The position numbers and the translations under genes were made by a program. From NCBI GenBank assembly GCA_021795795.1, contig JAJYPA010000007.1, positions 1 through 60,820 on the forward strand: a stretch of 60,820 nucleotides of DNA, written 5' to 3'. Positions 1 to 60,820 of the stretch are shown piece by piece; positions within the stretch are counted from its first letter, which is position 1, and the number at the start of each line of letters is the position of its first letter. This DNA comes from Pseudomonadota bacterium (lineage in GTDB: Bacteria > Pseudomonadota > Gammaproteobacteria > Halothiobacillales > Halothiobacillaceae). The notes under the pieces are model-generated. The model made no database searches. It saw only the letters and a list, made by a program, of their open reading frames with translations, and was not told where the DNA came from.

Positions 1-834
1 ATAAAAATAAATCGGCTGCGGATTGTTGAAGCTGCTGTCGAGGTAGCGATCAAACTGCTGATAGATGAAGGTGTAGTGCAAAAAGCCCGGGAACTTGAGT
101 TCCATCAGCGCAAACCAGGGCGCCACAATCGCCAAAAAAACGACCAGACCAAGCGGGGAAATCAGCTTGTAGAGATGGCTGAATCGACGGTTCCACAGGA
201 GCCAGAAGGTTATGACCATGCCGGGCAGGACAAAACCGATCATGCCCTTGGTCATCATGCCAAGCCCCGCCGTGGCATAGGCCAGAACCAGCACCCATTT
301 GGCATTCCGGCCTGCCTGCAATTGCTGGCTTACATGGGCCAGCAGCAGGATGGTGATGGCAATCAATGAGCCGACCAGCATATCCATGCTCGCAAATTGC
401 GCCGCATCGAAAAACAACGGAAAGCTGCCCAGCAGCAGTACACTCAAACCGGCCGCACGGCGGCTGGCGTACTGGTTCAAAAACCAGAACAGGGTGATCG
501 CCGAAGCCATGCCCGCCAGAAATGGCGCCGCTCTGGCCGCCCATTCGTGCGTGCCGAACACAGCCAGCGACGTGGCCGTGATCCAGTAGAACAAGGGGGG
601 CTTGTGGAAAAATGGCAGCCCATCGAGCTTCGGCACCAGCCAGTCGCCGGTATGCAGCATCGACAGGGCTACGCCCACATAACGGCCTTCATCCGGTACG
701 AACAACGGGCGTAAACCAATGGTCGCCGCCAACCACAAGGCAAAAAGAGCAAACAGCCACACAGGATGTTCAAGTAGCCATTGGCCGAAGCGAGCGAGGC
801 GGGTGGTCCAGTGGGGTGCAGCGGGCGTGGTCAT
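1..834 (-). CDS. ArnT-like family 39 glycosyltransferase (partial, 3' end outside window)
   Basis: A polytopic inner-membrane glycosyltransferase of the PMT/ArnT type, which moves a sugar from a polyprenyl-phosphate donor onto a lipid or protein on the periplasmic side. The 278 visible codons run off the left edge without a stop. The first hydrophobic segment lies near residues 25-42, followed by the conserved motif PDEGRY (residues about 48-53), then TGDWLVPKLDG and FFHKPPLFYW, all diagnostic of the ArnT branch; several more membrane segments follow. The ATG at 834 is chosen as the first ATG in frame; its ribosome site is weak. It diverges from a YdjC-family deacetylase, a pairing that suggests lipid A or other glycolipid modification (inference). 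The exact acceptor and sugar cannot be told from the sequence. Confidence 0.85.
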   Translation of the reverse strand, partial: MTTPAAPHWTTRLARFGQWLLEHPVWLFALFALWLAATIGLRPLFVPDEGRYVGVALSMLHTGDWLVPKLDGLPFFHKPPLFYWITATSLAVFGTHEWAARAAPFLAGMASAITLFWFLNQYASRRAAGLSVLLLGSFPLFFDAAQFASMDMLVGSLIAITILLLAHVSQQLQAGRNAKWVLVLAYATAGLGMMTKGMIGFVLPGMVITFWLLWNRRFSHLYKLISPLGLVVFLAIVAPWFALMELKFPGFLHYTFIYQQFDRYLDSSFNNPQPIYFY

Positions 835-864
835 CGGCAATGTAACTCAAACGAATGGAATCGA

Positions 865-907
865 GTTGGCATGGTACCGAAACAGCCAACATTCGTCGCT
901 GAATGTT
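865..907. promoter_or_regulatory. overlapping inverted repeats in divergent promoter region
   Basis: Two perfect inverted repeats share bases between the divergent glycosyltransferase and deacetylase genes: GTTGGC (865-870) with GCCAAC (885-890), and AACATTC (888-894) with GAATGTT (901-907). They overlap at 888-890, so only one can form at a time as a hairpin; as DNA they could be a regulator site covering the divergent promoters. Function is inferred only from position. Confidence 0.35.
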
Positions 908-935
908 CAATCGGTTGCCGTGATCTGTTTACAAT
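906..935 (+). promoter_or_regulatory. candidate sigma-70 promoter for the YdjC-family gene
   Basis: A good -10 hexamer TACAAT at 930-935 lies 18 bp downstream of a poor -35, TTCAAT at 906-911. The expected start of transcription (about 942) would leave a leader of roughly 22 nt before the TTG start at 965. The second arm of the inverted repeat at 888-907 touches the -35. Confidence 0.3.
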
Positions 936-964
936 GACGTGCAGTTTTGTCTCTGGAGAATCCT

Positions 965-1765
965 TTGCGTTCCATTGTCCTGATTGCCGATGATTTTGGC
1001 CTTTCGCCTGCCGTCGATGCGGGCATTCTCGAACTGGCCGAATGCGGACGCTTGAGCGGGTTCGGCTGTCTGACCCAATTGCCGCGCTGGTTCGATTCGG
1101 CCAAAGCACTGGATCAAATTCCAATAGGGGCGGGCGGCGTTCAGGTGGGGCTGCACCTTAATCTATCGCAGGGATTCGGCGGCGCATGGCATCAGTCATT
1201 GCCTGTATTGATAACCGGTGCCTATGCCGGGCTTCTGCCGCGTGATCGCATCCGCGAAAGCCTGAGAATCCAGTGGGATCGCTTCACCCAGGCATTGGGG
1301 CGGGTTCCGGATTATGTGGATGGTCATCAGCACGTGCATCAGTTGCCCGTGGTGCGTGATTGTCTGCTCGACTTGCTGGCGAAGGAGGCCGCCCGCCCGT
1401 GGATGCGCATTACTGCACCGATCATGGCACCCAAACCGGCCATAAAGGGTTGGATGATCGAGCATTTGGGCGCAGAAACATTGCGGCAGCTAGCGCAGCG
1501 TCAGGGGCTGAAGACCAATGCAGCGTTCGCCGGGGTTTATGGTTTCGACCAATCACAAAACGGCTATGCTCATCCGATGGGTGAATGGCTGAGCGCGGCG
1601 CCAGAAAACACGGTGATCATGTGTCATCCCGGCCATTTCGCAAATGTTAGCCCGGATGACCCGATTGCTCCGGCCCGCGCCGAAGAACTTGGTTTTCTAA
1701 GAAGCCCAGAGTTCGGTGATTTGCTCTCAGCTCATGATTGCAGGATTGCCCAACCGGCATTCTGA
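965..1765 (+). CDS. YdjC/ChbG/HpnK-family carbohydrate deacetylase
   Basis: A metal-dependent deacetylase of the ChbG/HpnK fold, 266 aa, probably cytoplasmic. Near the N-terminus it has the metal-binding ADDFGLS motif, then GLHLNLS (about residues 62-68) and DGHQHVHQLP (about 119-128), which carry the Asp/His ligands, and a C-terminal CHPGH. Family members remove acetyl groups from N-acetylated sugars or hopanoid-linked sugars; the substrate here is unknown. There is no good ATG. The TTG at 965 is chosen because GGAGA (955-959) sits 5 bases upstream and the family motif begins straight after; a further TTG at 947 in frame has no ribosome site. It diverges from the ArnT-like glycosyltransferase, so the two may act on the same glycolipid. 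Confidence 0.82.
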   Translation: MRSIVLIADDFGLSPAVDAGILELAECGRLSGFGCLTQLPRWFDSAKALDQIPIGAGGVQVGLHLNLSQGFGGAWHQSLPVLITGAYAGLLPRDRIRESLRIQWDRFTQALGRVPDYVDGHQHVHQLPVVRDCLLDLLAKEAARPWMRITAPIMAPKPAIKGWMIEHLGAETLRQLAQRQGLKTNAAFAGVYGFDQSQNGYAHPMGEWLSAAPENTVIMCHPGHFANVSPDDPIAPARAEELGFLRSPEFGDLLSAHDCRIAQPAF

Positions 1766-1929
1766 CAAGTCGATGCAGCCGTTACCGGGATCGGGGTGCG
1801 CAAGATAGAATTCGGTGCGCATGCGTTCTGTCAGGGAAAATCTCGACGACCGGCTACAGTTGCCCATTAAATCTGCGCGATTTGCTATCATGTTGCATCT
1901 ATTTCGCTTGAATTTTTAGGAGACGCCAT

Positions 1930-2559
1930 ATGGCGAGTGTCAATCGTCGTTCGGTCATGACCTTGTTTACCAATCCAGAAAGCCCGGATTGCCACCGTAC
2001 CCGTATCGTTTTGGCGGAAAAAGAACTCACGGCCGATATCATCGATATTTCTGTCGGTGAAATACCCGAAGACTTTCACGATTTGAGCCCGGAAGGCACC
2101 GTGCCTGTGCTGGCGGATCGTGACCTTGTCGTCACCAATGCGCGCGTGATCATGGAATACCTCGATGAGCGTTTTCCGCATCCTCCTTTGATGCCGGTTG
2201 ATCCGGTCAGCCGCGCCAAGGTGCGCACCGCGCTCTACAGCATCGAACGTGACTGGTACGGCCTGCTGCCCGAGTTCGAGCGCGGCGAGAAAACCGTTTC
2301 CCGTGCCCGCAAAACCCTGCGCGAAGGTCTGCTGGCCCTGGCACCGGCGTTTGGTCACCAGCCGTTTTTCATGAGTGATGAATACAGCCTGACGGATGTG
2401 ACTCTATCCGCGTTACTGTGGCGTTTGCCCGTCTACGGCGTCGAATTGTCTGGCCCGAGCGCCAAACCCGTGCTCGATTACATGAAGCGCATGTTCGACC
2501 GACCCACCTTCCAGATGAGTCTGACCGAAGTCGAACGCGAAATGCGTGACCGCTACTAA
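1930..2559 (+). CDS. sspA: stringent starvation protein A (SspA)
   Basis: A 209-aa glutathione-S-transferase-fold protein that binds RNA polymerase and supports stress and stationary-phase transcription rather than acting as an enzyme. The N-terminal thioredoxin-like part has LFTNPESPDCHRTRIVLAEK (residues about 12-31) and the EGTVPVL cis-proline turn; a helical C-terminal domain follows. AGGAGA at 1918-1923 precedes the ATG by 6 bases. It is followed 9 bp later by sspB, the normal pairing. In many gammaproteobacteria this pair follows petABC; here petABC lies at the other end of the window, 55 kb away. Confidence 0.93.
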   Translation: MASVNRRSVMTLFTNPESPDCHRTRIVLAEKELTADIIDISVGEIPEDFHDLSPEGTVPVLADRDLVVTNARVIMEYLDERFPHPPLMPVDPVSRAKVRTALYSIERDWYGLLPEFERGEKTVSRARKTLREGLLALAPAFGHQPFFMSDEYSLTDVTLSALLWRLPVYGVELSGPSAKPVLDYMKRMFDRPTFQMSLTEVEREMRDRY

Positions 2560-2568
2560 GGTTTGCCG

Positions 2569-3096
2569 ATGCTTTCCAAACGCCCTTATCTGATCCGCGC
2601 CCTGTACGACTGGACGGTCGATCAGGGGCATGTGCCCATCATCGTGGTTGATGCCACGGTTTCTCGGGTACAGGTGCCGCAAGCGCATGTCGAAGAAGGA
2701 CAGATTCACCTGAATATCAGCCCGAGCGCCGTGCGTTACTTCACGATGGATCGCTCGGCTATTGCCTTTGAGGCGCGCTTTGGCGGCAGGGCGGAATCGA
2801 TTTTTGTGCCGATGCGGGCTGTCATCGGTATTTATGATCGGGATTCCGGCAGTGGGGCGCAGTTCCCACCGGAGCCGGATGAGGAATTCATGGATGATGA
2901 TGACGCCCAGGACAGCGCACCCAAGCTCAGTCTCGCCGATACGGGCAAGGTACAGACACTGCGTCGTGCGTCGGATAACAGATCATCGGATGCCGACTCT
3001 TTGGGTGAAGGTGATGGCCCGCCCGATGATGATCCGACCCCACCTCGCTCGAATGGTAAAAAGGGCAAGACTTCCCGGTTGCGGATTGTTAAATAA
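2569..3096 (+). CDS. sspB: ClpXP protease specificity-enhancing factor (SspB)
   Basis: An adaptor that binds ssrA-tagged proteins and hands them to ClpXP. The 175-aa protein has the conserved N-terminal RPYLIRALYDW and an SspB core (residues about 1-100), a long acidic, disordered linker rich in D, E and P, and the C-terminal tail RLRIVK, which in the family is the peptide that docks on the ClpX zinc-binding domain. The ATG at 2569 is preferred to the TTG at 2563 because it fits the family start. It is co-transcribed with sspA. Confidence 0.92.
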   Translation: MLSKRPYLIRALYDWTVDQGHVPIIVVDATVSRVQVPQAHVEEGQIHLNISPSAVRYFTMDRSAIAFEARFGGRAESIFVPMRAVIGIYDRDSGSGAQFPPEPDEEFMDDDDAQDSAPKLSLADTGKVQTLRRASDNRSSDADSLGEGDGPPDDDPTPPRSNGKKGKTSRLRIVK

Positions 3097-3183
3097 CCCG
3101 GTTCGCCTGGATATCCATCCCCAAACGGTGGTTGCTGTCTGTACGGTCGGGAACACGTCTAAATCATAGTTTCTAGTCGGTTT

Positions 3184-3210
3184 TTGCAGCTCGTCTTAAT
3201 CCGTTATACT
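3184..3210 (+). promoter_or_regulatory. candidate sigma-70 promoter for ftsK
   Basis: TTGCAG (3184-3189) and TATACT (3205-3210) are separated by 15 bp in the 180-bp gap between sspB and ftsK. The -10 is good; the spacer is short. About 60 nt of leader would follow. Confidence 0.45.
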
Positions 3211-3276
3211 GACGACATCTTTAAACCAAAGTTTGAGCTATTAACTCTAATCAACTGAAACTGAATCTGGTTTTTA

Positions 3277-5631
3277 ATGAATACAGCGAAAAATACGATG
3301 TTGTTTCAGCCCCGCAGAATGATGGCCGACATGGTCTTGCTCGGGTTGGTTCTGCTTGTTGGATATTACGGCCTGTCGTTGTGGACCTACTCGCCCAGCG
3401 ATCCTGGTTTTACCACCACGGGACAAGGATCGACAGTGCATAATGCGGCCGGATTGGTCGGTGCCTGGCTGGCGGATTTCTCGCGTTTTCTGCTGGGGTA
3501 CGGCGCTTATGCCGTGCCACCGACGTTGCTGGTGTTTGCCGTGCGCCAGTTCGTGCGGCTGCGTACGGATGACCGGCTCATCAACGTCTTCTTTGCGATT
3601 CAGATCAGCGGTGTCGTGCTGACGGTTTTTGCCGTCAGTGTGCTGGCTGCCATCCATCAACCCACAGTGGAAACCGCCGGCGGTTTGGCTGCTAGCGGCT
3701 CGTCGGGCGGGGTTGTCGGGCAGGTTCTGGCTGAGGGATTGGTTCGTTATCTTGGCGTGCTGGGTGCAACCGGATTGATGCTCGGCTTCGTGATGATCGC
3801 GTTTTCTGCTGTTTCCGGTTTGTCGTGGCTGGCGTTGTTCGAATTGGTCGGACGTTGGGTGGATTCAGTAATTCAGTCACTATTCGGTTTGGTTCATCGT
3901 GTCGGTAAAACATCGGAGCAGCAGACTGAGTCGTCACCGATTCCCACGGTGCAGACAGATTATGTGGCGCCGTTCGCGCGCAAACACAAGAAAATAGAAG
4001 AAGCAACACCTGTCGATCCGGTTCTGGACGTATTCTCGCCTGCGCCTGTTGTTATTCCTGAGGCAAAACCGATCTCCGTACGCGCGGCCAAAGCGGTAGC
4101 AAAACAGCAGCCTGTCCTGGGCACTTCGGGCGGTAAACCCATCGTGGATTTGCTCGATTTCGCGCCGCAACGGCAGTCGGGCTTCAGCGAGGAAATGCTC
4201 GAATCGATGTCTCGTTTGATCGAGGATCGCCTGGAAGAATTCGGTGTGCGGGTGGCTGTCGTGGCCGCGACGCCCGGCCCGGTGATCACCCGTTTTGAAT
4301 TGCAGCCAGCCGCTGGCGTGAAGGTCAACCAGATATCCAATCTGGCTAAGGACTTGGCACGCGCCCTGTCGATCGTTTCCGTACGCGTGGTCGAGGTGAT
4401 TCCGGGCAAATCCACCGTGGGTCTTGAGATTCCGAACAAGGTGCGCGAAATCATCGCACTGCGGGAATTGATCGAGTCGAAATCTTATTGCGACAGTCGT
4501 TCACCGCTCACCATGGCTTTAGGCAAGGATATTGCGGGCGCTTCTGTTACGGCAGATCTTGCGCGCATGCCGCATCTGCTGGTGGCCGGTACGACCGGGT
4601 CAGGTAAATCGGTCGGTGTGAACGCGATGATCCTGAGCCTGCTGTACAAATCCACCGCCGATGACGTTCGCCTGATCCTGATCGATCCGAAAATGCTTGA
4701 ACTTTCCGTCTATGAAGGGATTCCTCATTTGCTGGCTCCTGTCGTGACGGACATGAAAGAAGCAGCCAATGCCCTGCGTTGGGCCGTGGGCGAAATGGAA
4801 CGGCGCTACAAGCTCATGTCTGCGCTGGGTGTGCGCAATCTGGCGGGTTGCAATGAGAAAATTTCTGCAGCGGCTGAAAAAGGTGAGCCGCTGCGTGATC
4901 CGTTCCACAATCCGGCTGAGGCGTTCGACCCCGATTTACCCGCACCAGAACTGGAAAGCTTGCCGCATATCGTCGTCGTGGTCGATGAGTTCGCCGACAT
5001 GATGATGGTGGTCGGCAAGAAGGTCGAAGAACTGATCGCCCGCTTGGCGCAGAAGGCACGCGCGGCGGGCATTCACCTGATTCTGGCCACCCAGCGTCCC
5101 TCGGTGGATGTGATCACCGGCCTGATCAAAGCCAATATTCCGACCCGTATTTCATTCCAGGTTTCCTCGAAAATCGATTCACGCACCATTCTCGACCAGA
5201 TGGGCGCCGAGAGTCTGCTCGGTCATGGCGATATGTTGTATCTGCCCCCCGGCACCGGTCTGCCCATGCGTGTCCACGGTGCGTTCGTGAGCGACGATGA
5301 AGTGCACCGCGTGGTCGAAGCGCTCAAAGCACTGGGTGAACCGAACTACATCGATGCGGTATTGTCCGAAGAAAGTGCTGCGGCGATTGTGTTACCGGGC
5401 GAGAAGCCGGTATCCGCTTCGGGTGAGGCGGTCGATGAATATTACGATCAGGCCGTAGCCATTGTGACGGAAACCCGCAAGGCTTCCATTTCTTATGTAC
5501 AGCGCCGGCTCAAGATTGGTTACAACCGGGCCGCACGTCTGATCGAGGAAATGGAAAACGACGGCATTGTCGGCCAGTTGCAGGCGAATGGCTCCCGTGA
5601 AGTGCTAGCCCCGCCGCCGCCTCGTGCCTGA
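3277..5631 (+). CDS. ftsK: DNA translocase FtsK
   Basis: The septal DNA pump that clears and unlinks chromosome ends before division. At 784 aa it is a short-linker form. The N-terminal third carries about four membrane spans (first near residues 15-33), then a brief linker, the alpha-beta RecA-like motor with Walker A GTTGSGKS (about residues 437-444), Walker [14 protein letters not shown] and the [12 protein letters not shown] motif, and a C-terminal gamma winged-helix domain ([20 protein letters not shown] onwards) that reads KOPS sites. The ATG at 3277 has no strong ribosome site but fits the family start. It is followed by lolA and rarA, a conserved gammaproteobacterial order. Confidence 0.96.
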
Positions 5632-5697
5632 GTCCTCTTTCAGCTCCTATTGTCTTTTTGGTTGTAAATCCCGGATTAATTTTTTCAGGCAGGTTTT

Positions 5698-6390
5698 ATG
5701 TCGCACCCCTTTAAGTTGAGCCACCTTATGCTGAGAAATGGGTTAGTCGGCCTCGTTCTGGCCATCAGTGCCTCGGGTTCAGTGACTCAGGCGGCCGAAA
5801 CGCAGACCTACCCGCTCGGTGCGTCGACCGCCGTTGCTGATGTGCATCCCTTGACCGAATTTGTGCACACGCTGAAAACCTTTTCCGCCGATTTTATCCA
5901 GCAGCAGGTGAACGTGCGTGGGCAGAAGCAGCCCGCCTCATCCGGCCATTTTGTGCTGACGCGTCCGGGCCGTTTCTTCTGGGCTTATGAAAAGCCGTAC
6001 GTGCAGAAACTGATCGCAAACGACGGCGTGTTGTGGGTTTACGATCCCGATCTGGCCCAAGTGACGCGCAGCCCGCTGGCCGACAATCGCGGTGCGCCGA
6101 TTGGCATTTTCCTCGGCAATCAGCCATTGCAGGAAGCCTTTGAAGTCAGCAGTATCGGCAAGAACGATGGCCTTGACTGGTACAGCCTGAAGGATCGCTC
6201 CGCGAAGAGCGACTTCAATCAGGTGCAAATCGGCTTGGATACCAAGGGCATCAAGGCGATGGTGTTCACCGACAAGCTCGATAACCGTACCACCGTCCAG
6301 TTCAGCCAGCGCGAGGTCAACCAGAAGGTTGATGACGCGTTGTTCCAGTTCGTCCCGCCCAAGGGCGTGGATGTGGTGAACAGCCGTTAA
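5698..6390 (+). CDS. lolA: outer-membrane lipoprotein carrier protein LolA
   Basis: A periplasmic chaperone that takes lipoproteins from LolCDE and delivers them to LolB at the outer membrane. It is 230 aa with an N-terminal signal peptide (hydrophobic run about residues 15-32, likely cut near VTQAAET). The mature part has the family hallmark of a short half-barrel beginning FVHTLKTFSADFIQQ, then GHFVLTRPGRFFWAYEKP and LWVYDPDLAQVTRSPL. A ribosome site AGGCAGG precedes the ATG. It lies between ftsK and rarA, as in most gammaproteobacteria. Confidence 0.93.
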   Translation: MSHPFKLSHLMLRNGLVGLVLAISASGSVTQAAETQTYPLGASTAVADVHPLTEFVHTLKTFSADFIQQQVNVRGQKQPASSGHFVLTRPGRFFWAYEKPYVQKLIANDGVLWVYDPDLAQVTRSPLADNRGAPIGIFLGNQPLQEAFEVSSIGKNDGLDWYSLKDRSAKSDFNQVQIGLDTKGIKAMVFTDKLDNRTTVQFSQREVNQKVDDALFQFVPPKGVDVVNSR

Positions 6391-6407
6391 CGCCTGTAAT
6401 TCCTGTC

Positions 6408-7709
6408 GTGTCTGATCTTTTCCACACCGAACCCACGCCGCCGCTGGCCGAGGCACTCAGGCCGCACACGCCCGATGAGATGATCGGGCAGACGCATCTG
6501 TTGGGTGAAGGCAAGCCGCTGCGGTTGGCGTTCGAAGCGCGAAAACCGCATTCCATGATTCTGTGGGGGCCACCGGGCGTGGGCAAAACAACGCTCGCCC
6601 GCCTGATGGCAAAGGCATTTGATAGCTCGTTTATCGCCCTTTCTGCCGTATTTTCCGGCGTCAGAGACATCCGCGCGGCGATGGATGAAGCCGAGCGCAA
6701 TCTCGCGCTGGGTCATCCTACCTTGCTCTTTATCGATGAGATTCACCGCTTCAACAAGGCGCAGCAGGATGCGCTGTTGCCTTATGCGGAATCGGGTCTG
6801 GTCACGCTGATCGGCGCGACGACCGAAAACCCGTCGTTCGAGGTCAATTCTGCCTTGCTTTCCCGTGCGCAGGTCTATGTGCTCAAGTCCTTGTCAGACG
6901 ATGAATTGCGGCTGTTGTTCACGCGGGCGCAGGCCAAGGCTCTGGGGCACTTGCAGTTCGATCCGGAAGCAATCGATGCGGTGATTGGACTGGCCGATGG
7001 CGACGCCCGGCGGTTACTCAATCTGCTGGAGCAACTGAACACCGCCGCCAGTGCGTCGAAGCGCACCCAGATCACCACAGCGTTTCTCGATAACGCGCTG
7101 AATCAGAGTACGCGCCGGTTCGACAAGGGCGGCGAGCAGTTCTACGATCAGATTTCCGCCCTGCACAAATCCGTGCGCGGATCGCATCCCGACGCGGCAC
7201 TGTATTGGCTGAGCCGGATGCTCGATGGCGGCGCTGATGCGCGCTACCTCGCCCGACGTATTGTGCGCATGGCTTGGGAAGACATCGGTTTGGCCGACCC
7301 GCGTGCCCTGCAAATCGCCAACGATGCGGCCACCACCTATGAACGTCTCGGCTCACCCGAGGGCGAACTGGCGCTGGGGCAGGCGGTTATCTACCTCGCC
7401 ATTGCGCCGAAGAGCAATGCCGGTTACAACGCCTTCAATCAGGCAATGGCGTTTGTTAAACGTGACAAGAGCCGAGAAGTACCTATTCACCTGCGCAACG
7501 CGCCAACCAAGCTGATGAAACAGCTGGGGTATGGTCATGACTACCGTTACGCCCACGATGAACCCAATGCCTACGCGGCCGGCGAGGTCTATCTACCCGA
7601 AGGCATGCTGGAGCCGGGCTGGTATCAGCCGGCGCCGCGAGGTTTAGAAGAAAAACTGGCTGAAAAGCTGGCCTATCTCAGACGTTTGGATGAGGAAGCT
7701 GGGCAGTAG
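6408..7709 (+). CDS. rarA: replication-associated recombination protein A (RarA/MgsA)
   Basis: An AAA+ ATPase of the clamp-loader/WRNIP1 group that acts at stalled replication forks and binds SSB. In the 433 aa, Walker A GPPGVGKT is at residues 54-61 and Walker B LLFIDEIHRFNKAQQDALLP near 105-124; a sensor segment, lid and the family C-terminal tetramerisation domain follow. The start is GTG at 6408, 17 bp after lolA; the N-terminal LFHTEPTPPLAEALRP matches the family. Probably in one operon with lolA. Confidence 0.95.
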   Translation: MSDLFHTEPTPPLAEALRPHTPDEMIGQTHLLGEGKPLRLAFEARKPHSMILWGPPGVGKTTLARLMAKAFDSSFIALSAVFSGVRDIRAAMDEAERNLALGHPTLLFIDEIHRFNKAQQDALLPYAESGLVTLIGATTENPSFEVNSALLSRAQVYVLKSLSDDELRLLFTRAQAKALGHLQFDPEAIDAVIGLADGDARRLLNLLEQLNTAASASKRTQITTAFLDNALNQSTRRFDKGGEQFYDQISALHKSVRGSHPDAALYWLSRMLDGGADARYLARRIVRMAWEDIGLADPRALQIANDAATTYERLGSPEGELALGQAVIYLAIAPKSNAGYNAFNQAMAFVKRDKSREVPIHLRNAPTKLMKQLGYGHDYRYAHDEPNAYAAGEVYLPEGMLEPGWYQPAPRGLEEKLAEKLAYLRRLDEEAGQ

Positions 7710-7732
7710 TGCTAAAGGTCTAATCGTACAGG

Positions 7733-9100
7733 TCAGTGGTCTGCATTTTCCTGTTTCCTGCCTGTCCGAATCGATCGGTTAAAACGGCCCCGTTCGGGTG
7801 ATAGCAAGCCGAGGATCATCAACGCAAATCGGAGCATTTTTTCCAGCAGCCAGATGAAGGGGAAAAGCAGGATATAAAACACGCTCGTCCACCCCAGCAG
7901 TAAGGAAAGCCAGGCCGGTGCGCCCAGCAGTTCTCCCAGATGCACGAACAGGCTGGAGAGTAACTCGGGGTGGGTGATGACGATGTATGCGGTTGCAAGC
8001 CAGGCCGCTTTTCTCAGGAAACCCGGTGCGAGACCACGCGCCAGTATCCCCGTTCGTTCGACCCATCCGACTTTGGCGGCTTTGGTTAGCCCATCGGCTG
8101 TTTTGCCTTCCTTGGCTGCAAGTTTCCCTGCTTTGGTTGTACCGATGGCTTCCACCGCTTTGGTCTCTTTGGCGGTTTGCGCCCCCGCCTTGCCCAATTT
8201 CAGCAGTTTCAATCCCGCTATGACCGGCAAGGCGTCGACAGCGGCCCAGCCGATATCTGCGGCTGTGATCTTCTCGTTAAGATCCTGTTTTCGTTCGACG
8301 TCGGCGATGCCGCTGGTCAGGAAACGTCCCACATCCTGGGTGATGCGATCCGTGGTGTTCCAATGCGCGTTCCCCGCGCTATCGATATCAAACTGTCCGA
8401 GAAAGTGGTTTCCTTCCAGACGAATATCGTGGATTGCCACCCAGCCGCGTTGTTCGGGCGTGAGTCCGCTAAGTGGTTTCGCGGGTTGATCATTCGGTAA
8501 TGCATTTGTCGGCTCAGAACCCGTCAGGTTGTGCCACAGGGATTTTGACTCGAGTGCGATCGACGTTGCGGTTTGCGTGATGGCGTTGAGTGCATTGAGG
8601 CTCTGGATGGAATGCGTGATGAAATAATCGATGACCGGGATGACGTCCGGGCCGAATCGCTCAAGGATGTTTTGGAATTCCGGGTTTTGCCCGTACCAGT
8701 CCAGTATTCGGAGTGTCTGTTGCGGGTATTCTCGCAATGCCAGCCACGCTTGCATGGTGAGTGCCTGATTTTTCGAGTAGCTGATCAATTGCGCCTGCAC
8801 GAGCGGTGGCTGTTTCAAGACTTCTTTACCCAGATAACCCAAACTGTTTTCAGCCTGTATGCGAACAAGCAGGTCATCGTAGTCCAGGTGGTTTGCGTGG
8901 AAGGCTAGTGTGCTGGCCGCGAGCACGGCGATCAGGGCGAAGGTACATAGTTTTCGAGTCGTCAGAAATGGCGTTGGTCTGCGGGTGCTGGCTTGATCGG
9001 CCTGCGTATGGCTGTCTTGGTTTTCCATTTCCAATTCGACTGGCTGTGCGTCGGCCTGTTTTTTTGACTGAAGGGTCAACTCAGAGTAATTCATGGACAT
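7733..9100 (-). CDS. hypothetical membrane protein, unrecognised
   Basis: I do not recognise this 455-aa protein. Visible parts: a charged cytoplasmic N-terminus (1-48), one membrane span (about 50-68), a long mainly helical region containing repeated aromatic and Leu-rich segments, a small polar stretch (about 180-250), a hydrophobic helix starting AADIGWAAVDALPVIAGLKL, an Ala/Lys-rich segment of about 60 residues, and two or three C-terminal membrane spans (about 365-440). The Ala/Lys-rich part after a hydrophobic helix resembles linker regions of large secreted or pore-forming proteins, but that is only an impression. It starts 12 bp after the yihY/brkB gene, so the two are probably one operon; it is convergent with rarA. 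Confidence 0.6.
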   Translation of the reverse strand: MSMNYSELTLQSKKQADAQPVELEMENQDSHTQADQASTRRPTPFLTTRKLCTFALIAVLAASTLAFHANHLDYDDLLVRIQAENSLGYLGKEVLKQPPLVQAQLISYSKNQALTMQAWLALREYPQQTLRILDWYGQNPEFQNILERFGPDVIPVIDYFITHSIQSLNALNAITQTATSIALESKSLWHNLTGSEPTNALPNDQPAKPLSGLTPEQRGWVAIHDIRLEGNHFLGQFDIDSAGNAHWNTTDRITQDVGRFLTSGIADVERKQDLNEKITAADIGWAAVDALPVIAGLKLLKLGKAGAQTAKETKAVEAIGTTKAGKLAAKEGKTADGLTKAAKVGWVERTGILARGLAPGFLRKAAWLATAYIVITHPELLSSLFVHLGELLGAPAWLSLLLGWTSVFYILLFPFIWLLEKMLRFALMILGLLSPERGRFNRSIRTGRKQENADH

Positions 9101-9112
9101 GATTACCCTATC

Positions 9113-10501
9113 CTACTTGCCCGTTGGATTTGCTTGTTGATCTGTGAGCTGGGGCTTCACAGAAGTTTTGGCCGGTGGTTCCTGCGCAAGATTTAAGGTG
9201 AGATCGAGCGTACCCAAGGTTTGTTCGATTAATTGCTGCTCAGCGTCCATCCAGGCGCGTGTGACGGGATAGAGCTTGTGGTTATGAACATCTGGTTGAC
9301 CCCATAGAGCCGCCCGGACTTGTGCCAGATTGAGTCGATCAGTCGGCATGGCCGGTACCCAGCCTTCTCGCTTTTGGGTGATCACGAGATTGATCAGCCC
9401 GCCTTTGGCCAGTTGTTCCAGGGCTTGCTGTGTGTCGTCAGGATCTATGGTCAGCACTTCGAGCAGCCTGTGTTTCAGATCATCGGTGCTGAGTGCCGCC
9501 TTGGCGTTATGAAATTGAGCTTCGATTCGGGAAAGGGCTTCAAGTGCGGCAGTCATCAAGACGAAAGGATGATTCTCCTGAGTTTTTTCACGGATCGGGA
9601 GTTGTTCTATGTTTTGCCACGCGTATGAAACCGTGGCGCCCAAAAGTACAATCAGCCAGGCCAGTTGCAGCCAGACCATGAATAGGATCAACGAAGCAAA
9701 AGCCGAGTAAATCGCGGTGTACTGCGTGGAACTGGCAATCATGCTACCGAATGCCAGACCAATAACATTCCACAGAATTGCAGCCACGACACCGCCCGCT
9801 AACGCGGAAGAAAAACGTACCGGCGTATTGGGCACCAAGGCGTAGATAAAGGTGAATACGGCCACCCAGACCATGAACGGTAACAGCCAGGCGACCGACG
9901 CGAGCGCGTCCCGGAATAGGAAATATTGCGTGATGCCGGTCACGAAATGGTTGGAAAGCAGGCTGGCTGTGAGGCCGGTGGCGGCCAGCACGAGCACGGG
10001 GCCGACCATCAGAACAATCAGGTACATCGATAGACGAGTTGTGATCTGTCGGAGTTGCTGGACATGCCATATGCCGTTGAACACCGATTCGATTTTCTGC
10101 ATAAGTGTTAAGACGGTGAAAAACAGCATGGCAATGCCCACTGCACCCAGAACCCCGACCTTGATATTGTCAACGAACGTCAGGATTTGTGTGGTAAGCC
10201 CCTCGGCAGAGCTGCCCAGTGGTTCGAGTAGGGTGGAGAGAAAGGGTTCGATCACCTGATCGGAGCCGAAAGCCTTGATTACCGAAAAGCTCACGGCAAG
10301 CAACGGTACAAGCGAAAGCAGGGTGATGTAGGATAAACTCATGGCGTTGAGTTGCAGATTGCCTTTGAACGCTTCACGGCTCATATACAGGCCGATGCGA
10401 CTGAGGCGTTGCCCGATGCGGTGATAGCGCCGGTGTGGTTTGGCATACCAGATCCAGCGTTGGGCGGCGGTTAGCTTGCCCATCAATGATGTGTTTTTCA
10501 T
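9113..10501 (-). CDS. YihY/BrkB-family inner-membrane protein
   Basis: A member of the YihY/virulence factor BrkB family (once wrongly called ribonuclease BN), of unsettled function. About 462 aa from the ATG at 10501, chosen because a weak GAGAG ribosome site precedes it and the typical family sequence starts shortly after; upstream in-frame codons to 10666 look non-conserved. It has six membrane spans, with the family pattern NAMSLSYITLLSLVPLLAVS in the first, and TPVRFSSALAGGVVAAILW later. The C-terminal 130 residues form a soluble winged-helix-like tail found in longer members. It shares an operon with the unrecognised membrane protein downstream and diverges from thiD. Confidence 0.85.
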   Translation of the reverse strand: MKNTSLMGKLTAAQRWIWYAKPHRRYHRIGQRLSRIGLYMSREAFKGNLQLNAMSLSYITLLSLVPLLAVSFSVIKAFGSDQVIEPFLSTLLEPLGSSAEGLTTQILTFVDNIKVGVLGAVGIAMLFFTVLTLMQKIESVFNGIWHVQQLRQITTRLSMYLIVLMVGPVLVLAATGLTASLLSNHFVTGITQYFLFRDALASVAWLLPFMVWVAVFTFIYALVPNTPVRFSSALAGGVVAAILWNVIGLAFGSMIASSTQYTAIYSAFASLILFMVWLQLAWLIVLLGATVSYAWQNIEQLPIREKTQENHPFVLMTAALEALSRIEAQFHNAKAALSTDDLKHRLLEVLTIDPDDTQQALEQLAKGGLINLVITQKREGWVPAMPTDRLNLAQVRAALWGQPDVHNHKLYPVTRAWMDAEQQLIEQTLGTLDLTLNLAQEPPAKTSVKPQLTDQQANPTGK

Positions 10502-10688
10502 AGACTCTCGTTCGGGCGATCGTAACGGTTCTGGCATTCTATGGAATCTCTGCACGAATCCATCTGTGGCTTCTTGCAGATTCGCTCGGACCGGTTGGCT
10601 TGTGCCAGCTGAATGCGAAGCAGGCGAAAGCCCGCGTTCAGGTCCGGTCCGAGCTCGGTATTTCAATGGCTTGCGTCATTGAGCGGCA

Positions 10689-10737
10689 GGGTATCCATAC
10701 CCTACACGGTAAGGTCTGCATTTGTGCAGACCTTACC
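10689..10737. promoter_or_regulatory. tandem perfect inverted repeats between brkB-like gene and thiD
   Basis: Two neighbouring perfect hairpins: GGGTAT-CC-ATACCC (10689-10702), and a 13-bp stem GGTAAGGTCTGCA (10708-10720) with its exact complement at 10725-10737 around a TTTG loop. Neither is followed by a T-run on either strand, so they are not ordinary intrinsic terminators. Their place in a divergent gap suggests an operator, a transcript-stability element or a repeat-family copy; no thiamine riboswitch consensus is seen here. Confidence 0.6.
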
Positions 10738-10800
10738 TAAACTACCCCAAACACAGCCAATTTGCAGTACCCTTTTCTCAAGTACAACTGATGGTGAATT

Positions 10801-11658
10801 ATGAGCAAGTCTGATTTGAGTGTCCCCGTCGTTCTCGTTTTTTCCGGGCACGATCCTAGCGGCGGGGCGGGCGTTCAGGCGGATATCGAAGCAATCATCA
10901 GCCAGGGCGTCCATCCGGCTACCGTGATCACCGCACTGACGGTTCAGGACACGGTGAACGTGAGACGCTTTGTGCCGACCGATCCGAGCCTGGTGATCGA
11001 ACAGGCGCGCGCCGTGCTGGAAGACATGCCCGTGCAATGCATCAAGATCGGCATGATCGGCAGTGTGGCGCTGGTCGAGGTGATCCACAGTATTCTCACG
11101 GATTACCCGGATATTCCCGTCGTCCTTGATCCGGTTTTGATTGCCGGCGGCGGCGGAACACTGGCCAATGAAGATGTGGCGAAGGCGATGATCAACCTGC
11201 TTCTACCGCTAACAACCATTCTGACGCCCAATGCCTACGAATCCAGAGCCTTGGTCAAGACGGCGCGCCTTCCCGCCAATGATCTGGATGCGCGTGGACA
11301 GGCGTTGCTCGACATGGGGCCGGAATATGTTCTGCTCAAAGGCGGCGACGAACAAAGTACGGAAGTTGAAAATTGGTTGTTCACCCACCATCAACCGCCC
11401 AGAAAATTTACCTACGAGCGCTTACCGGGTGAATTCCACGGATCGGGTTGTACGCTTGCGTCCGCCATTGCGGGTCTTATTGCACAGGCCACGGATGCGG
11501 ATTACGTGAATGCCATCCATGAAGCGCAGGAATACACCAGCCATGCCTTGTTCCATGCGGCGCAAATCGGTCATGGGCAGTGGATTCCGCATCGCCTGTT
11601 CTGGGCAGACTCCGAAGATGAAGGCGAAGAATCCAATGCGACACTGCGCATCCATTAA
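10801..11658 (+). CDS. thiD: hydroxymethylpyrimidine/phosphomethylpyrimidine kinase (ThiD)
   Basis: Phosphorylates HMP and HMP-phosphate to HMP-diphosphate in thiamine biosynthesis, in the cytosol. The 285-aa ribokinase-fold protein has the substrate motif SGHDPSGGAGVQADI (about residues 17-31), TALTVQDT, a central PVVLDPV, and the C-terminal anion-hole motif FHGSGCTLASAIA with the catalytic-type Cys/Gly cluster. The ATG at 10801 follows a modest GGTGAA site. Genes yqcC and metZ follow closely (31 and 9 bp), so the three are likely one transcript. No TPP riboswitch is evident upstream. Confidence 0.93.
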   Translation: MSKSDLSVPVVLVFSGHDPSGGAGVQADIEAIISQGVHPATVITALTVQDTVNVRRFVPTDPSLVIEQARAVLEDMPVQCIKIGMIGSVALVEVIHSILTDYPDIPVVLDPVLIAGGGGTLANEDVAKAMINLLLPLTTILTPNAYESRALVKTARLPANDLDARGQALLDMGPEYVLLKGGDEQSTEVENWLFTHHQPPRKFTYERLPGEFHGSGCTLASAIAGLIAQATDADYVNAIHEAQEYTSHALFHAAQIGHGQWIPHRLFWADSEDEGEESNATLRIH

Positions 11659-11689
11659 GATACCGTACCGCGGATGGTAAGGAAGATTC

Positions 11690-12049
11690 ATGTCATTGAA
11701 AGCACCAACTACGTCCGATCTTTTTGCCCTGCTTGATGAAATTGCCCACACCCTGCGTGAAATCGGCCTGAACACCGAACGTCCCAATGATATCGCCTTG
11801 GCCAGTACTGCGCCGTTCTGTTTTGATACGCTGGAGTTTCACGCTTGGTTGGAGTGGGTTTTTCTACCACGTATGCAGCAGACGATTGAGCAAGAACTCA
11901 ATCTGGCCGCGCCATGCAACATTGCGCCGCTGGCCGAGTATCAGTTCGCCACCTACGCCGAACCGACACATCATCTTTTGGCGCTGCTGGCCGAACTGGA
12001 CACGCAGATCAATGCCTATTTCGATTTCCCCATGGAGAACAAGATATGA
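11690..12049 (+). CDS. yqcC: YqcC family protein
   Basis: A small (119 aa) soluble protein of the YqcC/DUF446 family, function unknown. The diagnostic stretch FDTLEFHAWLEWVFLPRMQQ (about residues 45-64) and the following IAPLAEY are present. It has no signal peptide or membrane span. The GGAAG ribosome site ahead of the ATG is good. In E. coli the family member lies beside truC (yqcB); here it sits between thiD and metZ. Confidence 0.85.
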   Translation: MSLKAPTTSDLFALLDEIAHTLREIGLNTERPNDIALASTAPFCFDTLEFHAWLEWVFLPRMQQTIEQELNLAAPCNIAPLAEYQFATYAEPTHHLLALLAELDTQINAYFDFPMENKI

Positions 12050-12058
12050 GGATCAAAA

Positions 12059-13246
12059 ATGAACCGAATTGAAGACCCAGAGTGGCAGCCCCAAACCCGG
12101 GCGATTCGTGTCGGCCACCATCCCACCAATGAAGGTGAACACGGCGAGCCGATCTTTACCACGTCGAGCTTTCAGTTCGAATCGGCCGAGCAGGCGGCCG
12201 CCCGTTTTTCCGGCGCTGAGCCCGGTAATATCTACGCGCGTTTTACCAACCCGACGACCAAGGTATTCGAAGATCGCTTGGCGGCCCTTGAAGGGGGCGA
12301 ATCCTGCGTGGCGACCGGTTCCGGCATGGCGGCCATTCTCAGTACGTTCATGGCGTTGTGCTCGGCGGGCGATGAAGTGGTCGTGGCCAGACAGGTATTC
12401 GGCACCACTTCCGTGCTGTTCAACAAATACCTCGCCAAATTCGGCCTGAAGGTCAAATGGGTCGATTTGACCGACTGGACGCAGTGGGAAGCAGCCATCA
12501 CGGACCTGACCCGCTGGGTGTTCGTGGAAAGTCCATCCAATCCATTGACCGAAGTGGTTGATATCGCCCGGCTGGCAGAGCTGGCGCATCAGCATGGTGC
12601 CGGCCTGATCGTGGATAATTGCTTCTGCACGCCCATCCTCCAGCAGCCGTTGGCACTGGGTGCGGACATCGTCATCCATTCCGCCACGAAGTTTCTCGAT
12701 GGACAAGGCCGGGCCATTGGCGGCGCCGTCGTCGGCAACAAGACACAGGTGGGTGAGGAAGTTCGCGGATTCTTGCGAACCTGCGGCCCCACCATGTCGC
12801 CGTTTAATGCCTGGATCTTTGCAAAGGGCCTGGAAACCTTGGCCCTGCGCATGAAAGCGCACTGCGCCCACGCCAGTGCCGTGGCGGATTTTTTGGCGGC
12901 TCACCCTCGGGTCAAACGGGTGTATTTCCCTGGGCTGTCCAACCACCCGCAAGCGGATATCATCTCCAGGCAGCAGTCAGGCCCGGGCGCAATCGTGTCC
13001 TTCGAGGTCGAAGGTGGGCAGGCGGCGGCATGGCGGGTGATCAATGCCACGCAGATGATTTCCATCACAGCGAATCTGGGTGATGCCAAAACGACCATCA
13101 CCCATCCGGCCACCACCACGCACGGACGCCTTACGCCTCAGCAGCGTGAAGAAGCGGGCATCCGCGATGGGCTTGTGCGCTTGGCGATTGGTCTTGAGGA
13201 TCCCATCGATATCATCCGAGATCTCAAGCGTGGCCTGGATGGTTAA
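12059..13246 (+). CDS. metZ: O-succinylhomoserine sulfhydrylase (MetZ)
   Basis: A PLP enzyme of the Cys/Met gamma-family that makes homocysteine directly from O-succinylhomoserine and sulfide, a natural route in a sulfide-exposed bacterium. Of 395 aa, the PLP lysine is K211 in HSATKFLDGQGRAIGG, and the tyrosine/arginine pair for phosphate contact lies in IYARFTNPT (about 58-66); the glycine turn ATGSGMAAI is near 84-92. The sequence matches MetZ better than MetB or MetC. The start ATG is 9 bp after yqcC. It is convergent with the symporter gene at 13428. Confidence 0.92.
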   Translation: MNRIEDPEWQPQTRAIRVGHHPTNEGEHGEPIFTTSSFQFESAEQAAARFSGAEPGNIYARFTNPTTKVFEDRLAALEGGESCVATGSGMAAILSTFMALCSAGDEVVVARQVFGTTSVLFNKYLAKFGLKVKWVDLTDWTQWEAAITDLTRWVFVESPSNPLTEVVDIARLAELAHQHGAGLIVDNCFCTPILQQPLALGADIVIHSATKFLDGQGRAIGGAVVGNKTQVGEEVRGFLRTCGPTMSPFNAWIFAKGLETLALRMKAHCAHASAVADFLAAHPRVKRVYFPGLSNHPQADIISRQQSGPGAIVSFEVEGGQAAAWRVINATQMISITANLGDAKTTITHPATTTHGRLTPQQREEAGIRDGLVRLAIGLEDPIDIIRDLKRGLDG

Positions 13247-13277
13247 TAGAAAGCCTGAATAAGTCCATCCAGGACTT
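13234..13277. other. mutually exclusive hairpins at the metZ 3' end
   Basis: CCTGGATGG at 13234-13242 (last codons of metZ) is complementary to CCATCCAGG at 13265-13273, while AAGTCC-ATCCA-GGACTT at 13261-13277 can form a smaller stem-loop using the same bases. No T-run follows. This may affect the 3' end of the metZ mRNA; it is not a clear terminator. Confidence 0.35.
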
Positions 13278-13343
13278 CTCAGACAAAGCAAATCGAAAAG
13301 TTTTTCTGATTATATATATTTTACAATAACTTATAGTCGTTTG

Positions 13344-13411
13344 AAAAAGGCGGTACTTCGCTGTGCCGCACGCAATCTTCGATTAAATCAGAGATTCTCT
13401 TTCGCCTTTTT
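13344..13411. terminator. possible bidirectional terminator between convergent genes
   Basis: AAAAAGGCG (13344-13352) and CGCCTTTTT (13403-13411) form a 9-bp stem that gives a T-run when read in either direction, as expected between the convergent metZ and symporter genes. The 50-nt interior contains a smaller AATCT/AGATT stem. The large loop makes this uncertain. Confidence 0.4.
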
Positions 13412-13427
13412 GGTCTATATCCAAACT

Positions 13428-14714
13428 CTATTCTTGAGCGAATGTTCCCGCGTGAGGATCGTCGTAGGTCTTCTGATCGAGTTCCTGCTCGCTCTTAGCC
13501 ACGATTGCGGTAACCACTGCATCGCCAGAGATGTTGACTGCGGTGCGGATCATGTCCATTAAACGATCCACTCCCAGAATCAGACCGATGCCTTCCACGG
13601 GCAACCCTACTTGGTAGAACACCATCGACAGCATGATGAGTCCTACTCCAGGTACGCCTGCCGTGCCGATGGAAGCAAGAACGGACATCATGATGACAGT
13701 GAGATAGCCCGTTATGCCGAGATCGACGCCGTAAATATTGGCGATGAACACGCTCGCCACGCCCTGCATGATGGCGGTACCATCCATATTGATGGTCGCT
13801 CCTAAGGGAATGGTGAATGAGGCAACGGCGTTATTGACACCCATTTTTTCGGTGACGGCACGAAGCGTAACGGGAATGGTGGCATTCGAGCTCGCCGTAC
13901 TGAACGCGAAAATTTGTGCTTCCTTTATCTTGCGCAAGAACATCCGTGGGCTCAGTCCGGAGAAGATTTTGAGGATGATCATCAAGGTGAAGAATAAGTG
14001 CACCATCAGGGCTGAAACGAGCACCAGGACATAGCCTGCCAGGTGGCTCAGCAATTCAATGCCAAGTTCTGCCATGGATTTGGCAATCAGGGCGAAAACG
14101 GCGTAGGGTGCTACGACCATGACAATCATGACCATCTTCATCATGATTTCGTTAGCCACCTCGATACCCGCGACGATGTCCTTCGCCTTGGTACCGACCA
14201 TAACGATACAGACCCCCAGTAAGACGGTGAAGAATATCAGGGGCAGCATATCGCCCTGGGCCATGGCCTCTATGGGGTTTGACGGAATGATGTTGATGAT
14301 TACATCGGTCAGAGGCGGTGCAGCCTGGGCCGTAAAGGTGGTGTCTGCAACCAGGTTCATGCCTTGGCCGATGTCGAAGGTAGCCGCAATGGTGATTGCA
14401 ACAGCAATGGCGATGGCGGTGGTCAGGATATAGAGTACGAACGCCTTGGTGCCCACGCGCCCAAGTACATTGAGGTGACCAATGCCGCAGACCCCGCTGA
14501 GCAGGGAAAAGAAAACCAGTGGCACCACGAGCATTTTCAGGGCGTTGATGAATAGTTTGCCCATGACGTAAAACAAGCCATCAACCACGTAGGTGTTGAC
14601 GAAGCCACCTTTGACATTAACCCCGGTCAGATTGATGAACAGACCAACGGCTATACCCAGCCCCATGCCGATGAGCACCTTGCTGGTAAGGCTTAATTTT
14701 TTAATTTTATTCAT
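13428..14714 (-). CDS. dicarboxylate/amino acid:cation symporter (GltP/DctA family)
   Basis: A secondary transporter of the DAACS/SDF family, importing glutamate, aspartate or C4-dicarboxylates with Na+ or H+. The 428 aa contain about eight spans and two re-entrant hairpins. Landmark motifs are the serine-rich STASSNATIPVT (HP1), the NMDGTAIMQGV segment (TM7), the ASIGTAGVPG hairpin (HP2), and the DRLMDMIRTAVNISGDAVV substrate-binding TM8 with the Asp and Arg that set acidic-substrate choice. A start at ATG 14714 fits. It stands alone; the gap upstream to 14956 holds its promoter region. Confidence 0.9.
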   Translation of the reverse strand: MNKIKKLSLTSKVLIGMGLGIAVGLFINLTGVNVKGGFVNTYVVDGLFYVMGKLFINALKMLVVPLVFFSLLSGVCGIGHLNVLGRVGTKAFVLYILTTAIAIAVAITIAATFDIGQGMNLVADTTFTAQAAPPLTDVIINIIPSNPIEAMAQGDMLPLIFFTVLLGVCIVMVGTKAKDIVAGIEVANEIMMKMVMIVMVVAPYAVFALIAKSMAELGIELLSHLAGYVLVLVSALMVHLFFTLMIILKIFSGLSPRMFLRKIKEAQIFAFSTASSNATIPVTLRAVTEKMGVNNAVASFTIPLGATINMDGTAIMQGVASVFIANIYGVDLGITGYLTVIMMSVLASIGTAGVPGVGLIMLSMVFYQVGLPVEGIGLILGVDRLMDMIRTAVNISGDAVVTAIVAKSEQELDQKTYDDPHAGTFAQE

Positions 14715-14855
14715 GCTGAGTTATGTCTCTTGCTTAATCATGTCTTTATCAGAAGCGTAATCTGTTTGACCTTATCAGCAAATCTAGGCTTTTCAAATGC
14801 CCGCATGTTTTTGGGAAATTAATTAATAAAACAATAGTTTATGTATTTATACTCG

Positions 14856-14867
14856 ATTGATATCAAT
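14856..14867. promoter_or_regulatory. perfect 12-bp palindrome upstream of the symporter gene
   Basis: ATTGATATCAAT is a perfect palindrome in the AT-rich 242-bp region between the symporter start and urtE. It resembles two FNR-type half sites with no spacer, so it does not fit the normal FNR box. It could be an operator for the symporter gene; nothing else in this gap was recognised. Confidence 0.3.
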
Positions 14868-14956
14868 TGTATTGGCAGTGGCCATCCGCTGAAAACGGTT
14901 TGGATTTACTCCAACTTATCAACATCATCCGAATTTTGTGCTCACGAATACTGCGT

Positions 14957-15652
14957 TCAAACCGTGAGATAACGGGCGATAAGCGTATCGTCGAGTGTAC
15001 TCATCGCTCCGGTGGCCTGAATCGCCCCACGTTCCATAATGACAAATTGATCGGCAACCTGGCGGGCAAAGGGTAGTTTCTGCTCCACGAGTAAAACAGC
15101 CAGCCCCAACTCCTGATTCAACCGGCGTAACACTTCACCGATTTCATGGACGATGTTCGGCTGAATACCTTCGGTCGGTTCATCCAGAAGCAGGATTTTC
15201 GGATCGAGAACCAGTGCCCTGCCAATGGCTAACTGTTGCTGCTGGCCGCCTGAGAGATCGCCACCACGGCGATGGCGCATTTCCTGCAATACCGGGAACA
15301 GATCATATATTTGTGCCGTGATTTTACGTACCTTGTCGCGTCGTCCGGCCAGTGCGAGTTTGAGGTTTTCTTCTACGGTGAGCAGCGGGAAAATCTCCCG
15401 GCCCTCTGGCACATAGCCGATACCGGCACGTGCGCGTTGCTCGGTTGATGATTTGGCAAGTTCCTTTTCATCAAAGCGAATGTCACCACTATTGATGCCG
15501 ACCATGCCCATAATCGAGCGCATCAGCGTGGTTTTTCCGACGCCATTGCGGCCCAGCAGGCAGACCAGCTCACCCGCATCGATCGAGAGGCTGATATCGT
15601 TCAGGATGTGGCTGCCGCCATAGTATTGATTCACGGCATTCAGTGTGAGCAT
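14957..15652 (-). CDS. urtE: urea ABC transporter ATP-binding subunit UrtE (intact)
   Basis: One of the two ATPases that power the five-part UrtABCDE urea importer. It is full length (231 aa): Walker A GRNGVGKTT at residues 34-42, Q-loop region before GYVPEGREIFP, ABC signature LSGGQQQQ, Walker B ILLLDEPTEGIQPNIV and the H-loop region. The EGRE/TEGIQP wording is typical of UrtE rather than LivF. It is the last gene of the minus-strand cluster and the only intact urt gene: its partners UrtA, UrtB, UrtC and UrtD are deleted or broken upstream. Its ATG overlaps the old end of urtD. Confidence 0.9.
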   Translation of the reverse strand: MLTLNAVNQYYGGSHILNDISLSIDAGELVCLLGRNGVGKTTLMRSIMGMVGINSGDIRFDEKELAKSSTEQRARAGIGYVPEGREIFPLLTVEENLKLALAGRRDKVRKITAQIYDLFPVLQEMRHRRGGDLSGGQQQQLAIGRALVLDPKILLLDEPTEGIQPNIVHEIGEVLRRLNQELGLAVLLVEQKLPFARQVADQFVIMERGAIQATGAMSTLDDTLIARYLTV

Positions 15653-16082
15653 GGTGTTTCTCCCGGATACACTTCGATGACTTTGGGATTGCTTTGCACG
15701 CTGCTCAGGCTGCCGTCAGCGCCTCGAATACGGTCGGGCGCTGGAATTTTCGCCCGACCATGCCGCGGGCAATTTCATGTTCCTGATGCTTGAGCAGGTC
15801 GATGTTCTGGCCGAAAAAAACCTGGCCGGAATCAGGTTTACGACGCCCGGTGATGACATCCATCATGGTCGATTTGCCTGCCCCATTGGGGCCGATAATG
15901 CAGCGCAATTCACCATCGTCGAGTGTGAGATTGAGATTATTGAGTGCCTTGAACCCATCGAAACTCAGGGTGACATCTTCGAGATACAGGATGGTGCCAT
16001 GACTGACATCCGGTTGATCGGGTGCCAGGTTGGCGACGCGATCGCCGATGATTTCGCTTTCATTGGGGACGGATAACATCAC
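15640..16082 (-). pseudogene. urtD: urtD, internally deleted and frameshifted
   Basis: Urea transporter ATPase UrtD should be about 250-280 aa. Here the reading frame from ATG 16082 runs through Walker A GPNGAGKST and the Q-loop part KFQRPTVFEALT, then meets a stop at 15705-15707 after 125 codons. In another frame just after the break, the family C-terminus is recognisable (GSLSSVQSNPKVIEVY), ending at TGA 15640-15642 inside the start of urtE. The missing middle contains the ABC signature, Walker B, D-loop and H-loop. The junction lies within about 15710-15720. The product cannot work as an ATPase. Confidence 0.88.
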
Positions 16083-16876
16083 AGAACCTCCGTTTTTCTG
16101 TCTGCCGCTACGGACGTTTCCTGCTTGATAGCCTTATTGATGACCATAGTTTCAGATTCCTCGACCGGTTTTTTCCGACGGCCCAGCAAGCTGATCAGTC
16201 CCTTGGGCAAAAAGACGGTGACCAGAATGAACAGGCCGCCGAGCACGAATGGCCACAGATCGGGCGCCAGCGTGGTGAGCTGAGTTTTGCTGTAGTTGAC
16301 GGCGAAGGCACCGATGATGGGGCCAAACAGGCTACCCCGACCACCGGTCGCAACCCAGGCAACCGCTTCGATGGAAGATAAAGGCGAGAATTCGCCGGGA
16401 TTGATGATGCCAACCTGCGGCACATACAATGCGCCCGCGACAGCAGCCAACATGGCGGAAATCACGAACACCACCAGTTTGTATTGCGCCACCGGATAGC
16501 CGCAGGCACGGGTTCGCGGCTCGGCATCTCGAATCGCGACCAATACACGACCGAAGCGTGAACGCACGATGGCCTGCGCAATAAAGTAGCCAAGAATCAG
16601 CGCGATGCCGGAGGCGACAAACAGGCCAACGCGGGTGCTGTTCTCGGTGATGGAAAACCCGAGAATATCCTTGAAATCCGTCAGGCCGTTATTCCCACCG
16701 AAGCCCATTTCATTGCGGAAAAAAGCGAGCATCAGCGCGTAGGTCAGCGCCTGGGTAATGATGGCGAAATACACGCCGGATACTTTCGAGCGGAACGCCA
16801 GCCAGCCAAACAAACCGGCCAGTATGCCCGGCACCAGCAGCACCATCAGGGCGGCAAACCAGAAGTGGTCGAAGCC
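16079..16876 (-). pseudogene. urtC: urtC, N-terminally truncated
   Basis: The permease subunit UrtC normally has about 350-390 aa. UrtC-like sequence starts abruptly near 16876 with GFDHFWFAALMVLL in frame and continues as MVLLVPGILAGLFGW... to a natural end, leaving about 265 codons. The N-terminal third with its first membrane spans is missing, replaced by the first codons of urtA. An internal ATG at 16846 would give a 255-aa protein, preceded by no separate ribosome site. The rest, including GFGGNNGLTDFKDILGF and NPGEFSPLSSIEAVAWVATGG, is well preserved, so the loss is probably recent. Confidence 0.88.
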
Positions 16877-16938
16877 GTACCAAAACCGAGTGACAATCCG
16901 GTAGCGCCAACGGCTTTCATAAAGTTACGACGATTCAT
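16846..16938 (-). pseudogene. urtA: urtA 5' remnant fused out of frame to urtC
   Basis: A strong ribosome site (GGAGGG) precedes ATG 16938, which opens MNRRNFMKAVGATGLSLGFG, a Tat-like twin-arginine signal typical of the urea-binding protein UrtA. After about 22 codons the sequence switches to urtC in another frame and stops at 16846-16848. So the rest of urtA, all of urtB and the start of urtC are gone (about 3 kb by usual family sizes). The bases GGCTTC at about 16871-16876 could belong to either side and may be the microhomology at the join. Confidence 0.82.
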
Positions 16939-16953
16939 GGTTGTTCCCTCCAT

Positions 16954-16980
16954 TGGGTTTTCTCATGCGGGTTTTTCTCA
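16954..16980. repeat. short imperfect tandem repeat before urtA remnant
   Basis: On the minus strand the end of the GntR gene and the gap before urtA contain two near-copies of CATGAGAAAA(A)CCC in tandem. The first copy overlaps the GntR stop codon. Function unknown; it may be a replication-slippage duplication. Confidence 0.5.
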
Positions 16981-17778
16981 TGTGAGATTTTCTTGCGGGG
17001 TCACAAGCGGGTTTGGCCGGATTCCGCCGGCCGCGGTTTCTGAAACGGGGTTGAGTGGTGCAGCGCGTTCTCGCATACGTTCGCGCGCTTCATACAGGCG
17101 ATGAAGGCTGATTTTGCGAACGGACTGCCTTGAAAGTTCGATATGGGTTTGAAGCAGCCGTTTGGCCTCGTTGCCTCGGTGCTGAGTAATGGCGGACAAG
17201 ATGGCTGCGTGTTCGTTGTAGGTGGCTTCGATGCGATGACTCTCGGTGAAGTCCAGTTGGCGAACGATGCGGATGCGCTCGGTTACGCCGGTGTGGATTC
17301 GGTGCAGTTCGGGATTGCCTGTCGCGGCAACAAGTTGGTTATGGAACTGCTCGTCGAGGGTGAAAACGGCAGGGCCGCCTGTGAGTCGATCGGCTTCTGG
17401 TACCTGCCAGATTGCAGCGAGTTCGGTTATGCCATACGGTTCTGTTTGTGCGGTCAAACGGTCAATGCTGGCAAGTTCGACGATGGTGCGAACTTCATAC
17501 AGTTGGTCGAACACGGAAAAATCCAGATCGTTGACCCGCCAGCCGGATCGGTTCTGAACGGTAAGAAAGCCTTCTCTTGCCAGCCGGGTGAGTGCCTCAC
17601 GCACCGGGGTGCGACTGGCACCAGTAAGTTCAGCGACCGTTTTTTCACTGAAGCGCTCGCCGGGGAGCAATTCGAAGGCGAACAAGGCCTGTTTGACTTG
17701 GTTATAGACAAGTTCGGCCAGGGCCGGCGTGTCCGAACTGCGCCGCCGATCCAATCCGAAGCGCAGGGGCGGATTCAT
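16978..17778 (-). CDS. GntR-family (FCD) transcriptional regulator of urea genes
   Basis: A FadR/FCD-type repressor of 266 aa. The winged helix-turn-helix occupies about residues 20-85 (LAELVYNQVKQALFAFELLPGERFSEKTVAEL, ASRTPVREALTRLAREGFL) and the all-helical FCD ligand domain follows with metal-site residues (ExxLDEQFHNQL, then NEHAAILSAI and THIELSRQ). The start ATG 17778 overlaps the urea carboxylase stop by an ATGA, which decides it. It probably senses a urea-pathway metabolite and controls this operon; a matching palindrome lies at 23243-23252 in front of the operon. Confidence 0.88.
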   Translation of the reverse strand: MNPPLRFGLDRRRSSDTPALAELVYNQVKQALFAFELLPGERFSEKTVAELTGASRTPVREALTRLAREGFLTVQNRSGWRVNDLDFSVFDQLYEVRTIVELASIDRLTAQTEPYGITELAAIWQVPEADRLTGGPAVFTLDEQFHNQLVAATGNPELHRIHTGVTERIRIVRQLDFTESHRIEATYNEHAAILSAITQHRGNEAKRLLQTHIELSRQSVRKISLHRLYEARERMRERAAPLNPVSETAAGGIRPNPLVTPQENLT

Positions 17779-20700
17779 TGAGGCAACTCCAGCGTGACCA
17801 GCGTTTGCCCCATCTGCACGAGTTGCCCCGGCGTACAGGCACATTGTGCGATCACGCCATCGTGCGGAGCCTCGATCGCGAATTCCATTTTCATGGCCTC
17901 GATGATGGCCACGACCTGCCCGGTCTGCACGGCTTCACCCGGCTCGACCAGGAGCTTCCAGACATTGCCGCTGATGGTCGCTGCAATCGGCTCGCCTTCG
18001 ATTTGTGTTTCGGTAACTACGACTTCACGCGTGTTCAGGCTGCCATCGTCATCCTGCCAGCGGCTGACTTCGAGTTCATAGGCGATGGCCTGACGAGCCT
18101 GAAAATCCGCTATAGAGTCCTGATTCGCCGCAAGGAACGCTTCATGTTCATCAAGCCAGAAGACGACTTCTTCGGTTTTGACGTCGAGCGTGCCGGCCGC
18201 AAATTCGGCCCTGAGCCGGAGCAGTTCGGGCTCGCTGACCGGATAAAACCGCACCTGATCGAAGAAGCGCAGCAGCCAGGGTTTACCCGCCTCAAAACTC
18301 GGATGAGCGGGGCGACGGTTCCATATGGGCAATGTGCGGCCAACTAATTGATAGCCGCCGGGTGAATCCATGCCATAAATGCACATGTAGACACCGCCGA
18401 TACCCACCGTGCCTTCTGCCGTGTAGGTGCGTGCCGGATTGTATTTGGAGGTGAGCAGCCGATGCCGTGGATCGAGTGGAACGGCGCAAGGCGCACCGAG
18501 GTAGACATCGCCTAGGCCCAACACCATGTAGGAAGCGGCATAAACGGTGTCCATGACTGCCTTGATGTCCGGCAGGCCATTGATGCGACGAATGAATTCG
18601 CTGTTGCTCGGTAGCCAGGGCGCCGTGTCGCGAACCGATTGGCGGTAGCGAGCCACGGCATCGAGTGTGGCACTGTCTTCAAAGGCCATCGGCAAGTGAA
18701 CGATCCGCGAAGCCACCGACAATTCACGTACATCGACCAGATGATTGTTGATGCTCGTCAACCGGGCAACCAACTCATCCTGAGGGATACGCTTGGGCTC
18801 ATACCGGATCTGGAGCGAACGAACGCCCGGAGAGCATTCGAGAATGCCGGGTACCGGATCGGTTTCCAGACTTTGCATGAGGGCGTGAACTCGCAGCCGC
18901 AGCGTGAGATCAAGGACGTTCTCGCCATATTCGAGCAGCAGATAGCCATCACCGGCTTGCCGGATAGTGAGCCGTGGAAGATCACCGGAGGCGGGGCTAT
19001 CCAGAAGCACGCAATGGCCGAGGTGCGGAGCCAAAGACATGGTTTTGTTCGGTGCTTGCAGCGTTTCGATGGCTGCATCCTGCGCGAGTTCGAGCGCACG
19101 CGCCTGTGCATAGCTGATGGGTACGAACCGAATGGTATCGCCGGGCTTGAGTTGTCCGACCTTCCATAATTCGGCACGTACGATGGTGGCCGGGCAGACA
19201 AACCCGCCCAGACTCGGGCCGTCACGGGTCAAAATGACCGGCATGTCGCCGGTGAAGTTGATCGAGCCGACGGCATATTCCGTATCGTGGATATTCGAAG
19301 GATGCAGGCCGGCTTCGCCACCGTCGCTGCGCGCCCAACTGAGTTTGGGGCCCGACAGGCGAATACCCAAGCGGTTGCTGTTGTAATGCACGGCCCAGTC
19401 GGTGGCGAAAAATTTATCGATGGCCTCGGGCATGAAGTAATCCGGCGCTCCGTGCGGTCCATAGAGCACACCGATTTCCCAGTGATTGGTGTATTCGGGT
19501 ATCAGGCTCGCATCGGCCACTTTTGGCGCGAATGCCGCCGGTGCCGTACCCATGGGCAGAATATCGCCGACCTGCAGAATACGTCCGGCATGCCCGCCCA
19601 TTTTGCCGAGTGCGAAGGTTGAACGGTTGCCCAGATACTCGGGCACGTCGATGCCGCCCCGAATGGCCAGATACACGCGAGCGCCGGTCTGAACCTGTCC
19701 GATGCTTAAAGTTTGCCCGGCTTCGATGGCGATGGGACGACCGGCCTGGACGTTCTGATCATCCAGAAGAATGTCGGCTACCGCGCCCGTAATGGCGACC
19801 ATGCTGTCCTTGTGGAATTTGAGCGAGGGCCCCACCAGCGTGCATTCCAGCCCAGCCATTTCCGGCGTATTACCAACGATCCGGTTTGCCAGACGCAAGG
19901 CATAGTCATCCATGGGCCCGGAGGGCGGTACACCGATATGCCACAAACCGAGTCGCCCGGGGTATTCCTGCACGGTGGTATAGGTGCCCGGCTTGATGAC
20001 CTCAATGGCAGGCGGTTGATAGGCACCGGCTGCAAGATAATGGTCGATGCTGCCGGTGCTGTGGGTGCCCGCCACAAAATCCGGCAGGGAAAGCAGGTCG
20101 CGTAGAAACGGCAGATTAGTCGAAATGCCATCAAAACGCGTTTTGGCAAGTGCTTCGGCCAGATTCGACAGCGCTTTGCTGCGCGTCTCGCCCGTAACGA
20201 TAATCTTGGCGAGCATCGGATCGAACTGAGCGGGCACCGTGGTGCTGGTTTCAACCCAGGTATCCACACGGACGAAAGCATCATCGGGCAGAGTTACATT
20301 GCTGAGTTGGCCGGGTGCTGGCTGGAAGTGCCGCAGCGGTTCTTCGGCATAGACGCGCGCTTCTATGGCATGACCATGCGGGGTAGGGGCGCTCAGTTCA
20401 AAGGGCACACCGGCGGCCAGCGATACCATCCATTCAATCAGATCGACGCCGGTGACTTCTTCGGTGATGGGGTGTTCAACCTGTAACCGGGTGTTGACCT
20501 CAAGAAAATAGAATTCATCGCGCGGTGCGTCGTAGATGTACTCGACCGTACCGGCCGATTGATAGGCGATAGATTCACCCAGTCGCTCGGCCGATGCCAG
20601 CAGTGCCGCTCGTGTAGCGGGTGGCAGATTTGGTGCTGGTGTTTCCTCGATGACTTTTTGATTTCGTCGCTGCAGGGAACAATCCCGTTCGCCCAAGGCG

Positions 20701-21401
20701 ACAACACGCCCTTTGCCATCGCCGAAGATCTGCACTTCAACGTGGCGGGCATGGTCGATAAACCGCTCCACGAAGACGCCACCATCACCAAAGAAGCGTG
20801 CCCCCATACCAGCCACGGCTTCGAACGCTTCGATCAGCGCCGGTTCATCCGCGCAGCGTTTCAGGCCGATACCGCCGCCGCCTGCGGTGCTTTTGAGCAT
20901 GATCGGATAACCGATCCGTTCGGCTTCCTGCAATGCTGCCTGCAAATCCTTGAGCAGGGCGCTGCCCGGCGCGAGTGGCACGTTGGCAGCCTCAGCCAGT
21001 TCGCGGGCACGGTGCTTCAATCCGAATTCGCGTAATTGAGCAGGAGTAGGGCCAATGAACACAATGCCTTCATGAATACAGCGTTCAGCGAAATCGGCAT
21101 TTTCAGAGAGGAAACCATAGCCGGGAATAATGGCCTGAACACCGTGTGCCTTGGCGAGTTCAAGAATTTTTTCGGCCTGAAGGTAGCTTTCTGCCGCCGT
21201 TTGGCCACCCAGCGCAATCGCTTCATCACAGGCACGGATATGCGGACTGTCGGCGTCCGAATCACTGTAAATGGCGACGGAGGTGACACCCATCTTTTTC
21301 AGGGTGCGCGCAATCCGCACCACGATCTCGCCCCGATTGGCGATCAGAATCTTGCCAAAAATCTTGTTTGGCATCATGTTGGGTACGGGAGCTTCAGGCA
21401 T
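17775..21401 (-). CDS. uca: urea carboxylase (biotin-dependent)
   Basis: Carboxylates urea to allophanate using ATP and bicarbonate. About 1208 aa in the usual order: biotin carboxylase (residues about 10-465; ILIANRGEIVVRIARTLKKMG, ATP-grasp GGGGIGLKRC, EVNTRLQVEHPITEEVTGVD), then KipA/KipI-like carboxyltransferase domains (PPSGPMDDYALRLANRIVGN; later DIKAVMDTVYAASYMVLG), and a C-terminal biotinyl domain with the lysine in EAMKMEF. ATG 21401 is chosen for the AAGGA site 7 bases upstream; it overlaps the end of the allophanate hydrolase gene by 8 bp. Some relatives act on guanidine, but those sit with carboxyguanidine deiminase genes and a guanidine riboswitch, neither of which is seen here. 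Confidence 0.92.
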   Translation of the reverse strand: MPEAPVPNMMPNKIFGKILIANRGEIVVRIARTLKKMGVTSVAIYSDSDADSPHIRACDEAIALGGQTAAESYLQAEKILELAKAHGVQAIIPGYGFLSENADFAERCIHEGIVFIGPTPAQLREFGLKHRARELAEAANVPLAPGSALLKDLQAALQEAERIGYPIMLKSTAGGGGIGLKRCADEPALIEAFEAVAGMGARFFGDGGVFVERFIDHARHVEVQIFGDGKGRVVALGERDCSLQRRNQKVIEETPAPNLPPATRAALLASAERLGESIAYQSAGTVEYIYDAPRDEFYFLEVNTRLQVEHPITEEVTGVDLIEWMVSLAAGVPFELSAPTPHGHAIEARVYAEEPLRHFQPAPGQLSNVTLPDDAFVRVDTWVETSTTVPAQFDPMLAKIIVTGETRSKALSNLAEALAKTRFDGISTNLPFLRDLLSLPDFVAGTHSTGSIDHYLAAGAYQPPAIEVIKPGTYTTVQEYPGRLGLWHIGVPPSGPMDDYALRLANRIVGNTPEMAGLECTLVGPSLKFHKDSMVAITGAVADILLDDQNVQAGRPIAIEAGQTLSIGQVQTGARVYLAIRGGIDVPEYLGNRSTFALGKMGGHAGRILQVGDILPMGTAPAAFAPKVADASLIPEYTNHWEIGVLYGPHGAPDYFMPEAIDKFFATDWAVHYNSNRLGIRLSGPKLSWARSDGGEAGLHPSNIHDTEYAVGSINFTGDMPVILTRDGPSLGGFVCPATIVRAELWKVGQLKPGDTIRFVPISYAQARALELAQDAAIETLQAPNKTMSLAPHLGHCVLLDSPASGDLPRLTIRQAGDGYLLLEYGENVLDLTLRLRVHALMQSLETDPVPGILECSPGVRSLQIRYEPKRIPQDELVARLTSINNHLVDVRELSVASRIVHLPMAFEDSATLDAVARYRQSVRDTAPWLPSNSEFIRRINGLPDIKAVMDTVYAASYMVLGLGDVYLGAPCAVPLDPRHRLLTSKYNPARTYTAEGTVGIGGVYMCIYGMDSPGGYQLVGRTLPIWNRRPAHPSFEAGKPWLLRFFDQVRFYPVSEPELLRLRAEFAAGTLDVKTEEVVFWLDEHEAFLAANQDSIADFQARQAIAYELEVSRWQDDDGSLNTREVVVTETQIEGEPIAATISGNVWKLLVEPGEAVQTGQVVAIIEAMKMEFAIEAPHDGVIAQCACTPGQLVQMGQTLVTLELPQ

Positions 21402-23217
21402 GGGTAATTCCTTTTGGTTGCGGGGCAAGTGGCGTGGATTGACGTGAGGCGATATAGGCACGCCAGCCGCCGAATTCCGTTACGTCTTGCGCGTCGTGTA
21501 GGGCCCGCGGCTCACAGATGAACCCGGTCACCAGGCGGCCATCGGCAAGCGTGAGTGTTCCGAGGCCCAGCGGTGGTGGGATTTCCTGAATAAAGTCGGC
21601 TAATGCGGTGCGGGGCAATGCCCAGACTTCAACGATAATTTTTGCACCATCCTGATCGAAAACCAGCCCCGGTTTCGGCGGGGTGGTGTTTGCAAGCGCG
21701 TACAATCGATAAGTTGCTGCCGTGGTTGTTTGTTCGAGCAGTCGACCACCCCGGCTGGTCAACTGATGATTCAGCGGCATGCCGGTCAGATGTGCACCCA
21801 CCACGGCAAGAGCGATTTCATCCCGTCGCGTCGTCATCGCTGCCGAGTCGTCCTGATTCAGCACCCTTGCGATTGAAGCCAGTTTGGCGTCAGCCCAGGC
21901 TTCCGCAATCAGGGTGACGCCGAAGGGCAACCCGTCGGAACGCCATCCCGCAGGAATAGCCAGCGCAGATAAATCCGCCAGATTGACGAAATTGGTATAA
22001 GTGCCCAATTCGGAATTGCGCTTGATCGGTTCGGCCAACATTGCTTCGATGGTTGGGTAGGTCGGGGCGGTGGGTACGATCAGGGCATCAAACGGGGCAA
22101 TGGCATCCTGAATTTGCCGTGTCAGTGCCGCGCGTTGGTATTCAGCGTTGAATGTATCCACGGCGGTGAATTTCTCGCCCGAGAAGATGATCTCCCGCAC
22201 CACCGGGTGGATGGCATCGGGTTGGGCTTTTGCGAAGTCGAAGATTGCGGCCAGTCGTTCGGCTACCCAGGGGCCGTTGTACAGCAAGGGCGCCAGGGCG
22301 AAGAAGGGTGCGGGATCAATTTCGGTCAGCGTGATGCCGCGCTCGGCCAGCACGGAAACGTATCGTTCCCAGGCGGCTTTCTGTTCGGAATCTCCAAACC
22401 ACTGCAAGCCACTGAAGGTTGCCAGTTTCAAACCTGGTGATGACAGCGGCTTGGTAGATGGTACGGTTCGGCGTGCATAAGGATCGTTGGCGTCGTAGGT
22501 GCCTGCGACAGCCAGAACCGCTTCGGCATCGGCAATACTGTTGGCAAAAATAGATACACAATCGAGGGTGCGACAGGCCGGTACCACTCCGCGGGTGCTG
22601 ATCAACCCCTTGGTCGGTTTCAGGCCGACTAAATCATTGCACCCGGCGGGCACACGGCCGGAGCCTGCGGTGTCCGTTCCCAGCGCAAAGGCGACTTCAC
22701 CCAAGGCCACAGACACGGCTGACCCTGCGCTCGAGCCACCGGAAATATAGGCCTCATTGAATACCGAATGGGGAATGCCATAAGGGGTCCGGGTGCCATT
22801 CAATCCGGTTGCAAACTGATCGAGATTGGTCTTGCCGATGCAAATCGCACCAGCCGCCCTGAGCTGTGCAACCACAAACGCATCGGTTTCAGGGGTGAAG
22901 GCAAATTCGGGACAGCCAGCGGTGGTGGGCATACCTGCTACATCGATGTTGTCCTTGGCCGCGAAGGGGACACCGTACAACGGCAAGTCCTTGGGTGAAG
23001 CTGATTTGAGTGCCTTGATCTGTTTTTGCAGATCGTCAGGATCGGTAAGATAAATCCATTGCGGCGCATCGCCTGCTTGCCATGCTGCGAACAGGTTCTT
23101 CTGCTGAGTGATCAGATCGGCTTGCGCCTGCTCAGCCTGTTGTTTCCACCGCATCAACCAATCACCAATACTGTGCCTGGTTATCTTGTGATCCGCTTTG
23201 CCTATGCCCTCGACCAT
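21394..23217 (-). CDS. atzF: allophanate hydrolase
   Basis: Splits allophanate to two ammonia and two CO2, completing urea breakdown without a nickel urease. The 607-aa protein has an N-terminal amidase-signature domain with catalytic Lys88 (VPFAAKDN), cis-Ser near 162-163 (GGSSAGS) and nucleophile Ser186 (TDTAGSGRVP), and the typical C-terminal domain from about residue 470 (HLTGMPLNHQLTSRGGRL; KIIVEVWALP). The ATG at 23217 has AGAAGG upstream; earlier in-frame ATGs lack one. First gene of the minus-strand urea operon, with the candidate promoter and operator 26-56 bp upstream. Confidence 0.92.
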   Translation of the reverse strand: MVEGIGKADHKITRHSIGDWLMRWKQQAEQAQADLITQQKNLFAAWQAGDAPQWIYLTDPDDLQKQIKALKSASPKDLPLYGVPFAAKDNIDVAGMPTTAGCPEFAFTPETDAFVVAQLRAAGAICIGKTNLDQFATGLNGTRTPYGIPHSVFNEAYISGGSSAGSAVSVALGEVAFALGTDTAGSGRVPAGCNDLVGLKPTKGLISTRGVVPACRTLDCVSIFANSIADAEAVLAVAGTYDANDPYARRTVPSTKPLSSPGLKLATFSGLQWFGDSEQKAAWERYVSVLAERGITLTEIDPAPFFALAPLLYNGPWVAERLAAIFDFAKAQPDAIHPVVREIIFSGEKFTAVDTFNAEYQRAALTRQIQDAIAPFDALIVPTAPTYPTIEAMLAEPIKRNSELGTYTNFVNLADLSALAIPAGWRSDGLPFGVTLIAEAWADAKLASIARVLNQDDSAAMTTRRDEIALAVVGAHLTGMPLNHQLTSRGGRLLEQTTTAATYRLYALANTTPPKPGLVFDQDGAKIIVEVWALPRTALADFIQEIPPPLGLGTLTLADGRLVTGFICEPRALHDAQDVTEFGGWRAYIASRQSTPLAPQPKGITHA

Positions 23218-23242
23218 GTCGTCTACCTTCTTGAATATCATC

Positions 23243-23252
23243 TGGTATACAA
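23243..23252. promoter_or_regulatory. candidate GntR (FCD) operator
   Basis: TGGTATACAA (TTGTATACCA on the minus strand) has a perfect GTATAC core and closely resembles TTGTATACAA-type sites bound by FCD-family GntR proteins. It overlaps the predicted transcription start (about 23247) of the sigma-54-like promoter, a position suited to repression by the GntR protein encoded in the same operon. No second copy was seen in the cluster. Confidence 0.45.
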
Positions 23253-23257
23253 GACAT

Positions 23258-23273
23258 AGCGACAACGATGCCA
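23258..23273 (-). promoter_or_regulatory. weak sigma-54-like promoter of the urea operon
   Basis: TGGCAT-N5-TCGCT keeps the invariant GG and GC at the correct 10-bp spacing, with two departures from TGGCAC-N5-TTGCW. It lies 41 bp upstream of the allophanate hydrolase start, and nitrogen control of this operon would be natural. It is clearly weaker than the two matches between nirB and nrtA. Confidence 0.4.
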
Positions 23274-23457
23274 ACTACACAAATCCATTTATAATCAACT
23301 GGATAATGTATTGTTAGGCAATGAGAAACTATTGGTTTTGCACTCTTGTGAGGCAAAATTCTTAGCGGGACGAATAAATTTGGTGCGTCTGTGGCTGTAG
23401 AAGTTTTCGAGTAAATCAATGGCGCTGATTACACGATGCACATTACGTTTTGACAGC

Positions 23458-24306
23458 TCAATGCATCGCCATTGACCGGTTCAGATACTCCGATAACGCG
23501 TCGACCAGAGGTTTCATGAAATACCGCTCTTCGGGCATCACATCGACCCGCACACCCTGTTCGCGCAGGTAATCCGCCATGACCGGACCAATAGCCGCAA
23601 TATGGGTCAGCCCTAGTCCGGTGGTCAGTTCGTCTTGTTTGCCATACTTTTCAGCAACCGACTGCATGCGTTTGAACTGTGGCTGACTGGTGAAGGCAAG
23701 CGCATCGATTTTCCCTTGGGCCATGTCATGAATCAGATCGGCAACGGCTGCAGCTTCGGATTCGCTCGCGTAGATATAGGGTGCAACGGCAGCTGATTGT
23801 CGCCCCAGTGCGGCGATGGCCTGGATGAGCGGGCGATTCGGTTCAGAACCATAGAGTACGACACCGATGCGTGGTCCGAGGTCGGCCATTTCCTGGAGTG
23901 TTTCGATCACGCCTTGAGAGGTCGGAATCTTCGCCTGAATTTGTGGGTGGATGTCCCATGCCTTCAGTGTGCGTCCCGGTTTGGGGCCGCGTGCAATCAA
24001 GCGTATACGTTTGAGTTTCTCGATGAAGGCCGCTTTGACTCCGAAGCGTTCCGCTGCTTCGATCAGTCGTCGGGCGCCTTCACCAGTTAGCAGGACGAGA
24101 TCACGAATAGTCGGATCAGCTATAAAGTTGGTCAGCCATTGATGGACGGCCTGTTGATCCGGTGTGTCGTGAATACTGACCAAGGGACAGCGTCGTACAG
24201 TTGCGCCACGACGTTCAAAGAGTGCTGCCAGCACATCAAGCTGACGAGATTCCGGAAGGGCAATACACCGTCCGGCGAAGGCGTCTTTGTCATATGTATC
24301 AGTCAT
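23458..24306 (-). CDS. HemD-family protein (uroporphyrinogen-III synthase-like)
   Basis: A 282-aa protein of the HemD fold, two alternating domains that close the linear tetrapyrrole to uroporphyrinogen III. Recognisable points are the N-terminal GRCIALPESRQLDVLAALFE, LVLLTGEGARRLIEAAE, and the C-terminal ALAFTSQPQFKRMQSVAEKYG and HIAAIGPVMADYLREQGVRVDVMPEE. The ATG 24306 is preceded by GGAGGG. Standing apart from hemC but beside cysG and the siroheme enzyme NirB, it likely boosts siroheme supply for nitrite reductase; a regulatory role has also been suggested for some relatives. Whether it is the cell's main HemD cannot be decided here. Confidence 0.78.
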   Translation of the reverse strand: MTDTYDKDAFAGRCIALPESRQLDVLAALFERRGATVRRCPLVSIHDTPDQQAVHQWLTNFIADPTIRDLVLLTGEGARRLIEAAERFGVKAAFIEKLKRIRLIARGPKPGRTLKAWDIHPQIQAKIPTSQGVIETLQEMADLGPRIGVVLYGSEPNRPLIQAIAALGRQSAAVAPYIYASESEAAAVADLIHDMAQGKIDALAFTSQPQFKRMQSVAEKYGKQDELTTGLGLTHIAAIGPVMADYLREQGVRVDVMPEERYFMKPLVDALSEYLNRSMAMH

Positions 24307-24391
24307 GGTGACTTCCCTCCAAATAGTGATGAGCCGTTTATCATGAGCGGGTTTATCGAACGTGAGTCCCACGACCCGCGAAGAGTTCAAC

Positions 24392-25225
24392 TTACAGTTG
24401 CAGTTCCCGGTAGGGAGCTGTTTTGTAGTGAGTGACAAACATCATCAGTCCCACGAAAAACAAGCCACCGACCAGATTGCCCAGCGCCGTCGGCAATTCG
24501 TTCCAGAGCAGGTAGTCAACAAAGGTGAAATCGCCGCCCATGATCAGCGCGAAGGGGAACAGGAACATGTTGACGACCGAGTGTTCGAAACCCATATAGA
24601 AGAACAGCATGATCGGCATCCACATCGCCCAGATCTTGCCGATGGCCGACGTGGAGAGCATGGCGGCGGCGACACCGGTTGCCACCATCCAGTTGCACAA
24701 AATGCCGCGGATGAAAATGGTGAACCAGCCCATGATGCCGTGCGATTCATAACCCAGCGTTCGTGCCATGCCGATATGCCCGACTTTCTCCGCGATCACG
24801 CCGCCGCCTGTCGTATAGCCGAAGGTGAGAACAAAAGAAATCATGAAGGCCACGGTCACAGCACCGACAAAGTTACCGATAAACACGAGTCCCCAGTTTC
24901 GCAGCACCTGCTTCACGGTGACACCCGGGCGTTTGTCCAGCAACGCGAGCGGCACCAGCATGAAAACGCCGGTCAGAAGATCGAAGCCCAGCAGGTACAG
25001 CAGAATGAATCCGACCGGGAAAAGTACAGCACCCATCAACGGTGAGCCCGTTTGAATGCCCACGGTAATGGCGAATGCCGCGGCGAGGGCCAGAATGGCA
25101 CCGGCCATGTAGGCCCGAATCAGCGTGTCTCGAGTTGAAAGCAGGACTTTGGACTCCCCTGCATCGACCATCATTTTTGCCAGGTCTTTTGGCTTGACGT
25201 AATCGGTTGTCATATGTTCTGACAT
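24392..25225 (-). CDS. formate/nitrite transporter (FNT) family protein
   Basis: A pentameric channel of the FocA/NirC family, 277 aa with six spans. Family motifs include the N-terminal AGAILALAAAFAITVG, GFDLLTGVFMLVPLALLDKR, the NWGLVFIGNFVGAV segment and the GFEHSVVNMFLFP motif with the central pore histidine. An AGAGGAA site precedes the ATG. Located between cysG and the HemD-like gene in the nitrite-assimilation block, nitrite (NirC-type) is the likely substrate; uptake or export cannot be separated by sequence. Confidence 0.87.
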   Translation of the reverse strand: MSEHMTTDYVKPKDLAKMMVDAGESKVLLSTRDTLIRAYMAGAILALAAAFAITVGIQTGSPLMGAVLFPVGFILLYLLGFDLLTGVFMLVPLALLDKRPGVTVKQVLRNWGLVFIGNFVGAVTVAFMISFVLTFGYTTGGGVIAEKVGHIGMARTLGYESHGIMGWFTIFIRGILCNWMVATGVAAAMLSTSAIGKIWAMWMPIMLFFYMGFEHSVVNMFLFPFALIMGGDFTFVDYLLWNELPTALGNLVGGLFFVGLMMFVTHYKTAPYRELQL

Positions 25226-25335
25226 GATGTGTTCCTCTGATCAATTAAAGTGACTTTTGTCTCATTATCGATATTTGTTAGAGAGTGGATTCTCAGTGGC
25301 ACAAATCCCCCGCGAATGGTTTGAAAGAAAAGTGT

Positions 25336-26790
25336 TCATGCCGCAGCCTGTATGCGTTGGGTGGATGCACGATTGACGTCTGGCCCCGGCAGGAAGCTCG
25401 GATCGGCTTCGGCAGAGCCTTCAAACCACGACAACGTGTCATGCAGACGCACAACCTCGCCGACGATCAACAGCGAAGGCGATTGCGCTCCGGCAATTCG
25501 GTCGGCCAGCGTCGCAATCGTTCCGGTATAAACCTTTTGGCGTGCCGTGGTGCCGTGTTCGACCAGTGCAGCGGGGTAATCTGCGGGCAGGCCATGGGCT
25601 TGTAATTGGCTGCAAATTTCAGCAGTGGCAGTCAGCCCCATGTAAAAAACCAGCGTCTCTCGGCCATGCGCAAGATGCGCCCAATCCAGACTGAGTTGGC
25701 CGTCCTTGGTGTGCCCAGTGATGAAACGTACGGACTGCGCATAATCGCGATGCGTGAGCGGAATCCCGGCATACGAGGCGCACCCGCTAGCGGCGGTAAT
25801 GCCTGGCACAACTTCGTACGGAATGCCCGCCGCGGCCAGTGTCTGAATTTCTTCACCGCCACGTCCGAAAATAAAGGGGTCACCACCCTTGAGCCGCGCC
25901 ACGATTTTGCCTTGCTGCGCCAACTCGACCAGCAATTGCGAGATCTGCTCCTGCGGCACGCTGTGCGTATCGCGGCATTTACCGACATAACGGCGATCCG
26001 CATCCCGGCGCGCCAGCTCGACAATGGCGGGTGCCACCAGCCGGTCATAAATAACCACATCGGCTTCCTGCAGGCGCTGCAACGCGCGAAATGTCATCAA
26101 ATCCGGCTCGCCCGGGCCGGCGCCAATCAGATACACCCGGCCTTGCGTCGGCGTCGCGGCGTCTTTTTGCAGCGTTTGTTCGAATAAGCGATCGGCTTCG
26201 TCGGTTTTGCCCCTTGCCAGCGTGCTCGGTAACAAGCCAGTCAGGATTTTTTCCCAGAACAACCGACGATCACCCACCTGGGGTAACGCCGCTTGCACGG
26301 CGGCACGGCGCACACCCATAAATGCTGCGAGTTTGCCAATGCTGTGCGGCAGGAGCGTTTCGATTTTTGCGCGAATCCAACGCGCCAACACCGGGCTTTT
26401 GCCCGCGCTTGAAACGGCCACGGTGATCGGGTCGCGATCGATGATGGCCGGCACGATGAAACTGCACAGTTCGGGGCTATCGACCACATTCACCGGAATA
26501 TGTCGCGCTTGTGCGGCGGCGGCCACGGCCGCATTGACGGCCTCGTCGTCGGTGGCAGAAATCACCAGACCACAGCCATCGAGATGTTGGGGTTCAAAGG
26601 TTGACTGGATGTAGGAAATGCACGAACCGTCGATGAGCGCACGAATTTCCTCACTGCACTGCGGCGATACGACGCGAACGGTCGCACCGGCCGACTTCAA
26701 CAGGGCGAGCTTGCGAGCGGCCACTTCACCAGCACCCACGAGCAGGCAGGTTTGCTGCTGAACATCGAGAAAAATCGGCAAGTAACGCAT
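25336..26790 (-). CDS. cysG: siroheme synthase CysG (bifunctional/trifunctional)
   Basis: Makes siroheme from uroporphyrinogen III for NirB (and sulfite reductases). About 484 aa: an N-terminal dehydrogenase/ferrochelatase domain (residues 1-210; nucleotide motif LLVGAGEVAARK near 17-28, SATDDEAVN) and a C-terminal SAM-dependent methyltransferase (VYLIGAGPGEPDLMTFRALQ, KGGDPFIFGRGGEE, PGITAASGCASYAGIPLTHR). ATG 26790 follows a GAGG site inside the end of nasA, 4 bp after its stop; this also matches the standard MRYLPIFLD start. It is the fourth gene of nirB-nirD-nasA-cysG. Confidence 0.95.
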   Translation of the reverse strand: MRYLPIFLDVQQQTCLLVGAGEVAARKLALLKSAGATVRVVSPQCSEEIRALIDGSCISYIQSTFEPQHLDGCGLVISATDDEAVNAAVAAAAQARHIPVNVVDSPELCSFIVPAIIDRDPITVAVSSAGKSPVLARWIRAKIETLLPHSIGKLAAFMGVRRAAVQAALPQVGDRRLFWEKILTGLLPSTLARGKTDEADRLFEQTLQKDAATPTQGRVYLIGAGPGEPDLMTFRALQRLQEADVVIYDRLVAPAIVELARRDADRRYVGKCRDTHSVPQEQISQLLVELAQQGKIVARLKGGDPFIFGRGGEEIQTLAAAGIPYEVVPGITAASGCASYAGIPLTHRDYAQSVRFITGHTKDGQLSLDWAHLAHGRETLVFYMGLTATAEICSQLQAHGLPADYPAALVEHGTTARQKVYTGTIATLADRIAGAQSPSLLIVGEVVRLHDTLSWFEGSAEADPSFLPGPDVNRASTQRIQAAA

Positions 26791-26794
26791 GATC

Positions 26795-29554
26795 TCAGTC
26801 CTCAATAGACGCCTTGGCTGGGGTTGTCGCCGCTTCAGCGGATGGCGGGTTCTGGGCAATCAAGGCCTTGAGTTCCGGCAGGCAGGAACCGCAGTTGGTG
26901 CCCGCTTGGGTACACGCGCCCAAGGCTTTGGCATCGGTGATGCCGTGTTCTTGAATCGCGGCGATCAATGGGTTGCGCCCCAGGCTGAAGCACGCACAAA
27001 TGATCGGCCCGACATCGGCCTGCGCACCGGCGGGTTTGCCAGCCATTAAATCGGCCCGTTGTGCAGCATTGAGCGAGGGTTCCGCAAACAGGCCGAGCAA
27101 CCAGTGGGTATCGACCGCACGGCTATCACGGGTGATGTGCAGCACCCAATCGAGCCGCCCTTGCGTGATCTGCGCGATGCGATAACGCCCGGTGGCCGAA
27201 TCGGCAAATTCAATCCATTCGCGGTCGATTTCTGCGGCGGTTTCAAGGGCGAATTTTTGTTGATTAAGCGTGGTTTTTGCCCAGTCCATCCAGTCGTGGG
27301 GTGAGGCCACTCCGGCCAACTCGATGCGCATTGCAGCGGTTGCTGTGATCTTGACGGCGTAGTCACCAGGCAGTTCTTGGAGCTCGGGTACGGGCAGGCC
27401 CTCACGAATCAAGGCGAAGCCAAACCATTCTGCGGGATAGTGCTCGACCCGGACGGATTGGGTTTTAAATTCCGGCTGCCCGGAGACTGGATCAATTATT
27501 GGTGCGATCAGTGCGTTGACCAGACCGTTTCGGCTAAACGCATCACTCCAATGCATGGGCACGAACACACTGCCTTGGCGTTGATGCTCGTCCAGCACCA
27601 CCCGGGTCAACAATTGCCCGAGTGTATTGCCAACCCGCGCGATTTGATGCCCCCGCAGTTTGAAGCGCGCCGCGTCCATCGGGTGAATCGTGAGGGTTGG
27701 CTCGCCGACATGGTTGAGCAGCTTGGGCACGGCACCGGTCCGACTCATGCCATGCCATTGATCGCGCAGACGACCGGTGTTCAAACGCAGGGGATACAGC
27801 GGCGTCAGTGCCGATGGTGCTCCTTGTGCCGTGATGGGCAGCATTCGGGCGCGTCGGTTTTCCGTAAAAAAACGGCCATCGCTGAACGGTTCAACTGGTG
27901 GCCGGTCGGCTGGTTGTGGCCAGCGGGTCGGGGGCAGCTCGTTATATTGCTCATCGGTGAGTTGGTTAAAGGCACCGAGATCCAGATCACGGCTGCCGTT
28001 GTTTTCAAACGCCGTGAGCGCGGCATATTCGCGGAAAATCGCCGCGGCATCGGCGAAATCGAAGGCGGTGCCAAAACCGAGTCGTTGTGCCACGGCGCAT
28101 AACGCCTGCCAGTCATGGCGGGATTCGCCGACTGGCGGATACAGCGGACGCTGCCGAGAAATTCGACGCTCGGAGTTGGTCACCGTGCCATCACGCTCAC
28201 CCCAAGTGGTGGCGGGCAACAAGATGTCGGCGTACTGAGCGGTATCGGTATCGGCCACGCATTCAGACAGCACAACCAACGGGCAGTGTTCAAGCGCCGT
28301 GCGCACGGCATGGCTATCGGGCAGGCTGAACACGGGATTGGTCGCGATAATCCACAGCGCTTTGATTTGGCCTTTTCCTGCGGCGGCGAATAAATCCACG
28401 GCCTTCAAACCGGGTTTTTGCGCGACATTTTGGCTGCCCCAAAACCGGCTGACGCGGTCGATCGCCTCTGGCGTAAACCCCTGATGTGCCGCGAGCATAT
28501 TGGCCAACCCGCCGACTTCACGTCCACCCATCGCATTGGGTTGTCCGGTGATGGAAAACGGCCCCATCGCCGGTTTGCCAACGCGCCCTGTGGCTAGATG
28601 GCAGTTGATCAGGGCATTGCCCTTATCCGAGCCGCTGGCCGACTGGTTCAAGCCCTGAGACCAGAGCGACACCGTACGTTCATGAGCGATAAACCAGGCG
28701 AAGAACTGCTCCAATTTCGCCTGCGAGAGTCCACAGCGTTGTGCCAGAATCTCTAGATCTGCGGCGTCGGCGCGGGCGGCGGCCAGGCTGGCATCAAAGC
28801 CATCGACCGACGCTGCGATAAACTCATGATCGATTTTACCGGCTTCGGCCAGCGCAACCAGCAGGCCGTTAAACAGCAGAGCATCGGCACCGGGCGCAAT
28901 CGGCAGATGCAGGTCGGCAATGTCGCAGGTAGCTGTTTTGCGCGGATCAATCACCACGAATTTCATCTCTGGACGGCGTTCTTTCGCCGCCACCAAGCGT
29001 TGGAAAGTCACCGGGTGGGCGTAGGCGGTATTCGAGCCCACCAGTACAACTAAATCGGCGTTTTCCAAGTCTTCGTAGGACACCGGTACGGTGTCGCTGC
29101 CGAAGGCGCGGTTGTAAGCTGCCACGGCCGAGGACATACACAGACGCGAGTTGGTATCGATATTCGCGCTGCCGATAAAGCCTTTCATCAACTTGTTGGC
29201 AACATAATAATCTTCAGTCAGGATCTGCCCGGAGACATAAATCCCGACCGAATCCGGGCCGAATTCGTCAATGGCTGCTCGAAATCCTTCGGCGATCTGA
29301 TCCAGCGCGTGATCCCAGGAAATGCGCTGCAAGCCGCCGTCGGCCGTACGCTGCAGAGGTGTCATTAGGCGATTGGGCAAGTTGATGGTTTCCGCCAACG
29401 CGGCACCTTTGGAGCAAAGCCGCCCAAAGTTGGCAGGATGATCGCTATCGCCACGCACCGACCATGCGCCTGCCGTATTTTGTTCGGCCAGCACGCCGCA
29501 GCCCACGCCGCAGTAGGGACAAGTGGTTTTGATGGTGACTGAAGGGGGTTTCAT
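26795..29554 (-). CDS. nasA: assimilatory nitrate reductase catalytic subunit NasA
   Basis: A cytoplasmic molybdenum bis-MGD enzyme that reduces nitrate to nitrite. About 919 aa: N-terminal [4Fe-4S] site C12, C15, C19 in TCPYCGVGC plus RLCSKGA; the molybdopterin domains; a dinucleotide-binding segment near residue 600; and an extra C-terminal BFD-like [2Fe-2S] domain (IICACFSLGRNPL ... CTQAGTNCGSCLPELKAL), as in Klebsiella NasA. ATG 29554 lies 4 bp after the nirD stop. No NasC/NasB-type NADH reductase subunit is present in this cluster, so the electron donor is unknown, perhaps ferredoxin or an unlinked reductase. Confidence 0.94.
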   Translation of the reverse strand: MKPPSVTIKTTCPYCGVGCGVLAEQNTAGAWSVRGDSDHPANFGRLCSKGAALAETINLPNRLMTPLQRTADGGLQRISWDHALDQIAEGFRAAIDEFGPDSVGIYVSGQILTEDYYVANKLMKGFIGSANIDTNSRLCMSSAVAAYNRAFGSDTVPVSYEDLENADLVVLVGSNTAYAHPVTFQRLVAAKERRPEMKFVVIDPRKTATCDIADLHLPIAPGADALLFNGLLVALAEAGKIDHEFIAASVDGFDASLAAARADAADLEILAQRCGLSQAKLEQFFAWFIAHERTVSLWSQGLNQSASGSDKGNALINCHLATGRVGKPAMGPFSITGQPNAMGGREVGGLANMLAAHQGFTPEAIDRVSRFWGSQNVAQKPGLKAVDLFAAAGKGQIKALWIIATNPVFSLPDSHAVRTALEHCPLVVLSECVADTDTAQYADILLPATTWGERDGTVTNSERRISRQRPLYPPVGESRHDWQALCAVAQRLGFGTAFDFADAAAIFREYAALTAFENNGSRDLDLGAFNQLTDEQYNELPPTRWPQPADRPPVEPFSDGRFFTENRRARMLPITAQGAPSALTPLYPLRLNTGRLRDQWHGMSRTGAVPKLLNHVGEPTLTIHPMDAARFKLRGHQIARVGNTLGQLLTRVVLDEHQRQGSVFVPMHWSDAFSRNGLVNALIAPIIDPVSGQPEFKTQSVRVEHYPAEWFGFALIREGLPVPELQELPGDYAVKITATAAMRIELAGVASPHDWMDWAKTTLNQQKFALETAAEIDREWIEFADSATGRYRIAQITQGRLDWVLHITRDSRAVDTHWLLGLFAEPSLNAAQRADLMAGKPAGAQADVGPIICACFSLGRNPLIAAIQEHGITDAKALGACTQAGTNCGSCLPELKALIAQNPPSAEAATTPAKASIED

Positions 29555-29558
29555 TGAT

Positions 29559-29906
29559 TCAGGCCGTCGCCGCGCGCGCCATTGCATCGAGGTGCTGCAC
29601 CTCGATTTCGATCACGCCGTCGGTCACCCGCACCGGATAGCTGGGTGTGCAACCTTCATCCGGCGCCATGGCCGTACCTTTATCCAGTTCAATCACCCAG
29701 CCGTGCAACGGGCAGCTGACTTTGTGATCATGCACGATGCCTTGTGACAGTGGTCCTCGCTTGTGCGGGCAATGATCCTCCAGCGCGAACACTTCGTCGC
29801 TTTGTGTACGGAAAATCGCGACGGGTGTGCCATACAAACGCACGACTTTTGCGCCAAGACGGGGAATGTCGACCAATGGGCCAACGGTGAACCAGGTACT
29901 TTTCAT
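29559..29906 (-). CDS. nirD: nitrite reductase small subunit NirD (Rieske type)
   Basis: The small partner of NirB, 115 aa with a Rieske fold. Unlike E. coli NirD, which lacks cluster ligands, this one keeps both: C46-P-H48 and C65-P-L-H68, so a [2Fe-2S] centre is expected. ATG 29906 follows GAGG by 9 bases; an upstream GTG in frame is less likely. It is 26 bp after nirB and 4 bp before nasA. Confidence 0.92.
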   Translation of the reverse strand: MKSTWFTVGPLVDIPRLGAKVVRLYGTPVAIFRTQSDEVFALEDHCPHKRGPLSQGIVHDHKVSCPLHGWVIELDKGTAMAPDEGCTPSYPVRVTDGVIEIEVQHLDAMARAATA

Positions 29907-29932
29907 GTTGTCTGTCCTCACGCTTTTTCTCC

Positions 29933-32371
29933 TCAGGCCAAAACCAGTGGCTCGGCAAATTCGTGGGCGTCTTTGCCTTCGGCGCGCTCAACCCAAGGGT
30001 CAAATTGCGAAAACTGCTGCGAAAAAATAAACCGTTCGGCCAGTTCTTTGCGTCCGGCCGGATCTTCGATCAATCGGCGCTGGATGTAGGGCAGCCCGAC
30101 GCGCTCAATCCACGGCGCAGTGCGATCGAGGTAATGCGCTTCTTCGCGGTACATCTGGATGAAGGCTTGGGTGTATTCGACCACTTCATCTTCGGTTGAT
30201 ACCTTGCAGAGAAAATCAGTCACGCGCACCTTGATGCCCGCATTGCCGCCGACATGCAGCTCGAAACCTGAATCCACACAGACCACACCGAGGTCTTTCA
30301 CCGTGGCTTCGGCGCAATTGCGGGGGCAGCCGGAGACGGCAATCTTGAATTTATGTGGCATCCAGGAACCCCAGGTGAGTTTTTCCAGGCGGATGCCCAG
30401 CGCGGTGGAATCCTGCGTGCCAAACCGGCACCATTCCTTGCCGACACAGGTTTTGACCGTCCGAAGCGCCTTGCCATAACCATGACCGGAAACAAAACCG
30501 GCGGCACTCAAGTCGCGCCAGACATGGGGCAGTTGCTCTTTTTTCACGCCCAACAAATCCAACCGTTGCCCGCCGGTGAATTTCACCGTTGGGATCGCGT
30601 AGCGCTCGGCCACTTCGGCAATGGCTTTGAGTTCAGACGGTGAGGTCACGCCACCCCAGATACGAGGAATTACCGAATAGGTGCCGTCTTTTTGGATGTT
30701 GGCGTGGACCCGTTCGTTGATGAAGCGCGATTGCGCATCATCCTGATAGCTGTCCGGCCAGGCGCACAGCAGGTAGTAATTCAGCGCCGGTCGGCACTTG
30801 GCGCAGCCGTCTTCGGTTTTCCAGGAAAATTGGTCGAATACCGCGCGAATGGTCTTGAGTTCGTGGCGGATGATGCCTACGCGAACTTCGTCGTGCGTGG
30901 CGTCGGTGCAACCGCACAGGGGTTTGACCGAGGGCGCGGCGGAGTAATCGCCACCCAGGGTCGAGGCCAATAAATCTTCGACCAAGCCCGTGCAGGAACC
31001 ACAGGATGCCGACGCCTTGGTGTGGGCGCGTACTTCATCGAGCGTGAACAGCTTTTGCTCCTTGATGGCTTTGACGATATCGCCTTTGCACACGCCGTTA
31101 CAGCCGCAAATTTCGGCAGCATCGGGCAAGTTGGCAACACGCGCTTTCGCGCCATGACCCGAATCACCCACATGTGCTTGGCCGAACAACAGGTGATCGC
31201 GCAACGCGGTCACATCGGTTTTATCGCGCATGAGTTGGAAGTACCAGGCGCCGTCCATGGTGTCGCCGACCATCACAGCACCCTCAACCATGTTATTGTT
31301 GAGAATAAGTTTTTTGTACACCCCTCGGGCCGCATCGGCCAACACCATTTCTTCGTGATGCGGCTTGGCTTGAATTTCCCCGGCGGAAAACACGTCCACG
31401 CCGGTGACCTTGAGTTTGGTCGAGGTCATTGAGCCGGTGTACTTGGCAATGCCGTATTCGGCCAGATGATTCGCGCAGACCTTGGCCTGCTCGAATAGGG
31501 GCGCGACCAAGCCGTAGGTACTCTTGCGGTGCTGTACGCATTCGCCGACTGCGTAGATCTTCGGATCGTAGGTTTGCAGCGTGTCGTCAACGACGATCCC
31601 ATTTTCACAATAAATGCGGCTGTTGAGCGCCACATCGATATTCGGGCGAATCCCGGCGGCCATGACCACGAGATCAGCGGGCAGTTCGGTGCCGTCTTTG
31701 AGCCGGACGGATTCGACCCGATCCGTGCCGTGTAGCGAGGCGGTATGCGCATTCAGGCGAATGCTGATACCGCGGTCTTCCAGGGTTTTTTCCAGAATAC
31801 GACCGGCGGCGCCATCGAGCTGGCGATCCATCACATTGCCGTTGCGGTGCAGCACGGTAACAATCATGCCGTGGGAAACCAGCCCCGCGGCGGCTTCCAA
31901 GCCGAGCAGACCGCCGCCAATCACCACAGCATGACCACCATCGCGGCACACAGCCAGCATGGCGTCTACATCGGCAATGCTGCGGAAACCCACCACGCCC
32001 GGCAGATCAGCACCGGGTAAGGGCGGGATAAATGCACGCGAGCCGGTGGATATCAATACGCGATCGTAGGGAAATGCCCGTCCATCCTGAGTGATGACCT
32101 CTCGCTTCGTTCGCTCGATTCGTTCCACCCTCACGCCCTTGTATAGGGTGATGCCGTTCTCGGCATACCAGTTCTCGTCGTTGAGAATAATGTCCGGGAT
32201 GGTCTGCTCCTTGGCCAGCACCGGCGAGAGCATGATACGGTTGTAATTGGGGTAGGGCTCGTCACCGAATACCGTGATGTCGTACAGGTCGGGTTTGAGT
32301 TTCAGTAACTCTTCGACGGTACGCATTCCGGCCATGCCGTTTCCAATCACAATCAGGCGAGGGCGAATCAT
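29933..32371 (-). CDS. nirB: assimilatory nitrite reductase large subunit NirB
   Basis: Reduces nitrite to ammonium with NAD(P)H in the cytosol. About 812 aa in order: FAD/NAD(P)-binding domains (RLIVIGNGMAGMRTVEELL; GGLLGLEAAAGLVSHG near 150), BFD-like [2Fe-2S] domain (CGCNGVCKGDIVKAI; CGSCTGLVEDLL), then siroheme/[4Fe-4S] sulfite-reductase-type repeats with CVGKEWCRFG and CPRNCAEATVKDLG supplying the four cluster cysteines. ATG 32371 is used because GGAG lies 9 bases upstream within the alternative TTG-started frame. First gene of the operon, preceded by a sigma-54 promoter and an attenuator leader. Confidence 0.95.
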   Translation of the reverse strand: MIRPRLIVIGNGMAGMRTVEELLKLKPDLYDITVFGDEPYPNYNRIMLSPVLAKEQTIPDIILNDENWYAENGITLYKGVRVERIERTKREVITQDGRAFPYDRVLISTGSRAFIPPLPGADLPGVVGFRSIADVDAMLAVCRDGGHAVVIGGGLLGLEAAAGLVSHGMIVTVLHRNGNVMDRQLDGAAGRILEKTLEDRGISIRLNAHTASLHGTDRVESVRLKDGTELPADLVVMAAGIRPNIDVALNSRIYCENGIVVDDTLQTYDPKIYAVGECVQHRKSTYGLVAPLFEQAKVCANHLAEYGIAKYTGSMTSTKLKVTGVDVFSAGEIQAKPHHEEMVLADAARGVYKKLILNNNMVEGAVMVGDTMDGAWYFQLMRDKTDVTALRDHLLFGQAHVGDSGHGAKARVANLPDAAEICGCNGVCKGDIVKAIKEQKLFTLDEVRAHTKASASCGSCTGLVEDLLASTLGGDYSAAPSVKPLCGCTDATHDEVRVGIIRHELKTIRAVFDQFSWKTEDGCAKCRPALNYYLLCAWPDSYQDDAQSRFINERVHANIQKDGTYSVIPRIWGGVTSPSELKAIAEVAERYAIPTVKFTGGQRLDLLGVKKEQLPHVWRDLSAAGFVSGHGYGKALRTVKTCVGKEWCRFGTQDSTALGIRLEKLTWGSWMPHKFKIAVSGCPRNCAEATVKDLGVVCVDSGFELHVGGNAGIKVRVTDFLCKVSTEDEVVEYTQAFIQMYREEAHYLDRTAPWIERVGLPYIQRRLIEDPAGRKELAERFIFSQQFSQFDPWVERAEGKDAHEFAEPLVLA

Positions 32372-32388
32372 TTTTTTCTGCTCCAATT

Positions 32389-32453
32389 AAAAAGGCATCT
32401 TTCTCGCCGCAAACGAATTGAACCGTTCTGGGCAGGAAAGACGCCTTTGTCTT
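32389..32453 (-). promoter_or_regulatory. nirB leader: hexaloop hairpin overlapping an intrinsic terminator (ANTAR-type attenuator)
   Basis: In the minus-strand leader, AAGAC (32453-32449), loop AAAGGC (32448-32443) and GTCTT (32442-32438) form a 5-bp hairpin with a six-base loop having A at position 1 and G at 4, the signature of RNA bound by ANTAR antiterminators. The same bases AAAGGCGTCTTTC (32448-32436) also pair with GAAAGATGCCTTT (32403-32391; 13 bp with one G-U), followed by five T, forming a terminator. The two folds exclude each other. A first, upstream hexaloop hairpin is weak (GTC-ATAAAC-GAC, 32478-32467). Confidence 0.7.
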
Positions 32454-32493
32454 AATTAAATTGTCTGTCGTTTATGACTTTGTCTGTTAAATA

Positions 32494-32509
32494 AGCAAGC
32501 CTTGTGCCA
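32494..32509 (-). promoter_or_regulatory. sigma-54 promoter of nirB-nirD-nasA-cysG
   Basis: TGGCACAAGGCTTGCT on the minus strand is a full match to TGGCAC-N5-TTGCW. The predicted start, about 32483, lies just before the attenuator hairpins, leaving a leader of about 112 nt ahead of nirB. Confidence 0.85.
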
Positions 32510-32560
32510 TTTTATGATTTGTTATTTATCAACAATTTATATAAATCTAGGTAGGTTTTT

Positions 32561-32577
32561 TGCACCAAAAAAAAGCA
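32561..32577. promoter_or_regulatory. imperfect NtrC-like enhancer site (nirB side)
   Basis: TGCACC-N5-AAAGCA has a perfect left half and a degenerate right half of the NtrC consensus TGCACC-N5-GGTGCA. Its centre is about 86 bp upstream of the predicted nirB start, a normal distance for an activator of sigma-54 polymerase. Confidence 0.4.
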
Positions 32578-32692
32578 AACGCGAGAAAAAATGGTTCACG
32601 CGAGGGCAGCCGAGACACGGGCGCGCGGTTCTCATGGGCCGGATTGAACGCAGCTTGAATTGCTTTATGAAAAGGCATTTCGGACGGCCGGT

Positions 32693-32709
32693 TGTGCTTA
32701 GATGGTGCA
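32693..32709. promoter_or_regulatory. imperfect NtrC-like enhancer site (nrtA side)
   Basis: TGTGCT-N5-GGTGCA has a perfect right half and a degenerate left half of the NtrC consensus. Its centre lies about 98 bp upstream of the predicted nrtA start. With the site at 32561-32577 it makes a roughly symmetric control region. Confidence 0.4.
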
Positions 32710-32772
32710 ATTACCACCACGTGAAAGAGGGCCAACTGCGATAACTATTTGAAATTTTAAGTTTAAATATTA

Positions 32773-32788
32773 TGGCACACCCCTTGCT
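32773..32788 (+). promoter_or_regulatory. sigma-54 promoter of nrtABC-nasR
   Basis: TGGCACACCCCTTGCT is a full match to TGGCAC-N5-TTGCW. The predicted start near 32799 puts the first leader hairpin at about +10. It faces away from the nirB promoter, 263 bp apart. Confidence 0.87.
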
Positions 32789-32807
32789 TATAAATAATCA
32801 CAAGCCC

Positions 32808-32880
32808 GGTAGCGAAGAAGTTACCAAGGCGCAAGAGCAACGGCGCTCGCAGAATCGGATTTCTGTGAGCGTTTTTTTTT
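32808..32880 (+). promoter_or_regulatory. nrtA leader: two hexaloop hairpins and terminator (ANTAR-type attenuator)
   Basis: Hairpin 1: GGTAGC (32808-32813), loop GAAGAA, GTTACC (32820-32825), with G at loop position 4 but not A at 1. Hairpin 2: GAGC (32835-32838), loop AACGGC with A1 and G4, GCTC (32845-32848), extended by two pairs past an AA bulge. Its 3' side is also the 5' arm of a terminator: CGCTCGCAGAA (32844-32854) with TTCTGTGAGCG (32861-32871; 11 bp, one G-U) and then nine T. Hairpin 2 and the terminator exclude each other, the known logic of nasF-type leaders read by NasR. Confidence 0.8.
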
Positions 32881-32912
32881 GTCCATCGGTAACCATTTAT
32901 GAGGACTATACG

Positions 32913-34373
32913 ATGAACTTAGATCGATTGAATGACGCACACGACGTTTCCCCCACAGCAGACCGCCCGCACACGGGACGACGACGATTTATGGCCTCTG
33001 CCGTGGCCTTGGCCGTTGGTGCCGTTCTCGGCCGCAGCGCATTTTCTCAGGCACTGGCGGCGGATGCAGTCGGGCCGGCAGAAAAACCGCAGTTGACACT
33101 AGGTTTCATCAAATTGACCGACATGGCACCTTTGGCTATTGCCTATGAAAAAGGGTTTTTCCAGGATGAGGGCCTGTTTGTTTCACTTCAGGCTCAGGCT
33201 AACTGGAAGGTGTTGCTCGATGGTGTGATTGGCGGCACCCTTGATGGGTCACACATGTTGGCGGGGCAGCCGCTTGCCGCGACGATCGGATTTGGTTCCA
33301 AGGCGCACCTGGTCACGCCGTTTTCCATGGATTTGAATGGCAATGCCATCACGGTTTCGAATTCCGTCTGGCAGCAGATGCTGCCGAATTTGCCCAAGAT
33401 GACCGATGGCAAGCCGGTTCATCCGATCAGCGCGTCGTACCTCAAACCCATCGTTGAGGATTATCAAAAAGAGGGCAAGCCCTTCAAAATGGGCATGGTG
33501 TTCCCTGTTTCCACGCACAACTACTACTTGCGTTACTGGCTAGCGGCGGGCGGGCTTAACCCAGGATTCTATGATCCGGCGCATGGGGATACCAATGGGC
33601 AGATCGATGCGGATGTGCTGTTGTCCGTCACGCCGCCACCGCAAATGCCATCTACCCTGCAAGCCGGCACCATCGATGGTTACTGCGTAGGCGAGCCGTG
33701 GAACGAACAGGCCATTATGAAGGGCATCGGTGTGCCAATCGTCACCGATCTGGAAATCTGGAAAAATAATCCGGAAAAAGTGTTTGGTTTGACGGATGAA
33801 TTCACTAAAAAATATCCGAACACCACCATTCGTCTGGTTAAGGCGCTGATTCGCGCCGGGCACTGGCTGGATGAAAACAACAATGCGAATCGCAAGGAAG
33901 CCGTCAAGATCCTTGCAAAATCCCAGTATGTGGGTGCGGATGAGGCCGTAATCGCCAAGTCCATGACAGGTACCTTTGAGTTTGATAAAGGGGATGTACG
34001 TCCCGTTCCGGATTTCAATGTGTTCTTCCGAGACAACGCGACATACCCGTATTATTCGGATGCCATCTGGTTCTTAACCCAAATGCGGCGCTGGGGGCAG
34101 ATCGGTGAGGAGAAGCCGGATGATTGGTATCTCAACACTGCCAAATCGGTCTACAAGCCGGATATTTACCAAAAAGCCGCGCTGGCGTTGATCGCTGAAG
34201 GCAAATTCAAGCCGTCACAATTCCCAGATTTCGCCACGGAAACCGGGTTCAAGCCCATCACGAACACCTTCATCGACAAGATCACGTATGACGCCCACAA
34301 GCCGAATGACTATCTGACGAAATTCAAAATTGGCCTTAAGGGTAATGAGATGCCCAAGGTCGGTGGCGCATGA
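32913..34373 (+). CDS. nrtA: nitrate ABC transporter substrate-binding protein NrtA
   Basis: The periplasmic nitrate-binding component, 486 aa. A Tat signal ([19 protein letters not shown], about residues 23-41) precedes the mature domain, with family landmarks [55 protein letters not shown] and [17 protein letters not shown] at 32901-32905 fixes the ATG at 32913; an upstream in-frame extension would read through the leader terminator and is rejected. First gene of nrtABC-nasR; its stop overlaps nrtB by ATGA. Confidence 0.94.
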
Positions 34374-35344
34374 GCACTAGGAAAGTAATGGGGAAATTCA
34401 CAATGGACAGCGCATTGTTTCGCAAGCTGGCTAAAGCAATTGGCTTGCCCTTCGTGGGCATTGCCGTATTTCTTGTGCTCTGGGCGTTGGTGGCCGATCA
34501 CATTCACACGGCATTGGGCACCTTCCCTGGGCCGACGGCGGTCGCACAGCAAACAGAGAATCTGTATCAGGATTTCGAGCAGGCCCAGACCAAGAAGGCC
34601 CAGTTCTACCAGATGCAGGAGGAACGCAACGCCAAGCTGCTGGCCGAAAACCCGAACTACAAGGCGGTCATCTACCCATATACCGGGCAACCGACCTTCG
34701 TCAGCCAGATCGGCACGAGTTTGGTGACGGTGCTCTCGGGGTTCATCCTGGCCTCCCTGATTGCGATCCCGTTGGGGATTGCCATTGGGCTGTCCGCCGG
34801 GCTGCATGCGGCGGTGAATCCGATCATCCAGATTTTACGTCCGGTATCGCCACTCGCTTGGTTGCCGCTGGTGACAATCGTGGTCAGTGCGATGTATGTC
34901 AGCAATGACCCAATGTTCTCCAAATCCTATCTGGTGTCGATGATCACGGTGCTGCTCTGTTGCCTGTGGCCGACCATCATCAACACCGCCGTCGGCGTGG
35001 CGGCCATCTCACAAGACCTGACCAATGTGTCGCGCGTGTTGCGCCTGAACTGGTGGACGCATGTACGCAAGATCGTAGTGCCTTCGGCGTTACCGATGAT
35101 GTTCACCGGCCTGCGCCTGTCTTTGAGCATCGCGTGGATGGTGTTGATTGCCGCGGAAATGTTGGCGCAGAACCCCGGGCTGGGCAAGTTCGTCTGGGAT
35201 GAATTCCAGAACGGTTCTTCCGATTCGCTGAGCCGGATCATGGTGGCGGTGATTGTGATCGGCCTGATCGGCTTCATGCTCGATCGCACCATGTTGCTGC
35301 TGCAACGCTGGATTTCCTGGGATAAGAAATCGGTTTTACGCTGA
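34370..35344 (+). CDS. nrtB: nitrate ABC transporter permease NrtB
   Basis: The membrane permease, 324 aa, with a TM near residues 20-45, a charged periplasm-facing stretch of about 60 residues, and five more spans. The cytoplasmic EAA-type loop is [38 protein letters not shown]. The long insert between TM1 and TM2 is typical of NrtB/NasE. The ATG overlaps the nrtA stop; a second ATG at 34388 is possible. Confidence 0.93.
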
Positions 35345-35373
35345 TTGATCTTTGTTTAAAAAAGGGTTTTGTG

Positions 35374-36171
35374 ATGAATCAAACGGCATACCTAGAAATC
35401 AGTCAGGTTTCGATTGAGTTTCCAACGCCAAAGGGCTCATTTTTGGCACTAAATGAAGTGGATCTGAAAATTGCGCAAGGCGAATTTGTCTCGCTAATCG
35501 GTCACTCCGGCTGCGGCAAATCCACCGTGCTCAATATTGTGGCGGGCCTGTATCAAGCCACACACGGTGGCGTCATACTCGAAGGACGTGAAGTTACCGA
35601 GCCGGGTCCTGAGCGCGCCGTGGTGTTCCAGAACCACTCGCTGCTGCCCTGGCTGACGGCCTATGAAAATGTCGAGTTGGCTGTAAAGCAGGTGTTTAAA
35701 GGCAAGAAATCCAAATCACAAATGCGCGAATGGATTGAGCACAACCTCAAGCTGGTGCACATGGATCACGCCATGCATAAACGGCCGGATGAAATCTCCG
35801 GCGGCATGAAACAGCGGGTCGGCATCGCCCGGGCGCTGGCCATGCAGCCGAAGGTGATGTTGATGGATGAACCGTTCGGTGCGCTGGATGCGCTTACCCG
35901 CGCCCACTTGCAGGATTCCTTGATGGAAATTCAGGCCGATCTGCAAAACACCGTCATCATGATCACGCACGATGTCGACGAGGCGGTATTGCTCTCGGAT
36001 CGCATTGTGATGATGACTAATGGTCCGGCGGCGACCGTGGGCGAAATTCTGACGATCGATTTACCCCGCCCCCGTGACCGGTTAATCTTGGCGGACAACC
36101 CCACCTATAACCATTATCGCCATGAAGTACTCAAGTTTCTGTATGAAAAGCAAAGGAAGGTCGCTCATTGA
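35374..36171 (+). CDS. nrtC: nitrate ABC transporter ATP-binding protein NrtC/NasD
   Basis: The ATPase of the importer, 265 aa. Walker A GHSGCGKST near residues 41-49, Q-loop VVFQNHSLLPWLT, signature ISGGMKQRV, Walker B VMLMDEPFGALDALTR, H-loop MITHDVDEA. It is a single-domain NasD/NrtD-length protein, not the fused NrtC with an extra binding domain. The ATG follows AAGGG. Confidence 0.94.
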   Translation: MNQTAYLEISQVSIEFPTPKGSFLALNEVDLKIAQGEFVSLIGHSGCGKSTVLNIVAGLYQATHGGVILEGREVTEPGPERAVVFQNHSLLPWLTAYENVELAVKQVFKGKKSKSQMREWIEHNLKLVHMDHAMHKRPDEISGGMKQRVGIARALAMQPKVMLMDEPFGALDALTRAHLQDSLMEIQADLQNTVIMITHDVDEAVLLSDRIVMMTNGPAATVGEILTIDLPRPRDRLILADNPTYNHYRHEVLKFLYEKQRKVAH

Positions 36172-36246
36172 CGATCGAGTGGCGGTGTCTCATTTGTTTG
36201 TCTTGAAATCCAATGTGTGTCGTTCAGTTTGTGGGAAGGTGAACGC

Positions 36247-37497
36247 ATGACGTCCGCCTTCGATTTCATGCTCGCCGCGCGGCAGGGTGAGCTGCAAGCG
36301 TTACAAAATCTCGCCATCACCAGTGAGCTGGTAAGCGCGGTGAGTCGTGCCATCCACGCGCTGCAAAAGGAACGGGGTTTTACCAATCTGTATCTGGGTG
36401 GTTTCAGCCAGAAGTTTGCAAAAGAACTCAAGCAATTCTCCCAAAGCAGTGAAGATGCCGCTTTGGTATTGCGGGGTTGTTTTGATAGGATGAATCTGGA
36501 TTCCGGCTGTCATGCCGATAGAATCCGTCTGCTCAATCGGGTGGCCCTGGCGGTTTACTTGCTCGACGATTTGCCGCGTCTGCGCCATAAGGTGCATGAC
36601 CGTCTATTGACGGCAGCCGCTTCCATGCAGTCATTTACCTATCTCATAAGCGCATTGTTGGCAGTCGTATTCGAAGCGGCGGATACGGCAGTCGATCCGC
36701 AAATTACCAGTGCACTCGTCGCCCTGTTCAACTTCATGCAGACGAAGGAACTCGCCGGACAAGAGCGTGCCACCGGTGTTGTCGGCTTCGTTGAGGGGTA
36801 TTTCGAACCGAGGCTTCTGAACAGGATGCACTTTTTGCAAGAAGGGCAGGGACGCTGTCTGGATGTATTTGCCGAATTTGTCGCCCCTGAATGTCTGGAC
36901 GAATGGTTAAAACGTGAGCAGTCCGACATCACGGTTCAGATCGCTCAACTTCGCCGAATTGCCGAACGCACGAAGCCTGATGCGCGAGTCGGTAGCGAGA
37001 TGGCGGAAATATGGTTCGATGTGGCTTCACAACGCATGGATATGATGAAGACCATGGAGGATGAGCTATCCGAGCGACTCGTTAAACTCTGTGCCGAAAA
37101 GATCAAATTAGCCCAAAGCGACCTTGAGGATCACGGCGCACTGCTCAAGCGACTAGCGTTGTTAGATGAACCGTCGGAGTTCCCAACGGCACGGCTGTTC
37201 AATGTTCAGGCTGTTGAATTGGGGAGTTCGCCTGCAGATACGCCGGGAAGTCAGCTGAGCCGCTCGATTCTTGACCTGCTGCATGCCCAGACGCTTAGGC
37301 TGCAAGCCATGAATGACGAGATCGAGTTCGCGCGTCAAGCCCTGAGTGAGCGCAAGACCATCGAACGCGCCAAAGGCGAACTGATGGCGAAACAAAAGCT
37401 GAGTGAAGAGGACGCCTATCGTCTGATGCAGCAACGAGCCATGGAACGAGGCGCCAAACTGACCGATATTGCTCGCTTCATTTTGGAAAACGCATAA
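36247..37497 (+). CDS. nasR: NIT-ANTAR nitrate/nitrite-responsive antiterminator NasR
   Basis: An RNA-binding antiterminator, 416 aa. The all-helical NIT sensor fills about residues 20-290 (VSRAIHALQKERGFTNLYLGG is its first conserved helix, and the signal-binding arginines follow), and a C-terminal ANTAR domain spans the last 60 (IERAKGELMAKQKLSEEDAY, QQRAMERGAKLTDIARFIL). In Klebsiella NasR, nitrate or nitrite frees the ANTAR domain to bind hexaloop hairpins and stop termination. Both leaders in the window (nirB, nrtA) carry such hairpins. ATG 36247 follows GGAAGG. It lies 75 bp after nrtC and may be read in the same transcript, giving autoregulation. Confidence 0.93.
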   Translation: MTSAFDFMLAARQGELQALQNLAITSELVSAVSRAIHALQKERGFTNLYLGGFSQKFAKELKQFSQSSEDAALVLRGCFDRMNLDSGCHADRIRLLNRVALAVYLLDDLPRLRHKVHDRLLTAAASMQSFTYLISALLAVVFEAADTAVDPQITSALVALFNFMQTKELAGQERATGVVGFVEGYFEPRLLNRMHFLQEGQGRCLDVFAEFVAPECLDEWLKREQSDITVQIAQLRRIAERTKPDARVGSEMAEIWFDVASQRMDMMKTMEDELSERLVKLCAEKIKLAQSDLEDHGALLKRLALLDEPSEFPTARLFNVQAVELGSSPADTPGSQLSRSILDLLHAQTLRLQAMNDEIEFARQALSERKTIERAKGELMAKQKLSEEDAYRLMQQRAMERGAKLTDIARFILENA

Positions 37498-37784
37498 AAG
37501 GGTGCGCATTTTGCAACTTCATCTCAATCGAGTTGAAAATCAATCTCATCAAGCCATGAAATACCGGCATAGACATATTGCAATATTAATAAGTAGTAAT
37601 GCGCCTATACTTGCCTAAAGTAACAGTCGCCTGATTGTTGCTTAAATTCAAACAGCGCAAAGCGCGGGCCGCTCAAGGTCGTCAAGGAAAAGCCAGAACA
37701 TGGAACAGCCTTAGGGTTTGATCCAGCTTCTTCATGTAGCACTTATAAGTTACTGTTTTTTTGACAGATCTGGGAGGTTATTTG
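37498..37784. other. intergenic region nasR-ccoN
   Basis: A 287-bp gap. It holds a perfect palindrome ATATTGCAATAT (37575-37586), a TATACT (37606-37611) without a clear -35, and, close to ccoN, a weak hairpin (GTA...TAC around ACTTATAAGT, 37736-37753) with seven T at 37756-37762 that might be a nasR terminator or a ccoN leader element. No clear FNR box or sigma-54 match was found. Confidence 0.35.
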
Positions 37785-39245
37785 ATGAACACATCATCCG
37801 CAACCATGCCCAGTGGCGCATTCTACGACTATGACATCGTCAAGATGTTCACGATTGCCTCAATGGTATGGGCATTGGTCGGAATGGCCGCTGGAATCTA
37901 TATCGCCGCCGAGCTGGCCTGGCCCGCGCTGAATCTCGGTGTGCCGGAAATCACCTTCGGCCGATTGCGGCCGGTACACACCAATACGGTGATCTGGGGG
38001 TTCGGCGGGAATGCGCTGATCGCCACATCGTTCTATATCGTGCAGCGAACATGTCAGGCGCGTTTATGGGGCGGAAAATACCTGCTCAACACGATGTTCT
38101 GGGCCTGGCAGGCCGTGGTGCTCGTTGGGGCATGGGCCCTGATGGCGGGGCATAGCCAGAGTCGTGAATATGCCGAATATCCCCTGGTGGACAACATTTT
38201 GATGATGATCGGTCTGATCATTTATGCGCTGATCTATGCTAACACCCTGCGCCGCCGTTCCCAGCCTCACATTTACGTGGCCAACTGGTTCTTTATGGCA
38301 TTCATTCTCGCCACGGCTATCCTGCACTTCTTCAACAATTTGCAGGTGCCTTATTCGGTCTGGCAGTCCTATTCCGTCTTTAGCGGTACGCAGGATGCGA
38401 TGACCGAATGGTGGTACGGCCACAATATTGTCGGCTTTGTGCTGACCGTCGGCTTCCTCGGCATGATGTACTACTTCGTGCCCAAGCAGGCCGGACGCCC
38501 CATCTTCTCTTATCGACTCTCCATCGTGCATTTCTGGGCATTGTCGTTTCTGTATATGTGGGTTGGCGGTCACCATCTGGAATGGACCGCATTGCCCGGC
38601 TGGATCAATTCATTATCGGTCACCTTCTCGATCCTTTTGCTGCTGCCATCATGGGGCGGGATGATCAACGGCATCATGACCTTGTCTGGTGCCTGGGAGA
38701 AACTGCGAACCGATCCGATTATCCTGTTTCTGGTTACGGCGCTGGCCTTCTACGGCATGGCCACATTCGAGGGGCCGATGCTCGCCCTGCAATCGGTCAA
38801 TGCACTCTCGCATTACACCGACTGGACGATCGGCCATGTGCACTCCGGCGCCCTGGGTTGGGTGGCAATGATCACCTTCGGTTCGTTCTATCACATGGTT
38901 CCTCGCCTGTGGGGAACCCGCCTGTATTCCACGCGTCTGGTGTTTGTGCATTTCTGGCTTGCCACCATCGGGATCGTGCTGTATGTCGTCTCCATGTGGG
39001 TCTCCGGCATCGGGCAGGGTTTGATGCTGCGCGCCTTCGATCAGTACGGCAATCTGGCCTATACCTTTGTTGAAACGGTCGCGTTCCTGCATATTCCCTA
39101 CATCGTTCGTTTCATCGGTGGCGCATTCTTCTTGAGTGGCACCATTCTGATGGTCTACAACCTGTATAAAACCATTGTGTCAGAACGCATATCTGAAGTA
39201 GAACGTGAAGTGATGATACCGGGACGTCTTGCGTCATCGCATTGA
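37785..39245 (+). CDS. ccoN: cytochrome c oxidase cbb3-type subunit I, orphan CcoN
   Basis: The heme-copper core subunit of a C-family oxidase, 486 aa with 12 spans. It shows the family motifs RPVHTNTVIWGFGGNAL, TEWWYGHNIVGFVLTVGFLG (CuB and cross-link region), WVGGHHLEWTALP, and DWTIGHVHSGALGW with the heme-ligand histidines. GGGAGG at 37771-37776 sets the ATG 37785. No ccoO, ccoP or ccoQ follows: a terminator and uvrD come next. It must either pair with CcoOP encoded elsewhere or be unused. Pseudomonas aeruginosa uses orphan CcoN isoforms this way. Confidence 0.93.
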   Translation: MNTSSATMPSGAFYDYDIVKMFTIASMVWALVGMAAGIYIAAELAWPALNLGVPEITFGRLRPVHTNTVIWGFGGNALIATSFYIVQRTCQARLWGGKYLLNTMFWAWQAVVLVGAWALMAGHSQSREYAEYPLVDNILMMIGLIIYALIYANTLRRRSQPHIYVANWFFMAFILATAILHFFNNLQVPYSVWQSYSVFSGTQDAMTEWWYGHNIVGFVLTVGFLGMMYYFVPKQAGRPIFSYRLSIVHFWALSFLYMWVGGHHLEWTALPGWINSLSVTFSILLLLPSWGGMINGIMTLSGAWEKLRTDPIILFLVTALAFYGMATFEGPMLALQSVNALSHYTDWTIGHVHSGALGWVAMITFGSFYHMVPRLWGTRLYSTRLVFVHFWLATIGIVLYVVSMWVSGIGQGLMLRAFDQYGNLAYTFVETVAFLHIPYIVRFIGGAFFLSGTILMVYNLYKTIVSERISEVEREVMIPGRLASSH

Positions 39246-39281
39246 CGAATAGCGGGTACTGCGCCCGCATTATTCAGCGCC

Positions 39282-39330
39282 ACCCGGCTTTTCTTTGAGG
39301 TCACCACCTCATCGGAAAGCCGGGTTTGTT
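39282..39330 (+). terminator. intrinsic terminator of ccoN
   Basis: ACCCGGCTTT (39282-39291) pairs with AAAGCCGGGT (39316-39325); an inner GAGGT-CACC-ACCTC hairpin sits between them, and a T-rich tract follows. It ends the ccoN transcript and separates it from uvrD. Confidence 0.8.
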
Positions 39331-39417
39331 ATTTGCAGCAAATAAATTCGTACAAATCGGCCATCATTCACAACAGCGCAGGTAAAAAGTACGACATCAC
39401 CGGTACAATCTGCACCC

Positions 39418-41604
39418 ATGACGAATAAAATCCTCGATCCACTGAACGAAGCGCAACGTGAGGCCGTAACCAGCCCCTCGTTGGCGACTCTTGTACTTGC
39501 CGGTGCCGGCTCAGGTAAAACCCGCGTACTCACCCACCGCATGGCCTGGCTGCATGAAGAGCAGGGGCTCTCGTTGCACAGCATGTTGGCGGTGACGTTC
39601 ACAAACAAGGCAGCGGGTGAGATGCGCCAGCGATTGTCCACGTTGCTGGACCCGAATGAGGCCGGTTCATCGAGTTCCGGCCTGGGTGGATTGTGGGTCG
39701 GCACCTTTCACAGCCTGTCAAATCGACTGCTGCGGATGCATCATCAGGAGGCCAGTCTGCCGCCGTCCTTTCAGATTCTGGATTCGGACGATCAACTCCG
39801 CCTGGTCAAAAGAGTGCTGCGCGAAGCCAGTATGGATGAGACTCGTTGGCCGCCGCGCATGGTCGCAGGGCTAATCAACGGCTGGAAAGAGCAGGGGCTC
39901 CGGGCGCGACATCTGGCGACGAGTGGCGATCACCTGAATGATGCGATCATGCCTGTCTATCAGGCCTATGAAGATATCTGTCAGCGCGGCGGGTTGGTCG
40001 ATTTCACCGAATTGCTCTTGCGTGCCACAGAGTTACTGAGAGATCACGATACATTACGTCAACATTATCAGCGCCGGTTCAGACAAGTCCTGATCGATGA
40101 GTTTCAGGATACCAACAGCCTGCAATATGCCTGGGCTCGGCTTCTGGTCGGCGAAGATAACGGCATTTTCGCCGTGGGTGATGATGACCAGTCCATCTAC
40201 GGATGGCGTGGCGCGAAAATTGAACATATTCATGACTTTGCTCGCGATTTCTCGAACACGCATCTCGTTCGGCTTGAGCAGAATTACCGCTCGACCGGGC
40301 ATATTCTCGATGCGGCCAATGCCATCATTACGCGCAATCAGGGGCGTCTGGGCAAGACGCTCTGGACGGAAGGCGAGCGGGGGCAGCCGATTCGCTACTA
40401 CCTCGCCTTCAATGAGCAAGACGAAGCCTATTTCGTGACCCAGCAAATCGAGCAGGCGGTACGGGATGGCCTTCCACGCAGCGAATGCGCCATTCTTTAT
40501 CGGGCTAACGCGCAATCTCGCGCCATTGAAGAAGCCTTGATTCGCGCGGGTTTGCCTTACCGGGTTTACGGCGGTTTGCGTTTCTTCGATCGGGCTGAAA
40601 TCCGCGATGCGTTGGCGTACCTTCGTCTGGTGGCCAACCGCGATGATGATGCGGCCTTCGAGCGGGTTGTAAACAACCCGGCAAGGGGCTTGGGCGACAA
40701 GTCCCTTCAGGCGCTGCGTGATCAGGCCAGAACGGCTGAAACCTCATTATGGCAGGCGGCAAAAAACGTGTTGGCGAGTGGTGCATTCCCTCCACGCGCA
40801 TCGGGCGGTTTAAGGCAATTCATTGATTTGATCGATTCGCTTGCCGTCGAAACGGCTACACAAACACTAGCCGATCGTGTGGCCATGTGCATTGATCGAA
40901 GCGGTCTGCGTGAGCAGCACAAGAAGGACCGCGATCAAGAGCGCGCGCAAAGCAAACTCGAAAACCTGGATGAACTTGTCAATGCGGCGCGTGGATTCGT
41001 GTTTGATCCGGCTGAATCTCAGGGTATGAGTGAGCTGGATGCCTTTTTAAGCCAAACCAGTCTCGACGCGGGCGATGCGCAAGGTGAAGCCTGGGATGAT
41101 TGCGTGCAGTTGATGACCTTGCACGCGGCCAAGGGGCTCGAGTTCGATCACGTGTTTCTGGTTGGCATGGAAGAGGGGCTTTTCCCGCACCAGATGTCCA
41201 TCGATGAACCCGGTCGGCTCGAAGAGGAACGGCGACTATGTTACGTCGGCATCACCCGGGCACAAAAGGTGCTGATCCTCACCAGCACCGAATCGCGCCG
41301 CTTGCATGGACGACAAATGTTCCCGATGCCTTCGCGGTTTTTGGGGGAACTACCTGGAGCATTGATTGACGAAATCCGGCCACGAGCGCAACAGGCATTC
41401 CGGGCGCAATCCGGGTTATCCGCCAAACCAGAATCCACGGAGGAGGGCTGGCGTATCGGTCAGGCCGTGCGCCATGCCAAATTTGGCGAAGGCACCATCA
41501 TCGATCACGAGGGATCAGGTGCAAACACGCGGGTGCTGGTTAATTTCGGCATTGAGGGCAGTAAATGGCTGATCTTGAGCTATGCCAATCTGGTGCCGGT
41601 TTAA
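39418..41604 (+). CDS. uvrD: DNA helicase II (UvrD)
   Basis: A superfamily 1A 3'-5' helicase of mismatch and nucleotide-excision repair, 728 aa. Motifs in order: LNEAQREAV (Q), Walker A AGAGSGKTR (residues 28-36), TFTNKAAGEMRQR (Ia), DEFQDTN (II), GDDDQSIYGWRGA (III), LEQNYRST (IV), MTLHAAKGLEFDHVFL (V), CYVGITRAQK (VI). The C-terminal tudor-like tail (IGQAVRHAKFGEGTI) is characteristic of UvrD rather than Rep. It lies alone, convergent with the DtxR-type regulator. Confidence 0.95.
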   Translation: MTNKILDPLNEAQREAVTSPSLATLVLAGAGSGKTRVLTHRMAWLHEEQGLSLHSMLAVTFTNKAAGEMRQRLSTLLDPNEAGSSSSGLGGLWVGTFHSLSNRLLRMHHQEASLPPSFQILDSDDQLRLVKRVLREASMDETRWPPRMVAGLINGWKEQGLRARHLATSGDHLNDAIMPVYQAYEDICQRGGLVDFTELLLRATELLRDHDTLRQHYQRRFRQVLIDEFQDTNSLQYAWARLLVGEDNGIFAVGDDDQSIYGWRGAKIEHIHDFARDFSNTHLVRLEQNYRSTGHILDAANAIITRNQGRLGKTLWTEGERGQPIRYYLAFNEQDEAYFVTQQIEQAVRDGLPRSECAILYRANAQSRAIEEALIRAGLPYRVYGGLRFFDRAEIRDALAYLRLVANRDDDAAFERVVNNPARGLGDKSLQALRDQARTAETSLWQAAKNVLASGAFPPRASGGLRQFIDLIDSLAVETATQTLADRVAMCIDRSGLREQHKKDRDQERAQSKLENLDELVNAARGFVFDPAESQGMSELDAFLSQTSLDAGDAQGEAWDDCVQLMTLHAAKGLEFDHVFLVGMEEGLFPHQMSIDEPGRLEEERRLCYVGITRAQKVLILTSTESRRLHGRQMFPMPSRFLGELPGALIDEIRPRAQQAFRAQSGLSAKPESTEEGWRIGQAVRHAKFGEGTIIDHEGSGANTRVLVNFGIEGSKWLILSYANLVPV

Positions 41605-41635
41605 TCTTCAAATCACGGTCCGGCGATAGTAGATC

Positions 41636-42322
41636 CTATTCAGTGCCGGATTTTCCCGGGCACAGCACCCATACGGTATCGGCGAGCTCTGGATTCAAAG
41701 CGCGTGATTGCTTATCTATTTGCAGATAAACGTCACTGGCGCCGATAGGAGCGGCACTCCGTTTGATGACTTGTCCCAAAACCAGCCCAAGTTGCGTCAG
41801 CATGCGTAACTGTCCCGCGTTTTGAGCCGCCAGACGCACAATCGTCGCCTGATCACCGGGAACAAGCTCAGAAAGAGCGATGAGATCACGCCGTTCAATC
41901 GGTGCTTGGGCTGGAGCGGGTATCGGTGCGCCATGCGGATCGAACTCAGGCTCACCAAGATGCGCCCATAAGCGATCGATCAGAGCGCTGGAAAAGGCAT
42001 GTTCCAGAATTTCTGCCTCGGCATCCACGTCAGCCAGCGGCACATTCAGATCACGCACCAGAAATGTCTCAATCACTCGATGCCGGCGAATCATATCGAT
42101 GGCGATTGCCGCACCGGCAGATGTTAGTCGCGCACCCTGGTAGCGTTCATATTCGATCAAGCCGTCATGATTCAAACGCTTGAGCATGGCGGTGACCGAT
42201 GCCTGCGCGATGTTCAACCGCTCGGCAATGGCCGAAGTACTTGCTGCTGAATCGCTGCGTTGCTCGGCCAACTTGAAGATAGCTTTGAGATAATCCTCGT
42301 AGGCAGTGCTTGTTTTCATCAT
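41636..42322 (-). CDS. DtxR/MntR-family metal-dependent regulator
   Basis: A metalloregulator of manganese or iron homeostasis, 228 aa. Winged helix-turn-helix at residues 5-65 (YLKAIFKLAEQ, TSAIAERLNIAQASVTAMLKRL), dimerisation and metal-binding region (RRHRVIETFLVRDL, DAEAEILEHAFSSALIDRLW) and a C-terminal FeoA-like SH3 domain from about residue 150. The second Met (42319) has the better-placed AGGTGAG, so the protein may start one residue later. Metal choice cannot be told. A gamma carbonic anhydrase gene precedes it in the same direction by 24 bp. Confidence 0.87.
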   Translation of the reverse strand: MMKTSTAYEDYLKAIFKLAEQRSDSAASTSAIAERLNIAQASVTAMLKRLNHDGLIEYERYQGARLTSAGAAIAIDMIRRHRVIETFLVRDLNVPLADVDAEAEILEHAFSSALIDRLWAHLGEPEFDPHGAPIPAPAQAPIERRDLIALSELVPGDQATIVRLAAQNAGQLRMLTQLGLVLGQVIKRSAAPIGASDVYLQIDKQSRALNPELADTVWVLCPGKSGTE

Positions 42323-42346
42323 CTCACCTGGCAGATCTGGTTGGGT

Positions 42347-42886
42347 TCAGCAAGGCGAACTGTGCTGCGCATGGTGTTGCGCCAATTCATGGTAAAAGCG
42401 AGCAGACTGAACGAAATAAGCCTTCTCGTCGTCGGTAAGCGGGCGGACCTTTCGTGCCGGTGCGCCGAGATAAAGAAAACCACTTTCCAACGTCTTGCCG
42501 GGTGCCACAACGCTGCCAGCGCCGATTATGACCTGATCTTCCACTATGGCGTCGTCCAGAACGATCACCCCCATGCCGACCAGTACCTGGTTGCCGATGG
42601 TGCAGGCGTGCAAGGTGGCGCGATGACCAACCGTCACATCTTCACCCACCAGACAGGGGGAACCATTCGGCCTTTTGGTGCTGGACTGGTTGACGTGAAC
42701 AATGACGCCATCCTGCAGATTGCTGCGCGCACCAATTCGGATGCTGTTCACATCACCGCGAAGAACGGCTGTGGGCCAGATGGATACGCCGGTCGCCAGA
42801 TGTACGTCTCCGATCACGACGGCCGAGTCGTCAATCCAGGCGTCTGATGCCACGACCGGGGTTTTATCCACGAAGTTCCGAATCAT
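42347..42886 (-). CDS. gamma carbonic anhydrase family protein
   Basis: A left-handed beta-helix trimer protein of the CaiE/YrdA/gamma-CA group, 179 aa. Hexapeptide repeats run from residue 15 to 140 (SAVVIGDVHLATGVSIWPTA, GDVNSIRIGARSNLQDG, VTVGHRATLHACTIGNQVLVGMG). Metal-ligand histidines are in VIVHV, VGHRATLHAC. ATG 42886 is chosen for the GAGG 6 bases upstream; ATGs further out lack one. It may be a true carbonic anhydrase or a relative with another role. It is upstream of the DtxR-type gene. Confidence 0.88.
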   Translation of the reverse strand: MIRNFVDKTPVVASDAWIDDSAVVIGDVHLATGVSIWPTAVLRGDVNSIRIGARSNLQDGVIVHVNQSSTKRPNGSPCLVGEDVTVGHRATLHACTIGNQVLVGMGVIVLDDAIVEDQVIIGAGSVVAPGKTLESGFLYLGAPARKVRPLTDDEKAYFVQSARFYHELAQHHAQHSSPC

Positions 42887-42986
42887 CCAAAGCCTCATTT
42901 CATACAATCAAAGCTCGGAGTTTAGCCGATCGGTTGTTTTCTTTGCGCCTAATATGAAATGCGATTGGGCGTGGGTGTTGCAGACC

Positions 42987-43033
42987 AGTGAAATAGTTTG
43001 TCTGACTAATTTTGCAATCTATAGCATTTCACT
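42987..43033 (+). promoter_or_regulatory. promoter of cytochrome c' gene framed by an inverted repeat
   Basis: TTGTCT (42998-43003) and TATAGC (43020-43025), 16 bp apart, make a sigma-70-like promoter about 90 bp before the gene. Its two boxes are flanked by perfect 8-bp arms, AGTGAAAT (42987-42994) and ATTTCACT (43026-43033), a likely operator arrangement. Confidence 0.4.
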
Positions 43034-43116
43034 ATATTTTTATGGAGCGCGAGTGATGAATCTCGGGCTCGAATACCTGTCAGAATTCTTATTTAACACT
43101 CAAGAGGTGAAGAACG

Positions 43117-43584
43117 ATGCGTTTAGTTAAATTTGCAGTGGCGGCAGCGTTGGGTTTGTCAGTTGCCGTTGGGAGTTTCGCTTCGGCTGATGCCATGACC
43201 GATGCGATCAAGTATCGTCAGTCCATGATGGAAGTAACCGGCTATAACTTCAAGATGATGGCCGCCATGGTCAAGAAAGAAATGCCTTATGACAAGGCGG
43301 ATTTCGAGAAAATGGCATCAACCGTCCACACCATGAGTCTTCTGACTCAGGATGGCTTCCCCAAGGGCTCAGACAGCATGACCGCCCCGACGCACGCCAA
43401 GGACGAAGTTTGGAGCAAGCCTGAGGAGTTCAACAAGGACGTAGTTGCGTTCCAGAAAGCATCCGCAGCTTTGGTCTTGGCCGCAAAAACGGGTGATATG
43501 TCTCAAATTGGTCCCAAATTCAAGGAAACGGCCGGAACCTGCAAAAAATGCCATGATGCCTTCCGTTCCAAGTCTGAAGGCTAA
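43117..43584 (+). CDS. cytochrome c' (class II c-type cytochrome)
   Basis: A periplasmic four-helix-bundle cytochrome, 155 aa. A signal peptide ends near ASA-DAM (residue 25). The single heme site is at the C-terminus, C142-K-K-C145-H146, as in cytochromes c' and c556. Such proteins bind NO and are linked to NO or nitrosative defence. An AAGAGGTGAAG site precedes the ATG. It is transcribed alone and ends at a strong terminator. Confidence 0.9.
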   Translation: MRLVKFAVAAALGLSVAVGSFASADAMTDAIKYRQSMMEVTGYNFKMMAAMVKKEMPYDKADFEKMASTVHTMSLLTQDGFPKGSDSMTAPTHAKDEVWSKPEEFNKDVVAFQKASAALVLAAKTGDMSQIGPKFKETAGTCKKCHDAFRSKSEG

Positions 43585-43659
43585 GCATTCAGCTTGATTG
43601 AGCAAGGCACGGTTCTGTGCCGCTTGGAATTTCTGATAAATCAATTTCATTGAAAGCCT

Positions 43660-43685
43660 AAAACCCGACAAGTGTCGGGTTTTTT
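43660..43685 (+). terminator. intrinsic terminator of cytochrome c' gene
   Basis: AAACCCGACA (43661-43670) pairs with TGTCGGGTTT (43673-43682), with a minimal loop and a T-run to 43685. It ends the cytochrome c' transcript; the chemoreceptor stub begins directly after it. Confidence 0.88.
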
Positions 43686-43697
43686 ATCACCGGGGCC

Positions 43698-43949
43698 ATG
43701 AATGAAACCGAGCATTCACTGCAGGCCATCACGCAATCGGTGCAAACCATTAACGATTTGAACTTCCAGATTGCCAGCGCGGCTGAAGAACAAAGTGCGG
43801 TGACGGAAGAGATGAACCGGAATGTTCAGAAGATCTCTTCGATCAGCGAACAATCCGCCGAAGGTGCGGGTCAGACCCGGATTGCTTCCGAAGAACTGGC
43901 GCGACTAGCCGAAGGGCTGCAGGCGAAGATCAATCAGTTCAAACTTTAA
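43698..43949 (+). pseudogene. methyl-accepting chemotaxis protein, 3' remnant
   Basis: Eighty-three codons matching the extreme C-terminus of chemoreceptor signalling domains: INDLNFQIASAAEEQSAVTE, EEMNRNVQKISSISEQSAEG, then ELARLAEGLQAKINQFKL and a natural stop. A whole receptor has 500-700 aa; sensor, membrane, HAMP and the CheA-contact tip are all missing. Sequence just upstream is the cytochrome c' terminator, so the deletion joint falls at about 43686-43710. The ATG at 43698 has no ribosome site. It is a relic, not a working gene. Confidence 0.8.
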
Positions 43950-43967
43950 GGCCTCAGCATAGCTGCC

Positions 43968-44321
43968 TTACGGTGGTGGGCACGGACTTAAGTCTGTGTC
44001 CACCTTTTTTTTATGCACTCGTCGACCGGCAGAAGCCATCATCAGGGCGCTGATCGGTGCTGTCAGCCAAAGAAATATCACGATCAATAATTCATGCAAC
44101 GAAGGGCTTTGATGTTTGATTGTAAAAAAAATCATCGAGGCAACCAGAATCGCAGTGACCCCTAATGTTGACGCTTTGGTCGGCGCGTGTAGACGCATGA
44201 AAAAATCGGGAAACTTGACCATGCCGACCGACCCCAACAGCACAAAAACACTGCCAAGCAGGATGAGGCCGGAAATAAGCACGGACATCAACAAGGGCGT
44301 AAACTCGGATAACATGTTCAA
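43968..44321 (-). CDS. mrpG: Mrp Na+/H+ antiporter subunit G
   Basis: A small membrane subunit (117 aa, three spans; LLMSVLISGLILLGSVFVLL, FPDFFMRLHAPTKASTLGV, IVIFLWLTAPISALMMA) of the multi-subunit Mrp antiporter. The DFFMRLHAPTKAST motif is diagnostic. Its C-terminal 14 residues lie in the plus-strand terminator, so the native end may have been replaced. Last gene of the mrp operon; its start overlaps mrpF by 4 bp. Confidence 0.92.
   Translation of the reverse strand: MNMLSEFTPLLMSVLISGLILLGSVFVLLGSVGMVKFPDFFMRLHAPTKASTLGVTAILVASMIFFTIKHQSPSLHELLIVIFLWLTAPISALMMASAGRRVHKKKVDTDLSPCPPP
43975..44012 (+). terminator. strong terminator inside the mrpG 3' end
   Basis: A 15-bp near-perfect palindrome (arms 43975-43989 and 43990-44004, two G-U pairs) followed by eight T (44005-44012) on the plus strand. 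It would end the chemoreceptor gene. On the minus strand the same bases encode the last 14 residues of MrpG (KKKVDTDLSPCPPP), an unusual double use. Confidence 0.85.
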
Positions 44322-44626
44322 TCTCCTGATTTCCCGGCTTCCTTATCGTCGATATGCGCTTCGATAATTTGGCCACGCAGTACATATTTGCTCAAGGCGA
44401 CGGTGCTGATAAACCCCAGAACGGCCATCAATAGAGCCGCTTCGAAGTTGATGGTGTTGCCGATCCATAAGCCGAACAGCACGATCAGCGCGATGACATT
44501 GATCGTCAGTGTATCCAGGGCAAGAATCCGATCCGGCAGGGTGGGGCCACGCCACAGACGATAGATGCTCAGCACGCATGCCAAACCGACGAGAACCAGT
44601 CCGATCAGAATTGCTACCGTGATCAT
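44318..44626 (-). CDS. mrpF: Mrp Na+/H+ antiporter subunit F
   Basis: A 102-aa subunit with three spans. The family motif RLWRGPTLPDRILALDTLTIN (about residues 23-43) with its conserved Asp is intact, followed by INFEAALLMAVLGFISTVALSKY. It overlaps mrpE and mrpG by 4 bp each. Confidence 0.93.
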   Translation of the reverse strand: MITVAILIGLVLVGLACVLSIYRLWRGPTLPDRILALDTLTINVIALIVLFGLWIGNTINFEAALLMAVLGFISTVALSKYVLRGQIIEAHIDDKEAGKSGD

Positions 44627-45141
44627 GAGCGCTCCTGCCCGGCCGATGTGCTGTTTTCACCAAAAATCTTGATCAGTCTCTGTTCGTACCTTTCCTTCAT
44701 GCCCGCTATCTCTGCGGCAGGATCGAGCGTGTGCAATGTATGCACCCGCAATAATCTGCCATCCTGACTCAGTTCACAGGAAACGGTACCGGGCGTGAGC
44801 GTAATGGTACCGGCAAACAGGCTGATCGCGGTGGGGTGCGATACGGTGAGCGGAATATCCAGAAAATGAGGTTGTAGTGCTTTGTTCGGCCCCAATACCT
44901 GTTTGGCCACCACGAAATTGGCCACCACGATATCCCTGAGCACCAAGGCGACATAAGCCAGCAAGGCGAATGGCTTACGAATGGGCAAGTGAATGGTGAG
45001 GGCACGACGAATCCAAAGCGGGATCGTGATGCCAAGAAGCAAACCCAGCAGAACCTGTCCGGTGGACAGGCTATTGTTCAGCAAAAGCCATAAACCCAGC
45101 AAAATAAGACTTAACAGCGGATGAGGTAACACCTGTTTCAT
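44623..45141 (-). CDS. mrpE: Mrp Na+/H+ antiporter subunit E
   Basis: A 172-aa subunit with two N-terminal spans (LLSLILLGLWLLLNNSLSTG; LLLGITIPLWIRRAL) and a cytoplasmic tail of the MnhE family (LDIPLTVSHPTAISLFAGTITLTPGT, LRVHTLH). Needed for antiporter assembly in the family. It begins 2 bp after mrpD. Confidence 0.92.
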   Translation of the reverse strand: MKQVLPHPLLSLILLGLWLLLNNSLSTGQVLLGLLLGITIPLWIRRALTIHLPIRKPFALLAYVALVLRDIVVANFVVAKQVLGPNKALQPHFLDIPLTVSHPTAISLFAGTITLTPGTVSCELSQDGRLLRVHTLHTLDPAAEIAGMKERYEQRLIKIFGENSTSAGQERS

Positions 45142-45143
45142 GC

Positions 45144-46748
45144 TTAATGATCCGATCGTGTCGATTTGGTTGGCGGCTCGTGCGGTTCATGCGTGTGCAG
45201 CCTTGATACGGCCGGATTGAGCGCGTGACGAATATATACCGATGTATCCTTGATTTGATTACTGGTGCCATGGAGCCAGCTTGTCAGAGGAAGCGCAAAC
45301 AGTACCATCGCGGCCGCGATAATCAGTGGGGTGAATACCGCTGTCAATGCAGTAGCGGTCACCTTTTCGGCCGCAATAGCTTGCTCCTGTTGATCCACAC
45401 GGTAGAACAGCGTGCTGCCACTGCGCGCGAGCGCGATCACCAGCATGACACTGGTGATCAGAACCACCGCAAATATCGCCCCCATCAGGTGAGAATCTAA
45501 AACCGAATGCAGGATCATTGCCTTGCCGAAAAAGCCGGTCAGGGGCGGCAAACCTGCCATACCCATGGCGTAGGTTAAAAACAATCCGCCGATCAATGTG
45601 GCACGTGGCATCGCTGGAAGGACGCGCCACCCATCATCACCACGGCTCCGCCGGATAATGTCGGCCAGAAGGAAGAATCCTGCGGATAGCAGGGTGGTGT
45701 GAATCCAGTAATACAGCGCGGCGCCGATGGATTCGGTGGTGTTCACGCCCAAGGCAATCAACAACGTGCCCACGGAAGCCAGAATCAGGTAAGCGATTTG
45801 GCGGCGGAGATTCATGGCCGCCAATACGCCCAGTGTTGCCATGATGAGTGTCACGATCCCCAGCCATAGCTCCCAGGGGCCGATGAGATGTACCAGACTG
45901 GCCGGTGCGGTGTGTGCATCAAATAACGTGCCGTGAACACGAAGCATCGCGTACACCCCGACCTTGGTCATGATGGCAAACAGGGCGGCGACAGGTGCCG
46001 ATGTTTCCGCATAAGTGCCGGGCAGCCATAAATACAGCGGAAAAGCAGCGGCCTTGATGGCAAACACCACGAACAGCATCAGACTGGCAGCGGCGATGAC
46101 CCCGTACAGGCTGCTGGGTGCCTGACCGATTCTGACGGCCAGATCGGCAAGATTCAGCGTGCCCAGAACGCCATACAAAGCCCCGACAGCGAACAGGAAC
46201 AAGGTCGAGCCCACCAGATTGATGACCATGTAATGCAACCCGGCCTTACTTCGCGCCGCGCCGCCACCATGCAGCATCAGACCGTAGGAGGCCAGCAAGA
46301 GCACTTCGAAGAACACGAACAGGTTGAATACATCCCCAGTGAGGAATGCGCCGTTCAGGCCGAATAATTGCGCCTGGAACAGCGCATGGAAGTGAGCACC
46401 GCGATGGTCTTCATTCGTGGCGATGGCGTAAGTGAGGCTGACGACACCGAGAAGCGCCGTCAGAAGCAGCATGAGCCCGGAAAGCCGGTCGTACATCCAG
46501 ACGATTCCGAACGGTGCAGGCCAATCGCCCATGGGATAAACCTGTGGCGTGTTGCCTGCACCGCTTACGATAAGATAGATCGTCGCCAGCAGCAAAATGC
46601 CGACGCTGACTGCACTGATCAGACGCTTCAGGCGCCAACCGGCACGGTGCAGGGCGATCAGTGCAATGGCACTCAGGACGGGAAGAAACACCAGCAGAGC
46701 CAGTATTTGATCAAACGAATGGGATGCAAGATTCACGTTAGGGGTCAT
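45144..46748 (-). CDS. mrpD: Mrp Na+/H+ antiporter subunit D
   Basis: A 534-aa NuoN/NuoM-like subunit with 14 or so spans, one of the two proton-path subunits. Landmarks are GLNGAFLTGDVFNLFVFFEVLLLASYGLML with the key Glu, IKAAAFPLYLWLPGTYAETSAPVAALFAIMTKVGVYAM with the conserved Lys, and GLPPLTGFFGKAMIL. Overlaps mrpC by 4 bp. Confidence 0.94.
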   Translation of the reverse strand: MTPNVNLASHSFDQILALLVFLPVLSAIALIALHRAGWRLKRLISAVSVGILLLATIYLIVSGAGNTPQVYPMGDWPAPFGIVWMYDRLSGLMLLLTALLGVVSLTYAIATNEDHRGAHFHALFQAQLFGLNGAFLTGDVFNLFVFFEVLLLASYGLMLHGGGAARSKAGLHYMVINLVGSTLFLFAVGALYGVLGTLNLADLAVRIGQAPSSLYGVIAAASLMLFVVFAIKAAAFPLYLWLPGTYAETSAPVAALFAIMTKVGVYAMLRVHGTLFDAHTAPASLVHLIGPWELWLGIVTLIMATLGVLAAMNLRRQIAYLILASVGTLLIALGVNTTESIGAALYYWIHTTLLSAGFFLLADIIRRSRGDDGWRVLPAMPRATLIGGLFLTYAMGMAGLPPLTGFFGKAMILHSVLDSHLMGAIFAVVLITSVMLVIALARSGSTLFYRVDQQEQAIAAEKVTATALTAVFTPLIIAAAMVLFALPLTSWLHGTSNQIKDTSVYIRHALNPAVSRLHTHEPHEPPTKSTRSDH

Positions 46749-47104
46749 GCCGAAGGACCACCCTGTTCGTTCGCAGACGCGTCGTCCTCGCCATCGACAT
46801 GATCATTCCCCAGTTCCGCGCGGGTCTTGAGCGCCAATACAATCACAAATGCCGTCATGGCAAAAGCAATGACGATGGCCGTCAGCACCAGGGCTTGCGG
46901 CAATGGATCGGTATAGCTCGCGCTATTGCCCAATACGGCAGCAGCGTCTGTTTTAAGCCGCCCCATGCCGAACAGAAAGAGGTTGACCGCGTAGGAGAGC
47001 AGGGTCAAACCCAGGACAACAGGAAATGTTTGCGCTCTTAATGAGAGAAATACGCCCGCGGCGGTCAAAAAGCCGATCAGGCTGGCAAAAAGGATCGACA
47101 TCAT
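46745..47104 (-). CDS. mrpC: Mrp Na+/H+ antiporter subunit C
   Basis: A 119-aa NuoK-like subunit with three spans (LIGFLTAAGVFLSLR; VVLGLTLLSYAVNLFLFGMGRL; PQALVLTAIVIAFAMTAFVI). The DPLPQALVLTAIVI motif is typical. Overlaps mrpA and mrpD by 4 bp. Confidence 0.94.
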   Translation of the reverse strand: MMSILFASLIGFLTAAGVFLSLRAQTFPVVLGLTLLSYAVNLFLFGMGRLKTDAAAVLGNSASYTDPLPQALVLTAIVIAFAMTAFVIVLALKTRAELGNDHVDGEDDASANEQGGPSA

Positions 47105-49941
47105 TTGGCCACCTGCCCGGAAGTCTGAGCAGTGGGCTCGACCCGTGTGAGTTTGGCCATTTGGGTCAGCATGAGCACGCTGGCACCCATGACGACAAAG
47201 AACACACCGAGATCGAACAGCATGGCAGAAGCCACTTCAACATCCCCCACAACGGGCAAATGCAGGTGGGTGAATGCCGAAGTCAGGAACGGATAGCCAA
47301 GCACAATCGAACCCATCCCTGTTGCCAACGCGAGAAACAAACCCAGGGCAATCGCACCGTGCGTTGGCACACTCAAAGCGCGTTCGCTTGAATCAATGCC
47401 TTGAGCGAGATATTGGGTCATCAGCGCGCTGGCGATGATCAACCCTGCGATAAATCCACCACCCGGCGCGTTATGCCCACGAAGCAGAATGTAGATGCCG
47501 AACATCAATGTCATCGGCAGGAGCAGACGCGTTACCGTTTGCAACAATTGGGCATGCGCGATCCGACCACTGGCAATGGGAGATGACACGGCAGGCGGTA
47601 GTCGCATCCCCTGCAACAGCGCATAAACGCCCAGTGCGGCCAGCGCCAGCACGCTGATCTCACCGAAGGTATCGTACCCACGGAAATCGACGAGAATCAC
47701 ATTGACGACGTTATGGCCACCGCCTTCCGTGAGGCTGTTTGCCAGAAAATAACCGGCGATCGTATCGTAGACACGCGACATTACGGCATAAGTAAATAAG
47801 GCGATGCCCACGCCGCTCAGTACAGCGATGACAGCATCACGGCGGATTCGCGGACGATCTTTCGGATCCCGCTCCGAGCTGGTTTGTTGCGGCAGATAAC
47901 GCAGCGCCAACAGCATCAAAATGACAGTAATCACCTCAACAGAGAGCTGGGTCAACGCCAGATCAGGCGCTGAAAAACGAATGAAAAGCAGGGAGACCCC
48001 TAAGCCGAGCACACTCATCAACAGCAGTGCAAACAATCGTTGACGGTGTTGATTAACCACCCACACAGCCGTACCCATCATGATGATCATGCCGGTTGCC
48101 GTCAGTGCATCAAAAGGAGCCGCCAGCGAATCGTTGCCGAAAAGTGGTGCCTGATAACTCAAGAACCCAATCAGGCCGGCAATCAGCGCGACGCCGGTCG
48201 TCCACAGAACCATCGGCTGCATGCGCCCCTGGTCGAAACGATGCGTTACGGCCTCTGCGGCGATCTGCATTAACGCCATGAGCCGATCGTAAACGGCGCG
48301 CGCGCTCAAGCGTCCAAAGCTATTTTCATGCCATCGGGTTAGCGGACGGCGCGACAAATACATCAGCAAACCACCCGCGAGCGCAATACTGCTCATCATC
48401 AATGGGGCATTGAAACCATGCCACAGTGCGAGGCTGAAATGAGGTGGCGGGCCATTGAGCACCGCACCGGCAGCCAGAGTCAGCAATCCGCCCACGAGCA
48501 GGGCGGGGAAGAGCCCGACGGCGAGGCACACGAAAACCAAAACATCAATCGGGATGCGCATACCGCGATGCGGTTCGTGAATTTCAGTGGGCAGATCAGG
48601 CGAGGGTGTGCCGAAAAACGTATCGTGAATAAAGCGGATGGAGTAGGCGACCGACATCACGCCCCCCAAGGTTACCAGCAGCGGCAAAGCCCAGTTCGAG
48701 CCGAACTCATGCGCCACATCGACCGCTTCGCTGAAAAACATCTCCTTGCTCAAAAAGCCATTGAGCAAGGGCACGCCCGCCATGGCCGATGCCGCCACAA
48801 TGGCCAGTGCGGCCGTATGCGGCATCTTGCGCGCCAGCCCACCCAGACGGCGCATGTCGCGGGTGCCGGTTTCATGGTCAACGATGCCCGCGACCATGAA
48901 CAGGGATGCCTTGAACGTGGCGTGGTTGATCAGATGGAAAATCGCGGCCACCGCCGCCATGGGCGTGCCAAAACCGAACAGAAGCGTAATCAACCCCAAA
49001 TGACTCAGGGTGGAGTAGGCCAGTAATCCTTTGAGATCGTGCTTGAACAGCGCGGTGTAGGCACCGAGCAGGAACGTGATTAGTCCTGCTCCGCCGACCA
49101 GCAACAGCCACTCATTTGTACCGGAAAGTACGGGGAAAAGGCGAGCCAGCAGAAAGAGCCCGGCCTTGACCATCGTGGCCGAATGCAGATAGGCGGAAAC
49201 CGGCGTCGGCGCGGCCATGGCATTGGGCAGCCAGAAGTGGAAAGGGAACTGGGCCGACTTGGTGAAAGCCCCCAGCAGAATCAGCAGCAAAATCGGCAGA
49301 TACAACGGGCTTTGCCGGATTTCATCCCCGGCTTCGAGAATCACACTGAGGTTGTAGCTTCCGGCGACATGCCCAAGCAGAAGCACGCCGCCAAGCAGGG
49401 CCAGACCACCGAACCCGGTGACAGCCAACGCCATGCGCGCGCCATAACGTGCTTCCTTGCGATGCTGCCAAAAGCTGATCAGAAGAAAGGAGGAAAGCGA
49501 GGTGAGCTCCCAGAACACGACCATCTGAATCAGGTTCTCGGAAAGCACTATGCCGAGCATGGCGCCCATGAACAGCATCAAACTGGCAAAAAACCGGGCG
49601 GCGCTATCCTGTAAAGCGAGGTAATAACGCGCATAGACGATAACGAGCAGGCCGATGATCAGAATCAGGCCGGTAAACAGCAGACTCAGCCCATCCATTC
49701 TGAAGGCAAAATCGAGCCCGATGGACGGCATCCAGTGAAAACCGATGACATGCGCATCAGCCAAACGCCCCTGGGCGATGAATTGGGCGATCACGCCTCC
49801 CAGCAAAGCCAAGCACAATAACGTAACCGCCGCTGCCGCCCAGGCTGCTGCACGGCGACGCTTGCCACCAAACCAGGCAACGAATGGGGCGCTCAGAAAG
49901 GGGAGAAGAACAATAAGAACGATGGGGTTCAATAAACTCAT
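47101..49941 (-). CDS. mrpA: Mrp Na+/H+ antiporter fused subunits A and B
   Basis: At 946 aa, it is a NuoL-like antiporter subunit A (residues about 1-770) joined to a whole MrpB domain (about 790-935: TRLLLPMTLMFGIYILLRGHNAPGGGFIAGL). This is the group 2 (six-gene) arrangement. Subunit A shows VFWELTSLSSFLLISFW, KSAQFPFHFWLPNAMAAPTPVSAYLHSATMVKAG and GVPLLNGFLSKEMFF. The operon mrpABCDEFG is packed with 4-bp overlaps. It exchanges Na+ for H+, giving pH and salt tolerance; in lithoautotrophs Mrp-like subunits also occur in carbon-uptake complexes, but no partner for that is seen here. Confidence 0.95.
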   Translation of the reverse strand: MSLLNPIVLIVLLPFLSAPFVAWFGGKRRRAAAWAAAAVTLLCLALLGGVIAQFIAQGRLADAHVIGFHWMPSIGLDFAFRMDGLSLLFTGLILIIGLLVIVYARYYLALQDSAARFFASLMLFMGAMLGIVLSENLIQMVVFWELTSLSSFLLISFWQHRKEARYGARMALAVTGFGGLALLGGVLLLGHVAGSYNLSVILEAGDEIRQSPLYLPILLLILLGAFTKSAQFPFHFWLPNAMAAPTPVSAYLHSATMVKAGLFLLARLFPVLSGTNEWLLLVGGAGLITFLLGAYTALFKHDLKGLLAYSTLSHLGLITLLFGFGTPMAAVAAIFHLINHATFKASLFMVAGIVDHETGTRDMRRLGGLARKMPHTAALAIVAASAMAGVPLLNGFLSKEMFFSEAVDVAHEFGSNWALPLLVTLGGVMSVAYSIRFIHDTFFGTPSPDLPTEIHEPHRGMRIPIDVLVFVCLAVGLFPALLVGGLLTLAAGAVLNGPPPHFSLALWHGFNAPLMMSSIALAGGLLMYLSRRPLTRWHENSFGRLSARAVYDRLMALMQIAAEAVTHRFDQGRMQPMVLWTTGVALIAGLIGFLSYQAPLFGNDSLAAPFDALTATGMIIMMGTAVWVVNQHRQRLFALLLMSVLGLGVSLLFIRFSAPDLALTQLSVEVITVILMLLALRYLPQQTSSERDPKDRPRIRRDAVIAVLSGVGIALFTYAVMSRVYDTIAGYFLANSLTEGGGHNVVNVILVDFRGYDTFGEISVLALAALGVYALLQGMRLPPAVSSPIASGRIAHAQLLQTVTRLLLPMTLMFGIYILLRGHNAPGGGFIAGLIIASALMTQYLAQGIDSSERALSVPTHGAIALGLFLALATGMGSIVLGYPFLTSAFTHLHLPVVGDVEVASAMLFDLGVFFVVMGASVLMLTQMAKLTRVEPTAQTSGQVAK

Positions 49942-50259
49942 GAAGTGGGTTTGCTCTCCCTTGAGCTTTTTGTGGCGTTTTTTATGGCAATCTTTCTGGC
50001 GACCTCCTGTTTTTCCGTCATTAGCGCCGACACGAAAAAACCGGGAGCGGATAAATATTCAAAATCAAACATGCCGTGAAATTTATCACAGCTTGCCGAA
50101 TGCCAGGAACACATGGTCATATTTAAATGATTTTTGCCAGACTATGTCGCGACTTGACGCCCGGATGTTAGACTCTGCCATCTTTTTTGTATCATTATCC
50201 CCGACATCATTTTTAGCACACGATAAAACTCATTTTGCTTTTATTGAGAAATCAACACC
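49942..50259. other. divergent intergenic region mrpA-pcnB
   Basis: A 318-bp AT-rich gap that must hold the promoters for both mrpA (minus) and pcnB (plus). I see TTGACG at about 50153 without a matching -10, and no palindrome or terminator worth reporting. No gene is supported here. Confidence 0.4.
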
Positions 50260-51621
50260 TTGTTTCCTGACAAACCAGAACCTACCCGGATTTCACCAGA
50301 CACGCACGGGCTTTTGACTTCACAGATCAGCGATCAAGCCCTGAACGTATTGCAGCGCTTGCATGATCAAGGCTATGCCGCCTATCTGGTGGGCGGTTGT
50401 GTGCGCGATTTGCTCCGAGGCCTGCGGCCTAAGGATTTCGATGTCGTCACGGATGCGAAACCCGAGCAGGTCAAATCGCTATTCCGGCACGCACGAATTA
50501 TCGGCCGCCGCTTTCGGATCGTACACGTCATCTTCGGTCACGACATGATCGAGGTGACGACATTCCGCGGCGGCGATGAAGAGAGTGTCAGCCGTTCCCA
50601 AGAGGGCCGGATTCTTCGTGATAACGTTTTTGGCAGCATTGATGAAGATGTCTGGCGTCGAGATTTTGCCTGTAATGCGTTGTATTACAACTTCGCCAAT
50701 GCCGAGATCGTTGACTATGTGCAGGGCTGGCAGGATATCGAAACCGGTCATCTACGCATCATCGGCAACCCCGTAACGCGCTATCAGGAAGACCCGGTAC
50801 GCATGCTTCGGGCAGCGCGTTTCATGGCCAAGCTCGATTTCACCCTGACTGAAGATTCCGTTTCTGCCATTCAAGAATGCCGCGACCTGCTCAAATCAAT
50901 CGCGCCGGCCCGTTTGTTCGATGAAAGCATCAAGATTTTCCAGGGTGGATATGCCTGGGCCGCCTTCCAGAAATTGCGCGAACTTGATCTGCTGGGTTAC
51001 CTCTTTCCGGGGCTCGATGATCTGCTCAATCGCGACTATGACCGCATCTCGAGATTGGTCGAACGTGTACTCGTCGGCACGGATGAACGCGTCGGTCATC
51101 AGTTGCCCGTTAACCCCGCATTCCTGTTTGCCGGATTGTTATGGGCAGATTTGAGTCGCAGACGTGAACATTGGCTGCATCAACGCGTCGATTCCGAGGT
51201 GGCTTTTGCCCTGGCAATGGACGAAGTCATCGAGTCAACGGTCAAGCAGGTCGCCATTCCACGTCGACTGACAGATTTGATGCGCGTGATCTGGGCGCTC
51301 CAGCCCTCACTCGAACAAGCTGCCCAAGGCATGCCGATGGGCATGGCAATGACGGAACTTAAAGATCAGCAAAAACACCTGCTGGCCCATGCCTGGTTCC
51401 GTGCGGCGCTCGACTTTCTCTGTCTGCGCAGTGAAATAGGCGAGGTCTCACCCGATATCTGTCAATTCTGGCGCCAATACGCACCTGAACGTGACAAGGA
51501 TTCCGGAGAAACCGTGCCTACCCACCTGCCTGAAGATTTTGCCCGGCATGGTGATCCTCAACGCCGCCCGCGTCGGCGACGTCCCCCGCGCCAGCCCAAG
51601 AACCCATCCACGACTAACTAA
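50260..51621 (+). CDS. pcnB: poly(A) polymerase I (PcnB)
   Basis: Adds 3' poly(A) tails that promote RNA decay. The 453-aa nucleotidyltransferase has AYLVGGCVRDLLRGLRPKDFDVVTDA (GG and the DxD catalytic pair, about residues 43-68), GRRFRIVHVIF, RRDFACNALYYN, and YQEDPVRMLRAARFMAKL. The basic tail (RRPRRRRPPRQPK) is typical of PcnB and separates it from CCA-adding enzyme. The TTG at 50260 is the first possible start after an in-frame stop; no clear ribosome site is visible, so the start is uncertain. folK and panBC follow, the usual order. Confidence 0.93.
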   Translation: MFPDKPEPTRISPDTHGLLTSQISDQALNVLQRLHDQGYAAYLVGGCVRDLLRGLRPKDFDVVTDAKPEQVKSLFRHARIIGRRFRIVHVIFGHDMIEVTTFRGGDEESVSRSQEGRILRDNVFGSIDEDVWRRDFACNALYYNFANAEIVDYVQGWQDIETGHLRIIGNPVTRYQEDPVRMLRAARFMAKLDFTLTEDSVSAIQECRDLLKSIAPARLFDESIKIFQGGYAWAAFQKLRELDLLGYLFPGLDDLLNRDYDRISRLVERVLVGTDERVGHQLPVNPAFLFAGLLWADLSRRREHWLHQRVDSEVAFALAMDEVIESTVKQVAIPRRLTDLMRVIWALQPSLEQAAQGMPMGMAMTELKDQQKHLLAHAWFRAALDFLCLRSEIGEVSPDICQFWRQYAPERDKDSGETVPTHLPEDFARHGDPQRRPRRRRPPRQPKNPSTTN

Positions 51622-51641
51622 CAAGCTAAAGCCACCCATCG

Positions 51642-52196
51642 ATGCGCCAGGCCACAGACACGCCCAGTCCGCCCGATCATGAATCAGATAATGTCCATGC
51701 GTTCATAGCCTTGGGCAGCAATCTTGAACAGCCGGTCAAACAACTCGCCCAGGCAGTTTCCGCACTTGATGGGTTGCCGGGCACCCAAGTGCTGCGCATA
51801 TCACACATGTACGCAAATCCACCGATGGGGCCGCAGGATCAGCCGGATTACGTCAACGCCGTCGCCCTGATTTCAACCTGCCTGACGCCAGGCGCATTGC
51901 TCGAAGCGCTCAAAGGGCTGGAACAGTCTGCCGGACGGCTTTCCACTCGCGTATGGGGGGCGCGCGTGCTTGATCTGGATATTCTGACGTACGGCGATGT
52001 GGTTCTGAACACGCCTGTATTGACCATCCCGCATCCCGGGATTGCCGAACGGCGCTTCGTTCTGGCACCGTGGCATGAAATTGCGCCGGATGCCCGGTTA
52101 CCGGATGGCCGTCGTATTGTGGAGCTGCTTTCATCTGCGCCCGAGCACCCATTGCACATCGTTGCTCCCCCAACGACTTCACAGAAAAGGCATTGA
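51642..52196 (+). CDS. folK: HPPK: hydroxymethyldihydropterin pyrophosphokinase (FolK)
   Basis: Pyrophosphorylates 6-hydroxymethyl-7,8-dihydropterin in folate synthesis. 184 aa, with the motifs ALGSNLEQPVKQL (about 23-35), NPPMGPQDQPDYVNAVALI, TRVWGARVLDLDILTYGDV (the Mg/ATP Asp pair) and IPHPGIAERRFVLAPWHEI. It follows pcnB by 20 bp and panB starts 4 bp later, so the three are probably co-transcribed. Confidence 0.94.
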   Translation: MRQATDTPSPPDHESDNVHAFIALGSNLEQPVKQLAQAVSALDGLPGTQVLRISHMYANPPMGPQDQPDYVNAVALISTCLTPGALLEALKGLEQSAGRLSTRVWGARVLDLDILTYGDVVLNTPVLTIPHPGIAERRFVLAPWHEIAPDARLPDGRRIVELLSSAPEHPLHIVAPPTTSQKRH

Positions 52197-52200
52197 ATAC

Positions 52201-53043
52201 ATGAGCAGCCAGACACTTCCCGGCGAAACCAGCACGAGTCCGCAGCGTGTAAAGCCGAAAACGCTGACCACCCTGCAGAAGGCTAAACGTGATCAAATAC
52301 CGATCACGATGGTAACCGCGTATGACGCCGGTTTTGCCCGCTTGGCCATGGAAGCCGAAATCGACATCCTTCTTGTAGGCGATTCGCTCGGCATGGTCGT
52401 GCAAGGCCAACGCGATACCCTCAGCGTGACGATGGACGACATGATCTATCACACGAAGATGGTGCGCCGTGGTGCGCCTACGGGTCTGGTTATGGCGGAT
52501 TTGCCCTTCCTCTCGGATACCGATATACCCACGGTGCTCCGCAATGCGGGGCGACTGATTCAGGAAGGTGGAGCGGATATCGTAAAAATTGAAGCCACGG
52601 CCGCCAAAGCGGATCTGGTGCAAGCCATGACGGATGCCGGTATCGCCGTTTGCGCGCATGTCGGGTTGCTGCCACAGAAGGTGCGACAACTCGGCGGGTA
52701 TCGGGTGCGCGGTCGTGATATTGATGATGCCTCTGCCGTCATGCGTGATGCCGAAGTTCTGACCCACGCCGGTGCGTCCATGGTTCTGGTTGAATGTGTA
52801 CCCAATACCCTGGGTGCGCGTATCGCCAAATCGATCGATGTGCCTGTCATCGGCATCGGTGCGGGTGTCGATGTCGATGGCCAGGTGCTTGTCATGAACG
52901 ACCTGCTCGGAATGAATCCTCACCCGGCGCGTTTCGTGCGTGATTTTCTTCGTGGCAGGGGGGCGATTCTTCACGCGTTGCAAGCCTACGCAGTTGCTGT
53001 ACGCAGCCGGAGTTTTCCCGCGGAACATGAAGGGTTCGTTTAA
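52201..53043 (+). CDS. panB: ketopantoate hydroxymethyltransferase (PanB)
   Basis: Adds a hydroxymethyl group from 5,10-methylene-THF to 2-ketoisovalerate, the first step to pantothenate. 280 aa, (beta-alpha)8 barrel. Motifs: MVTAYDAGFARLAMEAEIDILLVGDSLG (Mg site), VMADLPFLS, GADIVKIEA, AHVGLLPQ, VLVECVP. ATG 52201 fits the family start, 4 bp after folK; a longer in-frame reading into folK is rejected. Confidence 0.95.
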   Translation: MSSQTLPGETSTSPQRVKPKTLTTLQKAKRDQIPITMVTAYDAGFARLAMEAEIDILLVGDSLGMVVQGQRDTLSVTMDDMIYHTKMVRRGAPTGLVMADLPFLSDTDIPTVLRNAGRLIQEGGADIVKIEATAAKADLVQAMTDAGIAVCAHVGLLPQKVRQLGGYRVRGRDIDDASAVMRDAEVLTHAGASMVLVECVPNTLGARIAKSIDVPVIGIGAGVDVDGQVLVMNDLLGMNPHPARFVRDFLRGRGAILHALQAYAVAVRSRSFPAEHEGFV

Positions 53044-53895
53044 TTGGAAATCATCCGCGATCTGAATGAATTATTGAACTGGCGGCAGGCACAAGCCAAA
53101 GCGGTAAGGAATGTCGCTTTCGTTCCCACCATGGGAAATCTCCATAACGGGCATCTGAACCTGGTAAAGGCTGCACAAAGTCGGGCGGATCGACCATCTG
53201 TATTGGTTTCCATATTCGTCAACCCGATGCAATTCAATGATATTAACGATCTGGCTCGGTATCCTCGTACAGAATCTGATGATATTGCGCTATTGACCCG
53301 GATTAACGTCGATGCGGTCTTACTGCCTAATGAGGCCGACCTGACACCGGAAACGGATGCGTTCACCATTCGTATCGACCCGGGCGAACTCGCCGCGCAT
53401 TGGGAGGGGGCTGCCCGTCCCGGCCATTTCACCGGCATGGCCACGATTGTGACCAAGCTGTTTCATCTGGTCCAACCACAGGTTGCCGTATTCGGCGAAA
53501 AGGATTATCAGCAGCTGCAAATCGTGCGTCGTATGGTGCGCGATCTGAATATGCCGATAGAAATCGTTGGCGTACCGACGACACGCGCAGAAGACGGACT
53601 GGCGTTGAGTTCGCGGAATCGATTCCTGGAAGAAGATCAGCGTCGCACAGCGCCCCTGTTTCATTCCACACTGGTCGATACCGCGCACCAACTTAGTCTG
53701 GGAAAGCCGCTTGACAGCGTGCTGGAAAATGCCCGGACTCGATTAACCTCTGCCGGCTTCAAACTTGATTACCTTGCGCTTTGCCATCCCGACACGCTGG
53801 ACCCGCTCCGCACGGCCGAAAGTGGCATATTGCTAGCGGCGGCCCGACTGGGCGCCATTCGGCTGCTTGATAATCAACCCGTGGTCATAGAGTAG
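53044..53895 (+). CDS. panC: pantoate-beta-alanine ligase (PanC)
   Basis: Joins pantoate and beta-alanine with ATP to give pantothenate. 283 aa with the HIGH-type motif PTMGNLHNGHLNLVKAA (about residues 28-44), SIFVNPMQFN, FGEKDYQQLQIVRRMVRDL, and GLALSSRNRFL (KMSK-like). TTG start at 53044 directly abuts the panB stop, with GAAGGG 9 bases upstream. panD is not in this window. Confidence 0.95.
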   Translation: MEIIRDLNELLNWRQAQAKAVRNVAFVPTMGNLHNGHLNLVKAAQSRADRPSVLVSIFVNPMQFNDINDLARYPRTESDDIALLTRINVDAVLLPNEADLTPETDAFTIRIDPGELAAHWEGAARPGHFTGMATIVTKLFHLVQPQVAVFGEKDYQQLQIVRRMVRDLNMPIEIVGVPTTRAEDGLALSSRNRFLEEDQRRTAPLFHSTLVDTAHQLSLGKPLDSVLENARTRLTSAGFKLDYLALCHPDTLDPLRTAESGILLAAARLGAIRLLDNQPVVIE

Positions 53896-53947
53896 GCCGC
53901 ATTGCGCTACAATCTCGCTCAAAGCGTTTATCTGGAAAGACTGAATA

Positions 53948-54907
53948 ATGAACCCGAATTACCTGGACTTTGAACAGCCCATCGCCGAACTGGATGCCAA
54001 GATTCGTGAGTTACGACTCATGGATAATGAAGCAGGGCTGAATATCAATGAGGAAATTGCGCGGCTCGAAGCCAAAAGCATGGAATTGACGCGGTCGATT
54101 TTCGGCAATCTGACCGCATGGCAAATCAACCAGATCGCTCGCCATCCGCAGCGCCCCTATACCCTCGACTACATCAAACACATGCTGACCGATTTCACCG
54201 AACTGCATGGTGATCGCGCATTCGCTGATGATGCGGCGATTGTCGGTGGCATGGCACGGCTTGATGGCATCCCGGTCATGGTGATTGGTCAGCAAAAGGG
54301 GCGCGACACCAAAGAAAAAATCCGCCGTAATTTCGGCATGCCACGCCCGGAAGGCTACCGCAAAGCCAAGCGTCTGATGGAGCTGGCCGAAAAATTTAAA
54401 CTACCTGTTCTAACCTTCATCGATACACCGGGTGCTTATCCGGGGATAGAGGCGGAGGAGCGGGGGCAGAGCGAAGCCATTGCGCGCAATCTGTATGTGA
54501 TGGCTGATCTCAAAACACCGATCATCGTCACCATTATTGGTGAGGGCGGCTCCGGCGGTGCGCTGGCGATCGGCATCGGTGATCACGTGATGCAGCTGCA
54601 ATACAGCACCTATTCGGTTATTTCACCCGAAGGTTGCGCTTCCATTCTCTACAAGAGTGCCGACAAAGCGCCCGAAGCGGCCGAGGCGCTGGGTATCACC
54701 GCGCCACGCCTTCTGGAGCTGGGCTTGATCGACGAGGTCATCAGTGAGCCATGTGGCGGTGCTCACCGTGATATCGACCAGATGACCCAAACACTCAAAG
54801 CGTCACTCAAACGCGCGCTGATCAAGCATTCGAACCAGCCGATCAATAAATTACTGCACCGCCGCTACGATCGCCTGATGAGTTACGGCCAGTTTATCGA
54901 TCGTTGA
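53948..54907 (+). CDS. accA: acetyl-CoA carboxylase carboxyltransferase alpha (AccA)
   Basis: The alpha subunit of the carboxyltransferase that makes malonyl-CoA for fatty-acid synthesis. 319 aa, with the N-terminal [55 protein letters not shown], the oxyanion Gly-rich segment [15 protein letters not shown] and [16 protein letters not shown] wording ([12 protein letters not shown]). GGAAAG precedes the ATG. tilS follows by 37 bp, the usual order. Confidence 0.96.
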
Positions 54908-54944
54908 ATTCCGTTTTCGACGTGTCGTCGTGAAACGATCAAAC

Positions 54945-56294
54945 ATGCCTAATGCTTCGCTACCAAACCTGCTCACCAAACCTCTGAAGGTGGTGCTGGC
55001 CAGTTCCGGTGGTGCCGATTCTCTGGGCGCTTTGGTGTGGTTGCACAACCAGTATCAACAGGGTGTGATCGATGAGATCGTCGTTGTCAGTATCGACCAT
55101 CAACTCCATCCCGACTCGGCCGAATGGAGTGCCAGGGCGTGTCAGCAAGCCCGCTTTTTCTCAATTGAATCGCACTGTATTAAAATCGACGTGCCGACTC
55201 GAGGAATCCATGGACAGCATTCACTGGAGTCGCGCGCCCGCTTTGCACGCTACGAAGCGCTGCGATCATGGTTGCATCGCTATTACCAGCCCGAAGATGA
55301 ACCCGTTCTGGTGACTGCTCATCATCTTGAGGATCAGGTCGAAACATTCCTGCTGGCTGCACTACGCGGCAGCGGTGCGGCGGGGTTATCTGCCATGCCC
55401 ACCTTGACCCGGTTCGGCTCGGGTTGGCATTGGCGACCTTTTTTGCAAACACCACGGAGTGAATTACGACAGCTTTCGGCTTCGCTGCCCCTGATTCCGG
55501 TGGATGATCCCAGTAACCAAGACTTGTCCTACGATCGCAATTATCTGCGTGCTGAAATCCTGCCACGAATTCAGTCGCGCTGGCCACAAGGCTTGCTTGG
55601 TTTAGGCGAGGCAGCGCTCCAATCCGGTGATGATCTGGCATTGCTTGAATCACTTGCGGCCATTGATGGCAATCTCGAAAGCCTGGAGCGTTTGCCACTT
55701 AAGCCTTTGATCGCTCAGGCACCTTCCCGACAAGCCAATATTCTCCGCACCTGGATCAAGCATCACGGTGCGTTGATGCCCCCGAAGGCCCGATTGATCG
55801 AATTTCTCAGGCAACTTAAAACGGCGGAACCCGGTCAGCATCCTGAACTTGTCTGGGGTGACTGGTTGATCAGTCGGTATCGCGATGAACTCTGGTGGCG
55901 CACACGTCCAGACTCTCCGGCTCCTGAAGCGTTACTATGGGAAGACAAAACGCATTCGATTGAGTATTCACCCGGGAAAAGCATCCACTTGGTGCGGACG
56001 CAAATAACCGATCCGCTTGCCATCGGTGAGCGATGGTTGGACACGGATTGGCTGATACGCACACGACGTCCCAACGATCGTATTCAACCGCATGGCAGCG
56101 CCCACTCACGCAGCCTGAAAAACTGGTTTCAGGAGCACGCTTGTCCGCCATGGGTCAGGTCTTCAACCCCGGTTGTCGAAATTGAGCACCAACTGGCTTG
56201 TCTGGTTGGCTGGGCCGTCGATAGGCACTTTTCTCCCGAATCGGGCGAAGCCTCTTGGCGAATCGAACAAACCATTTGCAGGGAAGTATCTTGA
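54945..56294 (+). CDS. tilS: tRNA(Ile)-lysidine synthase (TilS)
   Basis: Attaches lysine to C34 of the minor tRNA-Ile so that it reads AUA; essential in most bacteria. 449 aa with PP-loop ASSGGADSLGALVWL (residues 19-33), AHHLEDQVETFLLAALRGSGAAGL, YDRNYLRAEILP, and C-terminal substrate-binding domains (IRTRRPNDRIQPHGSAHSRSLKNWFQEH). The ATG 54945 is chosen; a GTG at 54930 is also open and neither has a clear ribosome site. Its stop overlaps the next gene's TTG start. Confidence 0.94.
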   Translation: MPNASLPNLLTKPLKVVLASSGGADSLGALVWLHNQYQQGVIDEIVVVSIDHQLHPDSAEWSARACQQARFFSIESHCIKIDVPTRGIHGQHSLESRARFARYEALRSWLHRYYQPEDEPVLVTAHHLEDQVETFLLAALRGSGAAGLSAMPTLTRFGSGWHWRPFLQTPRSELRQLSASLPLIPVDDPSNQDLSYDRNYLRAEILPRIQSRWPQGLLGLGEAALQSGDDLALLESLAAIDGNLESLERLPLKPLIAQAPSRQANILRTWIKHHGALMPPKARLIEFLRQLKTAEPGQHPELVWGDWLISRYRDELWWRTRPDSPAPEALLWEDKTHSIEYSPGKSIHLVRTQITDPLAIGERWLDTDWLIRTRRPNDRIQPHGSAHSRSLKNWFQEHACPPWVRSSTPVVEIEHQLACLVGWAVDRHFSPESGEASWRIEQTICREVS

Positions 56295-56812
56295 ATCGTC
56301 CACACACTGAAAAAAACCGGTTACAAATGATTCAGTCAAAACTGGATCACTGGCTCAATATCGCGCTGACGATGCTGCGCCAAGTGTTTGTTTTGCTGAT
56401 GATCATCTACACGGCCATCTGCGTGATCAGCTTTGCCATCAAACTAAGTGCACTTTCCTTTGCCGAGGGCCCACTTGCCTTTTCGATCATCAATCAATTG
56501 CTGACCGATGGTCTGTATGTCCTGATTGTTCTGGCGATTGTGAAGTCGCTTTTTTTGAAGAACTCCTTCGACTACGCCGTCACGCTGCTCGAAACCGGCT
56601 TTGTGGTTCTGATTCGTAAATTGATTCTGTTACCCACCGACCCTACGGAATGGAAACTGCTTTTGATCCTGGGTGCGACATCAACATTGTTTTTCGTCCT
56701 GATCATCGTGACGTATTACTACCGCAGAAAATGGCTTATGCAGGACCAAGCCCGGCGGATTTCTGAAAAGAATCCCCATGCGGATATCGCATATGGAGAA
56801 AACAGACCATGA
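56291..56812 (+). CDS. PsiE-family membrane protein
   Basis: A 173-aa protein of the phosphate-starvation-inducible PsiE family, function unknown. Four spans (about residues 27-50, 70-90, 98-115, 128-148) with the family stretch LETGFVVLIRKLILL near the middle. TTG 56291 is preferred because GGGAAG sits 4-5 bases upstream and it overlaps the tilS stop as TTGA; the first ATG, at 56327, lacks a ribosome site. No Pho box is seen. It overlaps nif3 by ATGA, so all three genes look translationally coupled. Confidence 0.82.
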   Translation: MNRPHTEKNRLQMIQSKLDHWLNIALTMLRQVFVLLMIIYTAICVISFAIKLSALSFAEGPLAFSIINQLLTDGLYVLIVLAIVKSLFLKNSFDYAVTLLETGFVVLIRKLILLPTDPTEWKLLLILGATSTLFFVLIIVTYYYRRKWLMQDQARRISEKNPHADIAYGENRP

Positions 56813-57558
56813 TTGATCGCAGTGAGTTGCTGGACTATTGCGACCGGTTGCTGGACGTGGCCGCCTGGAATGATTACGCGCCCAATGGACTACAAGTGGA
56901 AGGGAAACCCAGGATTCAGCGTGTCATCACCGGTGTCACCGCGTGTGCGGAATTGATTGAAGCAGCGATCGATTGGCAGGCCGATGCCATCATCGTGCAC
57001 CATGGTTTCTTCTGGAAAAACGAACCCCCAACACTTACCGGGATAAAGTATCGACGGATTGCCCGCCTGATCAAGCATGATATTAATTTGCTTGCCTATC
57101 ATCTTCCACTGGATGCACAGCCGGAATTTGGTAACAATGCGGCGCTCTCAGAACAACTGGGTCTTGAACGTGTTATCCCTTTCGGAGCCATGCGACTGTC
57201 ACTGGCTGGTGAATTACCGGCGCCAACTAAAGCGCAAGAGTTGGGAAACGCCCTTGAGCAGATACTTGGCCGAACGCCGTTGATCGTTGGCCCTGCGGAT
57301 AAGCTGCTCCAACGGATTGGTTTATGCACGGGCGGGGCTCAAGACGGAATAGTCGAAGCTGTTCAAATGGGTCTGGATGCCTTCATATCCGGTGAGATCA
57401 GTGAGCGGACGACACACATCGCGCGGGAGGAGGGCATCACCTATTTCGCTGCCGGTCACCACGCAACAGAACGTGAAGGGGTTCGTCGCCTCGGTTTACA
57501 GTTGGCCGAGCATTTCGGACTGGTTGTTCGCTTTGTCGATATCGCCAATCCGGTATGA
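56809..57558 (+). CDS. Nif3-like dinuclear metal-centre protein (YbgI/DUF34)
   Basis: A 249-aa protein of the conserved Nif3 family, a toroidal hexamer with two metal ions per subunit. Metal ligands are visible in DAIIVHHGFFWKN, INLLAYHLPLDAQPEFGNN, and the C-terminal FAAGHHATEREGVRRLG. Some members are annotated as GTP cyclohydrolase 1 type 2, but the activity is not settled. It often precedes petABC in this order in gammaproteobacteria, as here. Confidence 0.9.
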   Translation: MIDRSELLDYCDRLLDVAAWNDYAPNGLQVEGKPRIQRVITGVTACAELIEAAIDWQADAIIVHHGFFWKNEPPTLTGIKYRRIARLIKHDINLLAYHLPLDAQPEFGNNAALSEQLGLERVIPFGAMRLSLAGELPAPTKAQELGNALEQILGRTPLIVGPADKLLQRIGLCTGGAQDGIVEAVQMGLDAFISGEISERTTHIAREEGITYFAAGHHATEREGVRRLGLQLAEHFGLVVRFVDIANPV

Positions 57559-57855
57559 AGGCTAAGACTTTGCAAGTGCCGAATGCTGTTAGTAACCCTT
57601 TGAAAAAAAAGGTGATAAACACATCTGCAAAGCGATTAATGACACTTGTTTGACGTCAACACGCCAAGCGATGACACTCGTCTGGTTTGTGCTCTAAACT
57701 CGGGTTGGAAAATAGGCTCAAACAGCCGTGGTTTTCATGGTCAGCTATCGGGTGAAACCATTCCATAGCGGAGCGGGTAGGCTCTGGACCGTGCAGAATC
57801 GCCTCATAACGAAAAAGTTGGTGTTTAAATGAAACAAGGTTGGAGCGATTAATTA
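57559..57855. other. intergenic region nif3-petA with candidate promoter
   Basis: A 297-bp gap. TTGACGTCAA (57650-57659) is a perfect 10-bp palindrome that also supplies a good -35 (TTGACG); 17 bp later is only a poor -10, GACACT (57673-57678). It may be the petA promoter with a built-in operator. No gene is supported here. Confidence 0.35.
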
Positions 57856-58452
57856 ATGGCTGATGTTCCTGTCAATCCGGGTCGGCGTCGTTTTTTAACG
57901 GGGTCTGCCATCGCAGTCGGTGCTGTGGGTGCCGGCTTTGCCACAGTTCCTTTTCTCTCTTCATTCGAACCCAGCGCGCGTGCCGAAGCCGCTGGGGCGC
58001 CGGTTGATGTAAACATTAGCAAATTGGCCGAAGGTCAAATGGTGACCGTCGCCTGGCGCGGGCAGCCCATCTATGTCGTGCACCGCACCGACAAGATGGT
58101 TGAAATGCTACCCTCACTAGATAGCCAACTGCTCGACCCCAATAGCGCAGTAGCCAGTCAGCAACCGAAGTTTGCGGATAACTTCTACCGGGCTCGCAAA
58201 AAAAACATGTTCGTTGTTATCGGAATCTGCACCCATCTGGGCTGTGCGCCCATCTACCGCCCGGAAGTGGCGCCCAAGGATCTGGGCCCCGAATGGATCG
58301 GCGGTTTTTTCTGCCCCTGTCATGGCTCCAAATACGATATGGCCGGCCGGGTGTACAAGAGCATGCCTGCACCGCTTAACCTGCTTGTACCCGACTATAT
58401 TTTTGCGACGGATGACGTTGTCCGAATTGGTGTTGCGGAGAATAAAGCATGA
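57856..58452 (+). CDS. petA: ubiquinol-cytochrome c reductase Rieske subunit (PetA)
   Basis: The high-potential [2Fe-2S] subunit of the bc1 complex, 198 aa. A Tat-type N-terminal anchor (GRRRFLTGSAIAVGAVGAGF, residues 9-28) is followed by a flexible hinge and the soluble domain. Cluster ligands: C125-T-H127-L-G-C130 and C153-P-C155-H156-G-S, with the disulfide pair C130/C155. It overlaps petB by ATGA. Confidence 0.96.
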   Translation: MADVPVNPGRRRFLTGSAIAVGAVGAGFATVPFLSSFEPSARAEAAGAPVDVNISKLAEGQMVTVAWRGQPIYVVHRTDKMVEMLPSLDSQLLDPNSAVASQQPKFADNFYRARKKNMFVVIGICTHLGCAPIYRPEVAPKDLGPEWIGGFFCPCHGSKYDMAGRVYKSMPAPLNLLVPDYIFATDDVVRIGVAENKA

Positions 58453-59660
58453 TTAAAGAACTAGGCAAATGGGTCGATGATCGACTGCCCGTATCCCACT
58501 TCTGGAACGCTCACCTCGCAAAATACTACGTCCCCAAGAATTTCAATTTCTGGTACTACTTCGGTTCAATCCTGCTGGCTGTTTTCGCGATTCAGATTGT
58601 TACAGGAATTTGGCTCGCGATGAACTATAAGCCGTCTGCGGCCGAAGCGTTCAACTCCGTTGAATACATCATGCGCGACGTCAACTGGGGCTGGCTGATT
58701 CGTTACATGCATTCCACCGGGGCATCGTTCTTCTTTATCGCGGTTTATCTGCACATGTTCCGCGGGTTGATGTACGGCTCATACAAGAAACCCCGTGAAC
58801 TGATCTGGATCTTCGGTGTTTTGATTCTGTTGACCCTCATGGCAGAAGCCTTTATGGGCTATCTGCTTCCCTGGGGCCAGATGTCCTTCTGGGGTGCGCA
58901 GGTCATCATCTCCCTGTTTGGCTCCATTCCATACATCGGGCCTGATCTCGCCCTCTGGATTCGTGGTGACTATGTTGTCTCCGATGTCACGCTCAACCGC
59001 TTCTTTGCCTTGCATGTCATTGCGCTGCCACTCGTACTGCTGTTTTTGATCGGCGGTCACATCATGGCGTTGCATGAAGTGGGATCGAATAACCCCGATG
59101 GCGTGGAAATCAAAACTAATAAGGATGAGCATGGTAAACCCCAGGACGGCATCCCGTTCCATCCTTATTACACAGTCAAGGACCTGTTCGGTCTGAGCGT
59201 GTTCCTGTTCCTGTTCGCTGCCGTGATTTTCTACTGGCCGGATGGCGGCGGGAAGTTTCTTGAAGCGCCCAACTTCATTCCAGCCGACCCACTGAAAACC
59301 CCGGAACATATCGCGCCGGTATGGTATTTCGCCCCGCACTACGCAATTCTGCGCGCGATCCCCGATAAGTTCCTTGGCGTGATGGCGATGGGGTCGGCCA
59401 TCCTGATTTTGTTTTTCCTGCCCTGGCTCGATAGAAATGCTGTCAAATCAATTCGCTATCGCTCATTGGCATTCAAAGTAGTTTTATTTTCGTTCATCGT
59501 TGCCTTTCTGGGATTGGGGTACCTTGGCACCCAGCCAGTGACCTACTGGAACACCCTGTTCTCCCGAATTTTCGCTTTCATCTATTTTGGCTTCTTTGTC
59601 GCCTTATTCCTGGTGAGCAAATTTGAAACGACCAAACCTGTACCGGAGCGAGTGAAATGA
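58449..59660 (+). CDS. petB: cytochrome b of the bc1 complex (PetB)
   Basis: The membrane diheme core of complex III, 403 aa, full-length b-type with eight spans. Motifs: GIWLAMNYKPSAAEAFNSV, GWLIRYMHSTGASFFFIAVYLHM and ALHVIALPLVLLFLIGGHIMALHE (four heme-ligating His), PEHIAPVWYFAPHYAILRAIP (PEWY-type Qo motif, here PVWY). It overlaps petC by 4 bp. Confidence 0.96.
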   Translation: MIKELGKWVDDRLPVSHFWNAHLAKYYVPKNFNFWYYFGSILLAVFAIQIVTGIWLAMNYKPSAAEAFNSVEYIMRDVNWGWLIRYMHSTGASFFFIAVYLHMFRGLMYGSYKKPRELIWIFGVLILLTLMAEAFMGYLLPWGQMSFWGAQVIISLFGSIPYIGPDLALWIRGDYVVSDVTLNRFFALHVIALPLVLLFLIGGHIMALHEVGSNNPDGVEIKTNKDEHGKPQDGIPFHPYYTVKDLFGLSVFLFLFAAVIFYWPDGGGKFLEAPNFIPADPLKTPEHIAPVWYFAPHYAILRAIPDKFLGVMAMGSAILILFFLPWLDRNAVKSIRYRSLAFKVVLFSFIVAFLGLGYLGTQPVTYWNTLFSRIFAFIYFGFFVALFLVSKFETTKPVPERVK

Positions 59661-60412
59661 TTCGGGCTATCTTCATCATCGCCAGCGTAATGCTGGCAAC
59701 GGCGGCCCAAGGTTCAGAGGGGTATGCCATTCCCCTACAGCACGTATCGGTCGATCTATCCGACAAGGCGGCTCTGTATCGAGGCGCTCTAACGTTCCAA
59801 GCGCAATGTGCAACCTGCCACACAGCAAAATACATGCGCTATGGCCGAGTCGCCTCTGACCTTCACCTTTCCGATGACCAGGCCAAGGCGTTATTGCCGC
59901 CTAAACTGAAGTTGGGCGATGAAATGGTTAACTTCATGCCTGCAGATTATGCCAAGCAGGTATTCGGCGTCGAGCCACCCGATCTGTCGCTGGTCGCTCG
60001 CGTTCGAGGCGCAGATTGGCTTTATACCTATCTCACTTCTTTCTACACAGACCCGACCAAACGTTGGGGCGTGAACAACGCTGTGTTTCCCGATGTCAAT
60101 ATGCCCGATGTGTTCGCAGCAGAGCAGGGTGTTCAGCAACCGGTCTACGCTGATGTGAAGATGCCAGATGGTTCAACAGAAAAGCGTCTGTCCGGCCTCA
60201 AGCCACCAGTCATTCCCGGTAGTTTGCCGCCTGAAGAATTTAACAGCATGGTCAAGGATCTTGTCTCTTACATGGTGTACATGTCTGAGCCGGCCAAAAT
60301 GCAGCGAATGGATTATGGCCCGTATGTATTGGGATTCATTCTATTCTTCACCATACTCATGTTCTTGCTTAAAAAGGAATACTGGCGTGATATCAAGCAA
60401 CCTGAATCCTAA
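59657..60412 (+). CDS. petC: cytochrome c1 of the bc1 complex (PetC)
   Basis: The periplasmic c-type heme subunit, 251 aa, held by a C-terminal span (VLGFILFFTILMFLLKK). A signal peptide covers about residues 1-19; the heme motif is C51-A-T-C54-H55. The PSLVARVRGADW-type stretch (PDLSLVARVRGADWLYTYL) is conserved. It ends the petABC operon with a terminator 32 bp on. sspAB, which often follow petC, do not; they lie at 1930-3096. Confidence 0.95.
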   Translation: MIRAIFIIASVMLATAAQGSEGYAIPLQHVSVDLSDKAALYRGALTFQAQCATCHTAKYMRYGRVASDLHLSDDQAKALLPPKLKLGDEMVNFMPADYAKQVFGVEPPDLSLVARVRGADWLYTYLTSFYTDPTKRWGVNNAVFPDVNMPDVFAAEQGVQQPVYADVKMPDGSTEKRLSGLKPPVIPGSLPPEEFNSMVKDLVSYMVYMSEPAKMQRMDYGPYVLGFILFFTILMFLLKKEYWRDIKQPES

Positions 60413-60443
60413 AGAGATCATTTAATTCTGCTTTCAACCCAAG

Positions 60444-60479
60444 ACCATGTAACGGTATGCTGTACATGGTTTCTTTTTT
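60444..60479 (+). terminator. intrinsic terminator of petABC
   Basis: ACCATGTA (60444-60451) pairs with TACATGGT (60463-60470), an 8-bp stem with an 11-nt loop, followed by TTCTTTTTT. It ends petABC. Confidence 0.78.
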
Positions 60480-60481
60480 AT

Positions 60482-60697
60482 CTGAAATTGCGCAACAGAA
60501 ATGGGTTCTACTTGTGGGTAGAGGATCACGGGGTCGTCACCGACTATCTCTCCAACGGCGAACCGGCACGCGTTGTCGGCTTTATCAACGATGTAACTGA
60601 TTACAAGACGATCGAAGTTACATTGCAAAAGGAAGCGACAAGAGATTCGTTGACCGGACTCTTCAATCTTCGCCGTGGCATGGAACTATTGCTTGGA
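60482..60697 (+). pseudogene. PAS-GGDEF diguanylate cyclase fragment, broken at both ends
   Basis: An open stretch in one frame encodes the end of a PAS/PAC domain (RVVGFINDVTDYKTIEVTLQ) and the very start of a GGDEF domain (ATRDSLTGLFNLRRGMELL), then runs into an IS256-type element at about 60698. The 5' part of the gene is also missing: the PAS fragment begins right after the petC terminator and has no ATG or ribosome site. The catalytic GGDEF loop is not in view, so this cannot make c-di-GMP. Confidence 0.8.
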
Positions 60698-60820
60698 GGG
60701 TGTCAAATAATCTGTGTAACTGAGTTCAGTCAGGCACCCGGTCACCGTACAGAATGACGAACTGATTGAGTGCCGCTTTCCAGTCCCTAATGGGACGAGT
60801 CCATTTTCTGGCCACGTTCT
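60698..60820. mobile_element. IS256-family insertion sequence, one end (partial)
   Basis: From about 60698 the sequence changes to GGGTGTCAAATAATCTGTGT, a typical IS256-family terminal repeat, followed by the end of a mutator-type transposase on the minus strand. The rest of the element, its other repeat and the target duplication are outside the window. Confidence 0.75.
60726..60820 (-). CDS. IS256-family transposase (C-terminal fragment visible)
   Basis: The last 30 residues are seen, reading NVARKWTRPIRDWKAALNQF then VILYGDRVPD and a stop at 60726-60728. The KWTxPIRDWxxALNQF signature is diagnostic of IS256/mutator transposases. The DDE catalytic part lies outside the window, so intactness cannot be judged. 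Confidence 0.85.
   Translation of the reverse strand, partial: NVARKWTRPIRDWKAALNQFVILYGDRVPD

Follow-up and report, generated by a model that had tools for sequence, protein, structure and literature searches.

A divergent nitrate-assimilation locus in a Halothiobacillus relative with paired sigma-54-like promoters and variant ANTAR-type leaders

Two-step control in described systems

Control of nas or nirBD operons by sigma-54 and NtrC together with an ANTAR-responsive leader is established. In the nasFEDCBA system of K. oxytoca, as published, a NIT-ANTAR regulator (NasR) combines Ntr control with nitrate-responsive antitermination in the leader (PMC5424462, PMC7496416, PMC3369936): the nas genes also answer to the Ntr system (PMC5424462), and in the presence of nitrate NasR lifts nasF terminator readthrough from 5% to 52% (PMC7496416). 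The nasF leader is described as requiring A1 and G4 in the loop of its P1 hairpin (PMC3369936); SELEX with NasR selected the same A1/G4 code in two hairpins, and the values reported for P2 alone (about 12 uM) and for P1P2 (about 1 uM) make the single hairpin about 12-fold weaker (PMC7496416). For Pseudomonas nirBD and its leader NalA the description is of a sigma-54/NtrC-dependent start followed by ANTAR antitermination, the sensor there being the NasS-NasT pair (PMC12830290). In Bradyrhizobium diazoefficiens one ANTAR protein, NasT, has several putative leader targets at separate loci, with direct action described as shown for nos and predicted for the others (PMC6759348).

The locus reported here, which lies in the window (the whole stretch of 60,820 nucleotides that was analysed), shares features with each of these. 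As in B. diazoefficiens, one ANTAR protein appears to face several leaders; as in Pseudomonas, a putative sigma-54/NtrC-dependent start precedes an ANTAR-type leader, but the sensor is NasR. As in K. oxytoca the regulator is of the NIT-ANTAR type, but where K. oxytoca is described with one controlled operon, here there are two divergent ones, with nasR apparently inside one of them. The K. oxytoca nasF leader, compared through its published description, carries A1/G4 in both loops, whereas the P1 loops of the window are non-canonical. Among the matches listed from the open literature, no title or abstract start concerned the control of nitrate assimilation in Halothiobacillus or a divergent pair of ANTAR leaders.

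The locus and its intergenic region

The window comes from a sulfur-oxidising relative of Halothiobacillus: the encoded NasR shares 93% identity with its counterpart in Halothiobacillus sp. MAG STB_50 and 77% with the one in Halothiobacillus sp. 15-55-196. The nearest genome among those compared is G001. The two gene series diverge from an intergenic gap of 541 bp between the nirB ATG (32371, minus strand) and the nrtA ATG (32913, plus strand), and their members were identified from Pfam domains:

24395..25225, minus strand: formate/nitrite transporter, a possible extra member of the left operon (G002 has the same order)
25339..26859, minus strand: cysG, siroheme synthase
26798..29587, minus strand: nasA, assimilatory nitrate reductase
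29562..29921, minus strand: nirD, Rieske-type small subunit
29936..32371, minus strand: nirB, nitrite reductase large subunit, at the head of the left operon
32913..34370, plus strand: nrtA, nitrate-binding protein, NMT1-like
34370..35341, plus strand: nrtB, ABC permease
35371..36168, plus strand: nrtC/D, ABC ATPase
36247..37494, plus strand: nasR, NIT nitrate-sensor domain and ANTAR RNA-binding domain

On the left, hemD (also by Pfam domains) lies downstream in the leftward series, after nirB-nirD-nasA-cysG; beyond it an allophanate hydrolase (21397-23274, minus strand) shares the strand of the nirB operon. On the right, nasR is the fourth gene in the series headed by nrtA, on the side to which a sequence-only reading of this DNA had assigned it. 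The gap between nrtC and nasR is 75 bp, and a scan for sigma-70-like sites only found none around nasR (35800-37700). The mechanically called nrtA start at 32772 was rejected, as it falls inside the promoter. After nasR come a COX1-family oxidase subunit (37785-39242), which we take to be probably cbb3 CcoN-like, and a UvrD/Rep helicase; no partner subunit for the oxidase was noticed among the adjoining ORFs.

The intergenic region holds the following candidate elements for transcription initiation:

32494..32509, minus strand: sigma-54 promoter core, left, before nirB, TGGCACAAGGCTTGCT; exact TGGCAC-N5-TTGC at 32495-32509
32773..32788, plus strand: sigma-54 promoter core, right, before nrtA, TGGCACACCCCTTGCT; exact TGGCAC-N5-TTGC at 32773-32787
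32561..32577, minus strand: NtrC-like half-site, left, TGCTTTTTTTTGGTGCA; 9/12 to TGCACC-N5-GGTGCA
32693..32709, plus strand: NtrC-like half-site, right, TGTGCTTAGATGGTGCA; 9/12 to TGCACC-N5-GGTGCA
32527..32539, plus strand: weak IHF-like site, between the left NtrC-like site and the left promoter

The sequence-only reading had proposed a perfect TGGCAC-N5-TTGC promoter on each side. Both motifs are exact, and they are the only perfect sites of the window: with a final A/T added to the core, 11 positions are scored, and both strands together hold just these two at 11/11, one site at 10/11 and 28 at 9/11. The two lie 264 bp apart on opposite strands, facing apart; the scan for sigma-70-like promoters found none in 32300-33000. 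The left core is kept with 0-1 changes in G001, G002 and G010, the right core in G001 and G002, with a weaker match (9/11) in G010. Exact matches that include the final A/T number three in G002 (two being this pair), three in G001 (one here) and two in G010 (none here, each of its two nas sites deviating from the exact pattern). Since a reversed control pattern is about as frequent (2, 3 and 3 matches in G001, G002 and G010), the sigma-54 pattern is not enriched genome-wide and stands at background level in these three genomes, and sites with one mismatch show no excess in the window (5 found vs 7 expected). The case for sigma-54 is built on two perfect, neighbouring sites, their orientation and their conservation. 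Transcription from sigma-54 promoters usually starts about 12 nt past the GC element; by this rule the predicted starts lie near 32484 (left) and 32798 (right), giving predicted leaders of about 112 nt to the nirB ATG and 115 nt to the nrtA ATG.

Against the NtrC dyad TGCACC-N5-GGTGCA both NtrC-like sites have a perfect promoter-proximal half, and they score 9/12 in all four species with the pair, save the right site of G002 at 10/12. Their centres lie about 85-100 bp from the predicted starts, which agrees with the distance first given for them. Perfect TGGTGCA halves recur at near-constant spacing in all four species with the pair: in the window, G001, G002 and G010 the left half-site begins 68, 70, 70 and 68 bp upstream of its sigma-54 site, and the right one 80, 80, 80 and 79 bp. 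In G004, which has the left side only, an NtrC-like site of 8/12 is found at 69 bp. That spacing should be so nearly constant even though the intergenic region of G010 is just 56% identical to that of the window argues for function. A search allowing one mismatch found no NtrC palindrome at the locus in G001 or G010, and P-II gene promoters, taken as an NtrC reference for the genus, showed no clear sigma-54/NtrC pair. NtrC is the putative activator at both candidate half-sites. The match to the IHF consensus is perfect in the window, G001 and G002 and absent in G010; the same consensus has 9 perfect matches across the whole window.

Downstream of each predicted start lie two hairpins and an intrinsic terminator:

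32467..32478, minus strand: P1-like hairpin, left leader, GUC[AUAAAC]GAC; 3 bp stem, A1 present, A at position 4 in place of G
32438..32453, minus strand: P2 ANTAR hairpin, left leader, AAGAC[AAAGGC]GUCUU; identical in the nirB leaders of G001, G002, G010 and G004
32389..32448, minus strand: intrinsic terminator, left leader, overlapping the loop and 3' arm of P2; segment z -5.6
32808..32825, plus strand: P1-like hairpin, right leader, GGUAGC[GAAGAA]GUUACC; 6 bp stem, G1 in place of A, G4 present
32835..32848, plus strand: P2 ANTAR hairpin, right leader, GAGC[AACGGC]GCUC
32842..32880, plus strand: intrinsic terminator with T tract, right leader, overlapping P2

Rfam families, applied at their gathering thresholds, had no match in the window, so the leaders were examined with a scan written for the purpose and compared with shuffled sequence. 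Both P2 hexaloops (AAAGGC and AACGGC) carry A1 and G4 and are closed by a C:G pair, and in both leaders the 3' arm of P2 is also the 5' arm of the terminator, so that P2 and terminator are mutually exclusive. The scan for this overlap returned exactly two matches in the window, one per strand and both in this region; when the region was put through 1000 dinucleotide shuffles, 10 of these gave a match at all and none gave one on both strands. The folds have z-scores of -5.5 (right) and -6.3 (left), with 0/200 shuffles equally stable. Conservation extends to the P2 hexaloop, to the C:G pair that closes it and to the mutually exclusive overlap; the NasT-type relatives have matching P2 loops.

Covariation was assessed in an alignment of 11 right-type leaders (10 distinct) of 12, G022 being omitted as a near copy of G025. 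In the terminator helix 94% of cells are paired; 12 cells are changed on both sides (shuffled mean 3.6) and the covariation score is 0.34 against 0.18 when shuffled, each value being matched in 0/500 shuffles. Less clear are the 4 pairs changed on both sides (vs 2.1; reached by 32/500 shuffles) and the 7 further pair types (vs 7.4; reached by 405/500). P2 of the right-type leaders hardly varies and shows no covariation, and covariation in the left-type terminator was not above shuffles (148/500 as high).

P1 hairpins, NasR and the distribution of the paired layout

Upstream of P2 a C:G-closed hexaloop hairpin is present in both lowest-energy folds, with A1 and G4 together in neither – a point unmentioned in the sequence-only reading. 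As the P1 hexaloops lack this combination, we class the leaders as a variant that would work like the ANTAR family and not as full members of it. The condition is shared by close relatives: a canonical P1 occurs in one of the 10 leaders of the genus NasR clade (window, G001, G002, G010 and G004; the exception is the right leader of G010) and in 6/6 leaders of the same-genus NasT-type members G005, G007 and G008 (Fisher test, p = 0.0009, which ignores relatedness). Elsewhere it is found in 6/9 other NasR leaders, in 38/46 leaders of the other-ANTAR set once P1 and P2 are correctly assigned (a count that includes L115, L116, L128 and L158, where the scan took P1 for P2) and at 175/3000 random positions. 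The leader of G046 (L035) is scored as a miss, the scan having chosen the second hairpin; an AACGGC loop exists further upstream. One compensatory change in the right P1 stem, A-U to G-C in G001 and G002, suggests that the hairpin may persist while its loop changed; the 3 bp left stem breaks in G002.

The NasR of the window has NIT fused to ANTAR and aligns with K. oxytoca NasR (4akk) across both domains. In EutV, according to the published account, Arg168 bonds a ribose of the RNA, and two more residues, Arg175 and Arg177, likewise touch the backbone (PMC8934654). An alignment with EutV (6wsh) places Gln, Gly and Lys of the window NasR at these three positions, which were assigned by matching their spacing to the residues named in that paper. 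Gln at 168 is found in 5/5 clade NasR proteins vs 3/86 other ANTAR rows; the genus also has a more distant NasR, that of G009, with Arg at this position. The three rows outside the genus are L146 (G146), L112 (G147) and L075 (G373), of which L146 has a canonical P1. A rule equating Gln at 168 with loss of P1 was rejected: L146 combines Gln with a canonical P1, while G297 and G080 have Arg without one. Structure 1s8n, presumably Rv1626, also has Gln there, which tells against a simple link. The NasR of G004 reads LKG where those of the window and K. oxytoca show LRR.

Partner factors were counted in relatives of the window's organism. RpoN is encoded in 6/6 genus genomes searched; NtrC-family matches occur in 6/6, above the family cut-off in 4/6, those of G002 and G004 being truncated where the contigs end; and each of the 6/6 encodes exactly one ANTAR protein, which is NasR in G001, G002, G004 and G010 and NasT-like in G007 and G008. 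With a single ANTAR protein per relative, that protein, in the window NasR, is most likely the one to which both leaders respond. Across 10 genus genomes a NasR-length match was found in five (G001, G002, G004, G009, G010), an ANTAR-only match in three (G005, G007, G008) and none in two (G003, G006).

We surveyed 369 genomes of the class, 44 of which matched the NasR profile at 1e-20. The 17 NasR loci comprise 11 covering NIT and ANTAR, those of G002, G004, G010, G012 and G016, and the window; the set omits G009, truncated where its contig ends, and the partial G085. For comparison we used 72 other-ANTAR loci (12 + 60) from 112 genomes with matches, mostly the stronger ones. To count as a leader, a candidate needed either a canonical P1 or at least 9/11 for its sigma-54 site. 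By this measure leaders are present at 14/17 NasR loci (20 leaders) and 56/72 other-ANTAR loci (63 leaders); when a sigma-54 site is required, the figures are 14/18 and 40/72. Shuffled loci of both sets gave 0 leaders, and the counts indicate that the combination of sigma-54 and ANTAR leader is common. The scan, which may miss true leaders, found none in G389, G373 and G266; a relaxed scan gave a candidate with a 3-bp P2 stem in G373. At 8393-9627 of G046 (L035) a NasR-like gene lies in two frames, a NIT part and an ANTAR part, owing to a sequencing error or a split gene.

Head-to-head leaders within 1.2 kb are much rarer: 5/17 NasR loci (window, G001, G002, G010, G297) vs 0/72 of the others. 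Four of the five belong to one genus, in which G001, G002 and G010 keep both halves of the layout – the recurrence for which the sequence-only reading had proposed to search. The fifth, G297 (L076), is from another family of the class, with leaders at 2550 (minus) and 3010 (plus), one preceding a nirB-like operon and the other a nasA-cysG operon; its right promoter scores 8/11 and its right P2 loop is ACAGGG. Clusters with two leaders in other orders occur in G004, G005, G007, G008, L043, L113, L117 and L136. Two-leader clusters as such are not unique, and the G297 head-to-head pair lies outside the genus. The same-genus NasT-type clusters (G005, G007, G008) resemble the window in having two sigma-54/ANTAR leaders with a near-identical nirB-side P2; unlike the window's, their leaders are not head-to-head within 1.2 kb – those of G007 diverge, but 4.5 kb apart with genes between – and nasT lies outside both leadered units.

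The position of nasR varies too. It is downstream of a leader in the four Halothiobacillus head-to-head loci, upstream of one in G016, G012, G046, G362, G154, G249, G134 and G080, and outside the paired units in G004 and G297. In G004 (L031; 3250, 6614, 6965-8209) the nirB operon is accompanied by a separate unit, which encodes an MFS transporter and a PP2C-kinase protein behind an ANTAR leader of its own; nrtABC had no match on that contig. In a midpoint-rooted NirB tree the NasR members (G001 not in the tree) form one group (100/100) beside the NasT-type members of the family, a placement that fits a regulator swap; the forks that nest this group among the NasT-type members have 93/95 and 91/99, below the support mark. 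By RpoN, G004 falls beside G008, and the cluster may therefore have been transferred. The less ordinary features of the window are thus the close head-to-head pairing, a nasR gene behind the leader that it should control, and the altered P1 hairpins.

Proposed control and its alternatives

We consider it likely that the locus is a divergent nitrate-assimilation hub under sigma-54/NtrC and NasR antitermination, AND-like in its logic and with nasR amplifying itself; dual control of both operons is the most economical reading of the sequence. Under nitrogen limitation, sigma-54 polymerase would transcribe in both directions, its activator at the mirrored half-sites probably being NtrC. Each transcript would halt at its leader terminator unless NasR with nitrate or nitrite stabilised P2, which would then exclude the terminator. 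Nitrogen hunger and nitrate would both be required for nirB-nirD-nasA-cysG and for nrtABC-nasR, two serial inputs per operon making control AND-like. With nasR placed behind the right leader, and with no sigma-70-like promoter of its own found, NasR would be expected to boost its own production: occasional readthrough would furnish the first NasR, and nitrate would then amplify it. It is the gene order that suggests co-transcription of nasR, autoregulation and AND logic.

This scheme is in essence that of the sequence-only reading, of which a good part stands: the sigma-54-like promoters are conserved, the leaders have the P2/terminator arrangement, and 6/6 of the genus genomes searched encode RpoN, proteins of the NtrC family and just one ANTAR protein. 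It needs qualifying in that the P1 loops lack A1 and G4 together and the NtrC sites are half-sites.

One question is whether the pairing has any logic of its own. Two ordinary sigma-54/ANTAR nas operons could stand back to back by chance, with only NasR in common: the parts would be the same and no special logic would attach to them. This explanation, which overlaps the main one, has a real chance of being correct, if somewhat short of even, given how common ANTAR leaders are in both sets of loci – also when a sigma-54 site is demanded – and given the two-leader clusters that are otherwise arranged in eight further loci. It sits less easily with the rarity of close head-to-head pairs, absent from all 72 other-ANTAR loci, and with the retention of the pairing in four genomes with matching half-site spacing, the one genus that supplies four of the five pairs being borne in mind.

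The two inputs themselves can be questioned. Should something other than NtrC activate the sigma-54 promoters, general nitrogen limitation would not be the first input. Candidates are plentiful, as the NtrC model has 28-50 matches in each of six genomes (many of them receiver-only, a good number with an activator domain), and the locus offers half-sites, with no perfect NtrC palindrome in G001 or G010; but the perfect TGGTGCA halves at near-constant spacing in 4/4 species with the pair, and the action of NtrC on nas and nirBD genes described for studied systems (PMC5424462, PMC12830290), make such an activator unlikely. It is less probable still that the leader terminators are constitutive attenuators, with NasR inactive on one or both. 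That idea draws on the A1/G4 code, missing from P1 in 9/10 clade leaders and described as essential in K. oxytoca nasF (PMC3369936); against it stand the conserved P2 hexaloop, closing pair and exclusive overlap, with loops like those of NasT-type relatives.

If sigma-54/NtrC and NasR do act jointly on both operons, the altered P1 hairpins invite a further conjecture. A two-leader NasS-NasT regulon may have been rewired to NasR, with an altered recognition code (P1 loops without A1 or G4, and in NasR Gln for EutV Arg168 and Gly for Arg175), P2 and terminator kept, and nasR moved behind its own leader, giving a weak-affinity, autoamplified switch in which NasR acts mainly on P2. We hold this to be rather doubtful as a whole. 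Given the 12-fold weaker binding of K. oxytoca NasR to P2 alone, more NasR would be required where P1 is poor; speculatively, this fits an autoamplified threshold. Were the rewiring true, the leaders would open only after nitrate had raised NasR, with a threshold or hysteresis affecting both operons at once.

On the main reading the locus would be a compact natural circuit: two promoters answer to one common pair of signals, and the sensor is made from one of the two. The contrast within a single genus – NasT with a canonical P1 as against NasR with an altered one – makes the need of an ANTAR dimer for two A1/G4 hairpins testable, the alternative being that protein and RNA drift together when the regulator is swapped.
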